A stretch of DNA of 64,000 bases from Dyadobacter sp. 50-39 (GTDB lineage Bacteria; Bacteroidota; Bacteroidia; Cytophagales; Spirosomataceae), in NCBI GenBank assembly GCA_001898145.1, contig MKSR01000040.1:62001-126000 (forward strand). Direction: 5' to 3'. Of the stretch, positions 1 through 64,000 are shown piece after piece. The stretch's first letter is position 1, and the number at the start of each line of letters is the position of its first letter. The notes under the pieces were generated by a model. The model saw nothing but the letters and a program-made list of their open reading frames with translations. It made no database searches and had not been told where the DNA came from. A program made the position numbers and the translations under genes.

Positions 1-582
1 ACCCGCTTTGACATGACCGACGGTTTGAAGATCTGCACCGCACTCGAATCGCTCGAACCCTATTTCGTGGAAGATATTATCCGCTCGGAAAACCCGTCGG
101 TATACAAAACCGTGCGCTCGATGACCAAGGTGCCCATTGCCGTTGGCGAGCAGTTCGGCGATCGCTGGGATTGCAATGAGTTCATCGAAAACCGCTGGAT
201 CGATTACACCCGGTTTACCCTGCCCAACACCGGTGGTATCAGCGAATTCAAAAAGCTGGCGTCCATGTGTGAAACACATTACGTAGGTATGATCCCGCAT
301 TTTACGGGCCCGTTGGCGACGGCCACACTGGTACACGTGCTCGGTTCAAGCAGCCCGGCGCGCGCGATGATGGAGCTCGGCGGCGGTGAACCCGAGCGGC
401 CGCCTTACTTCAATGAGGATTTTATCAATTTTAAAAACGGCAAGCTGTATCTCAACGAGGCGCCCGGACTGGGTGTCAAATTTGATCCTAAAAAGGCGAC
501 TTTCATCATGGAGGTTAAAGAAAAAACCAAGTTCCCGCATCCGATCCTGAAAAGCCCGGATGGCTCCATCCACAACTGGTAA
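1..582 (+). CDS. Enolase-superfamily (mandelate racemase-like) enzyme, 5' truncated by window
   Basis: The reading frame is open from base 1, so only the C-terminal 193 or so residues are visible. They look like the end of the MR/MLE barrel. A metal-ligand Glu lies in PYFVEDI, a second in VAVGEQFG-like IAVGEQFG, and a general-base His in MIPHFTGP, followed by the usual GLGVKFD tail. Family members abstract an alpha-proton from a carboxylate sugar acid and usually dehydrate it or isomerise a lactone. The stop codon is 4 nt from the start of dgoD, so the two are almost certainly co-transcribed. The substrate cannot be read from the fragment. A sugar-acid dehydratase or lactone isomerase feeding the same galactonate route is the natural guess. 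The N-terminus, including any export signal, is outside the window. Confidence 0.8.
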   Translation, partial: TRFDMTDGLKICTALESLEPYFVEDIIRSENPSVYKTVRSMTKVPIAVGEQFGDRWDCNEFIENRWIDYTRFTLPNTGGISEFKKLASMCETHYVGMIPHFTGPLATATLVHVLGSSSPARAMMELGGGEPERPPYFNEDFINFKNGKLYLNEAPGLGVKFDPKKATFIMEVKEKTKFPHPILKSPDGSIHNW

Positions 583-586
583 TGCT

Positions 587-1828
587 ATGAAATCTCAACC
601 CAAATCATTTTCCCGCCGCGCAGCCATCCAGTCGGTGCTGGGCATTGCGGCTACGGGCACGATGCTGCTGCCCAAGACTTCCTACGCAGCCACTCCGGCA
701 CCTTTTCAGGCATATGGAAAGGTCAAGATTACGAAGCTGGAAACGTTCCTGGTGAAGCCGCGCTGGATTTTTCTCAAAATCCACACGGATGCGGGCATTG
801 TAGGCCTGGGCGAACCGCTGCTGGAAGGCCGCGCGCTGACCATTCAGACGGCCATTAAGGAAGTGGAACCCTACCTCGTCGGCAAGGACCCTCGGGCGGT
901 GGTGCACCATTGGCAGGCCATTTACCGCCATGCATTCTACCGCGGCGGGCCGCTGCTTACCAGCGCATTGAGCGGCATTGATCAGGCATTGTGGGATATC
1001 AAGGGCAAGCTCCTGGGGGTGCCGGTGCATGAGCTGCTGGGTGGCCCCACGCGTGACCGGGTACGGATATACGGGCGGGCGTCCAACGCCGAGGACATGA
1101 AGAAACGCAAGGCCGAAGGATATACGATCATCAAAACAGGCGTTGCCAAAAAGAACCCTGCGAACTTCGTCGAGAACCCCGCGTTCATCCGATACGCCTC
1201 CGACAACTTTGCTTCACTCCGGGAGGCCGGCGGTCCTGAAATGGATATCGCTATCGATTTCCACGGATCCGTGCCGCAGCAGACTTCCAAGGTATTGATT
1301 AAGGAATTGGAGCAGTACCAGCCGTTTTTTGTGGAAGAGCCGTGCCAGGCCCAGAACGTGGACACGCTCGTAGACATTGCCCGGGGGACGCACATTCCCA
1401 TAGCGACCGGCGAGCGCATATTTACCAAATGGGGCTTCCGGGAAATCCTCGAAAAAGGCGCGGCCAGCATTATCCAGCCCGATTTGTGCCATGCGGGCGG
1501 CATTACCGAAGGCAGGATCATCGCCGGAATGGCCGAAGCCTATTACATTCCCATTGCGCCGCATAACCCCATGGGGCCGATTTCTTTGGCTACCGGCCTG
1601 CAACTTGCCGCCAGCGTGCCCAACTTCCTCGTGCAGGAGCAAGTCACGCTCGGCGAAGGTTATCTCAAAGAACCATTTAAACTTCAAAAAGACGGTACCG
1701 TGATGGTACCCACCAAGCCCGGCCTGGGCGTAGAGCTCGACGAGGACGCGCTCAAAGACAAGATCGGCCACGACTGGAAGAACCCTGAAAGCTACAATGC
1801 GCTGGATGGGTCGGTGGTAGACTGGTAA
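587..1828 (+). CDS. dgoD: D-galactonate dehydratase with an export signal
   Basis: The enzyme dehydrates D-galactonate to 2-keto-3-deoxygalactonate. From residue 46 onward the sequence follows the DgoD pattern closely: KITKLETF, FYRGGPLL, ALWDIKGKLLG, then the metal and catalytic residues in DFHGS (D224, H226), VEEP (E250/E251), GERIF (E276), APHNPMGP (H326) and QEQ (E351). The start at 587 is preferred over an in-frame ATG at 560, because it follows the upstream stop and begins a clean signal: SRR at residues 9-11, a hydrophobic stretch, then an S-Y-A cleavage site at 32-34. The twin-arginine motif is imperfect because it lacks the usual Phe. A classical DgoD is cytosolic, so predicted export is unusual. 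dgoK, an aldolase and a carrier follow 7 kb downstream on the same strand. Confidence 0.86.
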   Translation: MKSQPKSFSRRAAIQSVLGIAATGTMLLPKTSYAATPAPFQAYGKVKITKLETFLVKPRWIFLKIHTDAGIVGLGEPLLEGRALTIQTAIKEVEPYLVGKDPRAVVHHWQAIYRHAFYRGGPLLTSALSGIDQALWDIKGKLLGVPVHELLGGPTRDRVRIYGRASNAEDMKKRKAEGYTIIKTGVAKKNPANFVENPAFIRYASDNFASLREAGGPEMDIAIDFHGSVPQQTSKVLIKELEQYQPFFVEEPCQAQNVDTLVDIARGTHIPIATGERIFTKWGFREILEKGAASIIQPDLCHAGGITEGRIIAGMAEAYYIPIAPHNPMGPISLATGLQLAASVPNFLVQEQVTLGEGYLKEPFKLQKDGTVMVPTKPGLGVELDEDALKDKIGHDWKNPESYNALDGSVVDW

Positions 1829-1940
1829 AAAGGCCGGATCTCCCGATCAGCATTGGAGGCTTCAAAAACTGCCCGCTTCCGGTCTAACAACCGGCAAGCC
1901 TGGGGGCGTTCGTTCAATGTGTTTTAAAAATAGTATTATT

Positions 1941-1949
1941 TAATTTTTG
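1941..1949 (+). promoter_or_regulatory. Possible -7 box upstream of the first susC
   Basis: The sequence TAATTTTTG resembles the Bacteroidota -7 consensus TAnnTTTG and lies 26 nt before the susC start, in an A/T-rich stretch. A short hairpin with CCGGT/ACCGG arms sits further upstream, near 1880-1895. No clear TTTG -33 box is visible, so this is only a plausible promoter. Confidence 0.3.
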
Positions 1950-1974
1950 TATATAAATATATCTATTCAATTCC

Positions 1975-4965
1975 ATGAAAAAACTACTGAGTTTATGTCT
2001 GGTATTGCTCGGCCTGGGGGGCGGCGGTTTGCTGGCCCAAAACGCGAGGGTGACCGGAAAAGTGACGGACCAGGACAACGCGGCGCTGCCTGGCGTGAGC
2101 ATTCTGATCAGCGGGACCTCGCAGGGAACCGTGACCGACGGAGAAGGAAATTACGTGATCCAGGCGCCGGGAAATGGCACATTGGTATTTTCGTTTATCG
2201 GCTATGAAAGTCAGACCGTGCAAATCGGTAACCGTTCGGTGGTGGACATTAAGCTCGCGCAGGGTTCGCGGAGCCTGGATGAGCTTGTTGTGGTGGGGTA
2301 TGGTACGCAAAAGAAAACCGATGTGACCGGCGCATTGTCGGTGGTATCGACGCGGGAGTTCTCCCAGCAGCCCATTACCCGGCTTGACCAGGTGTTGCAG
2401 GGCCGTGCGGCGGGTGTGCAGGTAACGCAATCGAACGGGGCTCCCGGCGGAGATTCGAAAGTGCGTGTCCGCGGTGCCAACTCGGTGCTGGGTAATAACG
2501 ACCCGCTGTATGTGATCGATGGTTTTGTGGGTGCGAATTACAATTTGCTGAACCCGAACGACATCGAATCGCTGCAAGTGCTGAAAGACGCGGCCTCGAC
2601 CTCGATCTACGGTAGCCGCGGCGCCAACGGGGTGATCATCATCACCACTAAAAAGGGCAGCAAAGGCATCAAGGTGAGCTATGAAGGCCAGGGAAGTGTT
2701 TCGAACGTGATCAAAAGATTCGATATCCTCCCGGCAGGCGAGTTTGCCGAGATCGTCAACGCACGGGCTGCCGCCACCGGCTCGAACGCGCCATTTACCC
2801 AGGCACAGATTGACGATTTTAAAAAGAACGGCGGCACCGACTGGCAGGATCTGGTCTACCGCAAGGGCAGCGGCCAGCAGCACCAGGTGACGGTATCGGG
2901 TGGCAATGAGAAGACTTCTTTCCTGATCTCGGGTAACTATGTCAACCAGAAAGGTATCGTAAACAACAGCGGTTTCAAACGCTACGTTTTGCGTACCAAT
3001 CTCAGCACGCAGATCAACAAGAATCTCGCATTACGACTGAATCTGTCGGGGGCAAAGACGGCCAACCACAATACCGATGGCGGCGGTGCGCTGATAGAGG
3101 CTTTACAATGGGCACCCACCACGCCGGCTTACGGCACCGATGGCCAGCCCACATTCGCCGATCCCATCGGTTCGGTGTCAAGAAGTCCGCTGGATCATTT
3201 GTATGACAAGTCCATCGACACCGAACGGATGAATATCAATGCCATCGGCGGGCTTACCTACCAGCTGCCGGTCAATGGGTTGTCGCTGGATTTGCAGTAC
3301 GCGATCAACTACCTCGATGCGCAGAACAAGAATTTCAATGGCAAGCGGCTTTCCAACAATAACCCGAATGCAAACCGCTATTCGGCCGACCAGGTGACTT
3401 TGCAGAATACCAATGCATTGAACTACAACCGCACATTCGGCAACCACTCGATCACTGCCGTGGCTGTTTTGGAAACCCAGCAGTTTACAGACAAGAACTT
3501 CACAGCCACTGCCAACGGCCTGCGTTTCCCGCAACTGGGTTATGACAATATCGGGGGCAACTCTGCGGCGACCGTCAACTCGGGATTCTCGAAATGGACG
3601 CTGCTTTCGCTGCTGGGAAGGGTGAACTATGCATTCAAAGATAAATACCTGCTCACCGCAGCCATCCGGCGGGATGGTTCTTCCAAATTCAGCAAGGACA
3701 ACCGGAACAGCGTTTTCCCGTCGGTAGCACTGGGCTGGCGGCTTTCGGAGGAGGAGTTTGTTAAAAACTGGAATGTATTCACCAACCTGAAACTGCGCGG
3801 AAGCTGGGGGAAAACCGGCAGCCAGGCTATTAACCCTTATGCGACCCTATCGCCTTACAACTCCACCCAGGTGGGTTTCAACAACACCGGCGTGACGGCA
3901 GGGGTGATTCAGGGCAACCAGGGCAACAGGAACCTGAAATGGGAGACTACCACGCAAACCGACGTGGGTATTGAGATGGAGATCCTTAACGGCCGCCTGC
4001 ATTTCGAAGCCGATTACTTCAACAAGAGCACGACCGACCTGCTGCTGAACGTGCAGCTGCCCAACTACGCAGGCGGCGGAACGCAGCCGCGCAATGTGGG
4101 CGAGATCCGGAACAGCGGCTTCGAGTTCGCCATCGGCGGTACGCCTGTGGAAAAGGGTAAATTCAGCTGGGAAACCAATCTGAACCTCTCCACGCTGAAG
4201 AACGAAGTGGTAAGCCTGGGCGGGCTGCCGCGGCTGGGAACCGGAACCGGCGCAGGCGGCGGGATGTCCATCACGAACGAGTTTATGCTCATGCCCGGCC
4301 AGCCGCTCGGATCGTACTGGGGCCTTCGGTACCTGGGTACATTCAAACCCAATGAAGCGGATATTGCCGCCAAACAGGGCCGAGTGCCGGGTGACCCGCA
4401 TTACGAGGACGTGAACGGCGATAACGCCATCACTACCGATGATTTCCAGATCGTCGGCCACGCGTTCCCGAAACTGACAGGCGGTTGGAATAACACCTTT
4501 ACCTACGGAGGGCTGACGCTGAATGTATTCTTCCAGGGGGCCACAGGGGTAGACAAACTCAACTACACCCGCGCAGGTGCCATGTCGGGCTCGGGCGAGG
4601 CACGTCAGTTCCTGCTCACCGAAATCCGCGACTACTATCGCGAGGGCAATACCGACTCGGATATTCCGGCATTTACCAAGACTTACCAGCCATTTACGCA
4701 GTCGAGCCGGTTTGTGGAGAATGGCAGCTTTGTAAGGCTGAAAAACGTGAGCCTTGCTTACAATGTGCCATCGTCGGTTTTCAAGGATAAGGCCAACATC
4801 CGCATTTTTGCCAGCGCCACCAACCTGCTCACCATTACCAAATACTCAGGTCCGGACCCGGAAACCAGCAACGTGGGTTCCAGCACCGATACCGCCATCG
4901 GTATCGACCGCGGTTCCTACCCGAATGCGAAGGTGTATACGGTAGGGTTGACGGTGGGATTTTAG
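1975..4965 (+). CDS. SusC/RagA-type TonB-dependent outer-membrane transporter
   Basis: SusC-type channels import oligosaccharides or other substrates captured by a SusD lipoprotein, using TonB energy. The 996-residue protein has a signal peptide ending at LLAQ. A carboxypeptidase-regulatory-like domain follows (GKVTDQDNAALPGVSI, about 24-105). Next come the VVVGYGTQKK plug start, the plug signature PLYVIDG, and the ASTSIYGSRGANGVIIITTKKG motif, then a long barrel ending in GLTVGF. It is slightly short for the family and lacks an STN domain, so it should not signal to an anti-sigma factor. It is followed by its SusD partner and embedded in the galactonate locus, so the cargo is probably a galactose-containing glycan or sugar acid. 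That cargo is an inference. Confidence 0.93.
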   Translation: MKKLLSLCLVLLGLGGGGLLAQNARVTGKVTDQDNAALPGVSILISGTSQGTVTDGEGNYVIQAPGNGTLVFSFIGYESQTVQIGNRSVVDIKLAQGSRSLDELVVVGYGTQKKTDVTGALSVVSTREFSQQPITRLDQVLQGRAAGVQVTQSNGAPGGDSKVRVRGANSVLGNNDPLYVIDGFVGANYNLLNPNDIESLQVLKDAASTSIYGSRGANGVIIITTKKGSKGIKVSYEGQGSVSNVIKRFDILPAGEFAEIVNARAAATGSNAPFTQAQIDDFKKNGGTDWQDLVYRKGSGQQHQVTVSGGNEKTSFLISGNYVNQKGIVNNSGFKRYVLRTNLSTQINKNLALRLNLSGAKTANHNTDGGGALIEALQWAPTTPAYGTDGQPTFADPIGSVSRSPLDHLYDKSIDTERMNINAIGGLTYQLPVNGLSLDLQYAINYLDAQNKNFNGKRLSNNNPNANRYSADQVTLQNTNALNYNRTFGNHSITAVAVLETQQFTDKNFTATANGLRFPQLGYDNIGGNSAATVNSGFSKWTLLSLLGRVNYAFKDKYLLTAAIRRDGSSKFSKDNRNSVFPSVALGWRLSEEEFVKNWNVFTNLKLRGSWGKTGSQAINPYATLSPYNSTQVGFNNTGVTAGVIQGNQGNRNLKWETTTQTDVGIEMEILNGRLHFEADYFNKSTTDLLLNVQLPNYAGGGTQPRNVGEIRNSGFEFAIGGTPVEKGKFSWETNLNLSTLKNEVVSLGGLPRLGTGTGAGGGMSITNEFMLMPGQPLGSYWGLRYLGTFKPNEADIAAKQGRVPGDPHYEDVNGDNAITTDDFQIVGHAFPKLTGGWNNTFTYGGLTLNVFFQGATGVDKLNYTRAGAMSGSGEARQFLLTEIRDYYREGNTDSDIPAFTKTYQPFTQSSRFVENGSFVRLKNVSLAYNVPSSVFKDKANIRIFASATNLLTITKYSGPDPETSNVGSSTDTAIGIDRGSYPNAKVYTVGLTVGF

Positions 4966-4972
4966 GGATACT

Positions 4973-5065
4973 TCGGCTGTCAGCTATCGGCAGTCGAACT
5001 GAGTCTGAGTTAAGTGAACGAACTTTTAAAACAAAAAGAGCCGAAAGCCGAAAGCTGACAGCCGA
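4973..5065. repeat. Inverted repeat with GCCGAAA units between susC and susD
   Basis: Arms TCGGCTGTCAGCT (4973-4985) and AGCTGACAGCCGA (5053-5065) are perfectly complementary over 13 bp, and GCCGAAA is repeated next to the right arm. The spacer between the two genes consists almost entirely of this structure. It could fold in the mRNA and separate susC from susD expression, or be a dispersed repeat. Confidence 0.75.
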
Positions 5066-5076
5066 TTTAACATACA

Positions 5077-6561
5077 ATGAAAAAACTAACCATACTTCTT
5101 TTAAGCGGCCTGCTTCTGACGGGAGCGGGTTGCAGTGATTACCTCGATGAGGATACAACCGGATTGTTGTACGGGCCCAATGTGCTTTCCACCCAGGACG
5201 GGCTGGAATCGGCCCTGACCGGAGCCTACAAAGGCCTGGCTAACCAATGGACCTACGGCTTCCTGCACCCGTCGGCAAATGCAGCCGTGCTCGGTGCCGA
5301 TGATGTGACCACCCACCCGGCCAGTAACAAAGCCGACTGGCGGGAGTTCGACCAGTTCAATGTTTCGACCACCAACCAGCGCTCGAACGCCGTCTATAAT
5401 GGTTGCTACAAGGCCATCCAGGGCGCGAACAATGTGATCAACAATTACCAGAAGACAGTCGGTACCAAAGCGACGATCGATATTATCGTAGGCGAGGCGC
5501 ATTTCATCCGGGCGTTTTCCTACTATTGGCTTACCCGTTTCTGGGGCAATATCCCTCTTATCATGGCCGGCGAGTATTCCGATGACCTGCTGACCGTGAA
5601 AAAATCGACGCCCCAGGAAGTGTATGACCTGATCGTAGCTGACCTGAAAGTGGCCGAAACCAATCTGCCGAATGCGAAACGCGACCCGGGACGGCCAAAC
5701 AAGGGTTCGGCCAAGGCATTTCTGGCGGATGTATACCTGACCATGGCGGGCTGGCCATTGAAACAGACAGACAAGTACGACCTGGCCGCCGCCAAAGCCA
5801 AAGAAGTGATCGACAATGCCGCAACCTACGGCTTCGAGCTGTTACCGACTTTTGCGGCGGTATTTGAAAACGATCCCGCGTCGCCTGGCACAAAAGAGGC
5901 TGTATTTCAGATCAGCGGCTACCTCGGCGGAAGCGGCACGGCCAATGCAACCTACGGCAATACCACCATGCCCGGTGAAGAAGGCGGCTGGGACGATATG
6001 TTTGCCGAGCTGAATTTCTTCCGGGATTTTCCGGCAGGTCCGCGCAAGGATGCGACTTTCCGCACGGAGTTCGGCCTGGGCGCCACCAAAATCCCCTGGC
6101 AGAACAGCCTGACCAAACACCCGTACTACCAGAAATGGTATATCAAGGGCAACATTGTTACGTCGAGCATTTCGCTGCCGTCCGTCATGATGCGTTACCC
6201 GCACGTGCTTACCATCTACGCCGAAGCCAAAGCCCGCGGAACCGGCGGCCCGGACCAGGCGGCCTACGACGCATTGAACAAAGTGCGCTTGCGCGGACGT
6301 GCGGCCGGCACCAAAGCATTGTCGGCTGCTGACGGCCTCACCGCCGCGCAATTTGCCGATGAAGTCGTACAGGAGCGCGCGTGGGAGTTCGCATGCGAGC
6401 GTACACGCTGGTTCGATCTCATACGCCTGGAAAAGGTGGAAGAAGCCAATGCCAAAAAGAGCGCCGACGATTTGCAGCCCATCAAGCCGATCGTGAAGGC
6501 GAATTACTGGTTTCCGCTGCCTTACACGGATACTTCCATTAACCCGAATTTGAATCAGTAG
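5077..6561 (+). CDS. SusD/RagB-family nutrient-binding lipoprotein
   Basis: This is the surface lid and ligand-binding partner of the SusC channel just upstream. A lipoprotein signal ends in LTGAGC with the acylated Cys at residue 19, followed by the SusD-typical SDYLDEDTTG. The N-terminal half carries the helix-rich TPR part (GEAHFIRAFSYYWLTRFWGNIPL). The C-terminal half has the family signature: LNKVRLRGRAAG, then VQERAWEFACERTRWFDLIR, and a YWFPLPYTD..NPNLNQ end. Its 494 residues are a normal length. The ligand cannot be predicted from sequence. Confidence 0.93.
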   Translation: MKKLTILLLSGLLLTGAGCSDYLDEDTTGLLYGPNVLSTQDGLESALTGAYKGLANQWTYGFLHPSANAAVLGADDVTTHPASNKADWREFDQFNVSTTNQRSNAVYNGCYKAIQGANNVINNYQKTVGTKATIDIIVGEAHFIRAFSYYWLTRFWGNIPLIMAGEYSDDLLTVKKSTPQEVYDLIVADLKVAETNLPNAKRDPGRPNKGSAKAFLADVYLTMAGWPLKQTDKYDLAAAKAKEVIDNAATYGFELLPTFAAVFENDPASPGTKEAVFQISGYLGGSGTANATYGNTTMPGEEGGWDDMFAELNFFRDFPAGPRKDATFRTEFGLGATKIPWQNSLTKHPYYQKWYIKGNIVTSSISLPSVMMRYPHVLTIYAEAKARGTGGPDQAAYDALNKVRLRGRAAGTKALSAADGLTAAQFADEVVQERAWEFACERTRWFDLIRLEKVEEANAKKSADDLQPIKPIVKANYWFPLPYTDTSINPNLNQ

Positions 6562-6580
6562 CGGCTTGCGGGCGTGTTGT

Positions 6581-6752
6581 TGTTGTTGCATCCCTACGGG
6601 ATTTTTGGGAATAGGGTGACCGAACGGTTTCTACCAATGCTACGTGTCTGACGGCACTTGGCGATAAGGTGCCAAGTTGCGTCAGACACGTAAAATCGGT
6701 AGCAAGAAGATAACTTTTCCAATTCGGATAATGCCGTAGGCATGCAACAACA
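6581..6752. repeat. 172-bp imperfect inverted repeat, MITE-like element or structured RNA
   Basis: The spacer after susD folds on itself along its whole length. The outer arms TGTTGTTGCAT (6581-6591) and ATGCAACAACA (6742-6752) match perfectly and are followed by CCTACGG/CCGTAGG. The middle arms CTACC/GGTAG and TACGTGTCTGACG (6641-6653)/CGTCAGACACGTA (6680-6692) match perfectly. The inner arms ACTTGGC/GCCAAGT close an 8-nt loop. Long self-complementarity without a gene fits a non-autonomous mobile element, a transcribed hairpin or a strong terminator. It lacks a clear T-tract at the end. Confidence 0.7.
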
Positions 6753-6829
6753 ATAATCAACAATAGTCAGAGCCCCGACGTCACCGACAAATCCGGCCCG
6801 CTTTTGAAATACAAATACTTGAATACCCT

Positions 6830-9052
6830 ATGACGATCCGCTTTCAGATCATACCTTCCCTCTTCCTTGCCGCAACTTTCTGCGCATTGACGCCGTCTAC
6901 GCGAAACGAACTTGACGTCCGTGTACCGGACGATGGCAAGAACGCCGACTGGCCGGTTTACGGCGGCAACAATGCAGGCAACCGCTATTCCGCATTGACG
7001 CAGATCAACAGGGATAATGTGCTAGAACTGAAACCCGCCTGGACCTATGATACCGGTGAGAACAACAAACCCGGCGAGCGTGGCATGGATATGCAATGCC
7101 AGCCGATCGTGATCGACGGCATCATGTACGGTACTACGCCGCGGTTGAAGGTATTTGCCGTTGAAGCGGCCACGGGCAGGGAGCTATGGAAATTCGACCC
7201 CTTCGAGGGAAGGCGGCCGCGTTTTCACCCTATGCGGGGTGTGGTGTACTGGTCGGAGGGGAGCGACAAACGTATTTTGTTCACTGCCGGGGCGTCTCTG
7301 TTTGCGTTGAATGCAGAAACGGGCAAGCTGGTGGAAAGTTTTGGTAAAAATGGCGAGGTGGATTTTCACGACGGGCTGGGCGATGAGGCAACTTACGGTT
7401 ATGACCCCTATCTGTTCAATATCCGCAATACTACGCCGGGCGTGATTTACAAAAACCTGTTGATAACTGGTTCGTCGGTTTCGGAAGGTGGCGATGCCTT
7501 GCCCGGGCACATCCGCGCGTTCGACGTGCGTACCGGAAACGTAGCCTGGGTGTTCCGGACGATCCCGCTTCCGGGTGAATACGGGTATGAAACCTGGGAG
7601 AAGGATTCCTACAAGAAGCTCGGCGGCGCCAATTGCTGGGCAGGAATGGTGATAGATGAAAAGCGTGGTACGGTATTTCTCGGCACGGGCTCGCCGTCCG
7701 TCGATTTCTACGGCGGTGCGCGGAAGGGCAGTAACCTGTTCGCCAACTGCGTAATTGCGCTAAATGCCGAAACAGGCAAGCGTATCTGGCATTTTCAGAC
7801 ACTCCACCACGATCTTTGGGACCGGGACATTCCGTGCCCGCCTAATCTGATCAGGGTAAAAAGGAACGGCAAAATGGTGGATGCGGTAGCGCAGGCGACC
7901 AAGGACGGCTACGTTTTCCTGTTCGACCGCGATACAGGCACGCCGCTCTTTCCAGTGAAAGAAGTACTGGTTCCCAAAGCAAAGCCGTTGCCAGGCGACC
8001 AGCCGTGGCCGACGCAGCCTGTGCCGGTCAAGCCGGCTCCATTTGCCAATCAGACATTGACCGAAGCCGGCATTACCACACGCACCGCCGAGGCGCATGC
8101 ATACGTACTCGATCGTTTCCGCAGCAGCAACAAAGGACCTAAGAACCAGCCGCCCGATACGCTCGGAGGCTTACTCTACGGCATTGGCGGCGGCGCAGAG
8201 TGGGGCGGTACAGCCGCCGATCCGGAGGGAGTTGTGTATGTAAATGGGAATAATATGCTCTGGTGGCTCAAAATGCGGGATGCCAGGCAGGTGCAGAAAG
8301 GTCAGGTGTTGTCAAGAGGTGAGGTATTGTTTAATACAAATTGTGCGGCCTGCCATGCTACCGATTCGAAGAATGCGACGGCTTCGGCTTCCACGCAGGC
8401 TTATCCGGTTTTGAAAAACATCGGCCAGCGGATGAATCGTGAGCAGATCGGCGCTTTGCTCGAAAGCGGAAGGGGGAGAATGCCTTCTTTTCAGCACATT
8501 TCCAAAGATGACCGTGCCGCGATAATCGATTTTTTGCTTAAAACGGAGACGAAACCTGCCGCCAACGACATTCACGCACAAACAGCGACCCATACGCCCA
8601 AAAGCAATGCGTTTTTCCCAAACCAGCCTCCCTATGTGAACAACGGCAACGTCCAGTTCCGCGACCAGGACAATTACCCGGCCATCAAACCGCCCTGGGG
8701 CACTTTGAATGCCATCGACATGAACACCGGCGAGTACCGCTGGAAAGTGACGCTCGGAGAATATCCCGAGTTGACAAAACAGGGCATCCCGCCGACCGGT
8801 ACTGAAAACCATGGCGGACCGCTCGTGACGGCAGGCGGCCTGCTCTTCATCGCCGCCACCTACGATGAAAAGCTAAGGGCATTCGACACCAAAACCGGCA
8901 AAGTCGTTTGGGAATACAAACTCCCGGCAGGCGGTTTTGCGACACCCATTACCTATATGGTCGATGGAAAGCAATATATTGCAATCGCAGCCGGCGGCAC
9001 AAGATACGGCTTGAAACCCGGCGGGAATTATATCGCATTCGCGTTGCCGTAA
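6830..9052 (+). CDS. PQQ-dependent dehydrogenase with inserted cytochrome c domain
   Basis: The protein is a quinoprotein propeller of the alcohol/glucose dehydrogenase type. It oxidises a sugar or alcohol in the periplasm and passes electrons to its own heme. An N-terminal hydrophobic signal is followed by DWPVYGGNNAGNRYSALTQI, then repeated GRELWKFD/GKRIWHFQ tryptophan-docking blades, and DATGDGYVFLFDR-like sheet motifs. A heme c site CAACH at residues 505-509 sits inside the propeller sequence, with a distal RMPSF Met, and blades then resume (GEYRWKVTLGEYPEL, GGLLFIAATYDEKLRAFD, GFATPITY). The placement before dgoK suggests it makes galactonate (via the lactone) from galactose. No PQQ biosynthesis genes or lactonase lie in the window, so the cofactor may have to be imported. 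Confidence 0.85.
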   Translation: MTIRFQIIPSLFLAATFCALTPSTRNELDVRVPDDGKNADWPVYGGNNAGNRYSALTQINRDNVLELKPAWTYDTGENNKPGERGMDMQCQPIVIDGIMYGTTPRLKVFAVEAATGRELWKFDPFEGRRPRFHPMRGVVYWSEGSDKRILFTAGASLFALNAETGKLVESFGKNGEVDFHDGLGDEATYGYDPYLFNIRNTTPGVIYKNLLITGSSVSEGGDALPGHIRAFDVRTGNVAWVFRTIPLPGEYGYETWEKDSYKKLGGANCWAGMVIDEKRGTVFLGTGSPSVDFYGGARKGSNLFANCVIALNAETGKRIWHFQTLHHDLWDRDIPCPPNLIRVKRNGKMVDAVAQATKDGYVFLFDRDTGTPLFPVKEVLVPKAKPLPGDQPWPTQPVPVKPAPFANQTLTEAGITTRTAEAHAYVLDRFRSSNKGPKNQPPDTLGGLLYGIGGGAEWGGTAADPEGVVYVNGNNMLWWLKMRDARQVQKGQVLSRGEVLFNTNCAACHATDSKNATASASTQAYPVLKNIGQRMNREQIGALLESGRGRMPSFQHISKDDRAAIIDFLLKTETKPAANDIHAQTATHTPKSNAFFPNQPPYVNNGNVQFRDQDNYPAIKPPWGTLNAIDMNTGEYRWKVTLGEYPELTKQGIPPTGTENHGGPLVTAGGLLFIAATYDEKLRAFDTKTGKVVWEYKLPAGGFATPITYMVDGKQYIAIAAGGTRYGLKPGGNYIAFALP

Positions 9053-9063
9053 TGCACCGTTTT

Positions 9064-9150
9064 CCGTCGATTGAAATCGATGGAGATGGATGGACGAATG
9101 TGCATTTTTGGTAACGTATTGCATCTTTAACCGTCGGCTTAAGTCGACGG
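9064..9150. repeat. Pair of 20-bp palindromes before dgoK
   Basis: Two near-perfect palindromes of the form CCGTCGATT..AATCGATGG (9064-9083) and CCGTCGGCTT..AAGTCGACGG (9131-9150) flank 47 bp. Each has one G-T wobble position. The same class of paired palindromes occurs at 24676-24784. REP-like dispersed elements or RNA hairpins are the likely explanation. Confidence 0.7.
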
Positions 9151-9165
9151 AAAAAAACAGAAATT

Positions 9166-10173
9166 ATGAGTAGACATCTGCTGAGTTGCGATTGGGGTAC
9201 GTCGTCTTTCCGGTTGAGGCTGGTTAATGTGAAGGATCACGATGTGGTAGGGGAGGTGACGTCTCCGAACGGGATCGGGGCAGTTTACAGTGCCTGGCAG
9301 GAAGCGAATGCGGATGGACCGTTGGCCCGCGGCGATTATTACCGCTCAATTATCAGCACGCAGCTGGCGGCATTGACCCGGCAGACCGGCATTGACCTGG
9401 CGGGCATCCCTATCGTGCTGTCGGGCATGGCTTCTTCTACGATCGGGATGCAGGAGCTGCCCTATGCGCGCCTGCCTTTTGCCTTGGACGGCTCGCACCT
9501 GGGTATGCGCCATTTCGAAGAGCAGCCCGGTTTTCCCCATGAGATCACCCTGATTTCGGGCGTAAGGAGCGAGCACGATGTGATGCGCGGTGAAGAAACC
9601 CAGCTGATCGGCCTTGGTGCGGCGATGGAGCTTTCGGGCCGCGACGCGGTATTTATTTTCCCGGGTACGCATTCGAAGCACATGTTCGTCCGCGATGGGC
9701 GACTCATTGATTTCAAGACATTTATGACCGGAGAGGTCTTCAACCTCATGGCGAATCAAAGCATTCTCAAAGATTCGATCGACCAATACTACCAATCGGA
9801 TTTCAACCAAGCCGCCGCCGACGCCTTCCGGGCGGGCATACGCGAGTCGGGCACGGGGAACATTTTAAATGCATTATTTACAATAAGAACCAACCAGCTT
9901 TTTGATTTATTAAGTAAACGGGAAAACGGCATGTTTCTCAGCGGGCTGCTGATCGGCTATGAAATCCGCGACCTGACAAGGGAAACGGCGGCGCACCTGG
10001 TGCTTTGCGGAGGTAATAACTTGTACCAACTGTACAAAACCGCGATCGAGGCGCTGGGGCTGTCGGGAAGGGCGACCATCATTCCGTCTGAAATCGTCGA
10101 CAGGGCCGCGACTACCGGGCATATCCGCATTTTTGAAAACCAACATTTAACATTGAATAAAACAAATTTATGA
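9166..10173 (+). CDS. dgoK: 2-dehydro-3-deoxygalactonokinase
   Basis: The enzyme phosphorylates 2-keto-3-deoxygalactonate to the 6-phosphate. The N-terminus LLSCDWGTSSFRLRLV is the DgoK nucleotide-binding start. Further family motifs are VLSGMASSTIGMQELPYA, HEITLISGVRSEHDVMRGEETQLIG, FPGTHSKHMFV and FKTFMTGEVFNLM. Length (335) is near the family norm. The gene overlaps the aldolase by 4 nt (ATGA), so the two are translationally coupled. With DgoD it defines the galactonate branch. Confidence 0.92.
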   Translation: MSRHLLSCDWGTSSFRLRLVNVKDHDVVGEVTSPNGIGAVYSAWQEANADGPLARGDYYRSIISTQLAALTRQTGIDLAGIPIVLSGMASSTIGMQELPYARLPFALDGSHLGMRHFEEQPGFPHEITLISGVRSEHDVMRGEETQLIGLGAAMELSGRDAVFIFPGTHSKHMFVRDGRLIDFKTFMTGEVFNLMANQSILKDSIDQYYQSDFNQAAADAFRAGIRESGTGNILNALFTIRTNQLFDLLSKRENGMFLSGLLIGYEIRDLTRETAAHLVLCGGNNLYQLYKTAIEALGLSGRATIIPSEIVDRAATTGHIRIFENQHLTLNKTNL

Positions 10174-10805
10174 GTGAGCGTACATTTTCGTGGGAGTTGT
10201 TCAAGAAGGCGCCGCTGGTCGGCATTATCCGTAACGTGTCGCCGGAAGACGTCAAGCGTATCCTGCCTATTTATCGCGAGGCCGGCCTGACCACCGTCGA
10301 GATCACCATGAATACGCCCGGTGCGACGGACATGATCCGCTATGCGTTAGAAAACGAGCATTATGGCCTGAATATAGGCGCGGGAACGGTGTGTACCAAA
10401 GATGACCTCGACGCCGCGCTGGATGCCGGCGCGCAGTTCATCGTGACGCCGGTTTTGAGTAAAAAGGTGGTGAAATCCTGTGTAAAAAAGGGTGTTCCGG
10501 TATTTCCTGGCGCTTATACACCTACTGAAATTTTCAATGCCTGGTCATTGGGGGCCTCAATGGTGAAAATATACCCGGCAACGGCATTAGGGCCGGGGTA
10601 TATCAAGGATCTGAAAGCGCCTATGAACCAATTGAAACTCCTGCCCACCGGAGGGGTGAGCCTTGAAAACATGGAGGCGTTTCTGAAAGCCGGTGCAGAC
10701 GGGCTGGGCATTGGCAGCCAGTTATTTGACAAGAAACTGATCCAGGACAAAGACTGGGACGGACTGAAAGCACATTTCCTACAATTCGTACAAAAACTCG
10801 CTTAG
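10170..10805 (+). CDS. dgoA: 2-keto-3-deoxy-6-phosphogal(gluc)onate aldolase
   Basis: The enzyme splits 2-keto-3-deoxy-6-phosphogalactonate into pyruvate and glyceraldehyde 3-phosphate. It is a class I KDPG-aldolase barrel of 211 residues: LVGIIRNVSPED, TTVEITMNTPGA with the catalytic Glu, GAGTVCTKDDL, FIVTPVLSKKV, and the Schiff-base Lys in SMVKIYPATALGPGYIK, with phosphate binding in LLPTGGVSLEN. KDPG and KDPGal aldolases look alike; the galacto assignment rests on overlap with dgoK and the nearby dgoD. Confidence 0.88.
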   Translation: MSERTFSWELFKKAPLVGIIRNVSPEDVKRILPIYREAGLTTVEITMNTPGATDMIRYALENEHYGLNIGAGTVCTKDDLDAALDAGAQFIVTPVLSKKVVKSCVKKGVPVFPGAYTPTEIFNAWSLGASMVKIYPATALGPGYIKDLKAPMNQLKLLPTGGVSLENMEAFLKAGADGLGIGSQLFDKKLIQDKDWDGLKAHFLQFVQKLA

Positions 10806-10808
10806 CTA

Positions 10809-12104
10809 ATGGGTAAAATCAGGAATTACCGCTGGATCATCGTGGTCCTGCTCTTTCTCGCCACGACCATCAATTACCTCGACAGGCAGATCATCGGTCT
10901 GCTGAAACCCATTCTGGAAAAAGAGTTCGTCTGGACGGAAACCGACTTTGCAAGGATCGTGATGGCATTTACCGCGGCCTATGCGGCGGGATTGCTGGTA
11001 TTTGGCTGGCTGATCGACAAGATCGGCACCAAAGCCGGGTATTCGTTTACGATCATCTTCTGGAGCATCGCGGGCATGCTGCATGCGGTAGCGCGCAGCG
11101 CATTCGGGTTTGGGGTCGCGCGGGTGGGCCTGGGCCTGGGAGAGGCTGGTAATTATCCTGCGGCAGTGAAAACGGTTGCCGAGTGGTTCCCTAAGAAAGA
11201 ACGGGCATTGGCGACCGGCCTGTTCAATGCCGGAACGAGTATAGGCGTAGTGGTGGCACTGATACTGGTGCCCTGGATTTTGAGCCATTACGGTTGGCAG
11301 GAAGTGTTCTGGATTACCGGTGCGCTGGGTTTCGTATGGCTGATATTCTGGCTGATATTTTATGATATTCCCGTCAGGCAAAAGCGTCTGAGCGCCGAAG
11401 AGCTGCATTACATCCTCAGCGGCCAGGAGCAGGACGAAAACGAGGCGGAAAAGCAGCCCGTACGATGGATCAAACTGTTCACATTCCCGCAGACCTGGGC
11501 TTACATTACCGGCAAAGGGCTCATCGATCCGATCTACTGGTTTTTTCTGTTCTGGTTACCATCCTATTTCGCTTCGACATTCAACCTGGACCTGAAAAAG
11601 CCAAGTTTTGAACTCATGCTGATTTACACGGCTACGACCGCGGGAAGTATTGCAGGAGGATATTTGTCGTCCTGGCTTATCAAACGAGGATGGCCTACAC
11701 TGAAGGCGCGGAAAGCCGTATTGCTGGGCATTGCCTGCTGCGAATTATCGGTGATACTGATCCAGTTTTCGAGCGGCGTTTGGATGGCCGTAGGGCTTAT
11801 CAGTCTGGCAGTAGCATTGCACCAGGCCTGGGCCACGAATGTCTTCACCCTGCCGTCCGATCTTTTTCCCAAGCAGGCCGTTAGCTCCGTCGTGGGTATC
11901 GGCGGAATGGCCGGTGCGGTGGGCGGTATCCTTTTTCCCATCCTGATCGGTAGCCTGCTCGACAGCTACAAAGCCGCCGGGAACATTCAGGCCGGCTACA
12001 ACATCATTTTTACAATCTGCGGTTTTACTTATCTTGTGGCGTGGCTGATTATCCATTGGCTCACCCGGACGCCCAAAGTAGTAGAACTGGAAGAATTGCA
12101 ATGA
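10809..12104 (+). CDS. MFS transporter of the hexuronate/galactonate (ACS) type
   Basis: The protein has 431 residues and about 12 membrane helices. TTINYLDRQIIGLLKPILE in helix 1, GWLIDKIGTKAGYS between helices 2 and 3, and GLGEAGNYPAAVKTVAEWFPKKERALATGLFNAG match the anion:cation symporter group that includes ExuT and DgoT. It begins 3 nt after the aldolase stop and its stop overlaps the GNAT start, so it belongs to the operon. Probable cargo is galactonate, or 2-keto-3-deoxygalactonate if dehydration is periplasmic. Confidence 0.87.
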   Translation: MGKIRNYRWIIVVLLFLATTINYLDRQIIGLLKPILEKEFVWTETDFARIVMAFTAAYAAGLLVFGWLIDKIGTKAGYSFTIIFWSIAGMLHAVARSAFGFGVARVGLGLGEAGNYPAAVKTVAEWFPKKERALATGLFNAGTSIGVVVALILVPWILSHYGWQEVFWITGALGFVWLIFWLIFYDIPVRQKRLSAEELHYILSGQEQDENEAEKQPVRWIKLFTFPQTWAYITGKGLIDPIYWFFLFWLPSYFASTFNLDLKKPSFELMLIYTATTAGSIAGGYLSSWLIKRGWPTLKARKAVLLGIACCELSVILIQFSSGVWMAVGLISLAVALHQAWATNVFTLPSDLFPKQAVSSVVGIGGMAGAVGGILFPILIGSLLDSYKAAGNIQAGYNIIFTICGFTYLVAWLIIHWLTRTPKVVELEELQ

Positions 12105-12556
12105 TCACTGTAACAAGAACCGACTCCGATGATGCTGCTTTCCAGGCATTGGTGAAACTGCTCGATGCCGAGCTGGCCCGGCGCGACGGCGCCGACCATG
12201 GTTTTTATTCCCAATTCAACAAAATCGACAAGATCCGCCACGCGGTAGTCTGCTACGAAAATGACCAACCCATCGGCTGCGGGGCGATCAAGGCATTCAG
12301 CGACGAGGCCATGGAAGTGAAGCGGATGTATGTTTCGCCGGAGGGCCGCAAGAAAGGCATCGCTACCCGCGTGCTCAACGAGCTGGAAGTATGGGCATCC
12401 GAACTAGGCTATCTTAGATGTGTGCTGGAAACCGGCAAACGCCAACCCGAAGCCATTGCGCTTTATGAAAAAAGCGGCTATACCCGGACGCCCAACTACG
12501 GGCAATATGCAGGGATAGAGAACAGTGTTTGTTTTGAGAAGGTATTGGAGCATTAA
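12101..12556 (+). CDS. GNAT-family N-acetyltransferase
   Basis: The 151-residue single GNAT domain has the acetyl-CoA loop VSPEGRKKGIATRVLNELE, preceded by the strand MEVKRMY and followed by LRCVLETGKRQPEAIALYEKSGY. The start at 12101 is chosen because its ATGA overlaps the MFS stop; an upstream in-frame ATG would lie deep inside that gene. It is the last gene of the galactonate operon and its acceptor is unknown. Its 3' end overlaps a convergent lipoprotein gene by 4 bp. Confidence 0.85.
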   Translation: MITVTRTDSDDAAFQALVKLLDAELARRDGADHGFYSQFNKIDKIRHAVVCYENDQPIGCGAIKAFSDEAMEVKRMYVSPEGRKKGIATRVLNELEVWASELGYLRCVLETGKRQPEAIALYEKSGYTRTPNYGQYAGIENSVCFEKVLEH

Positions 12557-12900
12557 TCCTTCTGAATGGCAGTAATTTCGATCGATGGAAATACAATTGC
12601 GAATGTCGGCCCGAAGGAGCATCCCTTTTTGAGATTTCCGCTGATCGTATAGTCCGGAATTTCCCTGTTTGCACTTCTCGCCCATAACGAATCTGCATCG
12701 CATGCCCAGGCCGAGGTTTGATTGAGGGTGATAGGATGTGTGAAAGTAAATAGCCCCGCACCCTCATGTACCGCACGGGTATTTTTCAGTATGAGCACCG
12801 TGGGGCCCTGGCAGCCACAATCGGGTTGAAGGTTTTCCTTTGAGCAGGAGATTGCGGCAGAAGCTGCGACAAGAACGGCCAATTGAATCAGCTTTTTCAT
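12553..12900 (-). CDS. Small putative lipoprotein, no recognised family
   Basis: The 115-residue protein has a lipoprotein signal (MKKLIQLAVLVAASAAISC, acylated Cys at 19). The mature part has a CGC pair near the start and two further cysteines (ACDAD, KKGCSF), so disulfides are possible in the periplasm. No domain is recognised. The gene is convergent with the acetyltransferase and overlaps it by 4 bp. Confidence 0.65.
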   Translation of the reverse strand: MKKLIQLAVLVAASAAISCSKENLQPDCGCQGPTVLILKNTRAVHEGAGLFTFTHPITLNQTSAWACDADSLWARSANREIPDYTISGNLKKGCSFGPTFAIVFPSIEITAIQKD

Positions 12901-12936
12901 ATTAGTTTATTCTAACTTCTGCGAGCAGATTCTATT

Positions 12937-14358
12937 TCATTTATTCTCTTCAAACCACCCGACAATAGCCGGATACAAATCTGCGACAGTTTCTCGTTTG
13001 CGGCGGTTTTTGTAGGTTTTAACTAAAAACTGATTGAACTCCGGGAAGCGACGGAAGCCGCGGTGGTTGAGCATAATATCTTCAATTTGAGCGATCAGTT
13101 TGGGTTGCTCGGCGAGCGGCGCGTAATCGATGTAGCGGAGACTTACCAGGGCCCAGTTCATGTATTCGTCAAACGACATTTGCGGGGTATTGTAGCCGTG
13201 CGCGGGTTTCTGCGGGTCGTTCCAAATGTCGAGATTGGATAATGCTTTTTGAATGCGGTCACGGTAAGCAGGCTTCTGGCCTTCGGGCCCGATAAAGGCG
13301 TGGTTGAGTTCTGTGAAAACAATGTTGCCATCCTTCACGCGAAGCGCTTCGGGCGACCATCCTGCAACATTTTGTGGGGTATGGAATGGGAAATTTACAT
13401 GCGCCTGTGCCTCGCGAAAGCCGTTGTGTTCAAAAAAACTTGCCGACTGGTTGCCTGCTACCAGCGGTGAAAAGATAATTTTGAATGAATCATAACGCGT
13501 TGACGGGAAGTTTTTGACCAGCCAGCGCTGCATTTGCGAAACGCCGATAGAGTCTCGGTAGGCTTGCGTCAGTCCTTCGTAAAACGGCTTATGCGTATGG
13601 TAAAACTCCTGGAAACGGCTGGCAACTGCAAATTTTTGCAGATCGGCGATGTAAGGATGCAGGAAGTTGGTGTTGGAATTGCCTATGCGGTCGTAGACTC
13701 GGCTACGGGCGATGGTGCCATCCTGGGAGAGCTCGAAAGCATAAGCATCCATTTTTAACGCGGAGTAGCTTCCATCGCCAGACATGAGCGCTTCTTGCAT
13801 CTTTTTCACAGCCGGATCATTGCGATAAGGTTCGAACCGGGTCATGACCTCCCGGTAATAGTCGGTATCGCGGTTGATGAGGCTGTTCTTCTCGCGCCCT
13901 TTTTCAGTGAGTGCAAATACCACGTTCAACAACTCATACATTGGTGGCACCTCCACCGTGGTTTTGCCGCGGTGTGCTCGCTGGTAGTCGGTAGGAAACT
14001 GGGCACGCTGCACCCATTTAATGCCCCTTACCTCTGTAAAGGCGCTGTCTTTGCCATTCAGCAGGAACACGAAGGGATAAGTTTTGCCCGGCTCCACATT
14101 CAAAACGACCGAATCCCGATCGGTAATGAAGGCAATGCGTTTAGCAGGGCCTTCGATAAAAGCCTCGAATACATCCGGCCGGACGCTGGCATCCATTCCC
14201 CAGCCGCCTTTGCGGAGCACATTACCTTCGCGCACATCTGCGATCGCGCTGCCGGCCTGTACGATGCGCATCCGTTGCGAATGCGCATGTGAGCTTGCGT
14301 ATAGGCATATTAGTGCAGCCAGGAGGCCTTTCCCGATAAGGTTCATGCAAGTTTTCAA
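12937..14358 (-). CDS. Secreted protein of unknown function, possibly DUF4932-like
   Basis: The protein has 473 residues with an N-terminal signal peptide ending near SSHAHS. A first domain (about 30-120) reads like a small beta domain (FVFLLNGKDSAF). The larger domain contains YHTHKPFYEGL, FFEHNGFREAQAHV and the striking FTELNHAFIGP, a Glu/Asn/His arrangement like an unorthodox metal site. This reminds me of the Bacteroidota DUF4932 group, but I cannot confirm it. No HExxH is present. The gene is followed by 78 nt and then by the LTA-synthase-like gene in the reverse direction of reading, both on the - strand, so they may share regulation. The function is unknown. Confidence 0.6.
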   Translation of the reverse strand: MKTCMNLIGKGLLAALICLYASSHAHSQRMRIVQAGSAIADVREGNVLRKGGWGMDASVRPDVFEAFIEGPAKRIAFITDRDSVVLNVEPGKTYPFVFLLNGKDSAFTEVRGIKWVQRAQFPTDYQRAHRGKTTVEVPPMYELLNVVFALTEKGREKNSLINRDTDYYREVMTRFEPYRNDPAVKKMQEALMSGDGSYSALKMDAYAFELSQDGTIARSRVYDRIGNSNTNFLHPYIADLQKFAVASRFQEFYHTHKPFYEGLTQAYRDSIGVSQMQRWLVKNFPSTRYDSFKIIFSPLVAGNQSASFFEHNGFREAQAHVNFPFHTPQNVAGWSPEALRVKDGNIVFTELNHAFIGPEGQKPAYRDRIQKALSNLDIWNDPQKPAHGYNTPQMSFDEYMNWALVSLRYIDYAPLAEQPKLIAQIEDIMLNHRGFRRFPEFNQFLVKTYKNRRKRETVADLYPAIVGWFEENK

Positions 14359-14431
14359 AGCGTGGCTGTTACATGGATGAAAACATCCATATAAAGTATA
14401 TGTAACCTTGAAATACTTTCTTTACACTAAA

Positions 14432-16378
14432 CTATTTTCTCATCAGACCATTCCGGAACTGGTAGCTTGCCGACTGGTACCAGGCTATGGCTTCTCCCAG
14501 CAGGTGCTTGTTTTGGGAAGTCGGCCGGGAGGTACCGTCTTGAAAGTCGGGAAGGAATGTGGCGGCCATCCTTTGTGGTTTTAGCACAATCAGCGAATCG
14601 TGCTTAATGTATCCCAGGCTCTGGTAGGTGCTGACAAATGCCCGCTCCCGGCCTTCTTCGAGCTTGAAAATATCGTAACCGGAGAATTTGCTGCGGTAGG
14701 AGAAGTTGAGGAGCCCTAAAATAGTAGGTCCTACATCGATCTGGCTCATGAGCCTGGGCATGATGCCGGCGCCGATGAAGCCAGGCGAATAGATGAGCAT
14801 GGGTATTTTGTAGCGGTTTACCGGCAGGTCGGTTTTGCCAGCGCTGGATGCGCAATGGTCGGCTACGATGATAAACAACGTATTGTTGAACCAGGATTCG
14901 CTCCGGGCGTGGCGGATGAACTGGCCGATTGCATAATCGGTATATTTCACGGCGCCTTCGCGGCTGGTGTGAGAGGGGATGTCTATTCTTCCCTCCGGGT
15001 AGGTGTAGGGACGGTGATTGGACGTGGTCATGATGTGCGCAAAAACAGGTTTGCCTTTCCCGACCGCCAGGCCGATTTCCCGGGTAGCGAGCTCAAACAG
15101 GTTCTCGTCCGCCACGCCCCAGATGTTTTCATAGTCAATGTCTTTTTTGGAAAGGGCCGTGCGATCTACCACGCCGTAGCTATTGTGCCCGAAGAAGTAT
15201 CCCATGTTGTCAAAATATCCGTAGCCGCCGTAAATGAAACGGGCCTGGTATCCCTTTTTCCGCAAAACACTGCCCATCGAGAACAGGTCTTCGTTATGTG
15301 GACGGCGCACAATAGACTGGCCCGGTGTGGGCGGCGTGCATATCGACAATGCTTCCAGGCCGCGGACCGTACGGGTACCCGTTGCATACAGATTGGTGAA
15401 AAGAAGGCTTTCGCGGGCCAGGGAGTCCAGGAAGGGTGTAATGCCCTGCGTATTGCCAAAACTTCCCAGGAAGTCGGCGCTGAGGCTTTCGACGCTGATC
15501 AGGACGATGTTCTTGTGCAATTCGGTACCAGGGTTGACAATATCCCGTTCAATGGAGAAAGGTTTGTTGTCGACAAAATGGCTTTCAGGCGTAGCTACCA
15601 GCGTGCGGATCTCGGAAGAGGCCTGCCTTTCATCTAGTTTGGTGTAAAACTGATTGTAATCCAGCTCGTTATTGCGGTAGGCAGCAAACAACTCGTACAT
15701 TCCGTTCCCCGCCAGCTCATTCACGAAAATATTGCTGCTGAACTGTCTGACCTTATTATCAATGAGCATAAACACCGTTGCTACGACGAGGAAGTAACCG
15801 CCCAAAATGAGCGACCGCTTACCGAAACGCCAGTTACCGAAAGCTATCCTGGACGAAAGCCTCGACAGCAGCAATGTCAATAACACGGAGAGTACCAGGA
15901 GTACACCCATAATGGCCTCGACCGGATAGGACTGACGGATGTTTCCGACCACTTCCTGCGTGTAAACCAGGTAATCGACGGCGATAAAATTGAACCGGGA
16001 GCCGAATTCGTCCCAAAATACCCATTCGGAAACTGCATTGAGCAGAAGCAGAAACAGCAGGACGAACACTAATGTATTGGCTGCGATTCTAAAACCCTTT
16101 TTGCCGGCATACCGCTGCGGTGTCAGCCACCCAAGGAGCATTAGCGGAATAATGAAATATAGTGCGTTGAGAAGATCGTAGAACAGGCCGATACCGAAAA
16201 TGCCCAGCATGTTGGTGACGGTGTAATCTACGTCTTTGCCCGCTTTGAGCATCAGGGCAATGCGGGTGAGCATCGAAATACCTGCAAGCAGTAGGATAAC
16301 TAGCGCCGGGCGCGTCAGAAATTCCGATTTAGATCGCAGCGTGGTCGGTTTTGCGACTTCCTGAGCGGAGGTGTTCAT
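14432..16378 (-). CDS. LTA-synthase-family membrane phosphatase/phosphotransferase
   Basis: The protein has 648 residues. About five transmembrane segments (roughly 26-45, 57-85, 100-118, 155-172, 190-206) precede an alkaline-phosphatase/sulfatase-fold domain. Visible catalytic features are VLISVESLSADFLG (metal Glu at 297), GTRTVRGLEA (candidate catalytic Thr at 335 or 337) and VADHCASS (Asp-His metal pair). Relatives transfer phosphoglycerol or phosphoethanolamine to envelope polymers, or cleave such lipids, in the periplasm. Gram-negative Bacteroidota lack lipoteichoic acid, so the acceptor is probably a lipid or glycan. The assignment to the superfamily is solid, and the substrate is unknown. 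Confidence 0.87.
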   Translation of the reverse strand: MNTSAQEVAKPTTLRSKSEFLTRPALVILLLAGISMLTRIALMLKAGKDVDYTVTNMLGIFGIGLFYDLLNALYFIIPLMLLGWLTPQRYAGKKGFRIAANTLVFVLLFLLLLNAVSEWVFWDEFGSRFNFIAVDYLVYTQEVVGNIRQSYPVEAIMGVLLVLSVLLTLLLSRLSSRIAFGNWRFGKRSLILGGYFLVVATVFMLIDNKVRQFSSNIFVNELAGNGMYELFAAYRNNELDYNQFYTKLDERQASSEIRTLVATPESHFVDNKPFSIERDIVNPGTELHKNIVLISVESLSADFLGSFGNTQGITPFLDSLARESLLFTNLYATGTRTVRGLEALSICTPPTPGQSIVRRPHNEDLFSMGSVLRKKGYQARFIYGGYGYFDNMGYFFGHNSYGVVDRTALSKKDIDYENIWGVADENLFELATREIGLAVGKGKPVFAHIMTTSNHRPYTYPEGRIDIPSHTSREGAVKYTDYAIGQFIRHARSESWFNNTLFIIVADHCASSAGKTDLPVNRYKIPMLIYSPGFIGAGIMPRLMSQIDVGPTILGLLNFSYRSKFSGYDIFKLEEGRERAFVSTYQSLGYIKHDSLIVLKPQRMAATFLPDFQDGTSRPTSQNKHLLGEAIAWYQSASYQFRNGLMRK

Positions 16379-16607
16379 TATTTATTGGATTGTTAGGTGG
16401 TGTCAGTCGGGCTTATGTACCGTGTTCGAGCGCTGAACGTACCACCGAATTCTGAATTCTTTTTGAATTTTTAAATGCAGAAAGAAACGCTGCCGGATTG
16501 CCGGGTGGTGTTTTGTCGATAAAGCGGTGCTGTTGGTCGACGGTGCGGAACAAATGTCTGAGTGGGCGGATTATGCGATTAACACAAACAGCATTAGCCT
16601 TACTAAA

Positions 16608-17078
16608 ATGCAGGATTTTATTAAAATAGCAAAAACAGATTGGGAGCCCGCCAACCGGCTCATTGTGACACACATCAGCGGAGACATGGACAAGGATGAC
16701 GTGATCCGATGGGAAAAATCACTTTACAATGCATTGGACCGGATCGAAGACGGCGGCACATTCCGCATATTCGTGAATCTTCACGGATTCACAGCGGCGA
16801 ACCTGGATGCCCACAAGCATTTCCGCAGCATTGTGCCGCTCACTCTCGCGGACTACGGCTGGAAAGTAGGGTACCTCGCGATGTTCGAAGAGGAAGCTTC
16901 GCAAGTGACGTTTCGCAACAAACGCGGTATCCGGTGCCTGACCGCGGCGCATTGCCACCAGGACGAGACCAAGATCAGCAAGTACGAATCGCTGTACAGC
17001 AGTGTCAGCGAGCGGTTCTTCACCGACCCTCAAAAAGCGGAAGCCTGGATCAGGAGCGCGGCTCAGGCCCCTTCCTGA
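16608..17078 (+). CDS. SpoIIAA/STAS-like small protein
   Basis: The start at 16608 gives 156 residues; an upstream ATG at 16527 would add 27 residues of unlikely sequence. The core (ANRLIVTHISGDMDKDDVIRWEKSL, GTFRIFVNLHGFT, YGWKVGYLAMFEEEA, TDPQKAEAWI) has the alternating strand/helix pattern of the SpoIIAA-like/STAS fold. It ends with the typical sequence in which an F..P..A..WI helix closes the domain. No partner kinase or phosphatase is nearby. The role is not predictable; membrane-associated or regulatory functions are known for relatives. Confidence 0.6.
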   Translation: MQDFIKIAKTDWEPANRLIVTHISGDMDKDDVIRWEKSLYNALDRIEDGGTFRIFVNLHGFTAANLDAHKHFRSIVPLTLADYGWKVGYLAMFEEEASQVTFRNKRGIRCLTAAHCHQDETKISKYESLYSSVSERFFTDPQKAEAWIRSAAQAPS

Positions 17079-17566
17079 ATGTAATTGTCAACGTCATGCA
17101 CAGCCTCGCTACACGCAAAGTGTCTTTTAAAAAAAATGGCGGCCATTTCGGGCCGCCTGCAACCCACAACAAAGAGTGGCACAGCATTAATCTGCGATTA
17201 CATATTTGTAGTCCTTGACTAATCTTGGGCCTTTGCAAGCCCGTATTTGTGGTCAGCTATCACATTAACTCATGGAAAACAGCAATTTTCATTGCTTGCC
17301 TGACACTCATTTAGCTTGTCCGGCGCCGGAAGTGAAGTTACCTTGACCTCCGGTTCCTGTAATGTGATAAAAGAGGTTGCAACAGCGAAAGTAACACATT
17401 CATTGCTTCCCGCAAAACCTTATCGGGTTGATAAGCCCACTCATTTTTTGATAGGGTCCAGCCAAAGACGCCCGGTGGCATTGTACGCCGTATCTGCGAC
17501 ATCGTTAGGGAAAATCGGCGTTGTCGGGTATTCCTGGCATGGCTTTTGAGGCCATTTTGGTGTATT
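17079..17566. other. 488-bp gene-free spacer with a leftward terminator-like hairpin
   Basis: No convincing gene is seen. Arms GGCGGCC (17138-17144) and GGCCGCC (17151-17157) form a hairpin that, read on the - strand, is followed by eight T residues. It therefore looks like an intrinsic terminator for leftward transcription, although no - strand gene lies to its right before the otsAB start. The rest holds several short hairpins and presumably the otsAB promoter. Confidence 0.4.
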
Positions 17567-19804
17567 ATGGAAAGTTTATCTCAGTCAGTCAACACAGGGA
17601 GGCTCATCATAGTCGCATACCGGTTACCGTTCAAGGTGGTCCGTGACGGTGATGTGTCCCGACTATTTCAAAATTCCGGCGGCCTCGTTTCGGCGGTGCT
17701 TTCGCTGGTGAAAGATCAGGAAAATGACGCGTTTGATGCCCACCAGAAAATCCAGTGGATTGGTTTTTCAGAGAATTCCCCCGAGGAGCTCGAAGGCCAG
17801 TCAATGGAGAACGAAAACTTCCAGGCGCATCCGGTTTTTATCCCCGAAGAACTCAATGAAAATTACTATGAGGGCTTCTGTAACAATCTGATATGGCCGC
17901 TCTGCCATTACTTTCCCTCGCTGGCGCAGTTTCACGATGTGTACTTCGATGCGTACCGGGAAGCCCACGAATTGTTCTTTGAAAAGGTGAAGGAAGTGAT
18001 CCGCCCGGGTGACGTAGTATGGGTGCAGGACTACCAGTTGATGCTACTCCCACAGATGATCCGGAATGCGTTTCCTGAAAACAAAATCGGCTTCTTTTTT
18101 CACATTCCTTTTCCCTCTTTCGAAATATTCAGGCTGCTTCCCGTGAAGTGGCGGAAGGCGATCGTGGATGGCATTCTGGGCGCCGATGTGGTGGGTTTTC
18201 ATACCAACGATTATGTGGAGTATTTCCTGAAAGCGGCGCGTCTGGTCTCCGAACTGGGGAATAAATTGCATTATATCAACCTCGGCAACCGCATCGTCAA
18301 AGTAGATTCATTCCCGATTAGTATCGATTTCGACAAATTTAACGAGGCGTATGATGACCCGGATGTAACAGCGGCACGCTCCGATGCCCGGCAGTCGCTT
18401 AAAGAGAAGATCATTTTCTCCGTAGACCGGCTCGATTATTCCAAAGGTATCATCCACCGCCTGCACGGCTACCAGCGTTTTCTTGAACAAAACCCGGGCT
18501 GGCACGAGAAAGTGTCGTTTGTGATGGTTGTAGTTCCTTCGAGGGATACGATCGAGCAGTACCAGCAAATGAAGTCGGACATCGACCAGACGGTTGGAAA
18601 AATCAACGCCGATTTCGGGACCATTTCCTGGCAACCTATTATTTACCAGTACCGTTCCATGCCTTACCATGAGATGGTGGGCATGTACACGGCCAGCGAC
18701 GTGGCGCTCATTACGCCCGTGCGCGACGGGATGAACCTGGTTTGCAAAGAATATGTAGCAAGCCGGCAGGACGGCCAGGGCGTGTTGATCCTCAGTGAAA
18801 TGGCAGGGGCGGCAGCAGAGCTGGGCGAGGCCCTGATCATTAACCCGCTCGACAGGCAGGACATTGCGGATGCGATCAAAACCGCATTCGAAATGCCGGA
18901 AGACGAGCAACATAAACGAATGGAGGCCATGCGTGAAAGGATTCGTGACTACGATGTGTTCGCATGGACCAGTGACTTTTTTACCCAAATGACAATGCTA
19001 GAATTAGAACACGACCGGCTGCGTCAGGTTTTCCTGAACAACCAGGGAATCGACGCGATCCGGCACGCTTACCAGTTATCCAATAACAGAATTCTTTTCT
19101 TTGACTACGATGGCACACTTGCGCCGATCGTGCCGGATCCCGCGAAGGCGATCATGGGCGAGGACGTGAAGAAATTGCTGAACGATATTGCCAAGCGCGA
19201 TACCGTAGTAATTGTCAGCGGTCGCGACCGATATTTTCTGGACAAGTTGTTTAGCGACCTTCCGGTGCATATCATCGCCGAGCACGGCGCGTTGATCAGA
19301 TTAAAGGGATCGGACGAATGGCAGCTCAATGAAGGATACGAAGAAAACTGGAAGGAAGGCATCCGTCCGATGATGCAGATTTATGCCAAACGCTGCCCGG
19401 GTGCATTTGTGGAGGAGAAAGAAACGGCATTGGCATGGCACTACCGCACAGCGGACGATAAGGAGTACGCTTCGCGCCGTGCGCAGGAGCTGCTGTGGCA
19501 ACTGAAAAACTACATCCAGCCCGAGCTGAATTTGCAGGTGATCGACGGTAATAAGGTAGTGGAAGTCAAGAAAACCGCATTCAACAAGGGTACTGCTACG
19601 CGCCTGTTCGTAGAGGGAGGTGATTTCGATTTTATACTGGCCATCGGCGATGATACCACCGATGAGGATATGTTCGAAGCGTTGCCGGATACTTCCTTTA
19701 CGATTAAAATCGGCGATGACCTTTCCGCCGCGCGTAACCATATCCGCAGCCAGGATGAAGTTTTCCATTTCCTGCATTTTATGGTTTCGCCCGTAGGCGA
19801 GTAG
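17567..19804 (+). CDS. otsAB: Fused trehalose-6-phosphate synthase/phosphatase
   Basis: The protein makes trehalose from UDP-glucose and glucose 6-phosphate in two steps. The start at 17567 gives 745 residues. The GT20 synthase domain (about 8-480) shows IIVAYRLPF, VWVQDYQLMLLPQMIR, GFFFHIPFPS, RLDYSKGI and VTPVRDGMNLVCKEYVA-like ITPVRDGMNLVCKEYV. The HAD phosphatase domain (about 500-745) has motif I FFDYDGTLAP with D513 and D515, SGRDRYFLD, and motif IV GDDTTDEDMF. Such fusions are known in bacteria and eukaryotes and couple both steps. The pathway protects against osmotic and drying stress. The Crp/Fnr gene begins 27 nt downstream. Confidence 0.95.
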   Translation: MESLSQSVNTGRLIIVAYRLPFKVVRDGDVSRLFQNSGGLVSAVLSLVKDQENDAFDAHQKIQWIGFSENSPEELEGQSMENENFQAHPVFIPEELNENYYEGFCNNLIWPLCHYFPSLAQFHDVYFDAYREAHELFFEKVKEVIRPGDVVWVQDYQLMLLPQMIRNAFPENKIGFFFHIPFPSFEIFRLLPVKWRKAIVDGILGADVVGFHTNDYVEYFLKAARLVSELGNKLHYINLGNRIVKVDSFPISIDFDKFNEAYDDPDVTAARSDARQSLKEKIIFSVDRLDYSKGIIHRLHGYQRFLEQNPGWHEKVSFVMVVVPSRDTIEQYQQMKSDIDQTVGKINADFGTISWQPIIYQYRSMPYHEMVGMYTASDVALITPVRDGMNLVCKEYVASRQDGQGVLILSEMAGAAAELGEALIINPLDRQDIADAIKTAFEMPEDEQHKRMEAMRERIRDYDVFAWTSDFFTQMTMLELEHDRLRQVFLNNQGIDAIRHAYQLSNNRILFFDYDGTLAPIVPDPAKAIMGEDVKKLLNDIAKRDTVVIVSGRDRYFLDKLFSDLPVHIIAEHGALIRLKGSDEWQLNEGYEENWKEGIRPMMQIYAKRCPGAFVEEKETALAWHYRTADDKEYASRRAQELLWQLKNYIQPELNLQVIDGNKVVEVKKTAFNKGTATRLFVEGGDFDFILAIGDDTTDEDMFEALPDTSFTIKIGDDLSAARNHIRSQDEVFHFLHFMVSPVGE

Positions 19805-19817
19805 GAGGGGCTTTCGT

Positions 19818-19850
19818 ATTTTAGCGGTTCTATGGAGGAACCGCTAAAAT
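19818..19850 (+). promoter_or_regulatory. Perfect 13-bp hairpin with the crp/fnr start codon in its loop
   Basis: Arms ATTTTAGCGGTTC (19818-19830) and GAACCGCTAAAAT (19838-19850) pair perfectly around a 7-nt loop that contains the ATG at 19832. In mRNA this would hide the codons just after the start and present the start codon itself in the loop. It lies 13 nt after the otsAB stop and could also act as a transcript end, although no T-tract follows. Confidence 0.65.
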
Positions 19851-20416
19851 TGCTTCATTCGGTCGTTCAGGCCATTCATCCGCTCGATGGTGCCGATTGG
19901 GAGGCGCTGTCGCGTATCTGGAAACCATTCTCCGCCCGGAGAAAGGAAATCGTCACTTCGGCAGGCGAGACCGAGCGGTACCTTTATTTCGTGACCGACG
20001 GTGTGCAGCGCATTTACTATCTCGACGACCAGAACCGCGAGGCGACGATCGCATTCACGTACCGGCCCTCATTCGGCGGCATTATCGACTCGGTGCTTAT
20101 GGAGGTGCCTTCGCGGTATTACTATGAGACACTCACGCCTTCCAGTTTCATCCGTACCACGTACACAGAGTTTAAAGAGGTCGCTTACGAGCGTCCTGCG
20201 GTTGAGCGCATGTTACGTGCGGGTATGACGCAAACGCTTTCAGGCATTCTGGAAAGGCTGGTGGAGGTACAATGCTTTTCTTCAGAAGATAAATTCAGGA
20301 ACCTGCTCAAACGCAGCCCGCACATCCTCCAACTGGTGCCGCACAAATACCTGGCCAACTACCTGGGCATTGATCCGACGAATTTCAGTAAGCTTGTAAA
20401 TAAGGTACGCATTTAA
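19832..20416 (+). CDS. Crp/Fnr-family transcriptional regulator
   Basis: The protein has 194 residues. An N-terminal cyclic-nucleotide-binding-like beta roll is visible (FSARRKEIVTSAGETERYLYFVTDGVQRIYY, FGGIIDSVLM, SSFIRTTYTEF). A compact C-terminal helix-turn-helix ends in HKYLANYLGIDPTNFSKLVNKV. The group is common in Bacteroidota, where the effector is usually unknown; the residues needed for cAMP binding are not obvious. Its targets are unknown, although it adjoins otsAB and precedes a DinB gene by 72 nt. Confidence 0.88.
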   Translation: MEEPLKLLHSVVQAIHPLDGADWEALSRIWKPFSARRKEIVTSAGETERYLYFVTDGVQRIYYLDDQNREATIAFTYRPSFGGIIDSVLMEVPSRYYYETLTPSSFIRTTYTEFKEVAYERPAVERMLRAGMTQTLSGILERLVEVQCFSSEDKFRNLLKRSPHILQLVPHKYLANYLGIDPTNFSKLVNKVRI

Positions 20417-20488
20417 AAATGTTGGTTTTTACCAAAAGTTTGAAAAGTCCTGATTTGCACCTTTGTCCTGTCAAAGAACAGAACGCCC

Positions 20489-21052
20489 ATGGAAACCGTA
20501 AATAAGAAGGAATTACTACAAAAGCTCGACGATGTGGTGGAGCAGCACATTGCAGACGCCGTAGCGCTGTTTCAGAACACTGATCGTGAAATGCTGAACA
20601 AGCCGTCGGATACCGGCGGATGGAGTATCGCCCAATGCCTTGAACATTTGAACAGTTACGGCCATTACTATCTGCCGCGGATGCGCGAACAGCTGCGCGG
20701 TGCACCCATCGACGAAAAGGAGGGGTTTACCAGTACCTGGATGGGCGCTTATTTTACCCGGATGATGGATCCCCGGACAGGCAAACGGAAATTCAAGGCA
20801 TTCAAAGGCCACATTCCGCCTGCAAACCTCGATGCTGCTGCGGTGGTGGGCGAATTTATCCGGCAGCAGGAGGAACTGCTCTACCTGCTTCGCGACGGCG
20901 CCCGCAAGGACCTCGATGCGCTCCGCATTCCCATATCGGTGTTCCCCGTAATCCGGATGAAAATCGGGGACGTATTCCAGTTTCTGATTGCCCACAATGA
21001 GCGGCACATGCAGCAGGCAAAGCGAAACCTTGTTCCACAAAGTATTTATTAG
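20489..21052 (+). CDS. DinB/YfiT-family metal-binding four-helix protein
   Basis: The 187-residue DinB-fold protein has the expected His triad, one in CLEHLNSYGHYY of helix 2 and two in AHNERHMQQAKRNL near the end. GGWSIAQCLEHL is the family hallmark. Members use a divalent metal; several act as thiol-dependent transferases or hydrolases, but most are uncharacterised. It may be co-transcribed with the Crp/Fnr gene and is followed by a terminator hairpin. Confidence 0.88.
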   Translation: METVNKKELLQKLDDVVEQHIADAVALFQNTDREMLNKPSDTGGWSIAQCLEHLNSYGHYYLPRMREQLRGAPIDEKEGFTSTWMGAYFTRMMDPRTGKRKFKAFKGHIPPANLDAAAVVGEFIRQQEELLYLLRDGARKDLDALRIPISVFPVIRMKIGDVFQFLIAHNERHMQQAKRNLVPQSIY

Positions 21053-21068
21053 CCAGAAAAATAGATGA

Positions 21069-21107
21069 CAAAAAGGGCCGGCGCGGGTATCGTGTTCCGG
21101 CTTTTTG
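21069..21107 (+). terminator. Intrinsic terminator after the dinB-like gene
   Basis: Arms CAAAAAGggCCGG and CCGGCTTTTTG pair with a 2-nt bulge and end in a T-run 17 bp after the stop codon. Confidence 0.75.
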
Positions 21108-21181
21108 TATTAAAAAAAAGCAGCCACCGAATGCGGTGACTGCCTGGTAAGGGAGATGGATAGCCGTTGAATGTCTTTAAG

Positions 21182-21445
21182 TTAGGCCGGGGTGAGGCTG
21201 TTGGTATCCAGGCGGCCTTCGTTCATATTTTCGAGTTTGATAAAGTGGCAGACATAACCGGCCGATCGGAGCGCGAGCTGGATGCGGTTAAAGTCGGATA
21301 GTTCGGAGGTTAGAGTCAGCATGAAATCCTGAAAATCGTAGGCCCAGTGTTTAACATTCAAATGTTTCAGGCAATCGTGCAGCTTTTGCAGCGACTTGGT
21401 TGCCTGGATCCTGGTACGAAAAAAAATCTTATATGTATTAGCCAT
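21182..21445 (-). CDS. Small HMA-fold-like orphan protein
   Basis: The protein has 87 residues: TYKIFFRTRIQATKSLQKLHDCLKHL, then a strand DFMLTLTSEL, helix DFNRIQLALRSAGY and a final strand. This strand-helix-strand-strand-helix-strand order resembles a ferredoxin-like heavy-metal-associated domain, but the CxxC metal motif is missing. No function can be assigned. The gene stands alone between two terminator-type hairpins. Confidence 0.55.
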   Translation of the reverse strand: MANTYKIFFRTRIQATKSLQKLHDCLKHLNVKHWAYDFQDFMLTLTSELSDFNRIQLALRSAGYVCHFIKLENMNEGRLDTNSLTPA

Positions 21446-21570
21446 TGTTGTTACGTGGAATGAGTGGGCAGGATGTTACCGTTCTTTTCAGATTGTTGAT
21501 TTGATAGACCAAAGCTAACACTTATTTAAAATTATTCCAAATAAGATGGTTTGAAATTACGGTCGAAACA

Positions 21571-21609
21571 AAAAAGCTTCGCAACCATGATGCAAGTTGC
21601 GAAGCTTTT
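21571..21609. terminator. Bidirectional intrinsic terminator
   Basis: The arms AAAAGCTTCGCAAC and GTTGCGAAGCTTTT are perfect over 14 bp and rich in A and T at the base. It ends the leftward operon that finishes with the dipeptidase gene at 21686. Confidence 0.85.
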
Positions 21610-21685
21610 CTGATAACTCCTTTTAGTCCTATATTAAGAATTTATTAGATTTTATAAATTCTTCTTATTGGGCAGGCTAATGTCG

Positions 21686-22756
21686 TCAGGCCCAGTTCCT
21701 TTCCAGGAACCCAACCCAGTTTCGCCACATAATGCGCTCGATGTCGCTGGCCGAATAGCCTCGCGTCGACAGCAGCGACGGGATCGTTTGCAGATCGGCA
21801 ATGGAGTCCAGGTCGCCGGGCGATTGCTCTTTGCCGTAGGCGCCATCCAGATCGGAGCCGATACCTACGTGGTTGGCATTACCCGCTATCTGGCAGATAT
21901 GGTCGATATGCTGCACCACATGCTCTATTTTCAGGCCGGTGCTTTCCGGAGTCGATTTGCCGCGTATCCAGCCCGGGATCATCATCCATGCATCAAATGC
22001 CATTCCGATCACTGCATCGCGTTCGAGCAGCACCTTGATCATTTCGTCGGAGAACTGGCGGTTGTGCGGCGTAATCGCCCGAACAAGGTTGTGGCTGGCC
22101 CAAACCGGGCCTTTGTACATTTCCATTGCCTCCCAGAAGGCGGTATCGCACAAATGCGTAGCGTCCAGAATCATATCGAGCTGATCCATTTCACGCAGCA
22201 GGTCTTTGCCCCTTTCGGTCAACGGAGCGTCGGAGTCGGTCCCGTACGCGTACACACCCGGCCCGTAATGAGCGGGGCCGATCGCCCGCAGGCCGTAGCC
22301 ATAGGCGGTTTCCAGGTTTTTCAGGCTCACGAAAGAGTCGGCACCTTCGAGACTGAGGATGTAGCCAATGGGCAGCCCTTCGGTAGACTCGGCATTCTGC
22401 CAAAGTTCTAGGTGACTGCGTAAGCCCGCCAGGCCTGTGATCTGTACCATCTCACCGGCATCTTCCATGGCTTTGTACCAGGCTACCTGCGCCTGCGTGA
22501 TGGCCCATGCCTGCGCCTGCGAATGCCAGCCCGGGATTTTACTGTCGGGTTTGATGTACCGCCCGATCTGCGTGGCCACGCAAAGGCCGATGTTACCCTT
22601 CCGCATTTCAGGAAAGCTCACTACGCCTTTGCCGCGGTCGGGCTTGTCGGTAAGGTTCTTTTCCCGGTCGCGGATCGAATAGAGGTCTTGGGTCAGGTCC
22701 CTGTTCCATTCCACGGCATTCATGGAAAGGTCAAGGTGTGCGTCGAAGAGGAACAT
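21686..22756 (-). CDS. M19-family (renal-type) dipeptidase
   Basis: Family members are zinc dipeptidases that accept dipeptides with a C-terminal D-residue. The 356-residue protein shows the binuclear metal site: HLD at residues 7-9, the bridging Glu in SLEGADSF, His in LDATHLCD, His in ASHNLVRA, and a final Asp in GIGSDLDGAYG. No signal peptide is present, so it should be cytosolic. It is the last gene of a leftward operon with a GntP permease, RidA and a D-amino-acid PLP enzyme. That context points to the release or breakdown of D-amino acids. Confidence 0.88.
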   Translation of the reverse strand: MFLFDAHLDLSMNAVEWNRDLTQDLYSIRDREKNLTDKPDRGKGVVSFPEMRKGNIGLCVATQIGRYIKPDSKIPGWHSQAQAWAITQAQVAWYKAMEDAGEMVQITGLAGLRSHLELWQNAESTEGLPIGYILSLEGADSFVSLKNLETAYGYGLRAIGPAHYGPGVYAYGTDSDAPLTERGKDLLREMDQLDMILDATHLCDTAFWEAMEMYKGPVWASHNLVRAITPHNRQFSDEMIKVLLERDAVIGMAFDAWMMIPGWIRGKSTPESTGLKIEHVVQHIDHICQIAGNANHVGIGSDLDGAYGKEQSPGDLDSIADLQTIPSLLSTRGYSASDIERIMWRNWVGFLERNWA

Positions 22757-22759
22757 AGA

Positions 22760-22857
22760 TGCAATGATTGAATGACTGAATGACTGAATGATTGAATAAT
22801 TGAACGGGCGAGTGAGCCGAAATCTATTCGATCATTCGATCATTCAATCATTCAAAA
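22760..22857. repeat. TGAATGAN tandem repeats facing their complement
   Basis: About five 8-nt units of the TGAATGAC/TGAATGAT type are followed by GAACGGGCGAGTGAGCC and then by ATTCGATCATTCAATC-type complementary units. The whole gap between the dipeptidase and PLP-enzyme genes can form one long hairpin. Confidence 0.75.
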
Positions 22858-23970
22858 TTAAACTGTTATGCGTCTGCTACGAGCCGTAATTTTCCATTCT
22901 CCAACCACATTACTATCCACGATCACGGTCGCGAAATCGTGCAGCGCCACGGTGGGGCAGATGTGGTAGGGGAGCGCGTAGAAGACGTCCCCGACACGGA
23001 TCGTTTCCCAGGCATCAGCGCCTACCTGCAACACGCCGTGCTCTTCGCTCTGTCCGAGCAATGTGTAGTCGGGCAAATTAAGCAGGCGGAGGCGGTTCTC
23101 GATAGGGTTTTCGGCGGCGATAGCCTTGTGTCCGAGGTCGATGGTCACAATGCCGGGAGCCGGTTTTGAAATGACACGGGTCAGAATCAATGCGGCATGC
23201 TCGAAGGGCTGGCCGTCGAACCGGTCGCCGTAGCCCCAATCCCAGAGTACATTCGTGCCCGGGCTAAGGTATACGTCGGGCCTGAGGGTATGTACGGTGA
23301 ACGAGGGAGAACCACCGACGATGATCATCGGCTCGTAACCGCATTCGGTTTCGATGCGGTCGAGCAGGGGAAGTACTTTTTCGTATGCTTCGTCGGCAGC
23401 GGCCTTGCGCTCGGAGAATTCCGGATTGCGTATGTGGCCGTCATAAATGTGCACGCCGCCGAATGCGAGGCCTTCCAGGCTGCTCACGTAGCGGTAAAGC
23501 GAAAGCAGGCTTTCATCCGTAGCATGCCCGGTGCGGTTCATGCCGTTGTTGACATCGAGGAAGACGGTGGATTTAAATCCTTTTGAAAGCGAAGCATCGT
23601 TCAGGAGCGCCGCAATCTCTTCGTTATCAACCAGTGAAGCAAAGGTGGTGTCCGGAAATTTCTCCCGCAAAGCAAAAAAGCGGTCGATGTTCGGCCCCAC
23701 CAGCTGGTAAGCGATCAGTACCCAGGGAGCGCCTGCGCCGGCCACCATTTCTGCTTCGGCGATGGTCGCGCATTTGAATTTGGAGATACCGGCCGAAAGT
23801 TGGATTTCGACAACTTCCGGACATTTGTGCGTCTTGACATGCGGCACCAGCCGTTCGGGCGAGCCCGCAATGCTTACCATGCTGCGAATGTTGCTTTCGA
23901 TGCGGTCTTTGTAGAATAGGAGCGATGGGGATATGACTTCCCCGGGATTGCTGAGCTGGTACCAGGACAT
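22858..23970 (-). CDS. Fold-III PLP enzyme: D-serine dehydratase / D-threonine aldolase family
   Basis: The protein has 370 residues. An alanine-racemase-type N-terminal barrel carries the PLP Lys in PHVKTHK (K46), with FLDVNNGMNRTG and HIYDGH along the barrel and GGSPS holding the phosphate. The C-terminal beta domain ends in PYHICPTVALHD. The H-x-C pair (about H336 and C338) is the Zn site known from eukaryotic-type D-serine dehydratase; characterised D-threonine aldolase has H-x-D there. D-serine dehydratase would yield aminoacrylate, which the adjacent RidA hydrolyses to pyruvate. D-threonine aldolase activity remains possible. Confidence 0.82.
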   Translation of the reverse strand: MSWYQLSNPGEVISPSLLFYKDRIESNIRSMVSIAGSPERLVPHVKTHKCPEVVEIQLSAGISKFKCATIAEAEMVAGAGAPWVLIAYQLVGPNIDRFFALREKFPDTTFASLVDNEEIAALLNDASLSKGFKSTVFLDVNNGMNRTGHATDESLLSLYRYVSSLEGLAFGGVHIYDGHIRNPEFSERKAAADEAYEKVLPLLDRIETECGYEPMIIVGGSPSFTVHTLRPDVYLSPGTNVLWDWGYGDRFDGQPFEHAALILTRVISKPAPGIVTIDLGHKAIAAENPIENRLRLLNLPDYTLLGQSEEHGVLQVGADAWETIRVGDVFYALPYHICPTVALHDFATVIVDSNVVGEWKITARSRRITV

Positions 23971-23974
23971 TTTA

Positions 23975-24057
23975 TTGAATTTTGAATGACTGAATGATCG
24001 AATGAGTGAATGAGTGAATTTTTCTCTTACTTAATCACTCATTCGCACATTCAATCA
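23975..24057. repeat. Second TGAATGAN-type hairpin repeat
   Basis: Units such as TGAATGAC, TGAATGATCG and AATGAGTG run into complementary AATCACTCATTCGCACATTC. The gap between the PLP-enzyme gene and ridA is made of this hairpin-forming low-complexity DNA. Confidence 0.7.
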
Positions 24058-24534
24058 TTATTTCTCTTCCAACTCAAACATCGCCTCGATCTCCACCGGG
24101 ATGTTATCGGGCAATGTACCCATTCCCACCGCGCTTCTCACGCCGATGCCGTTTTCTTCACCCCAAACTTTGGCAAACAGCTCGCTGCACCCGTTGATGA
24201 TGAATGGATGTTTTTCAAAATCGCTGGTGCAGTTGACCATACCGAGCACTTTGATGACTCTTTTAACCCGGTTAAGACTGCCCAGATTGGCTTTCAACGT
24301 AGACAAGATCGCCAGACCTACCTGACGCGCGGCGAGTTTGCCCTGGTCAGCGTCGAGGTCTTTGCCGATGCGTCCGATAATAAGTTTGCCGTCGTCCTGC
24401 ACGGTACCGTGGCCGGAAACGTAAACCCAACGCTTGTCGACGATCAGCAAAGGTTTGTAAACGCCGACAGGTTTCGGGGCAGGAGGTAGGTTAAGGCCGA
24501 GTGCTGCAAAATTTGATTCTGGTGTATTGTCCAT
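24058..24534 (-). CDS. RidA-family enamine/imine deaminase
   Basis: RidA proteins hydrolyse reactive 2-aminoacrylate and related imines made by PLP dehydratases. The start at 24534 gives 158 residues; a farther start would add an unlikely 27-residue extension. The core shows YVSGHGTV, ARQVGLAILSTLKANLG and the hallmark RSAVGMGTLPDNIPVEIEAMFEL. That hallmark contains the conserved active-site Arg and the terminal VEIE strand. It is longer than typical 125-130 residue RidA, matching the YjgH/RidA-like group with an N-terminal extension. Position between a GntP permease and a D-amino-acid PLP enzyme supports a clean-up role. Confidence 0.88.
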   Translation of the reverse strand: MDNTPESNFAALGLNLPPAPKPVGVYKPLLIVDKRWVYVSGHGTVQDDGKLIIGRIGKDLDADQGKLAARQVGLAILSTLKANLGSLNRVKRVIKVLGMVNCTSDFEKHPFIINGCSELFAKVWGEENGIGVRSAVGMGTLPDNIPVEIEAMFELEEK

Positions 24535-24601
24535 AGTAGTAAAGTGAATTGAACTGGATATTTCCTTGTAGATCAGATTCTTGAAGATGATCTTAATCTT
24601 T

Positions 24602-24672
24602 GATTCTAATCTCAATCTATAATTCTAATCTTAATCTATAAATTCTAATCTCAATCTATAAATTCTAATCTA
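24602..24672. repeat. Tandem 20-bp AATTCTAATCTYAATCTATA repeats
   Basis: About three and a half copies lie in the ridA upstream region, varying mainly at one Y position. They would fall in the mRNA leader or in the gntP-ridA gap. Confidence 0.75.
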
Positions 24673-24675
24673 GAA

Positions 24676-24784
24676 CCGTTCGTTAAAACGAACGGCAAAG
24701 CGATAATGCAAAGATTGACTAACTCGGTTGGGATACTCTTTTTTTTGTGAAAAAGTATCTATTACCGTCCGTTTTAACGGACGG
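24676..24784. repeat. Pair of 20-bp palindromes with an A/T hairpin between
   Basis: CCGTTCGTT-AA-AACGAACGG (24676-24695) and CCGTCCGTT-TT-AACGGACGG (24765-24784) are perfect palindromes. A third hairpin, GATACT..AGTATC around T8/A5 (24732-24759), lies between. The architecture matches the pair at 9064-9150. Confidence 0.75.
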
Positions 24785-24817
24785 AGGGAATAAGCCGGGA
24801 AGCCGGAAGAGGGACGG

Positions 24818-26122
24818 CTAGACGAACAAATTTAGCACTAAAACGCCCAGCAAACCCATTATTGACACAATTGTTTCCATTACCGACCAGGTAAGGATCG
24901 TGTCTTTAATGCTCAGGTTGAAGTATTCCTTGAAAAGCCAGAAGCCTCCGTCGTTCAGGTGGGAGAACATCAAACTGCCTGACCCGATAGCGAGTACGAG
25001 CAGCTCCGCCGGTACGCCGGCATTGGCGAGCAAAGGCGCGAGAATGCCCACGGTGGTGAGTCCGGCAACGGTGGCGGATCCTACGCAGACGCGGATCACC
25101 GCCGCGATGGCCCAGCTCAGCAGGAGCGGGGAAATGTCCAGCCCTTTGAGGCTTTCGGCAATGAATGTGCTGACGCCGCTGGCAGTCATGATTTCTTTGA
25201 ATACACCGGCCCCCGCAATGATCAGCAGGATCGTGGATACGCCTTTGAAAGCTTCTTCCATGGATTTGCCCACCTTTTTCATACTCATCCCACGCCTTAC
25301 ACCCAGCACATAGGCAGCGAAAAGTACCGATACCAGCATCCCGAAATAGGGCTCTGCGAGCAGCGCAATGAGCTTGTTGTCGGGATAAATGCGTTTCACG
25401 CCGGACATCGAGGTGAGCAGAAATACCGGAAGCAATGCCGTTATCACGCTGATTCCCAATCCGGGAAGCTCGGAAGCAGGGCGGGGTTTTACGTCAAAAA
25501 GGTCTTCGTCCGGCTTAGGCTGGAAGCGTTTCAATGTTTTCCCGAAAATAGGGCCGGCCACGGCAATGGCGGGCAACGACACGATCATTCCGTAGAATAG
25601 GGTCTTGCCCAGGTCGGCATGCAGCTGGCTGGCAATCGCCGCCGGGGAAGGGTGGGGTGGGAGGTACCCGTGTGCTACCGACAATGCAGATAACATAGGA
25701 ATACCTATATATAATAATGGTAAACGGGCGGTTGCACTGATCATGAAAATCAATGGAATAACAATGACAAACCCAGCATTGTAAAACAGAGGAATACCTA
25801 TCACGAATCCGGCCAGCGCCATGCCCCACTGAATGTATTTTCGCCCGAACAGGCTGATGAGCGCATCCGTGATCCGCTGCGCCGCTCCACTGTCTGCCAC
25901 CATTTTCCCTAGCATCGCTCCGAACCCGACAATGAGCACCAGGTCGCCCAGGGTCCCTCCCACACCTTTTTGAATGGCCTTGCTGACCGTGTCCACATCC
26001 AATCCGCTGGCGAGTCCAAGTGCAATGGAAACCAGCAGGAAAGAAATGAATGTATCGATTTTAAGCCAGGCAATGAGTAAGATAAGTGCGAGGATCGCAA
26101 TGAAGGTTAATAGTAAAGGCAT
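24818..26122 (-). CDS. GntP-family permease
   Basis: The protein has 434 residues and about 12-14 hydrophobic segments. GntP hallmarks are GVGGTLGDLVLIVGFGAMLGK, IPLFYNAGFVIVIPLIF, AHGYLPPHPSPAAIA, GVSTFIAESL and a SLMFSHLNDGGFWLFKEYF motif. The family imports gluconate and related acids, and also D-serine (DsdX). The downstream genes on the same strand all concern D-amino acids, so a DsdX-like role is more likely than gluconate. A promoter is expected in the 283 bp that separate it from the divergent gyrA. Confidence 0.9.
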   Translation of the reverse strand: MPLLLTFIAILALILLIAWLKIDTFISFLLVSIALGLASGLDVDTVSKAIQKGVGGTLGDLVLIVGFGAMLGKMVADSGAAQRITDALISLFGRKYIQWGMALAGFVIGIPLFYNAGFVIVIPLIFMISATARLPLLYIGIPMLSALSVAHGYLPPHPSPAAIASQLHADLGKTLFYGMIVSLPAIAVAGPIFGKTLKRFQPKPDEDLFDVKPRPASELPGLGISVITALLPVFLLTSMSGVKRIYPDNKLIALLAEPYFGMLVSVLFAAYVLGVRRGMSMKKVGKSMEEAFKGVSTILLIIAGAGVFKEIMTASGVSTFIAESLKGLDISPLLLSWAIAAVIRVCVGSATVAGLTTVGILAPLLANAGVPAELLVLAIGSGSLMFSHLNDGGFWLFKEYFNLSIKDTILTWSVMETIVSIMGLLGVLVLNLFV

Positions 26123-26405
26123 AGGTGAAAATTGTCGAAAATTAAGCTCTTGCTAATAAGCGGGAAGAACGGGATTTTTAATGATAGATGCCAATTTAGT
26201 TTTCCCCCGGATATTTCCGCGAGGTAATGCACGGATAGTCACGCATATACGTGGAAGGGGCCGAAATAGCACAAAAGATAGTTTGTTAGAATGCTTAAAA
26301 ATGGCGAAATTTGGCTTTTTAGTACCTATAAGATTTTATTAATCCGCGGGCGATTGAAGCTATTGATTAGCCCGCTTTAAAATTTTGATTCTTTTCTAAT
26401 CGTTT

Positions 26406-29033
26406 ATGGCAGAATCTTCTGGTGAAAACATTATCCCGATTAATATCGAGGATGAAATGCGCGGAGCCTACATCGATTACTCGATGTCCGTTATCATCTC
26501 CCGCGCTTTGCCCGACGTTCGCGATGGTCTGAAACCCGTTCACAGACGGGTCCTTTACGGAATGGACGATCTGGGCGTGAGTTACAACCGGTCCCATAAA
26601 AAATCGGCTCGTATTGTTGGGGAAGTTTTAGGTAAATACCACCCGCACGGTGACTCGTCGGTTTATAATACGATGGTACGCATGGCCCAGCCCTGGTCGC
26701 TGCGCTATCCGCTCGTCGATGGTCAGGGTAACTTCGGATCTGTCGATGGCGACAACCCGGCGGCGATGCGTTACACGGAGGCAAGGCTGAAAAGGATTGC
26801 CGACGAACTGCTCGCCGACCTGAACAAGGATACGGTTGATTTTCAACCCAACTTCGACGACTCGCTGAGCGAGCCTTCGGTACTTCCCGCCAAATTCCCT
26901 AACCTGCTTGTTAACGGCTCGTCCGGTATCGCGGTAGGTATGGCCACCAACATGGCGCCGCACAACCTCAGTGAGGTTGTGGACGGCGTACTCGCTTACA
27001 TCGACAACAACGACATTACCATTCCGGAATTGATGGAGCACGTAAAAGCTCCCGATTTCCCTACCGGCGGTATCATTTACGGTTACAATGGCGTTCGCTC
27101 AGCGATGGAAACCGGCCGAGGAAGCATTATCATGCGTTCCAAAGCACAGTTCGAAGTAGCGAAGAACGGCCGCGAGCAGATCATCGTGACCGAAATCCCT
27201 TATATGATCAACAAAGCGGCGATGATCGAACGGATCGCGTCGCTGATTAACGAAAAGAAACTCGATGGGATTTCCGACATCCGTGACGAATCGGACCGCG
27301 ATGGTATGCGCATTGTTTTCGATCTGAAAAAGGACGCGATACCGAATATCGTATTGAACCACCTGTTCAAGTACACGCCGCTGCAAACCTCTTTCGGGGT
27401 AAACAACGTGGCCCTGGTGAAAGGCCGTCCCGTGTTGCTGAACCTGAAAGACCTGATCAAGCATTACGTAGACCACCGGATCGTGGTAATTACCCGCCGG
27501 ACCGAATATGAACTGCGCGAAGCTGAAAAACGCGCGCACATCCTGCAAGGTTTGCTGATCGCGCTCGATAATCTCGACGCGGTGATCGCATTGATCCGTG
27601 CGGCACGTGACCCGGAAACGGCGAAGAACGGATTGATGGAGCAATTTGCCCTCTCGGAAATTCAGGCTCGCGCGATCCTCGATATGCGCTTACAACGTCT
27701 GACCGGTCTGGAAAGAGAGAAGATCGTGAAGGAATATGAAGAGATCATGCTCCTGATCGCCGACTTGAAAGACATTCTGGCCAACGAATTCCGCAAGTAC
27801 GAGATCATCAAAACCGAGCTCGGCGAAATTAAGGAACGCTACGGCGATGCCCGCCGGACGCAAATTGAATTCTCGGCGGAAGAGTTCAGCGACGAAGACA
27901 TGATCGCCGACGAGGAAATGCTCATCACCATTTCCAAAGAAGGCTATATCAAACGTACGCCGCTATCTGAGTACCGCACGCAGACAAGAGGAGGGGTTGG
28001 TTCCCGCGGTGTGAAAACCAAGGACACCGATTTTACCGAGCACTTGTTCTCTGCGACCATGCTCAATTACCTCTTGATATTTACCGAATATGGTAAGCTG
28101 TTCTGGATGAAGGTATACGAGGTGCCGGAAGGAAGCAAGACCTCGAAAGGTCGCCCGATCCAGAACCTGATCAGCCTCGAAGGCGGTGATTCCATCCGTT
28201 CGGTGATCAACGTGAAGACATTGTCGGATGAGGATTATATCAACAATAATTACCTCATAATGTGTACCGAGCAGGGCACCATTAAGAAGACTTTGCTCGA
28301 AGCATATTCACGTCCGCGTACCAACGGTATCATCGCCATTTCCATTAACGAAGGCGACCGTTTGCTGAATGTCGCATTGACGAATGGCGATAACGATATC
28401 GTGATCGCTTCGGCTGCAGGTAGGGCGGTCCGCTTCAACGAAAAAGGCGTACGTCCGATGGGCCGTACCGCTGCGGGTGTGCGGGGTATCAACCTGAACG
28501 ATCCCGACAACAAGGTGATTGGCATGGTTTGTATCAGCCGTGAGGACGCACAGCTGCTGGTAGTATCTGAACACGGCTTTGGAAAGCGCTCTGCAATAGA
28601 TAGTTACCGTGTTACTAATCGGGGTGGTAAAGGCGTGTCGACCATGAATGCCACCGACAAGGTCGGCAAGTTGGTAGCGATCCGCGAGGTTACGGAAGAA
28701 GACGACCTGATGATCATCACGCGTAACGGTATCGCGATCCGCATGAGCGTGCTCGACATCCGCCAGGCGGGACGTAACACGCAGGGTGTGAAACTGATCC
28801 GACTGAGTAACACCGATGAGATCACCTCGGTAACCCGCATTCTAAAAGATCCGGACGAGAAGGCCGAAGAATTGGATGAAGACGGCAACGTAGTTCCCAA
28901 ACCGGTAGCACAAGTAGAAGGTGCTGCGGCGGAGGATATAATTGTTACGGATGATGAATTGGACGAGGATGAAGATGTAGCTGACGACGAGGAGGAGGAC
29001 GACGAAGAGCCTTCCGACGACGCAGAGGCATGA
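26406..29033 (+). CDS. gyrA: DNA gyrase subunit A
   Basis: This is the cleavage/ligation subunit of gyrase, which introduces negative supercoils. The 875-residue protein shows [37 protein letters not shown], the catalytic Tyr in [10 protein letters not shown] (Y123), and the six-bladed C-terminal pinwheel. The GyrA-box position reads TNRGGKG, a variant of the usual QRRGGKG. A strongly acidic tail closes the protein. The quinolone-determining segment has Ser at position 84 (E. coli S83) but Asn at 88 (E. coli D87). A hairpin GCGGGC..GCCCGC (about 26344-26373) lies in the upstream leader. The gene is followed 72 nt later by a TPR gene. Confidence 0.98.
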
Positions 29034-29105
29034 TTTTTGTAAAATTTATATTAATTGATTTATATTTAGAACTCGAACAATCAATCACAACCAAAGTTAA
29101 TATTT

Positions 29106-30563
29106 ATGAAAAAACTGTTTTTTGTTTCTGCACTTAGCCTGTTCGGCTGTGCTGCGATAGCGCAGGACGCTGTGAACAAGGCTATGGTAGATGGATTTCG
29201 TAAGGATAAAGAGAAAAGCGATAAAGATGCCACTGATCCCAAAGCAAGTGCAAAGGCTGCATTCTGGCTCGAACGCGCAAAACTTTATGAAAACATAGCC
29301 CTACAAGGTTCAGAAGTAGATTCTAGTGCAGCAAAAACGGCGTTTGAAGCCTATAAAAAGGTTGTTGAGCTGGATGTTACCAAAAAAGGGGAGCCGGGTA
29401 AATCATCGAAAGAAGCTTCCAACGTGTTGGCAGGCGGTGAAGGAACCCAGCTTTTTAATGCATTCGTAAAGCAAGGTGCTGAGAAATACCAGGCTAAGAA
29501 CCTGAACGGCGCATTGGAAATGTTCCAGGCGGCTCAGGAGATCAACAAAAAGGATACGCTGGCATCGCTCTATGGCGGTATCGCTGCGCAACAGCTTGAT
29601 AAAAAGGATGTTGCGAAAACTTCTTTCGAGAAGTATGCAGCCAATGGTGGAAAAGACCCAAGCGTATTCTACGGTTTGGCCCAGCTTTACCGCTCTGAAA
29701 ACAACTTCGACAAAGCAATCGAAACTTTGAACAACGGTCTGAAACAATCACCGGGTAACAAAGACCTGAAAGCGGAAGTTGTAAACATCCTGCTGGCATC
29801 GGGTAAGGAAGATCAGGCAATCCAGGAGCTTGAAGCGCTGGCTGCTGCTGATCCTAAAAACACCCAGAATGTGGTAAACCTGGCTATTTTGTACGATAAC
29901 ATGTACAGAACAGCTACCGATAAGGTGAAGCAACTGAGCGCGAAAGCGGGTGCTGGTGCGAATGCTGCCAATAGCGCAGAGAAAACCCTTGCTTCTGAAA
30001 AAGAGAAGATCGCAGTGTACGACGGTGAGGTGAAACGCATTGGCGCCTTGATTAAGAAACAGCCTAAAAATGCAGACCTGAAACGTCAGCTTGCAGATGT
30101 GACAGCGAAGAAGAAGGAAAGCACTGAGGCAATCGCTAAACTGGAAGGTGAAGTGAAAGCTGCACAGGAAGCTGCCAAAGGACAAGACGTGGCGGGTGCT
30201 CAGAAGGAACTTGCTGACGCGAAAGCAAAACAGAAAGAAGCAAGTGACAAAGCGATCGCTAACTACAAGAAAGCTTTGGAAATCGACGCAACCAACTACG
30301 ACGCGCTTTACAACCTTGGCGTTTTCTACTTCAACGAGGCGGTTCAGCTGAAAAGCGAAGTGGATAACATGAACATGACTGAATATCAGCAGCGCGGTAA
30401 GGAAGTTGAAGGCCGTGTTTGCGGTAAATTCAAAAAAGCAAAACCATACTTCGAAAAGGCAATCCAAGCCAAAGACGAAGCTGAGGCTAAAGACAACCTG
30501 ACAAACCTGAACGGCGTCCTCGAACAATTTGCTGCGAAAGGTGTTGCTTGTATTGAAGAATAA
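29106..30563 (+). CDS. Periplasmic tetratricopeptide-repeat protein
   Basis: The protein has 485 residues with a signal peptide ending in AIAQ. Consecutive TPR helices include AKNLNGALEMFQAAQEINKKD, FDKAIETLNNGLKQSPGN and EDQAIQELEALAAADPKN. An Ala/Lys/Glu-rich coiled-coil stretch (about 275-390) precedes another TPR pair (AIANYKKALEIDATNYDALYNLG). It is probably a periplasmic scaffold. The partner is unknown. Its place after gyrA is likely conserved in relatives but not functionally informative. Confidence 0.85.
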   Translation: MKKLFFVSALSLFGCAAIAQDAVNKAMVDGFRKDKEKSDKDATDPKASAKAAFWLERAKLYENIALQGSEVDSSAAKTAFEAYKKVVELDVTKKGEPGKSSKEASNVLAGGEGTQLFNAFVKQGAEKYQAKNLNGALEMFQAAQEINKKDTLASLYGGIAAQQLDKKDVAKTSFEKYAANGGKDPSVFYGLAQLYRSENNFDKAIETLNNGLKQSPGNKDLKAEVVNILLASGKEDQAIQELEALAAADPKNTQNVVNLAILYDNMYRTATDKVKQLSAKAGAGANAANSAEKTLASEKEKIAVYDGEVKRIGALIKKQPKNADLKRQLADVTAKKKESTEAIAKLEGEVKAAQEAAKGQDVAGAQKELADAKAKQKEASDKAIANYKKALEIDATNYDALYNLGVFYFNEAVQLKSEVDNMNMTEYQQRGKEVEGRVCGKFKKAKPYFEKAIQAKDEAEAKDNLTNLNGVLEQFAAKGVACIEE

Positions 30564-30584
30564 TAAGGACTAGTTTCCAAAAAT

Positions 30585-30616
30585 AAAAAAGGCATCGAGC
30601 AATCGATGCCTTTTTT
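30585..30616. terminator. Bidirectional terminator between TPR and rhodanese genes
   Basis: The perfect 14-bp stem AAAAAAGGCATCGA/TCGATGCCTTTTTT has a 4-nt loop. It serves the + strand TPR gene and the - strand rhodanese gene that converge here. Confidence 0.92.
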
Positions 30617-30640
30617 GTTTGAAAACCGTGCGGGCTTGAT

Positions 30641-31048
30641 TCAACAAGCACACTGAATTTTCTCACCGGCAGTTGTCGCCTTGGTACCTTCTGTGGCATA
30701 CCCATCGAATTTCCACCATTCAATGCCACCCATTAATTCCCTTACTTTGAAACCGAGACGGGTCATGTTCAATGCCCCGCGGGTGGAGGCGTTACAGCCA
30801 ATGCCGTCACAATAAGTAACATAGATAGCATCCCGGTCCAGATGCTTCGTGCTTTCTTCATTTATTTCGCGATGCGGAATGTTTATGGCCGTGGGAATAC
30901 GCTCAGCTTCGAAACCGAACGGCTTCCGGGCGTCGAGCGGGATGATATTTTCGTTTTTGTTCAATGCGTCGAATAGGTCGGAGGGGTCCATTTCGAATGC
31001 TAGTTTGTTTTCATAATGCTTGATTTGTGCTTCCATCTTTGCTTGCAT
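30641..31048 (-). CDS. Rhodanese-domain sulfurtransferase
   Basis: The protein is a single rhodanese domain of about 135 residues; 31048 is preferred over an in-frame start at 31090, and 31036 is also possible. Visible motifs are IIPLDARKPFGFEAERIPTAINIPH and the active-site loop YVTYCDGIGCNAST. A persulfide-carrying Cys is there, and RLGFKVRELMGGIEWWK closes the domain. A second Cys at the loop end and a C-terminal CAC are unusual. The gene is transcribed divergently from a LysR regulator, which may control it. No signal peptide is seen. Confidence 0.88.
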   Translation of the reverse strand: MQAKMEAQIKHYENKLAFEMDPSDLFDALNKNENIIPLDARKPFGFEAERIPTAINIPHREINEESTKHLDRDAIYVTYCDGIGCNASTRGALNMTRLGFKVRELMGGIEWWKFDGYATEGTKATTAGEKIQCAC

Positions 31049-31186
31049 TTTTGGTGAGTGATGCGACAAAACTATGAAGACCCGCCTCACGATAAAAATG
31101 AAAAGAATTGATAGCTTTCATTGATTATTTTCATAGAAATCGTTGACAATGAATTCGTTTATTTGCAAAAACTATCAGGAAATTGA

Positions 31187-32086
31187 ATGGAAATCCGGCA
31201 TCTGAAACTAGTCAAGGCGATTGTAGAGGAGGGAAGCATTACCAATGCAATCAATAAGCTGCATTTAACGCAATCGGCTTTGAGCCATCAGCTCAAAGAG
31301 GCTGAATACCAGTTAGGTACAAAAATATTTTTGAGGCAAAACAAGAAGCTTGTGCTGACCAAAGCGGGAGAGAAGCTGTATGAAACCGCCAACGACGTGC
31401 TTAGCAAACTATCGGATACGGAACGGGAGATCAAACAACTCATTTTCGGGGAATTCGGGGAGATCAGTATCAGTACGGAATGCTATTCGAGCTACCACTG
31501 GCTGCCTTCGGTTTTGAAGCAGTTCCATTTGCTGTATCCAAATATAGAACTGAAAATCGTCATGGAAGCGACGCATTATCCTTTACAAAAGTTGCTGGAA
31601 GGGGTGATCGACATTGCCATCGTCAGTGATCCGCTCAATGACAAGCGAATTCGGTATACTGAGCTGTTCCAGGATGAAATGCTGATGGTGGTTTCCGAAA
31701 ACCATGAATGGTCCCGTAAGAAATACGTCGTTGCGGAGGATTTCACCGACCAGCATCTGCTTATTCACTCTTTACCATTGGAAACAGTGACGGTCCATCA
31801 GTTCCTGCTGGCACCCGCGAAGGTAACACCCAAGAAAATAACCCCGCTGCCATTAACGGAAGCTTCGCTCGAAATGGTGAAAGCCGACATGGGGGTAATG
31901 GCAATGGCGAAATGGGCCTTGCAGCCATACCTGAAAAACGATTCGATCAGGGCAGTCAAGATTGGTCGGAACGGATTGAAGCGGAAACATTACATAGCTT
32001 ACCTAAGTGACAAGCAGCATCCTGAATACTTTTCCCATTTCGTCGCATTTCTTCAAACTGAAATTCACCAGCAATGGAATATCTGA
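31187..32086 (+). CDS. LysR-family transcriptional regulator
   Basis: The 299-residue LysR regulator has an N-terminal winged helix (LKLVKAIVEEGSITNAINKLHLTQSALSHQ), a linker helix and a substrate-binding domain (GEISISTECYSSYHWLPSVLKQFH, GVIDIAIVSDP, VKADMGVMAMAKWAL). The recognition part resembles the MetR branch of the family, which hints at sulfur or methionine metabolism. The divergent neighbour is a rhodanese, in line with that hint. Its 3' end overlaps the next gene by 13 nt. Confidence 0.92.
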   Translation: MEIRHLKLVKAIVEEGSITNAINKLHLTQSALSHQLKEAEYQLGTKIFLRQNKKLVLTKAGEKLYETANDVLSKLSDTEREIKQLIFGEFGEISISTECYSSYHWLPSVLKQFHLLYPNIELKIVMEATHYPLQKLLEGVIDIAIVSDPLNDKRIRYTELFQDEMLMVVSENHEWSRKKYVVAEDFTDQHLLIHSLPLETVTVHQFLLAPAKVTPKKITPLPLTEASLEMVKADMGVMAMAKWALQPYLKNDSIRAVKIGRNGLKRKHYIAYLSDKQHPEYFSHFVAFLQTEIHQQWNI

Positions 32087-32523
32087 TCCGGAGAGTCGCG
32101 TTCGCAGATTTAAGCAGACTAGTTCAGCTTTGCGCGAAACATGCTGATTATGAGGGTGCTGATTACGACTCTACGGGAAAGCAAGAGCGCCTGGCAGCAG
32201 AACTGTTTTCTGAAAGTCGGAGACTGCATTGCCATGTAATCGAGCGAGCCGGGAGCATTGAAGGCTATTTTACATTCACGTTGGATTTTTCAACCTGGGA
32301 TGCGCGGCCGTTTCTACATTTGGATTGCCTGTATCTGGAACCGAACCTGCGCGGACAGGGAATCGGAAAGCAAATATTCCAACAACTGGAACAGATAGCG
32401 CGGGAGCTTGAATGCTTTAACATCCAATGGCAAACTCCGATTACCAATGAGCCAGCAATTCGATTTTACGATCGATTGGGCGCAACAGGGAGGGATAAGA
32501 AAAGATATGGGTTAGCACTATGA
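32074..32523 (+). CDS. GNAT-family N-acetyltransferase
   Basis: The 149-residue GNAT domain has LDCLYLEPNLRGQGIGKQIFQQLE as the acetyl-CoA loop and NEPAIRFYDRLGA near the end. It overlaps the LysR gene by 13 nt and is co-transcribed with it. Similar single-domain proteins acetylate small amines or protein N-termini; the acceptor is unknown. Confidence 0.85.
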   Translation: MEYLIRRVAFADLSRLVQLCAKHADYEGADYDSTGKQERLAAELFSESRRLHCHVIERAGSIEGYFTFTLDFSTWDARPFLHLDCLYLEPNLRGQGIGKQIFQQLEQIARELECFNIQWQTPITNEPAIRFYDRLGATGRDKKRYGLAL

Positions 32524-32894
32524 GTTATCGACGTAGCATAAATATCTATTTAACATAATATAAATTATACAACAATCAAGTAACGTTTGCTTGATAAAGC
32601 ATAGAGTTGCCAAAAACCTTTTGCTGGATTCTTCCTGCCAGTTGATCACCAGTTCCCGTTACCGGGATCTTCCATGGATAGCCTTATCAAAGAATACGTA
32701 CCTGTTATCATGTAGTCGTTACGGGATCTGGCGATTGATGCGGCCCAGACCTTGTTATACGGTCAATGGCTCGGGATGGCTAATTCTATCGAAATGTCGC
32801 AAGGATTAACTTGCCGTTTTTGGCTTGTATCTTTCTCAAAAACAGGCCCTTCGATGCCAATTGCCTGTATGGTAAATTATGCTTCTCAAATCCA
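32524..32894. other. Gene-free spacer, possibly with a decayed coding remnant
   Basis: The first 60 bases are very A/T-rich. From 32674 one + strand frame reads like protein (MDSLIKEYVPVIM, stop, SLRDLAIDAAQTLLYGQWLG) to about 32924 with one in-frame stop. It matches no family I recognise. It could be chance or a decayed gene. Confidence 0.3.
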
Positions 32895-32948
32895 TTTTTA
32901 CGAAAAAAAGGCGCTAATTCGGTGAATGGCACCTTTTTTTCGTAAAAA
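32895..32948 (-). terminator. Intrinsic terminator of the isomerase operon
   Basis: Arms TTTTTACGAAAAAAAGGCGC and GCACCTTTTTTTCGTAAAAA pair over 20 bp with one G-T wobble. The hairpin lies 13 bp past the stop of the leftward gene. Confidence 0.88.
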
Positions 32949-32961
32949 TCTTGCGAAATCA

Positions 32962-33846
32962 TCATGCAACGTCGCAAATCTTCACACATTGGGTTAAGGA
33001 AGCGATCGGTTCGCGCTTGGGAACGAATTCCTGGGCGACAAATCCCGTGTACCCGGTTTCGACAATCGCTTTCATGATTGCCGGATAGTAAAGCTCCTGC
33101 GTTTCATCGATTTCTGCGCGGCCCGGAACGCCGCCGGTATGGTAGTGACCGATGTATTTGTGGTATTGCTTGATGGTTGCGATCACGTCGCCTTCCATAA
33201 TCGACATGTGGTAAATGTCGTAGAGCAACTTGAAATTTTCAGAACCGACCATCTCGCAAAGCCCGGCGCCCCAGCTGGTGTGGTCGCACATGTAATCGCG
33301 GTGGTTGACTTTGCTGTTGAGCAATTCCATGATCATGGTAATGCCGTACTTTTCCGCCGATGGCATCAGCCGGCGTAAACCGATCGCGCAGTTCCGCATA
33401 CCGTCATAGTCGGACATACCGCGGCGGTTACCCGAAAAGCAGATGACGGTTTTATAGCCGGCTTCTTTGAGCTTCGGAAAAATGTCCTCGTAACTGTTGA
33501 CAAGCTCGTCATGCAAAGCCAGGTCGTTGAAACCTTTCTCGATGCCCATGCCCGCGCCATTCGGGAGCGCGCAAGTGAGGCCGTACTTTTTCAAAGTAGG
33601 CCAATCTTCGGGGCCAAGAAGTTCAATGGAAGTGATCCCGATCTTTTTACATTCTTGTGCAAAAGTGTCGAGCGGGATTTTACCGTAGCACCATTTGCAT
33701 ACCGAGTGGTTGATCTTCCCATTCAGCTTAGTACCCAGTACAGACTCCGTTTTGGCAAATACTTCTGAAATGGACATGACGCCTGCGGCGGCACCTGCTG
33801 CGGTTCCGGCAGCTATATTTTTTAATGCGTTTCTTCTGGTAGACAT
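32962..33846 (-). CDS. Tat-signal TIM-barrel isomerase, copy 2
   Basis: The protein has 294 residues. A Tat-type signal (STRRNALKNIAAG and an Ala/Gly-rich stretch) precedes an AP-endonuclease-2 fold sugar isomerase/epimerase. Hydroxypyruvate-isomerase-like metal residues are seen in MELLNSKVNH (Glu), LLYDIYHM (Asp), HYHTGGVPGR (His) and AQEFVP (Glu). Export is unusual for this family, whose classical members are cytosolic. It lies 22 nt behind a clearly homologous gene, so the two arose by tandem duplication. The substrate may be a keto-sugar or another oxidised sugar, in view of the nearby redox genes. Confidence 0.85.
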   Translation of the reverse strand: MSTRRNALKNIAAGTAAGAAAGVMSISEVFAKTESVLGTKLNGKINHSVCKWCYGKIPLDTFAQECKKIGITSIELLGPEDWPTLKKYGLTCALPNGAGMGIEKGFNDLALHDELVNSYEDIFPKLKEAGYKTVICFSGNRRGMSDYDGMRNCAIGLRRLMPSAEKYGITMIMELLNSKVNHRDYMCDHTSWGAGLCEMVGSENFKLLYDIYHMSIMEGDVIATIKQYHKYIGHYHTGGVPGRAEIDETQELYYPAIMKAIVETGYTGFVAQEFVPKREPIASLTQCVKICDVA

Positions 33847-33868
33847 AATCTAAAATGTTGAATATCAA

Positions 33869-34765
33869 TTAAGCGATATCACAAATGGTAACCCCCTGTT
33901 TCAGCGAAGCCAGATCGTCACCGCGGCTGGGAACGAACTCCTGCCCGACGAAGCCTTTATACCCGGTTTCGACAAGAGCCTTCATGATCGATGGGTAGTA
34001 CAGTTCCTGCGTCTCGTCAATCTCGTGGCGCCCGGGCACGCCGCCCGTGTGGTAATGCGCAATGTATTTGTGGTATTTTTTGATGGTGGCGATGACGTCG
34101 CCTTCCTGGATCTGCATGTGGTAAATGTCATAAAGCAGCTTAAACTTCTCTGAGCCAATGGCTTCACAGAGGGCTGCCCCCCACTCCGTCCGGTCGCACA
34201 TATAGTCTTTGTGGTTAACCTTACTATTCAGCAGCTCCATTACCAGGGTCACATTATGTTTTTCACACGTCGGGATCAGCTTACGGATACCTTCCGCGCA
34301 GTTCCGGATGCCGTCGTAGTCAGACATGCCACGGCGGTTGCCGGAGAAGCAGATGATTTTGTCATAACCGGCAGCACGTACTTTCGGGATCACATCTTCA
34401 AATCCCCGGATCAGCTCTTCATGGTTTTTGGGATCGTTGAAACCCTTGTCGATGCTGCGGGTAAGTCCTTCGCCCCAGGGCAATGCACAGGTAAGCCCGT
34501 ACTTTTTGATCACCGGCCATTCCTCCGGACCCAGCAGCTCAATGGATGTGAGCCCGATCTTTTTGCATTCCTGCGCAAAAGTCTCCAGCGGAATTTTACT
34601 ATAACACCATTTACATACCGAGTGATTGATTTTGCCGTTCAACTGCGGACCAAGCGCTTTTTGAGACGCGGCAAATGCATCGGCCAGCGACCCGGAAAAC
34701 GTTCCCAGGCCCGCGGCGGCAGCCATGCTCTTAAGTGCTCTTCTTCGATTTGAAAGTGACTTCAT
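33869..34765 (-). CDS. Tat-signal TIM-barrel isomerase, copy 1
   Basis: The 298-residue protein is paralogous to the following gene over its whole length; most residues match by eye. The signal contains SNRRRALKSM, a hydrophobic stretch and ADAFA. Metal-site motifs are identical or nearly so: MELLNSKVNHKDYMC, LLYDIYHMQ, HYHTGGVPGR and GQEFVPSR. Copy 1 has an insert near residue 110 (WGEGLTRSIDKG) that copy 2 lacks. The 242-bp gap upstream contains no clear terminator, so the pair may be read from the cytochrome gene's transcript. No copy of the shared promoter module was found in that gap. Confidence 0.86.
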   Translation of the reverse strand: MKSLSNRRRALKSMAAAAGLGTFSGSLADAFAASQKALGPQLNGKINHSVCKWCYSKIPLETFAQECKKIGLTSIELLGPEEWPVIKKYGLTCALPWGEGLTRSIDKGFNDPKNHEELIRGFEDVIPKVRAAGYDKIICFSGNRRGMSDYDGIRNCAEGIRKLIPTCEKHNVTLVMELLNSKVNHKDYMCDRTEWGAALCEAIGSEKFKLLYDIYHMQIQEGDVIATIKKYHKYIAHYHTGGVPGRHEIDETQELYYPSIMKALVETGYKGFVGQEFVPSRGDDLASLKQGVTICDIA

Positions 34766-35007
34766 TTAATAGTTAACTATCTGAAATAATGTAAGTTAAT
34801 AGTAATTTGAGGGCGGTGCCCCCTACCCTTTTTCGTTTCTGAACGTGCTTTGGTATACGTCCGTTTCAGGCAGATATATTTTCAACTCATACCCATAAAA
34901 AAGTAGTGATGCTACCGGACCCTTTTTGCTGGAAAGCATCGGGATCAACACGCAGCACCACTATCTTAAGCCTAATTAATTATAATCTACTCGAAAAATC
35001 ATGTGAT

Positions 35008-37704
35008 CTATTTTCCGCTTTTCGGCGCGCCGGATTCGGAATAGATCGGATTATTTTTGTTCCCGCCAGCCATCAGATAGGCTACCAGGTCTCTCAATTC
35101 ATTCGGGTTCAAACCGTTGATCAGGCCAGGAAGCATCATCGACACCGGTGAGATTTTGCTGGATACCACATCTTTCTTAGCCACTTTTCGGATCGTTTTC
35201 GGATCGAACGGGTTTTGCGACACATAGTAGAAATTAGCATCCTGGTTTACCTCGCGACCCACGATGGACTGCCCGTCTTTCATTTGGAAGGAGATGGAAG
35301 CATATTGATCCGATACCGCTTTGTCCGGTATGATGATCGCTTCAAGCATGTCTTTCACGGAGAAGCGTGTTCCGAGCTGTGTCAGCTCAGGTCCCACATC
35401 CGCGCCTTCGCCCTGGATGGTGTGGCAGCGGCTGCAAAGTACGGCGGAGAAAATTTGCTTGCCGCGCTCGAAATCACGGTTGCTGAGGCTATCCTGAACA
35501 AGCTCAACCGCCTGTTCAACTTTCCATGCGCGGCCCGGTCCCTTCGGCGTGTAGAGCTTTACGAGGTCGTTACCAGTTCCGGTAAGTAGTTCAGAGCCGG
35601 ATAGTTTGTTATAATAGGCTACTTTGTCGGAAGGCACATTCTTCAATGCAAGCTGGCGTGCCTTGTCGATAAATCCAATGTAGCTGCGGCCACCCTGGTA
35701 GCTGAATGCCTTATGGAACCATTTGAAATACTCCTCGCGCGAAGCGGGTGTCCATCCTGTTTTGGCGCTGCTCAGCATAATTGCGTAGAATGTCTGCTGC
35801 TGCGGCGGCATTTTTTCCAGCAAGCCTGCCAGGTCGAGACCATACTGCGGGTTACGAAGAATCAGGTCGGCGGACGCGGTTACCATTTCATTGTCCTTGT
35901 CGTCGAACTTCTCGTTTTTAGCGATCAGCGCAAGCGTTTTTTCAACGGCTTTCGGTGCTTCAATGGTAATGAGGATTTTAGCTAAAAATCTGTTCTGCAA
36001 TGCATTAGCCGACGGATACTTTGGATTCAGATAAGCGGTCAATGCGGCTTTCGTGGCAGCATCAGGCTGACCTGCGCGGTACAGGATCACTTCCACGGCA
36101 CGGAGCAGCGCTTGTTTGTTCAGATCGTCCAGCTTTGCGTAATCGATGGTAGTCAGTTTTTTCAGCAAAGGCCCTCCTACTTTGGAAGAATCGCCCTGGC
36201 GGCCCAATGCGATGGCTGCATAAATGATTGACTGAGGATCTTTTTCAGCGTAAACTTTACTTTCCCACTGGCTAACTGGCTGGTGTTCAATGGCCAGACG
36301 GCCAGCGTAGCGCAGGAAGCGATCCGGGCTTTTCAGCAATGGCCATGCCTGCTCGATCGCTTTCGGATCTTTTTTAACATGGTATTCCTCGATAGCGGTG
36401 CGCTGCTTGTGCTCGTTGGTAATCACCGGAGTCGCTGCATTGGAACCCGGCGCAATGTTTTTGTAATCACCATAATATACGCGGTACAAATCCGATTCGA
36501 GACGGCGGCCGCCTGTCAGGAAGTACAATGCACCGTCGGGACCGATGGCACCGTCGGTCAGCGGAAGCGGTGCGCCGGAGAGGAATTCCTCATGGTCGGC
36601 TGTGTAGGTAGAGCCGCTGGGTTTCAAATGCAAACCGTGAACGATACCAAATGACCAGTCGAATGCGAGCAGCGTGTTTTTGTATTTCGCAGGGAAGCGA
36701 GCGTCTTTCAGGTAAATCAGGTTGGTAGGCGATCCCTGTCCGATGTTCATCACCGGCGAAAGGAAATCGGCAAATGCAGGCGAAGTGTTCGCAGAACCAG
36801 TTCTCCAACCGAACTCGCCACCACTCACGGCATGGCATACGCGCGTTGGACGGTACCATGGTGTTCCGAAATCCCACTCCATATCCGAGTCATAGGCGAA
36901 CAGGTCGCCCGCTTCGTTGAATGCGATGTCGTAAGGGTTACGGAAACCGGCGGTGTACAATTCCCATTGTTTGCCTTCCGGGTCGGTGTGGGCAATCCAC
37001 CCTCCCGGTGCATTACGGTCGGTTGCGTGTCCGCGCGGGTCTTTGATGAATGGGAACAGATTATCGTTTTTCCAGTTCGGCATCAACCGGTAGATATCCA
37101 TTTTAGGCAGGTCGGTAAAGTTCCCGGCCACCACGAAAAGTGATTTCTGATCAGGCGCCATCACGATGCTGTGCGGACCGTGCTCCCCTTCGCCGGTCAA
37201 TGGCTTGATCAGCGTGATCTTGTCGTACTGATCGTTATTGTCGGTATCCTGCAAACGGTAAAGTCCGCTTCCTTTCGGGAAACGTGCGTTCGACCGGTTG
37301 TTGATCATCACATACAAACTATTGAATGCGTACAGCAAACCGTGCGCATAGCCCATTGCCACTTTCGCCGTATCTCCTTCTATTTTAAGGTTTTCTACTT
37401 TCGGTTTATCAGTTGAGCCGATGGCGGGCAGTTCCAGGCGGTATAGTCCGCCGTATTGGTCGGAAGTGATCATCCGGCCTTTGTTGTCGAATGTCATCGA
37501 AACCCATGACCCGGCCTTTTCTTCCGACACGCTGTATAAATGTTCAGCTTTGAAGCCATCCGGCAATTTGAGCTTGTCGACCTTTGAGCCGGGAGGACGG
37601 TGTTGGGCAGTTCGGTTACTTAGCATCACTCCACTGAAAACACCTACGGCGAGCAGCACCGCGAGCGTCATCGGAAGTTTTGACCATTGTTTTTTTGTGT
37701 ACAT
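35008..37704 (-). CDS. Propeller / HEAT / cytochrome c periplasmic oxidoreductase
   Basis: The protein has 898 residues. An N-terminal membrane anchor (about 12-30) is followed by a six-bladed propeller of the soluble glucose/sorbosone dehydrogenase type (LKLPDGFKAEHLYSV, AHGLLYAFNSLYVMI, GEHGPHSIVMAPD, YTAGFRNPYDIAF). A HEAT-like helical section (about 430-690) follows, and a C-terminal cytochrome c domain carries CSRCH, with GPELTQLG downstream. This is the planctomycete-type membrane-bound dehydrogenase layout. It probably oxidises a sugar outside the cytoplasm and hands electrons to a respiratory partner. The gene is preceded by a copy of the shared promoter module (37829-37877). The substrate is unknown. 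Confidence 0.84.
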   Translation of the reverse strand: MYTKKQWSKLPMTLAVLLAVGVFSGVMLSNRTAQHRPPGSKVDKLKLPDGFKAEHLYSVSEEKAGSWVSMTFDNKGRMITSDQYGGLYRLELPAIGSTDKPKVENLKIEGDTAKVAMGYAHGLLYAFNSLYVMINNRSNARFPKGSGLYRLQDTDNNDQYDKITLIKPLTGEGEHGPHSIVMAPDQKSLFVVAGNFTDLPKMDIYRLMPNWKNDNLFPFIKDPRGHATDRNAPGGWIAHTDPEGKQWELYTAGFRNPYDIAFNEAGDLFAYDSDMEWDFGTPWYRPTRVCHAVSGGEFGWRTGSANTSPAFADFLSPVMNIGQGSPTNLIYLKDARFPAKYKNTLLAFDWSFGIVHGLHLKPSGSTYTADHEEFLSGAPLPLTDGAIGPDGALYFLTGGRRLESDLYRVYYGDYKNIAPGSNAATPVITNEHKQRTAIEEYHVKKDPKAIEQAWPLLKSPDRFLRYAGRLAIEHQPVSQWESKVYAEKDPQSIIYAAIALGRQGDSSKVGGPLLKKLTTIDYAKLDDLNKQALLRAVEVILYRAGQPDAATKAALTAYLNPKYPSANALQNRFLAKILITIEAPKAVEKTLALIAKNEKFDDKDNEMVTASADLILRNPQYGLDLAGLLEKMPPQQQTFYAIMLSSAKTGWTPASREEYFKWFHKAFSYQGGRSYIGFIDKARQLALKNVPSDKVAYYNKLSGSELLTGTGNDLVKLYTPKGPGRAWKVEQAVELVQDSLSNRDFERGKQIFSAVLCSRCHTIQGEGADVGPELTQLGTRFSVKDMLEAIIIPDKAVSDQYASISFQMKDGQSIVGREVNQDANFYYVSQNPFDPKTIRKVAKKDVVSSKISPVSMMLPGLINGLNPNELRDLVAYLMAGGNKNNPIYSESGAPKSGK

Positions 37705-37828
37705 TTTACAGCTCAGAGTTTAAGTAAATATGAATGATAAAAAAGGATGAGGCTCCTGAATGCCTGGTATGCAGCGTTTTGTTCTTCTTAAATAAAGCAA
37801 ACTAAAACTTCAAATAATCTGATAAATG

Positions 37829-37877
37829 CAATATTAGACTGAAACATCCATGCGACTATCCTGTTCTGTGGGGTATC
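37829..37877 (-). promoter_or_regulatory. Shared promoter module, copy A (cytochrome gene)
   Basis: On the - strand an upstream box with core CAGGATAGT (preceded by ACCCCACAG) is separated by exactly 16 bp from the -7 box TAATATTG. The box begins 125 bp before the start codon of the propeller/cytochrome gene. It lies beyond the terminator of the upstream operon, so it should serve this gene alone. Confidence 0.8.
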
Positions 37878-37905
37878 GGACGGATAAGTATGCTTATAAT
37901 GAAAA

Positions 37906-37935
37906 AAGTGCAGCGGGCTTATGCCTGCTGCACTT
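37906..37935 (-). terminator. Terminator of SusC/SusD operon 1
   Basis: Arms AAGTGCAGCGGGC and GCCTGCTGCACTT form a 13-bp stem with one wobble pair. On the - strand a run of six T follows. It lies 19 bp past the susD stop. Confidence 0.88.
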
Positions 37936-37954
37936 CGTTATTCTTTTGCATCCA

Positions 37955-39466
37955 TCAGAAATGGGGCGTCAATGCAGCTTCAACAGCAGGCAGACCGTAA
38001 TAGTCGTCCAGAACTGTGAATGCATTCGGCGGAGGCACCGCTCCTGTTTTGAAGTAGTAAGCCTGTGGATTGGCTTTTACTTTGGCACCATATGCCCCGA
38101 TGATTTCCTTCACGCGGCCTGTGCGGGTAAGATCGAACCAGCGCTTGTTTTCGAAGGCCAGCTCTACCCTTCTTTCCTTGAAGATCGCCTCACGCATGTC
38201 TGCCTGCGACGCGGCTTTCGTGGCAGCGAGCCCTGCGCGCGTGCGGATCTGATTCAGGTAGGTAGCGGCGTCGGCCGTTTTGCCTTGTTCGTTCAGCGAT
38301 TCGGCCAGGAAGAGCAGCACTTCCGCATAACGGTAAACAGGCCAGTTCTGGCCGGTGTTGTTGTGCAGTGAATGCGGCCGCGCGTACTTTTTGATGTACG
38401 GATACGTCTTGTTGTCATTCAGCGAGCCGCTCAGCGTCACATAGCCAATGGAAATGTCCTTCCGCTTGTCACCGGTTTCATAGGCGGCGATCAGGTCAGG
38501 CGTAGGAACGTTGTTGCTTTCCTGGGATGTCGGCTGCGGGTTGGAAGTTCCGGTGATCGGCGCTATTTCCGCTGCGGTGATCGGCGAAGGAATGAAGCGA
38601 TAGATCTGGTTACCGTTGTATCCCGACGAACCTTCCATGTACTGGATCTCGAAAATCGACTCCTTGTTGTTCTTGTTACCGGTGGTGGTAGAGAACGCGT
38701 CGTTGTAGTCGGGCATCAGCGAATACAGTCCGCTGGAAACCACGTCTTTCAGCAAAGGCTCGGCTAGCGCCCATTTCTTTTGCGTGATGTAAAGGTTAGC
38801 CAGCAAAGTTTTGGCAGTCCCGGAAGTAACCCGGCCCGCTTCCTGTTTCGCCTTGTCATACAAGCCCGCAGCAGCCTCTTTCGCATCTTTTTCGATTTGC
38901 GCATAGATTTCTTCTGTGTTCGACAAAGGCAGCGGCGCATCCTCACGGCCCGTTACCGGCACCAGGTGAAGGGGCACTTTGCCAAATAGCCGCACCAGAT
39001 CGAAATAGGCAAATGCACGGAGGAACAATGCCTGTCCTTTGAGATTAGCCTTCGAAGTTGCGTCGAAATTCACGCCGTCGATCAATGCGATAATCTGGTT
39101 GGCACGTGCGATGATGCGGTAGTTAAGCCGGTATTGCACCAGCACGTTGTCATTGGCAGTAACCCCATTCGCCGTCGGAACCGCAAAGTCGGCCACGTTT
39201 TCAGTAGGGTCTACCGCGCCGTACAAGGTGTTGCGCGCATAATAGGTGTTGTCCGAGTGCATTTCTTCCAAAACCCACGCACGCTCGTTGAACATCTGCC
39301 GGAGCGGTTCGTAGGTGGCGTTTACGGCTTGTTTGAAATCGTTTTCAGACGTAAAGAAGTTGTTGGAACTCAATGCAGTTTCCGGGTTCACCGTCAGAAA
39401 GCTGTCCCCGCAACCGGTGAAGAGCCCCGCTGCCAGAATCCACGCTGCTATATATTTTGTTTTCAT
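37955..39466 (-). CDS. SusD/RagB-family lipoprotein 1
   Basis: The start at 39466 gives 503 residues and a clean lipoprotein signal with Cys at residue 19 (LFTGCGDSFL). Family features: LTVNPETALSSNNFF, NQIIALIDGVNFD, GQALFLRAFAYFDLVRLFGKVPL, ETGDKRKDIS and LNQIRTRAGLAATKAASQADMREAI, followed by VELAFENKRWFDLTRTGRV. It pairs with the SusC gene 37 nt upstream. The ligand is unknown; the module is under the shared promoter and so belongs with the redox genes around it. Confidence 0.93.
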   Translation of the reverse strand: MKTKYIAAWILAAGLFTGCGDSFLTVNPETALSSNNFFTSENDFKQAVNATYEPLRQMFNERAWVLEEMHSDNTYYARNTLYGAVDPTENVADFAVPTANGVTANDNVLVQYRLNYRIIARANQIIALIDGVNFDATSKANLKGQALFLRAFAYFDLVRLFGKVPLHLVPVTGREDAPLPLSNTEEIYAQIEKDAKEAAAGLYDKAKQEAGRVTSGTAKTLLANLYITQKKWALAEPLLKDVVSSGLYSLMPDYNDAFSTTTGNKNNKESIFEIQYMEGSSGYNGNQIYRFIPSPITAAEIAPITGTSNPQPTSQESNNVPTPDLIAAYETGDKRKDISIGYVTLSGSLNDNKTYPYIKKYARPHSLHNNTGQNWPVYRYAEVLLFLAESLNEQGKTADAATYLNQIRTRAGLAATKAASQADMREAIFKERRVELAFENKRWFDLTRTGRVKEIIGAYGAKVKANPQAYYFKTGAVPPPNAFTVLDDYYGLPAVEAALTPHF

Positions 39467-39503
39467 TTCTTTCGGAATTAAATGAGCTGTTTGCAAGTCA
39501 GGT

Positions 39504-42500
39504 TTAGAAGTTCAGGTTCACACCGAGTGTCCATGTACGTGGCACAGGATAGTTCGAGAGGTCTATACCCTGGCTCAGGTTACCACCGTCGCCTTGTCCG
39601 TCACCTTGTGCGCTGGTTTCAGGGTTAGGTCCGCCCCAGTATTTGGTGAAGACATACACCTGCTGAACGCTCGCGTACAAGCGTGCCGACTTGAAAAACT
39701 TGTTGATTCCACCCAGTTGGTAACCCAGCGTAATGTTTTTGAGTGTAAAATAGGACGCGTTCGCCAGGAAGTGCGAGCTGGCCCAGTCACGCTCAATACC
39801 GGTGAAGTTACCGCCGTTGTTGGTTGCACCGTACATTCCTTTGCCGGGGGTGATCACGGTTTCTGCCGCCGCCGCGCCGCTTACAGGATCTTTTGGCCCG
39901 TTTTTGACACGGAAGCGGTCTTTCGCACCTGCTACCATGTTGAACACACCGTCGAGGTTGGCAGTACTATACAAGTGGCGTACCCATAGCTGGTTACCCT
40001 GTGAGCCTGATCCTGTGATCGACAGATCCCAGTTTCCGTAGCTAAAAGTGTTGGTCAAACCATAAGTGAATTTCGGGAACGGGTTACCAATGATCGTACG
40101 GTCGTCGGCATCACCACCGTTGGTAATCACGCCATCGCCATTTACGTCCTTGAACTTGATCGTACCAATCGCCGAGCGGCCTGGAATGATCGGGCTGCTG
40201 GCCAGTTCTTCCTTGCTCATGTAGAAACCTTCCTTCACCAAACCGTAGAACTGACCGAACGGCTGACCTACCTTTGTAATGTGGAATGTACCATACACGC
40301 GGTCGATGCCGGGCGCCAGTTCCATTACCTTGTTGCGGTTGATCGAAATGTTCGCATTGGTGGTCCACTTCAATTTACCTACGAGGTTACGCGTCGTGAG
40401 CGAGAATTCATGACCCCAGAATTTGATCTCCCCGATGTTGTCGTTGTAGTTGGTGAAACCCGACTCCTGTGGAACCTGCACCGCGTAAAGCAGGTTGGTG
40501 GTCCGTTTGGTGTAGAAATCGTAGATGAACTGAATGCGGTCGTTGAACAACCCGAGGTCCAGACCGGCGTCGAACTGTTTGGTCGTTTCCCAGCCCAGGT
40601 TGCTGTTGGATAGCGAAGTCACCTGCGCACCCGTGGCCACCGTGCTTCCGAAAACGGCGTTGGTGGTGTTGTTCACCAATGCATATTGGGTGTAGTTACC
40701 GATGTTGTTGTTACCGATCACTCCGTAGCTGGCGCGCGCTTTGGCGAAAGATACTTTTGGAATAGACTGCATGAAGTTCTCATCCGAGATTACCCAGCCC
40801 ACGGATGCCGACGGGAATGTACCCCAGCGGTTGTTCGATCCGAAACGGGAAGAACCATCCGCCCGTACCGCAGCGGTGAAAAGGTATTTGCCTTTGTAGT
40901 TGTATGTCAAACGGGAAATGTAGGACATCAATGCCCATTCGTTCGCGCCGTTGAATGTGTTCGAACCGGAAATGCCGTTCACGTTAAAAGTGCCGCCGCG
41001 GTCGATGTTGATCGCACCCTGGATAGTCGGAAGGCGGTCATCGGTGTAGGTATTGGCTGTGATACGGTCGAATTCCTGGCGGAAACGTTGTTGCGTGAAA
41101 CCTGCCAGCAACTCGAAATTGTGCTTCTCGTTAAAGCTGTGGCTGTAAGTTGCAAGGTTTTCGTTCAGCCAGGAGAAGTTCTGATAGTTCTGACGGATCG
41201 AAACGGCGGTGGTCGGGATCGGTACGTTGATCGCGCTGGTTGCGGTTGAAGGGTTAAAGAAGAAGAACTTGTTGCTCTCCATTTCTACGTTCAACGTCGA
41301 TTTCAGCGTCAGTCCTTTAATCGGATTATACTGAATATAGGTATTACCCAGCAACTTGTTGATCTTCGTTTCGTTCGTCAGGTCATTGGCAGCGCGTACC
41401 CAGTTCGGGTAGTTGAAGATGTTACCGGTACTTCCAGGGAACGTATTGAATTTGGTCAGTTCGCCGTTGGCGTCACGGATCGGCATCACCGGCCAGGTAT
41501 GCAATGCATTAAAGAGCACACCGGTTCCGCGGTCACCGTCGGTTCTTGGCGTATTGTCGTACACAAATTGCGGAGCGATATTAAAACCGATTTTCACCGT
41601 GTTGGAAACATCATATTCCGAATTCATACGCAGTGAATACCGTTTGTAATTGTTGTTCAAAACAACCCCTTTCTGATTGAAAACCCCTGCCACCAGTGAG
41701 GTGCGCATATTTTCCTTGTTGGAGCTGATGCTCAGGTTGTAGCTTTGAATGGGTGCCGTGCGAAGCAACGCATCGTACCAGTCGTTGTTTTTGCCGCGGT
41801 ACTGTGAAGGATCCTGGAACTCGGCAGGAACAGCCTTGTTCTCGTCCTCGAACATTTCCTTTTTGAACTGCGCAAATTCTTCTGCATTCAGCATTTTAAC
41901 GCGGCCTCTCATCGGTACCTTCTGAATACCGGCGAAAGCGCTGAAACTGACAGCTGTTTTACCGGGCGTACCTTTTTTGGTAGTGATCAGTACAACGCCA
42001 TTAGCTGCACGCGAACCGTACAGGGACGTCGAAGCGGCATCTTTCAGAATGGTAATGTCCTCGATCTCATCGGGGTTCATCTGGCCGATGGTACCGGTAA
42101 TCGGGAAACCGTCGATCACATAAAGCGGATCGCTACCGGCCGTAACCGATACCTGGCCGCGGATACGTACAGACATCCCCTGCCCCGGCTTACCGGTGGT
42201 CTGGTTGATCTGCACCCCTGCAAGGCGTCCTTGCAGTTTTTGAGTTACCTGCGATACGGGAATATCTTTCAGTTCCTCACTTTTAACGGTTTGTACCGAA
42301 CCTGTAATTTCTTTTTTCAACTGGCTACCATAACCAACTACCACCACTTCCGTCAATGCTTTCGCGTCTGGAGCGAGTTTAATGTCAATCGTGGCGCCCG
42401 AGCCTACTGGCGCTTCCTGCGTCAGGAAACCCACGGAGGAGAAGATGAGGACGCCGCCCCTGTCGGGCACGTTAATCGAGTAAACGCCATCCGCATCGGA

Positions 42501-42752
42501 CACCGTTCCGATCGTGGTGCCTTTGAGGACCACGCTTACACCCGGCAGTTTTTCGCCCGTGTCGTCGGTTACCTTTCCCTTGATCGTCCGGTCGGCGGTG
42601 ATATTGCTGCTTACAACCAGCGGGTTAAGGTTTAAACTATTATCGGCCATGGCATTGAATCCGCAGGCAACCCCGATGAGCGCCTGGCCCACCGAAAGTT
42701 TCAGGATCGAATTCAATCGGACACAATAAGGAGATTGTCGAAATTGATTCAT
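39504..42752 (-). CDS. SusC/RagA-type TonB-dependent transporter 1
   Basis: The start at 42752 (MNQFRQSP) is preferred because the paralogue at 49018-52251 begins in the same way. The protein has 1082 residues. After a signal segment (LKLSVGQALIGVACG), the carboxypeptidase-regulatory-like domain runs from about 57 to 140. Then come VVVGYGSQLKKEITG, PLYVIDGFPITG, ASTSLYGSRAANGVVLITTKKG and the barrel, ending in TLGVNLNF. No STN domain is seen. The gene has a leader of over 250 nt that includes the conserved element at 42823-42869. Confidence 0.94.
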   Translation of the reverse strand: MNQFRQSPYCVRLNSILKLSVGQALIGVACGFNAMADNSLNLNPLVVSSNITADRTIKGKVTDDTGEKLPGVSVVLKGTTIGTVSDADGVYSINVPDRGGVLIFSSVGFLTQEAPVGSGATIDIKLAPDAKALTEVVVVGYGSQLKKEITGSVQTVKSEELKDIPVSQVTQKLQGRLAGVQINQTTGKPGQGMSVRIRGQVSVTAGSDPLYVIDGFPITGTIGQMNPDEIEDITILKDAASTSLYGSRAANGVVLITTKKGTPGKTAVSFSAFAGIQKVPMRGRVKMLNAEEFAQFKKEMFEDENKAVPAEFQDPSQYRGKNNDWYDALLRTAPIQSYNLSISSNKENMRTSLVAGVFNQKGVVLNNNYKRYSLRMNSEYDVSNTVKIGFNIAPQFVYDNTPRTDGDRGTGVLFNALHTWPVMPIRDANGELTKFNTFPGSTGNIFNYPNWVRAANDLTNETKINKLLGNTYIQYNPIKGLTLKSTLNVEMESNKFFFFNPSTATSAINVPIPTTAVSIRQNYQNFSWLNENLATYSHSFNEKHNFELLAGFTQQRFRQEFDRITANTYTDDRLPTIQGAINIDRGGTFNVNGISGSNTFNGANEWALMSYISRLTYNYKGKYLFTAAVRADGSSRFGSNNRWGTFPSASVGWVISDENFMQSIPKVSFAKARASYGVIGNNNIGNYTQYALVNNTTNAVFGSTVATGAQVTSLSNSNLGWETTKQFDAGLDLGLFNDRIQFIYDFYTKRTTNLLYAVQVPQESGFTNYNDNIGEIKFWGHEFSLTTRNLVGKLKWTTNANISINRNKVMELAPGIDRVYGTFHITKVGQPFGQFYGLVKEGFYMSKEELASSPIIPGRSAIGTIKFKDVNGDGVITNGGDADDRTIIGNPFPKFTYGLTNTFSYGNWDLSITGSGSQGNQLWVRHLYSTANLDGVFNMVAGAKDRFRVKNGPKDPVSGAAAAETVITPGKGMYGATNNGGNFTGIERDWASSHFLANASYFTLKNITLGYQLGGINKFFKSARLYASVQQVYVFTKYWGGPNPETSAQGDGQGDGGNLSQGIDLSNYPVPRTWTLGVNLNF

Positions 42753-42822
42753 AAGCTTCATTTTTAGATTTAGTAATTAGCAGAGGTCCCGGAGCACTGT
42801 CTGAAACGCCCGAGGAACGGGG

Positions 42823-42869
42823 TTAATCGGTTAAGCTTCTTATTCTCATAGCAATCGGTTTAAGTGAAC
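42823..42869 (-). promoter_or_regulatory. Conserved susC leader element with 8-codon upstream ORF, copy 1
   Basis: On the - strand the leader reads TTCACTTAAACC, then GATTGCTATGAGAATAAG. The ATG at 42849 opens an 8-codon ORF (MRIRSLTD) that ends at 42823, about 70 nt before susC. The same arrangement with TTAAACC, TATG and GAATnAG recurs before the second susC. Confidence 0.55.
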
Positions 42870-43032
42870 AATTTGTGGGGATTGAAAGGTGGAAACAGGT
42901 ACGCATTCCGGCGTGCGAACAGGCTGGAACGCTGACAGATTTTAGGGTTGATGAAGAGTTGGAATACTCTAAGAAATAAATGTCTCTGTGACGTATAAAA
43001 GACAATTATTCATCCTTAAAGTAACATTTATG

Positions 43033-43081
43033 CAATAGTAGAATGATTGCAACAACAGACTGTCCTGCTCTGTCTGGTTTT
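43033..43081 (-). promoter_or_regulatory. Shared promoter module, copy B (SusC/SusD operon 1)
   Basis: The - strand box ACCAGACAG-AG-CAGGACAGT is followed after exactly 16 bp by TACTATTG. The -7 box lies 281 bp before the chosen susC start, predicting a long leader. Confidence 0.8.
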
Positions 43082-43210
43082 GATTAATATTTAATTAACG
43101 TGAGTTTTTTGGATATATCTTATATCGGGCATAAGGACCCATCCGTCAGCGGTAACGTCAACGGAACATCAGGCAGGATCACGGTGAAGGTGAGGTAGTA
43201 AGCAGAAAAC

Positions 43211-43247
43211 CCGCCCGGAAGGCTGGTAGTGCGTGTTATCCGGGCGG
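43211..43247 (-). terminator. Terminator of the DUF1501 gene
   Basis: Arms CCGCCCGGA and TCCGGGCGG form a 9-bp stem; on the - strand it is followed by GTTTTC. It lies 15 bp past the stop codon. Confidence 0.78.
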
Positions 43248-43261
43248 TAATTGGATTGAAG

Positions 43262-44689
43262 TTATGAAAGCAGCTCTTTGACGGCCAACCCTTTGCCGTC
43301 GGGCGTTGTGTAGAATGGCCGCTTCTCGATTTCATACTGGGTATCCGGCGGGATGCCCAATGCATGGTAAATAGTCTGGTGAATGCCGTCGATCTTTACC
43401 GGATTTTCGATGGTCTTGCAGGGCCGCTCGTCGGCGGTCTTGCCATAGACGAAGCCCTTCTTGATCCCGCCACCGAACATCAGCATCGAGCAGCCATCGG
43501 TGAAATGGCGGTGCATTCCGTAGAATTTCAGATCCGAAAGAATATCCGGCTGCGCCACCTGCTCTTTCACTTTGGCATCCGGCCGGCCTTCCACCATCAT
43601 ATCCCGGCTGAATTCGCTCGCCAGTACCACCATTGTGCGGTCGAGCAGGCCTTTTTCATCCAGGTCTTTGATCAGCTGGGCAATGGGGCCGTCGATCTGC
43701 TTTTTCATCTCCTGCAAACGCGTATGGCCGTTTTCGTGCGTATCCCAACCTTTGAAAGGCTCGTATTCCGTGGTCACGCTGATGAACCGCGCACCCTGCT
43801 CGGTCAGCCGGCGCGCCAGCAGACAGCCCAGGCCGAAGCGGCCGGTATTGTAAATGTCGTAGCTCTTTTTAGGCTCCGTACTCAGGTCGAATGCTTTCGA
43901 TTCGGGCGAGTTGAGCAATGCGTATGCTTGCTCCATCGAACGTTTGAGGGACTCCCGCTGGTAATCGCTCCCAAACTCTCCTACCGGACTGTTGTTGATC
44001 AGCTCATTGTACAGCTGGTTGCGGCGTTCGAAACGCTTCGCGTCCATACCCACGGGCGGGCGCACGCTTTCGAGGCCCTGGCTGGGGTCGGGAATGAAAA
44101 ACGGACCGAATTCATTTCCGAGAAAGCCCGCGGTATGAAACGCTTTGAGCTCTTCGGCCTCGCCCACCGTGAACCGCTGGCCAATGTCGATAAACGCCGG
44201 GATCACCGGATTTTTCGGGCCGAGTTCCTTCGCGATCCAGGAACCGAGGTGTGGTGCAGCCACCGTTTGGGGCGGCTCGTAGCAGGTATGCCAATGATAT
44301 TGATGGCGCGAATGCAGGATGTGGCCCATGTCGGCTGCGACGTACGAACGGATGAGCGTTCCCTTGTCCATGACCTGCCCGATCGATTGCAACCCGTCCG
44401 AGAAATGAATACCGTCGAGCTTGGTCGGGAATGATTTGAACGTGCTCAAAACGCGGTTGCCCTCCATATCTTTTTCGAACGGCGTATAGGCTTTCGGGTC
44501 GAAAGTTTCGGTGTGCGCCATGCCGCCGGCCATCCATAAAAGTATCACTGTGTCCGCCGAAGAATTGGCTCCCGCCTTGCCCCGGCACGAGGATAGCAGG
44601 TTTGATATGGGTGCCCCGGCTGCCAATGCCGCCATGGTGGCTGCGCTGGCCCGTTGCAGGAACTCCCTCCTATTCCACTGGATATTCAT
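43262..44689 (-). CDS. DUF1501 protein, Tat-exported lipoprotein
   Basis: DUF1501 proteins have an alkaline-phosphatase/sulfatase-like fold and accompany planctomycete-type cytochrome/DUF1553 proteins. The 475-residue protein opens with NRREFLQRAS, a consensus Tat motif, and the hydrophobic segment ends in LLSSC with a lipobox Cys at 35. Domain signatures: VILLWMAGGMAHTETFDPK, HSRHQYHWHTCYEPP, RRLTEQGARFISVT, GWDTHENG and MVVLASEFSRD. No enzymatic activity is established for the family. It follows the DUF1553 gene after an A/T-rich 186-bp gap and shares its promoter module by inference. Confidence 0.9.
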   Translation of the reverse strand: MNIQWNRREFLQRASAATMAALAAGAPISNLLSSCRGKAGANSSADTVILLWMAGGMAHTETFDPKAYTPFEKDMEGNRVLSTFKSFPTKLDGIHFSDGLQSIGQVMDKGTLIRSYVAADMGHILHSRHQYHWHTCYEPPQTVAAPHLGSWIAKELGPKNPVIPAFIDIGQRFTVGEAEELKAFHTAGFLGNEFGPFFIPDPSQGLESVRPPVGMDAKRFERRNQLYNELINNSPVGEFGSDYQRESLKRSMEQAYALLNSPESKAFDLSTEPKKSYDIYNTGRFGLGCLLARRLTEQGARFISVTTEYEPFKGWDTHENGHTRLQEMKKQIDGPIAQLIKDLDEKGLLDRTMVVLASEFSRDMMVEGRPDAKVKEQVAQPDILSDLKFYGMHRHFTDGCSMLMFGGGIKKGFVYGKTADERPCKTIENPVKIDGIHQTIYHALGIPPDTQYEIEKRPFYTTPDGKGLAVKELLS

Positions 44690-44875
44690 CTCTTATTTAT
44701 TTTAAATGATTGTAAGTCAATTTGTTAAGTACTACTTTCTTTCTACACTTTAAATACTTTTAATATTTATAATAAATACTAAATTTTTGATAAGCTATAT
44801 ATTTAAAGAATGCCGTATCAATATTTAAAGTGTTATTCATATGATATGCTAAATATGTAATATTTGTATTATACA

Positions 44876-47236
44876 TTAATATATCAGCTGAAACTCCGGC
44901 ACCAGCGCTATCGCCCACACCAGGTCTTGAATGCCTTCCTCGCTCGGGGTCGGGCCAAGGATTTTTTTGGCTGCCGCAAGCTCCTTCGCAGCCGGTGCCC
45001 GCCCCAGCGCCTTCCGGTACAATGCGGTCACGAGGGAGTCGGATGTCGGGTACTGCGACTTCCATACCTTGGATCCGGCTTTGAGTGTTTCGGTGAATTT
45101 CGACCCGTTCGTCAGCTCCAATGCTTGAAGCAGGTTTGCCTGGGAAGTTCGTCCGGTACTGACGGTCTCACGGTTCGGCCGGCCGAGCGAGGTCAGGAAA
45201 GGGTCGTTCTTCACAAACGCGGCGCGTGGAAATGGCAGGCGTGACCGAATGTCTTCCGGCAGCTTTTTCAATGCAAGGGCGGTGTCGGCATACATGGGCG
45301 TGAAGCTCATGCTGATCGCGTCGGCGAATTGTTCGGCAGTGAGTCTTCTGCGTACCATACCGGTAAACTTGAAATCGGAAGCCATAATGTCCCCCGCTTC
45401 CTTCACCGACGAAGACGGCAGCTGGTAGGTCTTCGACGTGACGATGGTATAGATCAGTTTTTTTACATCATAGCCATTGGCCACGAAATCCGAGGACAGC
45501 CAGTCGAGCAGATCCTGGCTCCACGGCAAATTATCCATCGCATCCACCGGTTCTACAATTCCCCGGCCCATCAGCTGCGCCCATACCCGGTTCACCAGCG
45601 TACGATACAACCGCCCGTCTTTCGGTTGCACCAGGAAGTCGGCGAGCTGGCGCAGGCGTTTTTCGGTGCTTGCATTGATCTCTATTTCGCCCAGTTCGGG
45701 ATACAGCATGCGGGTACCCGCAATTTTGCCGGTCGGCTTATCGCACCGGTTGATTTCAAGCAGCGTGTCGGCAAAAATGTTGGCGAATGCGTACGCGTCG
45801 GCCAGTTTCCAGTCGCTGATGAAGCTGTCGTGGCAGGAAGCGCATTTCAGGTTCAATCCCAAAAATACCTGCGCTACATTCTGTGCAGCCTGCATTTCGG
45901 TGCGCTGGCTGGAATTGATCGTGCCGCGCCATTTAATACCCTTTATAAAACCTTCGGATTCTTTATCCGGGCTGATCAGTTCCTTTACGAACCAGTTGTA
46001 CGGCTTGTTGTTGAGCAAACTCGCATAGAGCCATTTGGAAATACCGAAGCGGCCGCCGGTAATATAGCCGGTACCGTCGTAATCGTTCCGGAGCGCATCG
46101 TTCCAGAAAGTCATCCAGTGCTGTGCATAGGCATCGTTCTGGTTGAGCAGCTCTTTGGCTAGTTGCTCGCGCTTGTCGGGGCGGGTGTCTGCCACGAATG
46201 CGTCGATCTTTTCGGGCGGCGGAAGCAGGCCGATGATGTCGAGATAAACGCGGCGGATGTAGGTCCGGTCGTCCACCAGGGGTTTCCAGCTGCCTTTGTT
46301 TTTCTGAAAATAGGCATTCACAAACAGGTCGACTGGCTTGTTTAGCTCAGCCGTCGCCTCAGGTACCTGGGGCGTGCGCGGTGCGAGTTCAGCTACACGG
46401 TAAATGCTCTTTTCTTTGCCATCGGGCCAGGGCGCGCCCTTTTCGATCCAGAATTCCAGTAGCTTTACTTCCTTTTCCGTCAGGCGCTTGCCTTTGGTGG
46501 GCATTGCTTCTTTGTGGCCCTTGGGCAGTGATATCCTGCGGATCAGTTCACTTTTGTCCGGATGGTTGGGTATCACCACCACGCCATGCTCGCCGCCTTT
46601 CATGATGGCATCTTTGCTATCCAGCCGAAGTTCGCCTTTGATTTTATTCTCACCGTGGCAGCTGTAACAGTTGTGGGCCAGGATCGTTCTGACTTCCACA
46701 TTCAGGGTTTGTATTTGTTCCGGGCTAAGCGCGCCATTGTTGGTCAGTACAAAGTCGGCCTCCATTTCACCTTCGGGTTCCACGGTTTTATCACCACCGG
46801 GCAGCACACTTGTCAGGTAATCTTCCCCGTGCGTGAGCATGGCGCCATAGTGCCCGGCAAATGACACGCCGAAAACAGTGGTGAGCAGCAGTCCGCGGAA
46901 AAGGCTCCGGCTGCCGGAGCGTAATGTGAATGCGGTAGCCAGGGACAGTACCATGGTCGCGATTCCCGCCCAGCGGTGAATTTCGAGATTGGTACCGCCG
47001 GAATCTTCGGAGCTGGCAAGCAGCAGCCCGAATGCGACGGACAGCACCGCGCTGGCTGCGCTGATCCACGTGATGATGCGCGTACCGTCGCGGAGAACGG
47101 TCGATTTGTGCTTCCAGTCGATGAGTTCAAAAAGCAATGCAATGCAGAGTAGTCCAATGGGAAAATGGACCAGTAAGGGGTGCAATCGTCCTAAGAATTG
47201 CCAAAGCCAAAATGTTTCGGTTGCTTGGAGTAACAC
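44876..47236 (-). CDS. Planctomycete-type cytochrome c, DUF1549 and DUF1553 protein
   Basis: The start is GTG. The protein has 786 residues. A membrane region (about 15-135; LHPLLVHFPIGLL start, four helices) precedes a PSCyt1-type cytochrome domain with CYSCH at 190-194 and PNHPDKSELIRRISLP. DUF1549 (about 300-500) carries a second CASCH at 465-469. A DUF1553 domain follows with RTLVNRVWAQLMGRGIVEPVD, RRRLTAEQFADA and TNGSKF. The layout is abundant in Planctomycetes and seen in some Bacteroidota, where a role in periplasmic redox or oxidation of sugars is suspected but unproven. A promoter module ends 57 bp upstream. Confidence 0.9.
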   Translation of the reverse strand: MLLQATETFWLWQFLGRLHPLLVHFPIGLLCIALLFELIDWKHKSTVLRDGTRIITWISAASAVLSVAFGLLLASSEDSGGTNLEIHRWAGIATMVLSLATAFTLRSGSRSLFRGLLLTTVFGVSFAGHYGAMLTHGEDYLTSVLPGGDKTVEPEGEMEADFVLTNNGALSPEQIQTLNVEVRTILAHNCYSCHGENKIKGELRLDSKDAIMKGGEHGVVVIPNHPDKSELIRRISLPKGHKEAMPTKGKRLTEKEVKLLEFWIEKGAPWPDGKEKSIYRVAELAPRTPQVPEATAELNKPVDLFVNAYFQKNKGSWKPLVDDRTYIRRVYLDIIGLLPPPEKIDAFVADTRPDKREQLAKELLNQNDAYAQHWMTFWNDALRNDYDGTGYITGGRFGISKWLYASLLNNKPYNWFVKELISPDKESEGFIKGIKWRGTINSSQRTEMQAAQNVAQVFLGLNLKCASCHDSFISDWKLADAYAFANIFADTLLEINRCDKPTGKIAGTRMLYPELGEIEINASTEKRLRQLADFLVQPKDGRLYRTLVNRVWAQLMGRGIVEPVDAMDNLPWSQDLLDWLSSDFVANGYDVKKLIYTIVTSKTYQLPSSSVKEAGDIMASDFKFTGMVRRRLTAEQFADAISMSFTPMYADTALALKKLPEDIRSRLPFPRAAFVKNDPFLTSLGRPNRETVSTGRTSQANLLQALELTNGSKFTETLKAGSKVWKSQYPTSDSLVTALYRKALGRAPAAKELAAAKKILGPTPSEEGIQDLVWAIALVPEFQLIY

Positions 47237-47292
47237 AAGTTCAAGGGGTTAGTGGTTCAGGAACATCGGCGGCGACATTCCGCAATATCATA

Positions 47293-47341
47293 CAATACTA
47301 AAATGCAGTGAAGGGAATAGTATCCTGTTGTGTCTTGCTAT
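47293..47341 (-). promoter_or_regulatory. Shared promoter module, copy C (DUF1553-DUF1501)
   Basis: On the - strand GCAAGACAC-AA-CAGGATACT is followed after exactly 16 bp by TAGTATTG. The -7 box is 57 bp before the GTG start of the DUF1553 protein. This copy is the most divergent but keeps the same geometry. Confidence 0.78.
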
Positions 47342-47451
47342 AAATAATAAATATTCATGTTTTTCTAAAAAGGTTTATATAAAAACGGAAGCAAGTACTG
47401 AACGGGTTATTAGGTTATAACGATTTATTCACGAATTAGTTATAGAATTTA

Positions 47452-47482
47452 ACAGGAGAGACATATTGTATGCCTCTCCTGT
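47452..47482 (-). terminator. Probable terminator of SusC/SusD operon 2
   Basis: Arms ACAGGAGAGACAT and ATGCCTCTCCTGT pair over 13 bp with one mismatch. Only a weak T-rich stretch follows on the - strand. It lies 23 bp past the susD stop. Confidence 0.65.
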
Positions 47483-47505
47483 GCAATAGGGCCGTTCTGA
47501 ATGGA

Positions 47506-49005
47506 TCAGTAACCCGGGTTCTGGGCCAGTTTAGGATTGATCAGGATCTGCGGTGCAGGCAACGGCAGGAAGTACTCGTTTTCCGTGAACACGTAGTCCG
47601 TAGAGTTAAACGGCACATTGCCTCTGGCCACGGTCGGGTTTGCGCGTTCCTGTGCGCCGTGTGCATTCATGAAAGCCGCCCATTCAGCCGGTGTCTTGGT
47701 TCTTTTCAGGTCGAACCAGCGATGGTTTTCGAATGCAAGTTCCAGCCGTCTCTCTTTCAGGACTGCGGTGCGGAACGCGGTCTTGTCCGCGACAGCCAGG
47801 TCGGCAAGGCCAGCTCTTTTACGAACCTGGTTGAGGTAGCCCAGGGCTTCGGCCGTCGGGCCTGACTGCTCGTTGATTACTTCCGCGAGCATCAGAAGGA
47901 CATCGGCATACCGCAGTACAGGCCAGTTGGTGTTGGTGCGGTTTACGATCGTATGCGGATAATTGTATTTGAGCACATAAGGTACCTTGTAGGTAGTCGT
48001 GTCCAGTTTGAAATTGGGCCTCAGTGAAATGTCTTTCCGGAGATCGCCCTTTTCGTAGGCTGCCATGATGTCGTTGGTAGGAACATTCCGGCCGCCATTG
48101 GCACCAGCGGTGAAACCCGTCACGGCCCCTTTCGACACCCTGGGCGCAAATACGTATTCGAAGTTGCTCCACTCGCCATTGTCGTTATCACCCTGGTACT
48201 GGATTTCGAAGATCGATTCGATGCCATTTTTGGTGGTAGGATTGAAATTGCTGGCATAGTTGGCGTGCAATGCATAGCCCATTGTGCTGACCTCTTTCAA
48301 CGTCGTGGCCGCATCGGCGTACTTCTTCTGCGTGAGATACGATTTTCCCAGCAAACTGAGCGCCGCGCCCTTGGTAGCCCGCCCCAGGTCGGCCGCGGAA
48401 GCATATTTGGCTGGTAATGCAGCCGCAGCTTCTTTAAGGTCCTTTTCAATCTGCGCCCATACATCGGCCTGCGGGGATCGTACCAGCTCGAATGCCGGGT
48501 CGGGGATTTCCAGCGTGGAGGTAACAATCACCACATCGCCAAAGTATTGTACAAGATTAAAGTACATATATGCCCGCAGGAATTTCAGCTGGCCTTCGGC
48601 TTCTTTCCGGCCATTTTCCGTCATGGTCGCATCTACCATTCTTTCCAATGTCAGGTTGCAGTTGTACATGGCCGCATAGTAACCATTCCATACGTTGGCA
48701 ATTTCGCCGTTGCCGGAGTTGACCGTGCTGAATTCAAATGCTTCCCACCCGCCGGCGCCACCGCGGTCGGAAGGGTTCAGGTCGACGGTGGTGTTGTCGG
48801 TTTGAAATTCACCAAACAGGTATGCCGTGTTGTTGAGCGCCTGCACCTGGCTGTAAACACCGCTGATCGCCTGTTTAACCTGTTCTTCATTTTTATAGAA
48901 CAGATCGACCTGTACCTTGGTAGGGTCTGTCTGGTTCAGGAAGTCTTCGCTGCATGACGACAGGCACATGGCCACTGCGATTCCGAGTATCGTTATTTTT
49001 TTCAT
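47506..49005 (-). CDS. SusD/RagB-family lipoprotein 2
   Basis: The start at 49005 gives 499 residues and a lipoprotein signal with Cys at residue 18 (MCLSSCSEDFL). Family motifs: GQLKFLRAYMYFNLVQYFGDVVIV, YEKGDLRKDIS, LNQVRKRAGLADLAVADKTAF and LELAFENHRWFDLKRT, with an EYFLPLPAPQILINPKLAQNPGY end. The SusC stop is 12 nt upstream of the start. Its DFLNQTDPTKVQ N-terminus resembles many SusD proteins; the ligand is unknown. Confidence 0.93.
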   Translation of the reverse strand: MKKITILGIAVAMCLSSCSEDFLNQTDPTKVQVDLFYKNEEQVKQAISGVYSQVQALNNTAYLFGEFQTDNTTVDLNPSDRGGAGGWEAFEFSTVNSGNGEIANVWNGYYAAMYNCNLTLERMVDATMTENGRKEAEGQLKFLRAYMYFNLVQYFGDVVIVTSTLEIPDPAFELVRSPQADVWAQIEKDLKEAAAALPAKYASAADLGRATKGAALSLLGKSYLTQKKYADAATTLKEVSTMGYALHANYASNFNPTTKNGIESIFEIQYQGDNDNGEWSNFEYVFAPRVSKGAVTGFTAGANGGRNVPTNDIMAAYEKGDLRKDISLRPNFKLDTTTYKVPYVLKYNYPHTIVNRTNTNWPVLRYADVLLMLAEVINEQSGPTAEALGYLNQVRKRAGLADLAVADKTAFRTAVLKERRLELAFENHRWFDLKRTKTPAEWAAFMNAHGAQERANPTVARGNVPFNSTDYVFTENEYFLPLPAPQILINPKLAQNPGY

Positions 49006-49017
49006 CTTCGCCATTTT

Positions 49018-52000
49018 TTAGAAATTAACTTTTATACCTGCCGAGAATGTCCTGGGCACCGGGTACGACTCGTCGTCGTTGTTGAGCTCCGTACCCCCGC
49101 GTACCCCTGCGTCGGGGTTGTTGCCAGGGTATTTCGTGATGAGCAACAGGTTAGCCGCATTCACGAACACGCGTGCATCGGACAGAATGCCGTCTACTTT
49201 GGGAAGCGTGTAGCCGATCGTCACGTTCTTGATCCATGTGTGGCTACCATCGTACACGTACCGCTCGCTGCTCTCGCGTGACCACTTGAAGTAGTCGGTA
49301 CCACCCTGCGAATTCTTGGCGTTGGGATTAGAGCCGGGGTTCTCCGGCGAGCGCCACCGGTCTTTGGCTTTTTCCAGCACGTTGAAAACGCCGTCCATAT
49401 TCATGGTGGAAGCCTCAATGTTCCGGTAAATGTCGAATTTATGCGCGCCCATCAATAACACGCTCACATCGAAACGCTTATAGTCTATTCCTACCGTCCA
49501 TCCCCAGTTGAATTTCGGGTTCGGGTTTCCGATCTCGGTCATGTCTTTGGTATCGTAGGAGACGATGCCATCCGGACCACCGTCGGGCGCGCCGTGCAAA
49601 TCGGCGAATTTCATCGCCCCCGGCACTGCGCCTTCCTGCAGTGGTGCGGCGTCGATCTCCGCCTGGGTGTTGAAAATGCCCAGCTTTTTGTAGCCGAAAA
49701 TCATACCGATCGGCCGGCCCACCTGCTGGATGTTGTAGCCGCCATACTGGCTGCCTTGCAGGATAAAGTCGTTCTGGCCGCGGATTTCCAGGATTTTGCT
49801 TCGGTTGAAGGTGATATTTGCATTGGTCCTGAAATTAACCTGACCGATTTTCATCCGGTAACTCGCAGCGAGTTCCACACCCTGGTTTTGAACCTTACCG
49901 AGGTTTTTCAGGGTCGAAGTGAAGCCTGATACTGCCGGGATATTGTAACCCAGCAGCATGTCGTCGGTAATCTTTCTGTAATACTCGGCAGTGAAGACGA
50001 GGCGGTTATTGAAAGTCGCCAGGTCGAGCCCGATGTTGAGCTGGTTTGACTTTTCCCATGTCAGTTCGGAGTTAGCAAAACGGTTGACGGTCCTGCCGAT
50101 CGACATGGAGTTGTTGAACACATAATTGTTCAGCGTAAGGAAGGCGAGGCTGGCGTAGTTACCGTCGTCGCCGGCATTTTGCGCGGTACCGAAGTTGTTG
50201 TTGGCACTCACCTGATAGGTATTATTGCCTGTCATACCCCAGCTGCCCCTGAGTTTAAGGTCGGTGAGCCAGGCCGCTTTGGGAATAAAAGGTTCTTCCG
50301 AAAGCCTCCAACCCACAGACACCGCCGGGAAGTTACCGAACTGGTGGCCTTCGCTGAACCGGGAGCTTCCCTCGCGGCGGAATGATGCCGAGAACAGGTA
50401 ACGATCTTTAAACGAGTAGTTTAGCCTTGCCAGGTAAGCGAGCATTGTCCATTTGCGCTCCATCGACGACGAGGAACGGATGGTAGCATTGCCGAGGAAT
50501 GGCGCAAGGTCGTCGGGGAATGTATTGCCGGAACCATACAACCCTTTCACCACCTCCTGCTGCGCGGTGTAGCCCAGCATCGCATCGAGATGGTGATTTT
50601 CACCGAAATTGACATTGTAGGTAAGCAACTGATCCGCCGTGTAATTTTTCAGCTCTTCGGCATCATCACGCTCGGCGGCAAGCCGTGGCGGCGCTCCATT
50701 GGACCCGGTGGCAATGGCCAGCCCGATGGTGGACGGGATGTACTCCTTGTACTTGTTGTAATTGATCTTCGCATTGACGGAGGTCCTGAATTTCAGTCCC
50801 TTGACAATATTGAAATCAATGTAGCCGTTGGCCAGTACATCGGCGATGTTCCGGTCGCGGTCGATGTTTTTGAGCAGATACAATGGGTTCGGAAATCCGA
50901 AGATATCCCCCACGCCATTGTAATACGGGATCAGATCGCCCTTCTGATCATAGGCAGGATACCTTGGGTCGCTGATGAGCGTCAGGCCCACCAATGCGCT
51001 GCGGCCGTCGGTAGCGGCGAGGCTCGACCGGGAGTAGCTGCCGGCAATGTTAACGCCCATCGAAATGTATTTGTTGACTTCGCCGGCCAGGTTCGTGCGA
51101 ATGGACGCCCGGTCGTAGTCCGTGTATTTCAATGCGCCGTCCTCTTTGTAATAGCCAATCGACACCATTGACTTGATGGGGCCTTTGCCTGAGGACAGCG
51201 ATAAGTTTACGTCGGTGTACGGCGCATTGTTGTGCAAAATCAAGTCAAACCAGTTGGTCGAGTACTTCGTGTCAGCTGGATTACGGAAATCAATCGGTAT
51301 CTCCTCATTCGTAGGCTGTCTTTTCTTATCCAGCACAAACCGCCCGATGAACACTTCTTTCTTGAACTGCGCAAAATCCTGGCCGTTCAATACTTTGGTT
51401 TTTCTGGAATCCGGCACATTCTGCACCCCGTAGTCGATCGATATATTCAGGTTGGTTTTGCCTTCCTTGGCTGATTTCGTGGTAATCAGCACCACACCAT
51501 TTGAACCGCGCGCACCGTAAATGGCCGTTGAAGCTGCATCTTTGAGGACGGTAATGGCCTCAATGTCGTTCGGGTTCAGGTTTTGGCCGACGGAAATACC
51601 CACCGGAAATCCATCTATTACGTACAATGGGTCGCTCCCGGCCCCAAGCGAGCTGATACCCCTCACTTTCACTTCGAATTGCTGGCCCGGCGTTCCGCTT
51701 TTCTGCTTGATGATGACACCGGGGGCCTGTCCCTGGATCATCCGGGTCACATTTGATTTGGGGACTTCCCCGATATCCTCGATGTTAATGTTCGATACCG
51801 CGGAAGTAATGTCGCGCTTGCGCTGGGTACCGTAGCCCACCACGACCACTTCTTCCAATGCCTTATTGTCCACGGCTAACTGCACGTCCAAAGACGTCTG
51901 ATTTCCCACTGAAATCTCTTTTGGTACGTACCCGACAAAAGAGAAAACTAAAACAGGGCTGCCTGATTCAGGTACATTAATGGTGTAGCGACCTTCGGTA

Positions 52001-52251
52001 TCGCTGACGGTTCCGGTGCTGGAACCCTTCACGACGATGCTTACACCCGGGAGTCCGGCGCCATTTTCATCGGTAATTTTTCCGGTAAGCGACCGGTCCG
52101 CAGCGGCCACGATCGGATATTTGAATGGGGCGGCCAGCACCGGAGCTTCATGGAAGCCCGCGAGTGTGACGCCGAACAACACCTGGCCGAGCAACAGCTT
52201 GCGCAGCGGACGCAGCCCGGGGCTGAATCGTGATTGTCGAGGTTGATTCAT
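49018..52251 (-). CDS. SusC/RagA-type TonB-dependent transporter 2
   Basis: The start at 52251 (MNQPRQSRF) gives 1077 residues; the frame continues upstream to a GTG but the ATG matches the paralogue. The hydrophobic signal (RKLLLGQVLFGVTLAG) is followed by the carboxypeptidase-regulatory-like domain (GKITDENGAGLPGVSI), VVVGYGTQRKRDITSA, PLYVIDGFPVG, ASTAIYGARGSNGVVLITTKS and a barrel ending in SAGIKVNF. It is related to but distinct from transporter 1. It has a long leader with the conserved element at 52298-52338. Confidence 0.94.
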   Translation of the reverse strand: MNQPRQSRFSPGLRPLRKLLLGQVLFGVTLAGFHEAPVLAAPFKYPIVAAADRSLTGKITDENGAGLPGVSIVVKGSSTGTVSDTEGRYTINVPESGSPVLVFSFVGYVPKEISVGNQTSLDVQLAVDNKALEEVVVVGYGTQRKRDITSAVSNINIEDIGEVPKSNVTRMIQGQAPGVIIKQKSGTPGQQFEVKVRGISSLGAGSDPLYVIDGFPVGISVGQNLNPNDIEAITVLKDAASTAIYGARGSNGVVLITTKSAKEGKTNLNISIDYGVQNVPDSRKTKVLNGQDFAQFKKEVFIGRFVLDKKRQPTNEEIPIDFRNPADTKYSTNWFDLILHNNAPYTDVNLSLSSGKGPIKSMVSIGYYKEDGALKYTDYDRASIRTNLAGEVNKYISMGVNIAGSYSRSSLAATDGRSALVGLTLISDPRYPAYDQKGDLIPYYNGVGDIFGFPNPLYLLKNIDRDRNIADVLANGYIDFNIVKGLKFRTSVNAKINYNKYKEYIPSTIGLAIATGSNGAPPRLAAERDDAEELKNYTADQLLTYNVNFGENHHLDAMLGYTAQQEVVKGLYGSGNTFPDDLAPFLGNATIRSSSSMERKWTMLAYLARLNYSFKDRYLFSASFRREGSSRFSEGHQFGNFPAVSVGWRLSEEPFIPKAAWLTDLKLRGSWGMTGNNTYQVSANNNFGTAQNAGDDGNYASLAFLTLNNYVFNNSMSIGRTVNRFANSELTWEKSNQLNIGLDLATFNNRLVFTAEYYRKITDDMLLGYNIPAVSGFTSTLKNLGKVQNQGVELAASYRMKIGQVNFRTNANITFNRSKILEIRGQNDFILQGSQYGGYNIQQVGRPIGMIFGYKKLGIFNTQAEIDAAPLQEGAVPGAMKFADLHGAPDGGPDGIVSYDTKDMTEIGNPNPKFNWGWTVGIDYKRFDVSVLLMGAHKFDIYRNIEASTMNMDGVFNVLEKAKDRWRSPENPGSNPNAKNSQGGTDYFKWSRESSERYVYDGSHTWIKNVTIGYTLPKVDGILSDARVFVNAANLLLITKYPGNNPDAGVRGGTELNNDDESYPVPRTFSAGIKVNF

Positions 52252-52297
52252 ACGTTTAGGATTGGAATAGTTAATGATCTGTTCAGTAAAATGGGAC

Positions 52298-52338
52298 TCA
52301 CGCACTGATTCTCTGCATAGGCGATAGGTTTAAATGGA
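52298..52338 (-). promoter_or_regulatory. Conserved susC leader element with 6-codon upstream ORF, copy 2
   Basis: On the - strand the sequence reads CCATTTAAACC, then TATCGCCTATGCAGAGAATC. The ATG at 52318 opens a 6-codon ORF (MQRISA) that stops at 52298, 46 nt before susC. The layout parallels 42823-42869. Confidence 0.55.
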
Positions 52339-52474
52339 ACATGGCCGGCCGGAGTGGTCGCCACTGAATGCAAACTCAAAGAAGTTGTGAGGAGGGGAAT
52401 CGCCGGCACCCGGCGTACATACCAATTACTATATTTGATATGTACAATTAATGATTTGAATTATATTATTTTTA

Positions 52475-52523
52475 CAATAGTATCGGTATTTGAACTCCAT
52501 ACTATCCTGTGCTGTCTGGTATG
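52475..52523 (-). promoter_or_regulatory. Shared promoter module, copy D (SusC/SusD operon 2)
   Basis: On the - strand ACCAGACAG-CA-CAGGATAGT is followed after exactly 16 bp by TACTATTG. The -7 box is 224 bp before the chosen susC start. Confidence 0.8.
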
Positions 52524-52661
52524 CTTCGAAAATTGTTAGCGGTTGATAACTAAATCGCCGACGAGTTCCGGTTACAAAATATTATCGAAGGGTAAAGTGG
52601 TGATATCTACTGCAATTGCGTATTTTCGAGCGTCGGCCTTACTCCAATTATCCGTTTATAC

Positions 52662-54575
52662 ATGCTGAAATATCTACGGTTCCGATTGCTTCTGTTTGTG
52701 TTGTTGGGGTGGTTTAAACCATTCGCTTACGCGAATCATATTGTGGGTGGAGAGTTGCAGATGAAACCGGCCGGAGCTCCCAATACCTACGAGATTACCC
52801 TGATACAGTTCTGGGACCAGAACAATCTGATCGTGCCGACGCCGGATAATGGCGGCAACCGCGACGTGATGGCCTATTTATACATTTACCAAAAAAGCAA
52901 CAAGCGTTACAAAGCCACCGTCAAGCTCGACTATCTCAGTACAGAACAAATCACCTACCAGAACCGGGCTTGCGCAAATAGCCGCTCCCTGAACACTTCC
53001 ATTGGTTACTATAAAGGAAATATCTATCTCGATCCTGCGAATTTCAGTGATCCGGGCGGCTATTTTATCGCTTGGGAGCGCTGCTGCCGCAATGGCGATA
53101 TCAACAATATAGAAAAGCCCGGCGACAACGGGATGGTTTTCTACCTGGAATTCCCTCCCCTTTCCGTCCGGAATTCATCCCCGGAGATTGTAGCGCCGAA
53201 TGGCCAGTACATTTGTATCAACAGGCCTTTTTCCATGCCGATGAATGCGACGGATGCGGATGGAGACGAACTGCGGTATTCCCTCGTGACGCCCATGCGC
53301 GGTACCACGAGCCCGGGCGTCACGATTGGCGACAGCCTTTCGAAAAGCAGCTATCCGCTCGTGACCTGGTCTAATGGTATCGGCTTGTCGAATGTGATCC
53401 CCGGTTCGAAGCCCCTGGCGATCGATGCCACGGGAAAACTGACCGTAACGGCCAACGCGCTGGGGCTGTATGTGTTCACGGTGCAATGCGAGGAGTTCCG
53501 GAACGGCAATCGGATCGGCCTGGTGCGAAGGGATTTCCAGTTGCTGGTGATCGACTGCAATGACGACCAGCCAGAGCCGCCTGTGATCAAAATGGAAGGG
53601 GCCAGCGTTTCCGAAGTAAGTTTTTGCCCCGAGTCTCCTGTGGAACTCACCACCGACGATGCCGCAGACTGGTCGTATCAGTGGCAGCTCAACGGGCTCA
53701 ACATCCCCGGGGAGACTGGCGCCAGCATTATGGTGAAGGATTCGGGTAACTATTCCGTCATCAAGAGTTATACCAAAAAATGCTCCCGCGATACGGCTTC
53801 ATCCCTTGTGCATGCGACCTACACCCAGTCACCTCCGGCCGTGATTTCAGCAGATAAGCAAATGCTGTGCGACAATGATTCCATTGTGCTCCTGGGCAAT
53901 GGCGGAATCAACGCAACGAGCGATAAATTATCCTGGCGAAACGGGCCTGCATTGCTGGAAGCAAAAGGTCCGGCCCTGACAGTGAAGGAGCCGGGCATTT
54001 ATATTCTGGAAATCGACGATGCTGTGCCAGGCTGTGCCGGCAAAGACACGCTGGAAATCGGGCGCGAGGAATGGACGATGGCTTTGCCCGAAAAGCAGGG
54101 CATTCCGGAAGGCAGCAGCAGCCGGGTGATACCTTTGCTAAATCCAGACACTCCTTCCTATACCTATGCATGGTCGCCTCCCGACGGATTGCTGTCTGCA
54201 GTGAGCGAGAAGGTGGCAACGATCGCCGCCCCGGCACAGTCTGAACAGCTGTATCATTTGCGCGTCACTTCGGCCAATGGCTGCACCGCCGAGGACAGTG
54301 TGCTGGTATATCTTATCAAGCGGATCTATATTCCATCGTCATTCTCGCCCAATGGTGACGGTCATAATGATACGTTTCAGATTTTCAATGCCCAGCAGCG
54401 GATCGAGCAAATGCGGATCTATAACCGCTGGGGAGAGCTCATCTTCCAATCGACCGGCTATGAAAGACCCTGGGATGGTACTTACAAAAATACACCGGTC
54501 CCTGCGGGCAGTTATCCTTATGTTGTCAAGACAGCCGAGCAGGAAATCAATGGTACAGTACTACTTTTGAAGTAA
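52662..54575 (+). CDS. T9SS type B-exported surface protein
   Basis: The protein has 637 residues. A signal peptide (about 1-24) ends before NHIVGGELQM, the N-terminus typical of large Bacteroidota surface proteins. The middle has Ig/PKD-like domains (YQWQLNGLNIPGETG, YTYAWSPPDG) and paired cysteines. The C-terminal approximately 90 residues are the gliding-motility-associated (CHU_C) sorting domain: IPSSFSPNGDGHNDTFQIF, MRIYNRWGELIF, WDGTYKNTPVPAGSYPYVV. It should be secreted by the type IX system and anchored on the cell surface. The ligand or role is unknown. The gene reads away from the susC 2 operon. Confidence 0.9.
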   Translation: MLKYLRFRLLLFVLLGWFKPFAYANHIVGGELQMKPAGAPNTYEITLIQFWDQNNLIVPTPDNGGNRDVMAYLYIYQKSNKRYKATVKLDYLSTEQITYQNRACANSRSLNTSIGYYKGNIYLDPANFSDPGGYFIAWERCCRNGDINNIEKPGDNGMVFYLEFPPLSVRNSSPEIVAPNGQYICINRPFSMPMNATDADGDELRYSLVTPMRGTTSPGVTIGDSLSKSSYPLVTWSNGIGLSNVIPGSKPLAIDATGKLTVTANALGLYVFTVQCEEFRNGNRIGLVRRDFQLLVIDCNDDQPEPPVIKMEGASVSEVSFCPESPVELTTDDAADWSYQWQLNGLNIPGETGASIMVKDSGNYSVIKSYTKKCSRDTASSLVHATYTQSPPAVISADKQMLCDNDSIVLLGNGGINATSDKLSWRNGPALLEAKGPALTVKEPGIYILEIDDAVPGCAGKDTLEIGREEWTMALPEKQGIPEGSSSRVIPLLNPDTPSYTYAWSPPDGLLSAVSEKVATIAAPAQSEQLYHLRVTSANGCTAEDSVLVYLIKRIYIPSSFSPNGDGHNDTFQIFNAQQRIEQMRIYNRWGELIFQSTGYERPWDGTYKNTPVPAGSYPYVVKTAEQEINGTVLLLK

Positions 54576-54608
54576 ACCGACATTTTTCAATTTTGTGTCG
54601 TCCCTCCA

Positions 54609-54998
54609 TCATCCCTGCTTGAACTCCTGAAAAGTGCCGTCAGAATAAAAAATAAGCACTTTTTCAATCTTTTTTTCCGGTAAAACAACCGGTTTCTCCT
54701 TTACGACATTTGCTTGAACCGGCTGCGGCGCGGGAGTGGCTTTTTTACGAGATTCTAAGGCTGTTTCTTGCACGGGTGCAGGAGCAATAACAGGTAGGGG
54801 TTCGTCGTCGAGTATCCAATGGATCCCCAAGTCGGGAAAGCGCTTTACAATTTTCTGCACCATGTCCAGGCTCGGTTTATTTCTCCCTGCAAGTATGTGC
54901 GACATGCTCGATCGTTGAATGCCTATTTCATCAGCGAAGAGGGACGGTGTTATATTTTTGTCAACTAGTATCTGTTTAATCTTGTCGGTAAGATTCAT
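54609..54998 (-). CDS. XRE-family helix-turn-helix regulator
   Basis: The protein has 129 residues. An N-terminal HTH (KIKQILVDKNITPSLFADEIGIQRSSMSHIL, GRNKPSLDMVQKIVKRFPDLGIHWIL) is followed by a Pro/Lys-rich linker and a short tail KVLIFYSDGTFQEFKQG. Such proteins are common in Cytophagales; targets are unknown. It is convergent with the preceding surface-protein gene. Confidence 0.88.
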   Translation of the reverse strand: MNLTDKIKQILVDKNITPSLFADEIGIQRSSMSHILAGRNKPSLDMVQKIVKRFPDLGIHWILDDEPLPVIAPAPVQETALESRKKATPAPQPVQANVVKEKPVVLPEKKIEKVLIFYSDGTFQEFKQG

Positions 54999-55178
54999 GA
55001 TGCAATTTAAAATTGTTTACGCAAAAGTAAATTACAAAAATCAATAATGCAATTTATAAATGTATTCCCATGTAGTCCAGGAAAGTAATTATTGTTAACC
55101 CAAACAATATATAAATGTAACTATATAATCAAGTGCACAATTGTCACATTTATAAACAGTAAATATTGGAGCAAAAAA

Positions 55179-55206
55179 AGTGCGACACGAATAGTCATGC
55201 CGCACT
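55179..55206 (-). terminator. Terminator of dapD
   Basis: AGTGCG (55179-55184) pairs with CGCACT (55201-55206), with further partial pairing inside. On the - strand it is followed by a run of seven T. It lies 33 bp past the stop. Confidence 0.75.
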
Positions 55207-55239
55207 GAGATTTGATTATTTGGGGTGTTCCCGGGTATC

Positions 55240-56055
55240 CTACACCGCTACGCTATTGTCACGAAGGGCGTCATTCAGCGAAGTTTTGAGATCGGTGCTT
55301 GGCTTGCGCTTGCCGATGATCAATGCACATGGTACGTGATATGTACCGGCTGCAAATTCCTTTGGAAGTGTTCCGGGGATAACCACAGAGTCTTCCGGCA
55401 CATAACCTTTATATTCAACTGGCTCGCTGCCTGTTACGTCGATGATTTTAGAGCTGCCTGTGATGGTAACGCCAGCTCCCAAAACGGCTCTTTTTCCTAC
55501 GCGGGCACCTTCCACCACGATACAACGTGAGCCGATGAAGGCGCCATCTTCAATAATTACAGGTGCCGCCTGAACAGGTTCGAGCACCCCTCCTATTCCC
55601 ACTCCACCGCTGAGGTGAACATTTTTACCGATCTGTGCACAGCTACCCACAGTGGCCCAGGTATCAACCATCGTACCTTCATCGATATAAGCACCGATAT
55701 TCACGTAAGAAGGCATCAGCACTACGCCTTTGGAAATGTAGGCACCGTACCTGGCTACTGCCGGGGGCACTACCCTAACGCCCAATTGCTCATAGCCGGA
55801 TTTTAGTTTCATTTTATCGTGGTATTCGAAAATGCCAACTTCGCTAACTTGCATTTGCTGGATTGGGAAGTATAGAATGATCGCTTTTTTTAGCGCTTCA
55901 TTCACAACCCATCCGCCATTAGCATCTGGTTCTGCTACACGAATGCGCCCTTTGTCAACTTCTTCAATGATATCACGGATGAAGTTCTTGGCTGATTCTT
56001 CTTTCAATAATTCGCGGTTAGTCCAGTAGTTCTCGATCTGCTCAGTAAAATTCAT
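55240..56055 (-). CDS. dapD: Tetrahydrodipicolinate N-succinyltransferase
   Basis: The enzyme adds succinyl to tetrahydrodipicolinate in lysine/diaminopimelate synthesis. The 271-residue length matches DapD. After an alpha-helical N-terminal domain the left-handed beta-helix hexapeptide repeats are seen (ARYGAYISKGVVLMPSYVNIGAYIDEG, VDTWATVGSCAQIGKNVHLSGGVGIGG). The acceptor-site EDGAFIGSRCIVVEGARVG follows. It is divergent from gapA with a 392-bp gap between. Confidence 0.95.
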   Translation of the reverse strand: MNFTEQIENYWTNRELLKEESAKNFIRDIIEEVDKGRIRVAEPDANGGWVVNEALKKAIILYFPIQQMQVSEVGIFEYHDKMKLKSGYEQLGVRVVPPAVARYGAYISKGVVLMPSYVNIGAYIDEGTMVDTWATVGSCAQIGKNVHLSGGVGIGGVLEPVQAAPVIIEDGAFIGSRCIVVEGARVGKRAVLGAGVTITGSSKIIDVTGSEPVEYKGYVPEDSVVIPGTLPKEFAAGTYHVPCALIIGKRKPSTDLKTSLNDALRDNSVAV

Positions 56056-56447
56056 ATTAAAGTATAGAGTTAATAAAATTCATTTAATTCGTTGTTTTTC
56101 AATTGATTATCTATTTGGTTAATATTTAAACTAACACAAAATAAGTAGATAACAAGGACTCACATAAAATGAGCGGGAATACTTCCAGCGATTGTTATTG
56201 TGCAATAATATAGGTTAAATATGTACTATCAAAGCATCGTAAACAAAACAGAAGAGAATATAAAATACTATTTTTATTAGCAAATTAAGGAAAAGAATTG
56301 CTAATATAATGGGTTTTCGCCACTAATTTGCTAATTATATTGTCAATCATAGCTCCTGACACTTACTTTCTTATATTTCTTCGGATCGCTTTTCATCCGC
56401 GGACATTTTTATTAATATTGCGGCAGAAATAACCAATCTACCTCGAT
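56056..56447. promoter_or_regulatory. 392-bp divergent dapD/gapA control region with repeated sites
   Basis: The A/T-rich gap contains perfect inverted arms ATTAGCAAATTA (56276-56287) and TAATTTGCTAAT (56324-56335), and a third related site AATTGCTAAT at 56296-56305. Three similar sites suggest an operator. The gapA -7 box is probably TAATATTG (56413-56420), 27 bp before the ATG. No gene is supported here. Confidence 0.55.
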
Positions 56448-57461
56448 ATGTCAAAAGTAAAAGTCGCAATCAACGGATTTGGCCGCATCGGTCGCCTTGT
56501 TTACCGTCAAATCTACAACATGGAGGGCATCGATATCGTAGCCATCAATGATTTGACCAGTCCAAAAGTATTAGCACATCTTCTTAAATACGATACTGCA
56601 CAGGGCCGTTTTGACGCTGATGTTAAACCTACCGACAATTCAATTGTGGTAAACGGCGAAAACATCGTGATCTATGCACAGCGTGACCCTTCACAAATTC
56701 CCTGGGCTCAGCATGACGTAGACGTGGTTCTGGAATGTACAGGTTTCTTTACCAGTGCAGAATCAGCCGGCGCGCACATCAAAGCTGGTGCTAAAAAAGT
56801 GGTTATCTCCGCTCCTGCTACCGGCGACCTGAAAACAATCGTTTTCAACGTGAACCACGACATTCTTGACGGTTCAGAAACGATCATCAGCGGTGCTTCA
56901 TGTACCACTAACTGCCTTGCTCCGATGGCGCAAGTGCTCGAAGAGAAATTTGGTATCGTGAATGGCTTGATGACCACCATCCATGCTTACACAAACGACC
57001 AGAACACACAGGATGCTCCTCACCCGAAAGGCGATTTGAGAAGAGCAAGAGCAGCTGCTCAGAACATCGTTCCTAACAGCACAGGTGCTGCCAAAGCGAT
57101 CGGTCTTGTATTGCCTTCATTGAAAGGTAAATTGGACGGATCTGCTCAACGTGTTCCTACCCTGACAGGTTCATTGACCGAGTTGACAGTTGTTCTTGGC
57201 CGCGAAACCAGCGTAGAAGAAATCAATGCTGCAATGAAAGCAGCTGCTAACGAGAGCTACGGCTACACTGAGGACGAAATCGTGAGCAGCGATATCATCG
57301 GTATCAGCTACGGTTCACTTTTCGACGCTACTCAGACACGCGTTCAGAAAGTAGGTGACGTTCAGCTTGTTAGAACTGTTTCATGGTACGACAACGAAAT
57401 GTCATACGTGTCTCAGCTTGTTAGAACTGTATACTACTTTGCTGGTTTGATCCAGAAGTAA
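56448..57461 (+). CDS. gapA: Glyceraldehyde-3-phosphate dehydrogenase, type I
   Basis: The enzyme oxidises glyceraldehyde 3-phosphate with NAD in glycolysis. The 337-residue length is normal. [15 protein letters not shown] is the NAD fold, [12 protein letters not shown] holds the catalytic Cys, [17 protein letters not shown] carries the active-site His, and [21 protein letters not shown] is the C-terminal signature. An Asp in AINDLTS supports NAD preference. It takes the glyceraldehyde 3-phosphate produced by the galactonate aldolase into central metabolism. Confidence 0.97.
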
Positions 57462-57475
57462 TAGAAACACCTTAT

Positions 57476-57515
57476 AAAAAGGCCCGTTCCAGCAAATGCC
57501 GGAACGGGCCTTTTT
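57476..57515. terminator. Bidirectional terminator between gapA and trmB
   Basis: The perfect 15-bp stem AAAAAGGCCCGTTCC/GGAACGGGCCTTTTT lies between the two convergent genes. Confidence 0.93.
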
Positions 57516-57529
57516 ATTTGCATCCGCTG

Positions 57530-58189
57530 CTAAACCAGCTGTGCTTTAATGTACTTGATCGTGTAACCCTTTGCAGTGAAAATTCCTTCATAATGCGTGC
57601 GGACGCCGTGGTGCTCATCGAGCAAATGCGATTGGTAGAGATCATACGTATGCTCCACGATCCGGAAATTCGTTGCTTCCCCCAGTGTCTGCAAAGTGTA
57701 ATCATACAGGAAATCGCTATCCGTTTTGAGAAAAAACATACCTCCATCCTTCAAAAAGGCGGCATATTTGGCTAGGAAACCCGGGTTGGTGAGCCGGTAC
57801 TTCTCATTACGGTCACGCACCTGCGGATCAGGATGGATGAGCCAGATCTCGCTGAGTTCGCCATGCGCGAAAAATTCATCCGAATACTGGATACCGGCCC
57901 GGAGAAAGGCCACATTCGTCAGGTTCTGCTCGGTCGCCAATGCACTTCCGCGTGCGATCCTGTCACCTTTGATGTCCACCCCTATGAAGTTCTTCTCCGG
58001 AAACTTCTTGCCCAACCCGATGGTATATTCACCCTTACCGCATGCAAGCTCGACCACGATCGGACTTTCGTTATTAAAATATAGCTTGTTCCAATTGCCT
58101 TTGATCTCCGAATAAAGCGGTTTGCCCGCCTGTACTACATTTTCTGCCTGCTCACTGAACCTGTAATGATCTAATTTTCTTCTTGCCAT
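57530..58189 (-). CDS. trmB: tRNA (guanine-N7)-methyltransferase
   Basis: The enzyme methylates G46 of tRNA with S-adenosylmethionine. The 219-residue protein shows the SAM-binding PIVVELACGKGEYTIGLGKKFP, the acidic GVDIKGDRIARG, and LIHPDPQVRDRNEKYRLTNPGFL, and ends at a typical FTAKGYTIKY strand. It is the last gene of the leftward tonB-folC-trmB set, 15 nt after folC. Confidence 0.95.
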   Translation of the reverse strand: MARRKLDHYRFSEQAENVVQAGKPLYSEIKGNWNKLYFNNESPIVVELACGKGEYTIGLGKKFPEKNFIGVDIKGDRIARGSALATEQNLTNVAFLRAGIQYSDEFFAHGELSEIWLIHPDPQVRDRNEKYRLTNPGFLAKYAAFLKDGGMFFLKTDSDFLYDYTLQTLGEATNFRIVEHTYDLYQSHLLDEHHGVRTHYEGIFTAKGYTIKYIKAQLV

Positions 58190-58204
58190 TATACTTTTAT
58201 GCTC

Positions 58205-59506
58205 TTATAAACTTTCAATATCCGCGACCACAAAGGTACTACCACCGACGTAAATTGCATCCGACGGCGCAGAATCTCTTACGGCCGCTTCCAGCGCTTC
58301 ATTCACATTCCCGAAGGTCTCGCCCTCCAAACCATGTTCAAATGCCCTGGACTGCAATTCTGCGGCCTTTAGCGCCCGCATATTGGACGGTTCGCAGAAG
58401 TAGTACTTTGCCTCTTTCGGAAACAACGATAGCATGGTTGCGATGTCTTTGTCTCCCACAAACCCGATAACGAAGCGCCTGGTACCCTTGCAAACCGAAT
58501 CAAACTGCGCCAAAGTCATCGACAAGCCAGCGGTGTTGTGTGCCGTATCACAATAAACGTCAGGGTTTTGCCTCAGTTGCTGCCAGCGACCTTTCAGGCC
58601 CGTGATCGGGCTCACCGACTGCATGGCCGTTCTGATCGAATCATCCGTTATCGACCAGCCCCGGGAGGCAAGTACTTTCGCTGCCGCCCATACGCCGGTA
58701 ATGTTTTTCAACTGGTAAGAGCCTCTGAGATCCGAAACAAGATCTTTGATCAACACCGTCCCGGACGCCCTTTCCTTCACATCCACCAGCATTTTGCCAT
58801 CTTGCAATCCATTATACACAACTTCAAATGCATCGGATGCGAATGTCAATGGTGCGCCGACTGCCAGGGCAGCGGCAGTGATAACGTCCCCGATTTCGGA
58901 ATCCTGGTATTCGCTGACGACCACCGGCACACCCGGTTTGATAATACCGGCCTTTTCTCCTGCAATCTTGCCCAATGTATCACCCAAAAACTGCATATGG
59001 TCGAAACTGATATTGGTGATAACGGCAAGTTCAGGTGTGATGACATTTGTTGAATCCAGTCTGCCGCCCATGCCTACCTCTATCACGGCCACATCTACAT
59101 TCGCCTTCTCAAAATAGGAAAATGCCATCGCAACCGTCACCTCAAAGAAAGAGGGGGCTAAGTTATCAATGTTAGATCTTTGATCAGCAACAAAATCGAT
59201 GATGAAATCTTCCGGCACAAATTCACCATTCACGCGGATACGCTCACGAAAGTCCTTTAAATGAGGCGATGTGTAGAGTCCCACCCGGTATCCGGAAGCT
59301 TGCAGGATCGCTGCGAGCATGTGAGAAGTGCTTCCTTTGCCGTTTGTGCCGGCAATGTGAATGGTAGGATATTTGTCCTGCGGATCGCCCAGGGACTTAC
59401 ACAATTCCCTGGTAGTATGAAGGCCCGGCTTGAAAGCACGGGCCCCGATATGCTGAAAAACCGGCAACCTGTCGTACAGATATCCGATCGTTTCCTGATA
59501 AGTCAT
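58205..59506 (-). CDS. folC: Folylpolyglutamate synthase / dihydrofolate synthase
   Basis: The enzyme ligates glutamate to dihydropteroate and to folates. The 433-residue Mur-ligase-type protein shows IHIAGTNGKGSTSHMLAAI (P-loop), SPHLKDFRERIRVNG, EVGMGGRLDSTNVI, ITNISFDHMQFLGDTLGKIAGEKAGIIK and the C-terminal DTAHNTAGL. It starts 7 nt after the tonB-like gene. Confidence 0.95.
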   Translation of the reverse strand: MTYQETIGYLYDRLPVFQHIGARAFKPGLHTTRELCKSLGDPQDKYPTIHIAGTNGKGSTSHMLAAILQASGYRVGLYTSPHLKDFRERIRVNGEFVPEDFIIDFVADQRSNIDNLAPSFFEVTVAMAFSYFEKANVDVAVIEVGMGGRLDSTNVITPELAVITNISFDHMQFLGDTLGKIAGEKAGIIKPGVPVVVSEYQDSEIGDVITAAALAVGAPLTFASDAFEVVYNGLQDGKMLVDVKERASGTVLIKDLVSDLRGSYQLKNITGVWAAAKVLASRGWSITDDSIRTAMQSVSPITGLKGRWQQLRQNPDVYCDTAHNTAGLSMTLAQFDSVCKGTRRFVIGFVGDKDIATMLSLFPKEAKYYFCEPSNMRALKAAELQSRAFEHGLEGETFGNVNEALEAAVRDSAPSDAIYVGGSTFVVADIESL

Positions 59507-59513
59507 TTAAGTA

Positions 59514-60440
59514 TTAACGTGAACGTATTTTAAAGGTGATCGTACCAATCGATTCGTCGGGTACGTTGGCCGATTTTGGCACGAAGGTAAGATCTCTCAC
59601 CGCGCTTTTGTATTTGTTGACTACTGCATAGTCGGTGACTGTGGTCGCTTGCGTAATCACACTTTTCACACGGCCATTCTTGTCCACCGTAATTTTAAAT
59701 GTAATATCGCCGGTGGCATCCGAATTGTCATCTACGACAGGTCTTCTGGACCAGCTCCAACCCGACAGGTTGAGGCCAACATTGGTACCTCCGCCGCCGC
59801 CTTCGCCCTTGTAGGTTTTGGCGAATAGGCTTCCCGTTTTGGAACCTTTGTCGCCAACGCCTTCCGCATCGTCGCCATTGTTGTTCCCGCCAACGCCCGT
59901 TTTAGTGCCGTTCGTGCCGTTACTTCCTGATTTGGCACCGGAGGATTTGCTGAACAATGCGTCCTTATTGACCGCCTTCTCCGGCGCAGGCTTAGCTACC
60001 GGTGCGGATGAGTTTTCGCTGCCCGTTGATTTTTTGACGTCAGTCTTCTCGGGGGCTTCCACCGGGCTCTCTACCTTCGAAGTAATCGCGGGTTTCTCAG
60101 CGACGGTTTTTACGGGCTTGGGGGACTCTATTTTCGGGGGTGTCGGAGGTGTTGGTTTCGGTGTAGCTACCGATTTCACCTTTTTGACCTCTTCGGCATC
60201 AGCCTTCATATTCTCCCTGACCTTGCTGTCATTCGGTTTATTGTAGGTTTGAACATCCCCTTTTCCCACTTTGCTGGTCCCGTAATTCACCTCCACAAAC
60301 AATTCCATGGGTGCTACTTTGGGAAGCGAGGAGCTGAGCCGGATAAAGAAGAATAGGCCCAGCATGGCCGCGGTAATCCCAAAGGACCACGCCCATGATA
60401 TCGCGATTCGCTGCCGGTCTTCTGCCTGTAATGTGATCAT
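59514..60440 (-). CDS. TonB-like energy transducer
   Basis: The protein has 308 residues. A short cytoplasmic start precedes one membrane helix (SWAWSFGITAAMLGLFFFI, about 14-33). A long Pro/Lys/Glu and Gly-rich periplasmic linker follows, then a C-terminal TonB-fold domain (ATGDITFKITVDKNGRVKSV, VNKYKSAVRDLTFVPKSA, GTITFKI). It would transmit proton-motive force to outer-membrane receptors, such as the SusC proteins here, but no ExbB/ExbD genes are in view. Confidence 0.82.
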   Translation of the reverse strand: MITLQAEDRQRIAISWAWSFGITAAMLGLFFFIRLSSSLPKVAPMELFVEVNYGTSKVGKGDVQTYNKPNDSKVRENMKADAEEVKKVKSVATPKPTPPTPPKIESPKPVKTVAEKPAITSKVESPVEAPEKTDVKKSTGSENSSAPVAKPAPEKAVNKDALFSKSSGAKSGSNGTNGTKTGVGGNNNGDDAEGVGDKGSKTGSLFAKTYKGEGGGGGTNVGLNLSGWSWSRRPVVDDNSDATGDITFKITVDKNGRVKSVITQATTVTDYAVVNKYKSAVRDLTFVPKSANVPDESIGTITFKIRSR

Positions 60441-60503
60441 CTATCAAAAAATTGGGTTTTCTTTCGGAAAACGTAAAAGTAGTAAAAAACGTATGCAACA
60501 AAA

Positions 60504-60526
60504 AAAGGAGGCCAGCGACCTCCTTT
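60504..60526 (-). terminator. Terminator of the HU/SPOR gene
   Basis: AAAGGAGG/CCTCCTTT forms an 8-bp stem with a 7-nt loop. On the - strand a seven-T run follows, 23 bp past the stop. Confidence 0.8.
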
Positions 60527-60548
60527 CTCAATATCCAGGTTTAAAACC

Positions 60549-61619
60549 TTATTTTTTCTTGTATACCCAGCCTGCTTCCCCGATTACCGATTTGAGTTTC
60601 GCGGAAGCGCGGTAAGCATCCGTTTCATTGTCAAATCCATCCACGGCAACTTTTACTTTTTTGCTGCGCGCGTCGGCGGGGATGATCAATGCGTTCGTAA
60701 ATCCTTTCTCGTTCAGCTGCGCCAGCAAAACATTGGCCTGCTTGGTGCCTTTGAATGCGCCCGCGATCACGTAGAACTTAGTCGAAGCAACCTCCGCTGG
60801 TTTCGTCGTAGCGGCAGCAACAGGCGCCGGTGCGGGTGAAGGCGTTACCGTTTCAGCGGCAGGTACAGCTGCGGAATCCACCGGCATAGAGTCGGCTTTT
60901 GCCACAACCGCCTCGGTAGCAGGCACTGGCTCAGGCAGTTTCACTTCCTCGGCTTCCACCGTGGTCGTTTCCACAGCTTGTTCCCTGCTGAACATTTCAG
61001 CAAACGGGTTCAGCGTGCTTTTGATGTATTCGTTTTCGGTGTTAACCAGGAAAAAGCTCAGTCCGCAAAGCAAACCTGCGATGACGGCGGCCGCAGCCCA
61101 GCCCGTCCAGCGACGTGGCCGTGCCTCTGTTTCCAGTTCCACTACTTCAACATCGTCGTTCACATATTGTGCGGAATTTAATGCAGCTACCGGACGGGCC
61201 TGTACTTCAACGGCTTTCACCTTTTCGAAGCCATACCACTCATCTTTGAAATACTTACCGGTGTTAGGTTCGAAAACCAGCTTGCCTTCGACATTGTGCT
61301 TGAATTCTCCAATGCCTGCAATGCTCGCTTCACCGTTCCGATCCAGCCCCGATCTCAGACGATCGGTGTAGCCTTTAATGTAATCCACCGCATCCGCATG
61401 CGTGACCTTCTCGTGGCGCGAGATGTAGTTCGCCAGCAGTCCATCGTCCAGTTTCAGGTACTCATTGAACGCAAGCCTTTTTACAGGCGGCGCGAAAATG
61501 CCCGAATTACCATCATACACCGCAGGCACCTGATGCGAAAGCAAGGCACCGAAGCCGGGAATGATCACGAATTCGTACTCTCCGATGAGTTTCCGAATGA
61601 CTGTTTCGACTGCTATCAT
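60549..61619 (-). CDS. CCDC81-type HU domain and SPOR protein
   Basis: The protein has 356 residues. An N-terminal HU-like domain of the CCDC81 type (IGEYEFVIIPGFGALLSHQVPA, RLAFNEYLKLDDGLLANYISRHE, GEFKHNVEGKLVFEPN) is followed by a membrane helix (about 171-192). A Pro/Ala/Val-rich periplasmic linker and a C-terminal SPOR domain (FYVIAGAFKGTKQANVLLAQLNEKGF) follow. SPOR domains bind denuded peptidoglycan at division sites, so a role in division or envelope biogenesis is likely. It is the last gene of a leftward set with a beta-barrel gene. Confidence 0.9.
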   Translation of the reverse strand: MIAVETVIRKLIGEYEFVIIPGFGALLSHQVPAVYDGNSGIFAPPVKRLAFNEYLKLDDGLLANYISRHEKVTHADAVDYIKGYTDRLRSGLDRNGEASIAGIGEFKHNVEGKLVFEPNTGKYFKDEWYGFEKVKAVEVQARPVAALNSAQYVNDDVEVVELETEARPRRWTGWAAAAVIAGLLCGLSFFLVNTENEYIKSTLNPFAEMFSREQAVETTTVEAEEVKLPEPVPATEAVVAKADSMPVDSAAVPAAETVTPSPAPAPVAAATTKPAEVASTKFYVIAGAFKGTKQANVLLAQLNEKGFTNALIIPADARSKKVKVAVDGFDNETDAYRASAKLKSVIGEAGWVYKKK

Positions 61620-61649
61620 GAAACGAAGTTTGGTGTTAACTCAGCGAAG

Positions 61650-63320
61650 TTAAAAAGAAAAAGACAATCCAGCAATAAAGTTCAGGCCCTGCTGCGGGTA
61701 GTACTGATACCGCTGGTAACGTTTGCCCAACACATTGTTCAGGTTCACAAATGCAGAGAAGTTCCTGGTTAACAGGTAGTCGATTTTAAGATTCAGGTCC
61801 GCAACCACAGGCAATTTTGTGACTTCGCCGCTCTGAAAATTTTTCGCTTTCATGCCTCTCAGCATATAAAAATCCGCCGTCACAAAAAGCTTTTTGCTGA
61901 TGGTAAGGGCATTGAACCAGTTCAGCGTAAGGTCGGGCCGGTGCCACGGCTCCTCCACCATTCCTACCGCATAGTCAAAGAAGTTTGCTTTGAGGGAGGT
62001 TTTGAAGAGCTCATTGAAGTTGTAGCCGGCCTGGGCCGAAATGGTCAGCACCTTTGTTTTTCCGGGATCGAAAATGGCCGAGAAGCGGGAAGTGTCCGAC
62101 AGCGAGTTATTGTACGAATAAAAGTTCTTGTAGGAAGTGTAAGCCACTTTACCTTCGTAGTTAATGCCGTTGCTCGTTTCTCCTTTAACACCCGCGCTGA
62201 TGTCCGAAGTTTTCTCGGTATTCATCACGAGCACATTCGGTCCGAGCCATTGGTTTTCGCTGAGCATGCTCCTTAGCGTATTGCGGACGATATCTCCGTT
62301 CCAGCCGGCGAAAATATGAACCCCCGAAATGGGCGTTACGTCCAGGTTTACTGCCGGAAATGCCCTCGTGCGGTTAATATCCAGCTGACTGTCCGTCTCG
62401 TTCACCGCGTTGATTCCCGCAGACACCGAGAACATGTCGTTCACGTACTTGAACGTAGGTTTAACGCGGAACAGGTTCCGGTTGTAGGTAAAGTAATCGA
62501 CACGCTGCGACACATATGCATCCGCTTCAAGCAGTGCGAAGAACGTTTCCGAAATGGGTACCGAAGCAGTCAGGTTGGTTCCCCAGTCGAGCTCGGAAGC
62601 ATTGTAGCGGTCTTTCAGGGTGTTCAACGATGTTTTAACCGAGTAATCCACGAGGACCGATGCGTCGGTGTTTTCAAAACCCAGGTTAAAGCCAAACTGG
62701 TTAATCGTCTGTCTGATCGAGTCACGGTCGACGATCACACCTTCCGGCTGCGGCTTATAGCCATAGAAATAGTAGTTTTTGCGGTCAAAGTTAAAGCCTG
62801 CGTCGACTTTATATTTCGAGCGGATGTACTTCCCTCCAATCTTGAAACCGGTAGCCGCATTGGCCGAATTTTTACCGTCCACCGGACCATTGGCGGCCGA
62901 AAGATGTTTCAGCTGCATCGTGTAGGCGAGATCCTCTTTCGGTCTTCCTCCCACAAACAGTTCGCCCAGGAAACGGCCGTAGTTACCTCCACCGGCCTTC
63001 ACGTAGTTGTTCAGCGCATCGGGCTCGTCCTTCCGGCTTTGTTCATCCGAAGATGCGGCGACCGCAGGGGTCAGTTTCGGCGAAGCGATATTGATCTCAG
63101 GATCGACGATCTGATATGACACCTTTTTCTTACCTGTTTCACCCTTCACAGGCTGCACTTTGTCAAACACCCGGTCGGCAGGTGCAAATTCAATGCTTTT
63201 ATCCTTTAAGATTTCGTAGGTCTGGCTTTCAATTTCTCCCCGCTGCGCGATCGCGAACTGGGAAGAGAAACCCAGCGCCAGCAGAAACAATGAGGAACGT
63301 AATATCTTGGAATGCGTCAT
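61650..63320 (-). CDS. TonB-dependent-receptor-like outer-membrane beta-barrel protein
   Basis: The start at 63320 gives 556 residues and a signal ending in AIAQ; an ATG at 63359 would add an unlikely extension. The N-terminal part (about 20-85) is periplasmic and charged. The remainder is an amphipathic barrel with alternating aromatic strands and repeated VKAG, FGFNLGFE and LKIDYLLTRNFSAFVNLNNVLGKRYQRYQYYP segments, ending in LSFSF. The end resembles TonB-dependent receptors, yet no plug domain is present, so it is probably a structural or assembly barrel. Its neighbours are a TPR protein 43 nt upstream and the HU/SPOR gene. Confidence 0.8.
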   Translation of the reverse strand: MTHSKILRSSLFLLALGFSSQFAIAQRGEIESQTYEILKDKSIEFAPADRVFDKVQPVKGETGKKKVSYQIVDPEINIASPKLTPAVAASSDEQSRKDEPDALNNYVKAGGGNYGRFLGELFVGGRPKEDLAYTMQLKHLSAANGPVDGKNSANAATGFKIGGKYIRSKYKVDAGFNFDRKNYYFYGYKPQPEGVIVDRDSIRQTINQFGFNLGFENTDASVLVDYSVKTSLNTLKDRYNASELDWGTNLTASVPISETFFALLEADAYVSQRVDYFTYNRNLFRVKPTFKYVNDMFSVSAGINAVNETDSQLDINRTRAFPAVNLDVTPISGVHIFAGWNGDIVRNTLRSMLSENQWLGPNVLVMNTEKTSDISAGVKGETSNGINYEGKVAYTSYKNFYSYNNSLSDTSRFSAIFDPGKTKVLTISAQAGYNFNELFKTSLKANFFDYAVGMVEEPWHRPDLTLNWFNALTISKKLFVTADFYMLRGMKAKNFQSGEVTKLPVVADLNLKIDYLLTRNFSAFVNLNNVLGKRYQRYQYYPQQGLNFIAGLSFSF

Positions 63321-63362
63321 GGATAACGAGTTTTTCTGTTTAATAAAACCGTGATTCACGGG

Positions 63363-64000
63363 TTACTTTTCAATTTTGTTCAACTTCTCCTTGGCCATTT
63401 CCACTGCCTCCTTGTCATCGGAATTCTCGATGATGGAATTCAGCGTGGCTTTTGCCTGCACTTTCTCGTTCATGCCCACGTACACGTCCGCCAGCAGAAT
63501 GAACGAGCGGGCGCGCCAGAAGTCGTAACCTTCGAAATTTTTGCCCATGTCGATAATGGCCGCCTCCGCCTCCTTGTATTTCTTCTCTTTGTAAAGCACC
63601 ATCGCCGCCCAGTAGGCCGCTTCCGCGCCAAACTCGTCCTTGGATGACACCGACAACTTTTTGAACTCTTCACCTGCCTTTTTCAGATCTCCTTTCTCAT
63701 AGGGTACCTTTCCCAGGTAGAGCTGCGCCTTACCCAGACTGGCCGGAACGATATTACCCATGTTGATGATCTCCTTCGCGTAATAGAGCGTCGAGTCGTA
63801 GCTCTTCAATGTGAAATAGGTATCCATCAGTCCCGTCCATGCTGCCGCCTGGTCCTTCTTGTTTTCAGCATTGCGGGAAAGCACGCGGAAGTTCGATACC
63901 GCATTGTTAAAGTTACCGCGACCGATTTCCAGCTCCGCGGAACGCTGCGCTGCCGCGCCTACGAATTGCGACCGGTTTTGCTGAACCACTTTACTGTAAT
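63363..64000 (-). CDS. TPR protein, 5' truncated by window
   Basis: The frame is open to the right edge (YSK precedes a GTG at 63989), so the N-terminal part lies outside. The visible 212 residues are tandem TPR units (RGNFNNAVSNFRVLSRNAENK, DSTLYYAKEIIN, KGDLKKAGEEFKKLSVSSKD). It is the first visible gene of the leftward envelope operon ahead of the beta-barrel gene. A role in outer-membrane or gliding assembly is possible but unproven. Confidence 0.8.
   Translation of the reverse strand, partial: YSKVVQQNRSQFVGAAAQRSAELEIGRGNFNNAVSNFRVLSRNAENKKDQAAAWTGLMDTYFTLKSYDSTLYYAKEIINMGNIVPASLGKAQLYLGKVPYEKGDLKKAGEEFKKLSVSSKDEFGAEAAYWAAMVLYKEKKYKEAEAAIIDMGKNFEGYDFWRARSFILLADVYVGMNEKVQAKATLNSIIENSDDKEAVEMAKEKLNKIEK

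Follow-up and report, generated by a model that had tools for sequence, protein, structure and literature searches.

Four transcription units in a 64,000-nt stretch of the genome of the soil bacterium Dyadobacter sp. 50-39 (the window) are preceded by one and the same promoter module, which consists of a 20-nt box, followed by 18 nt and a TANTATTG -7 element (Table 1). Within the box, an 8-mer is directly repeated with a period of 10 (CMRGAYAG-NN-CAGGAYAG). Judged from the sequences, the box is probably, though by no means certainly, the operator of one Dyadobacter regulon, read by a GntR-type protein that would aid the primary sigma factor in place of a -33 element.

All four intergenic minus-strand sites proposed in the initial annotation were recovered where it had placed them. 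Its distance of 16 bp between the two blocks had to be revised, because exactly 18 nt separate CAGGATAGT from TANTATTG at each of the four. The blocks are indeed kept while the spacer differs, as it had stated: pairwise identity is 14-17/20 in the box, 7-8/8 in the -7 element and merely 2-8/18 in the spacer, and the sites are therefore not plain duplicates. Relative to the left consensus given in that annotation, they carry 2, 1, 4 and 0 mismatches, and a search of the 64-kb window allowing at most three mismatches returned three matches versus 0.01 expected, which marks the site at 47293 as the weakest. Above 12 bits, a weight matrix returned nothing beyond the four sites, at 20.3-27.1 bits, and a match of 18.8 bits at 35585 (+ strand), inside the propeller gene; by this measure the first SusC/SusD pair (1975-6561) has no box in front of it, as had been reported. 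None of the four units contains an ECF gene.

Table 1. Promoter elements of the four sites and the genes behind them, in window coordinates.
Feature	Position	Strand	Remarks
Box, site 1, ACCCCACAGAACAGGATAGT	37855..37874	-	before propeller/cytochrome c gene; 21.9 bits
-7 element, site 1, TAATATTG	37829..37836	-	18 nt past box
Box, site 2, ACCAGACAGAGCAGGACAGT	43059..43078	-	before SusC/SusD pair 1; 27.1 bits
-7 element, site 2, TACTATTG	43033..43040	-	
Box, site 3, GCAAGACACAACAGGATACT	47319..47338	-	before DUF1553-DUF1501 pair; weakest of four; 20.3 bits
-7 element, site 3, TAGTATTG	47293..47300	-	
Box, site 4, ACCAGACAGCACAGGATAGT	52501..52520	-	before SusC/SusD pair 2; 25.6 bits
-7 element, site 4, TACTATTG	52475..52482	-	
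898-aa protein, cytochrome c domain (PF00034)	35008..37704	-	target of site 1; DUF7133 match below cut-off
Xylose-isomerase-like TIM barrel (PF01261)	33869..34765	-	downstream of propeller gene
Second xylose-isomerase-like TIM barrel (PF01261)	32962..33846	-	
SusC-like TonB receptor, pair 1	39504..42761	-	target of site 2
SusD-like lipoprotein, pair 1	37955..39496	-	
PSCyt1/PSCyt2 (DUF1549)/PSD1 (DUF1553) protein	44876..47236	-	target of site 3
DUF1501 protein (PF07394)	43262..44689	-	
SusC-like TonB receptor, pair 2	49018..52305	-	target of site 4
SusD-like lipoprotein, pair 2	47506..49014	-	

In the 7.7-Mb genome itself, the two-block pattern with at most one mismatch matched five times, at the four sites and in one long ORF; with up to three mismatches it became unspecific (49 matches versus 35 for the reversed control). 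Many random matches, named in the initial annotation as grounds for abandoning the regulon, did not appear across the genus: the composite pattern was present in 47 of 48 Dyadobacter genomes and the reversed control in none. Of 90 class-A boxes identified independently of the -7 element, 83 have TANNNTTG at spacer 18, and none has it at any other distance between 8 and 29. A spacer of 18 was also seen in 49/53 boxes at 30 loci fetched by the DUF1501 protein alone (reversed control 0). The sites are kept at orthologous promoters while the spacer and the distant flanks vary; between species, box and -7 element are 86-93% identical and the spacer 42-60%.

A strict box pattern, applied to 390 genomes of the order and too strict to detect genera beyond Dyadobacter, matched once each in 18 genomes, all class C in Dyadobacter (control 0). 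Support from other genera comes from a weaker matrix test (p <=0.01 versus 200 shuffles), in which a few chance hits are expected and some hits are low-scoring. Outside Dyadobacter, this test placed a box upstream of ECF genes (12/14), DUF1553 (15/49), SusC (11/45) and PropCyt (4/11), and of none of 74 DUF1501 genes, which served as internal-gene control. Many of the boxes in other genera keep spacer 18. We found no published description of the box in listings of the open-access journal literature.

Related modules precede a second DUF1553-DUF1501 pair (locus B, with a spacer of 17, not 18, in the own-genome copy) and a 3-keto-disaccharide hydrolase operon (locus C). Box D occurs in 20 of 48 Dyadobacter genomes (reversed control 0) and stands before an ECF-FecR-SusC-SusD operon in all five stretches read, HMMs having been run for one. 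A related module, with slightly different half-sites, lies before the rhamnose operon in 23 of 24 stretches, and all 17 distinct rhamnose-operon boxes, from stretches fetched by gene position, have spacer 18. The module is thus found at further loci for sugar use and probably marks a large sugar regulon under one family of sugar-sensing regulators. Together with the conservation at orthologous promoters, the recurrence at functionally related loci bears out the earlier proposal that the four units form one regulon, which as a sequence-based reading is well supported.

For the right half, a sigma-A -7 element is the best reading. A TAnnTTTG-like element occurs there as TANTATTG in class A and as CATTATTG, AATTTTTG or TAATCTTG in other classes; classes A, B and C and the rhamnose class share NANNNTTG at spacer 18, and class D ends in TTA. 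PMC9723704 puts the sigma-A -7 element TAnnTTTG of Bacteroidota at -12 to -5, so that the box would end near -31. TTTG is absent from the place where -33 would be, which is taken by the CAGGATAGT half-site. The initial annotation had pointed to gapA as carrying an ordinary -7 box; TAATATTG is present there (56413), but on its own this octamer is about as common as chance predicts (2 found versus 1.72 expected).

Scanning of neighbouring genes in the own genome brought up neither a linked AraC, LacI or ECF/FecR gene, which that annotation had led us to expect, nor any other regulator with a link to sites A to C. We infer that the best candidate reader is a GntR-type regulator with a sugar-binding domain, unlinked to the four sites, whose gene (contig C29:763756-764745) neighbours those for rhamnose isomerase and rhamnulose-phosphate aldolase. 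A relative is present in all 48 Dyadobacter genomes and adjoins the rhamnose operon in those read. In Spirosoma, 7/7 examples of the orthologous locus that carry a divergent GntR gene (domains PF00392 and PF13377, from a Pfam run on one of the seven) have a related box next to this gene, between it and the neighbouring gene. In each of the seven, one or more boxes have the -7 element at N18, always before a SusC gene; for the boxes adjoining the GntR gene, the -7 element is exactly at 18 in four of seven, shifted by one in two and absent in one (L196). In Dyadobacter, three GntR genes of the same subgroup, 44-57% identical, are each separated from an opposing receptor-like gene by a module of this kind. 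The rhamnose-linked Dyadobacter GntR and the Spirosoma GntR are only 42-43% identical.

A generic search for 8-mer repeats (period 10, spacer 18) beside 23 GntR genes showed no enrichment, with four hits versus 0-8 for other combinations of period and spacer; it missed the site at L395, which was afterwards read by eye. A box-geometry rule for GntR loci, post hoc in that it was written after the sites had been seen, is obeyed by 3/3 close Dyadobacter paralog loci, by 0/19 other GntR paralog loci and by 0/24 rhamnose boxes. Among NCBIfam models, PdxR fits the DNA-binding part of the candidate best, albeit far below cut-off. The box is a period-10 direct repeat and not the palindromic GT...AC operator that is usual in the GntR family. 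Typical GntR operators are palindromes, but direct-repeat exceptions are described in PMC4494728, and GntR proteins that bind direct repeats include MocR-type activators (PMC4494728, PMC5320631).

Two regulator genes of the window, for a LysR protein (31187-32086) and an HTH_3 protein (54609-54998), were rejected as they have no tie to the boxes; the latter stays with a 271-aa neighbour at this chromosomal position. The 271-aa neighbour is dapD-like in the window. At a separate locus, L373, a response-regulator-like gene was noticed by eye about 7 kb from the box.

In the mechanism that we propose, two subunits of the regulator would bind side by side, each to one 8-bp half-site, with one helical turn between them and in a region of roughly -50 to -31. 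Thus bound, they would stand in for the -33 element and assist the primary sigma factor in using the TAnnTTTG-like -7 element, which as a rule lies exactly 18 nt from the box; activation is preferred over repression. The most likely reader would be the GntR-type candidate, with its LacI/RbsR-like sugar-binding domain, and the inducer would be a sugar, probably rhamnose or a rhamnoside. This sugar would jointly turn on SusC/SusD uptake and cytochrome-linked oxidation (PSCyt/DUF1501, propeller-cytochrome), and the same signal would also turn on the operon for 3-keto-glycosides and the catabolism of rhamnose. In certain species, the first gene driven from the box would be one for an ECF sigma factor, which may act as a relay.

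More tentatively, since we would give it somewhat less than even credence, the module could belong to a promoter class that Cytophagales and Chitinophagales have in common, combined with a half-site code, an extension of the rhamnose regulator and an ECF relay in some species. Paralogous sugar-sensing GntR proteins would then read tandem 8-mers locked about 18 nt from the -7 element and replacing -33. As the paralogs would alter only the half-site letters (CAGGAYAG, TAGGAAAG, GAGGACAG), a regulator-to-operator code might become readable from sequence. The Dyadobacter rhamnose regulator would have been extended to the cytochrome-linked DUF1553/DUF1501 and 3-keto-glycoside loci, with the ECF relay inserted in some Dyadobacter species.

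The same operator and protein family could also serve repression, by a protein that sits over the -33 region and is released once the sugar binds. FucR, the GntR regulator of Bacteroides thetaiotaomicron, is a repressor, and models of sugar and histidine repressors are among those matched by the DNA-binding part of our candidate, in every case below the cut-off. The box also overlaps the -33 region as positioned from PMC9723704. A repressor, however, needs no fixed 18-nt distance, whereas that distance is held by the 83 of 90 class-A boxes mentioned above, to the exclusion of every other spacing searched for TANNNTTG, and also by many boxes of other genera; there are exceptions to this rule. 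We consider repression rather unlikely.

Alternatively, another unlinked tandem winged-helix activator (OmpR/CpxR-like) might read the box, the GntR genes nearby being coincidental. A 10-nt direct repeat just upstream of a promoter suits OmpR-type proteins, and the lack of a linked regulator among the scanned neighbours of sites A to C would agree with such a reader. Coincidence would, however, have to account for the GntR gene that adjoins a box at 7/7 Spirosoma and 3/3 same-subgroup Dyadobacter loci and for the joint presence of GntR gene and box at rhamnose loci; moreover, no response regulator occurred among the box-locus neighbours scanned by HMM, a part of all neighbours. This makes an OmpR-like reader improbable in our judgement.

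The presence of boxes before ECF genes in several genera led us to consider seriously whether the module is an ECF sigma-factor promoter with the box as its -35 element. Boxes precede the linked ECF genes in 12/14 non-Dyadobacter cases, ECF genes in the five operon D stretches, and the c7 ECF gene in 6/7 Dyadobacter genomes having c7. Yet c7 (>=74% identity) is found in 7/48 genomes versus 47/48 for the box, and 40 genomes have the box without a c7 relative at least 74% identical; more distant ECF paralogs are present in all 48. Furthermore, the box is found at 0/30 FecR loci examined in the own genome (of 42 found), where the best score is 8.7 bits versus 20-27. These two results make an ECF promoter very unlikely; the right half, moreover, resembles a sigma-A -7 element in most classes, and a sigma factor alone leaves the 20-nt tandem repeat unexplained. 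On the FecR result, the left half is better read as a regulator site at the -33 position than as the alternative sigma element that the initial annotation also allowed. Chance or recent duplication of one promoter, which the position of the four sites within one 15-kb locus with duplicated SusC/SusD genes might suggest, is refuted by the reversed controls of 0, by spacers that match at so few bases and by boxes at unlinked loci and in other genera.

DUF1501 and PSCyt/DUF1549/DUF1553 proteins still carry unknown-function names in Pfam. Since they have a promoter module in common with SusC/SusD, 3-keto-disaccharide hydrolase and rhamnose genes, a testable role can be proposed for them, which may be to break down glycosides that contain rhamnose, or similar ones, by oxidation. 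For the unusual promoter of Bacteroidota, the module further provides a clear case of a putative regulator site that replaces the -33 element, and its spacing is amenable to experimental dissection.

Among known systems, SusC/SusD operons controlled by ECF sigma factors and FecR are close in that some box-bearing units are ECF-FecR-SusC-SusD operons; they differ in that the window's four units contain no ECF gene and the 30 own-genome FecR loci no box. The SusR-like and HTCS regulons of Bacteroides likewise have direct-repeat motifs upstream of SusC/SusD operons, but PMC3878776 gives average distances between their tandem sites of 21 bp for HTCS and 67/77 bp for SusR, spacings that the box with its period of 10 nt does not show. 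FucR and ManR of Bacteroides thetaiotaomicron are likewise GntR regulators of sugar use in Bacteroidota; FucR, however, governs a single operon, and rhamnose is there under the AraC-type RhaR (PMC3878776). The MocR-type activators PdxR and GabR, as well as NanR, NagQ and FarR, resemble our candidate in combining a GntR winged helix with direct-repeat operators, and PdxR activates its neighbour from a site in a divergent intergenic region (PMC4494728, PMC5320631). In contrast to the aminotransferase domain of the MocR type, the candidate has a LacI/RbsR-like sugar domain, and its putative half-sites abut with 2 nt between them, at a near-rigid distance to the -7 element.

The initial annotation had described one promoter module repeated at four intergenic sites on the - strand; these sites are present and have in common a 20-nt box followed by TANTATTG, but the 16-nt spacer reported between the two was a miscount, 18 nt being measured at all four. 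The box forms a direct repeat of period 10, CCAGACAG-NN-CAGGATAG; at this period its consensus matches itself at 6/10 overlapping positions, more than at any other period tested from 6 to 13. The window sits in contig C40 of a 7.7 Mb genome, whose placement in the genus Dyadobacter follows from its relatives, the top-ranking DUF1501 loci from named genomes being those of D. jiangsuensis, D. fermentans and D. soli.

Box-bearing loci, candidate reader and neighbouring features
Feature	Genes	Position	Box or module
A (four window sites)	units 3' of the sites: cytochrome c protein; SusC/SusD pair; PSCyt/DUF1553 gene with DUF1501; second SusC/SusD pair	- strand	
B	second PSCyt/DUF1553-DUF1501 pair		CAGTATAG-RN-CAGGATAGT upstream of CATTATTG
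C	operon: 3-keto-disaccharide hydrolase (PF06439), TIM barrel, ThuA, TIM barrel	own-genome contig C23	CAGGTTAG-TA-CAGGATAGT
R	rhamnose operon		CAGGATAC-NN-CAGGACGGT-N18-TAATCTTG
Candidate reader	GntR-type gene beside rhamnose genes	C29:763756-764745	
Box-like site (L132)	small ORF ~40 nt 3'	own C29:106557-106591	TTAG-TT-CAGGATAGT
HTH_3 protein	small; beside 271-aa gene	window 54609-54998 (-)	

Searched by itself at ≤3 mismatches, the left box is found three times in the window, against 0.01 expected. Across the own genome, the two-block pattern is unspecific at 3 mismatches (49 matches versus 35 for the reversed control), while at ≤1 mismatch it returns the four window sites and one intra-ORF match. 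The composite pattern CNNNNYAG-NN-CAGGAYAGT-N18-NANNNTTG, searched with 0 mismatches, occurs in 47/48 Dyadobacter genomes (141 matches summed; reversed pattern, 0). Among 222 genomes of the family, it was found in the same 47, in 5/11 genomes of one other genus and in 0/163 of the remainder, and its reversed control matched one genome.

Conservation was assessed in 42 stretches, the window and 41 from relatives, some of which lack the gene concerned. A site at ≤4 mismatches lies upstream of the propeller gene in 40, of SusC1 in 34, and of SusC2 and DUF1553 in 28 each. Ungapped pairwise identity averages 0.86-0.93 in the box and 0.88-0.91 in the -7 element, values that are inflated for the right half-box and the -7 element because both, and not the left half, served to find the sites; it averages 0.42-0.60 in the spacer and, outside the module, 0.33-0.73 over the 20 nt on each side and 0.31-0.41 farther out. 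When class A boxes were sought alone, in a set partly made up of stretches originally fetched by a pattern containing the -7 element, TANNNTTG stood at spacer 18 in 83/90 distinct boxes and at none of the other spacings from 8 to 29. Thirty Dyadobacter loci were fetched by DUF1501 protein only; 24 of these carry at least one box, and 49/53 boxes have TANNNTTG at spacer 18 (reversed control, 0).

The box recurs at further loci. At locus B the spacer is 18 in 11/13 distinct sequences and 17 in the own genome's copy (C6). The operon at C also contains, by eye, hydrolase, epimerase-like, cupin, TIM barrel and Gfo/Idh genes. The R module is found in 23/24 stretches, with spacer 18 in 17/17 distinct sequences; the 24th stretch (L381) yielded no aldolase motif. 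Of the operon's enzymes, the aldolase scores above the NCBIfam cut-off and the isomerase is a strong match, yet below it. One genome (L145) has a box upstream of an alpha-L-rhamnosidase gene. With a D-specific pattern (≤3 mismatches), the D box is found in 20/48 Dyadobacter genomes (control, 0) and was not found in the own genome. It lies upstream of an ECF-FecR-SusC-SusD operon in 5/5 stretches read, in one of which ECF, FecR and SusC have HMM support and a RhaT gene is immediately upstream.

In three Dyadobacter genomes (L139, L140, L141), the right half-site CAGGATAGTT stands alone ~45-62 nt 5' of a ~770-aa gene, its left partner being unrecognisable and TATTTTTG or TACTTTTG following at N18; both genes scanned encode a CarboxypepD_reg domain. 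The ORF following the box-like site in L132 resembles, by eye, an Xre/DUF2384-type antitoxin, and the site there is probably due to chance. Next to locus A, the pairing of the HTH_3 gene with the 271-aa gene (dapD-like in the window) is kept in ten Dyadobacter loci (clusters c8, c9).

Among the own-genome neighbours scanned, no regulator adjoins sites A, B or C. ECF sigma genes do adjoin boxes elsewhere: in 6/7 Dyadobacter genomes with the c7 ECF gene, this gene starts ~100 nt 3' of the box, upstream of SusC1, and at least two of them place a FecR gene after it; boxes precede linked ECF genes in 12/14 cases in Larkinella, Runella and relatives. Of the own genome's FecR loci, 30 were examined and 0 have the box, so these ECF genes look like its targets or relays rather than its readers. 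The insertion of an ECF gene between box and SusC1 in the six genomes (L119, L120, L122, L123, L125, L126) resembles the addition of a regulatory relay to a pre-existing promoter.

Our candidate reader is instead a GntR-type protein. At seven Spirosoma loci there is a divergently oriented gene whose product combines GntR and PBP-like domains (PF00392 and PF13377, as tested on one of them), and a related box, most commonly TAGGTARG-TA-TAGGAAAGT, adjoins it in 7/7. Each locus has at least one box with a -7 match at N18; among box-only matches this holds for 10/14, all 10 upstream of a SusC gene (reversed control, 0). For the boxes adjoining the GntR gene itself, spacing is exact in 4/7 and off by one in L207 and L221; that in L196, where the next gene encodes rhamnulose-phosphate aldolase, has no -7 match. 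Three Dyadobacter GntR genes of the same subgroup each lie opposite a receptor-like gene, with the module between. A relative of the Spirosoma gene is present in 48/48 Dyadobacter genomes (own copy 42-43% identical) and adjoins the rhamnose operon in the stretches read. At E 1e-40 some Dyadobacter genomes return a single match, which leaves no other group member universal at this threshold; more distant paralogs may exist. Against this candidate, nineteen other GntR loci do not follow the same pattern, some of them bearing a different palindrome, and looking at GntR loci for repeats of the box geometry in general gave no enrichment. Four GntR genes of a different subgroup without a tandem box (L402, L410, L411, L414) have a conserved palindrome-like ACGTTATCGGGAACGTT upstream, its first base variable.

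In Flavobacterium, the sigma-A element TAnnTTTG is placed at -12 to -5 (PMC9723704), which would put the box at about -50 to -31, over the -33 position. The box contains no -33 element itself and would occupy its place. This near-fixed distance, which holds across unlinked loci of one genus and many related loci of others, suggests that a regulator bound to the box would contact RNA polymerase; we hence favour activation over repression. Given that the box also precedes the rhamnose operon, rhamnose or a rhamnoside is the probable inducer. In L210, L224 and L228 (Chitinophagaceae or unplaced MAGs), DUF1553 is preceded by a -7 element at N18 of the form TAnnTTGY (TATCTTGC, TAAATTGC), which is given as motif SM5 in Flavobacterium psychrophilum (PMC9723704).

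The literature listings searched contained no published description of the box. As a sugar-regulator operator, it would combine an unusual geometry with wide conservation and an unexpected target set. Direct-repeat operators are unusual but known for GntR proteins, notably the MocR-type activators (PMC4494728, PMC5320631). The tandem distances given for SusR and HTCS direct-repeat motifs are 67/77 and about 21 bp, respectively (PMC3878776), in contrast to the period of 10 seen here, and the Bacteroides GntR sugar regulator FucR is presented in the same source as controlling one operon.
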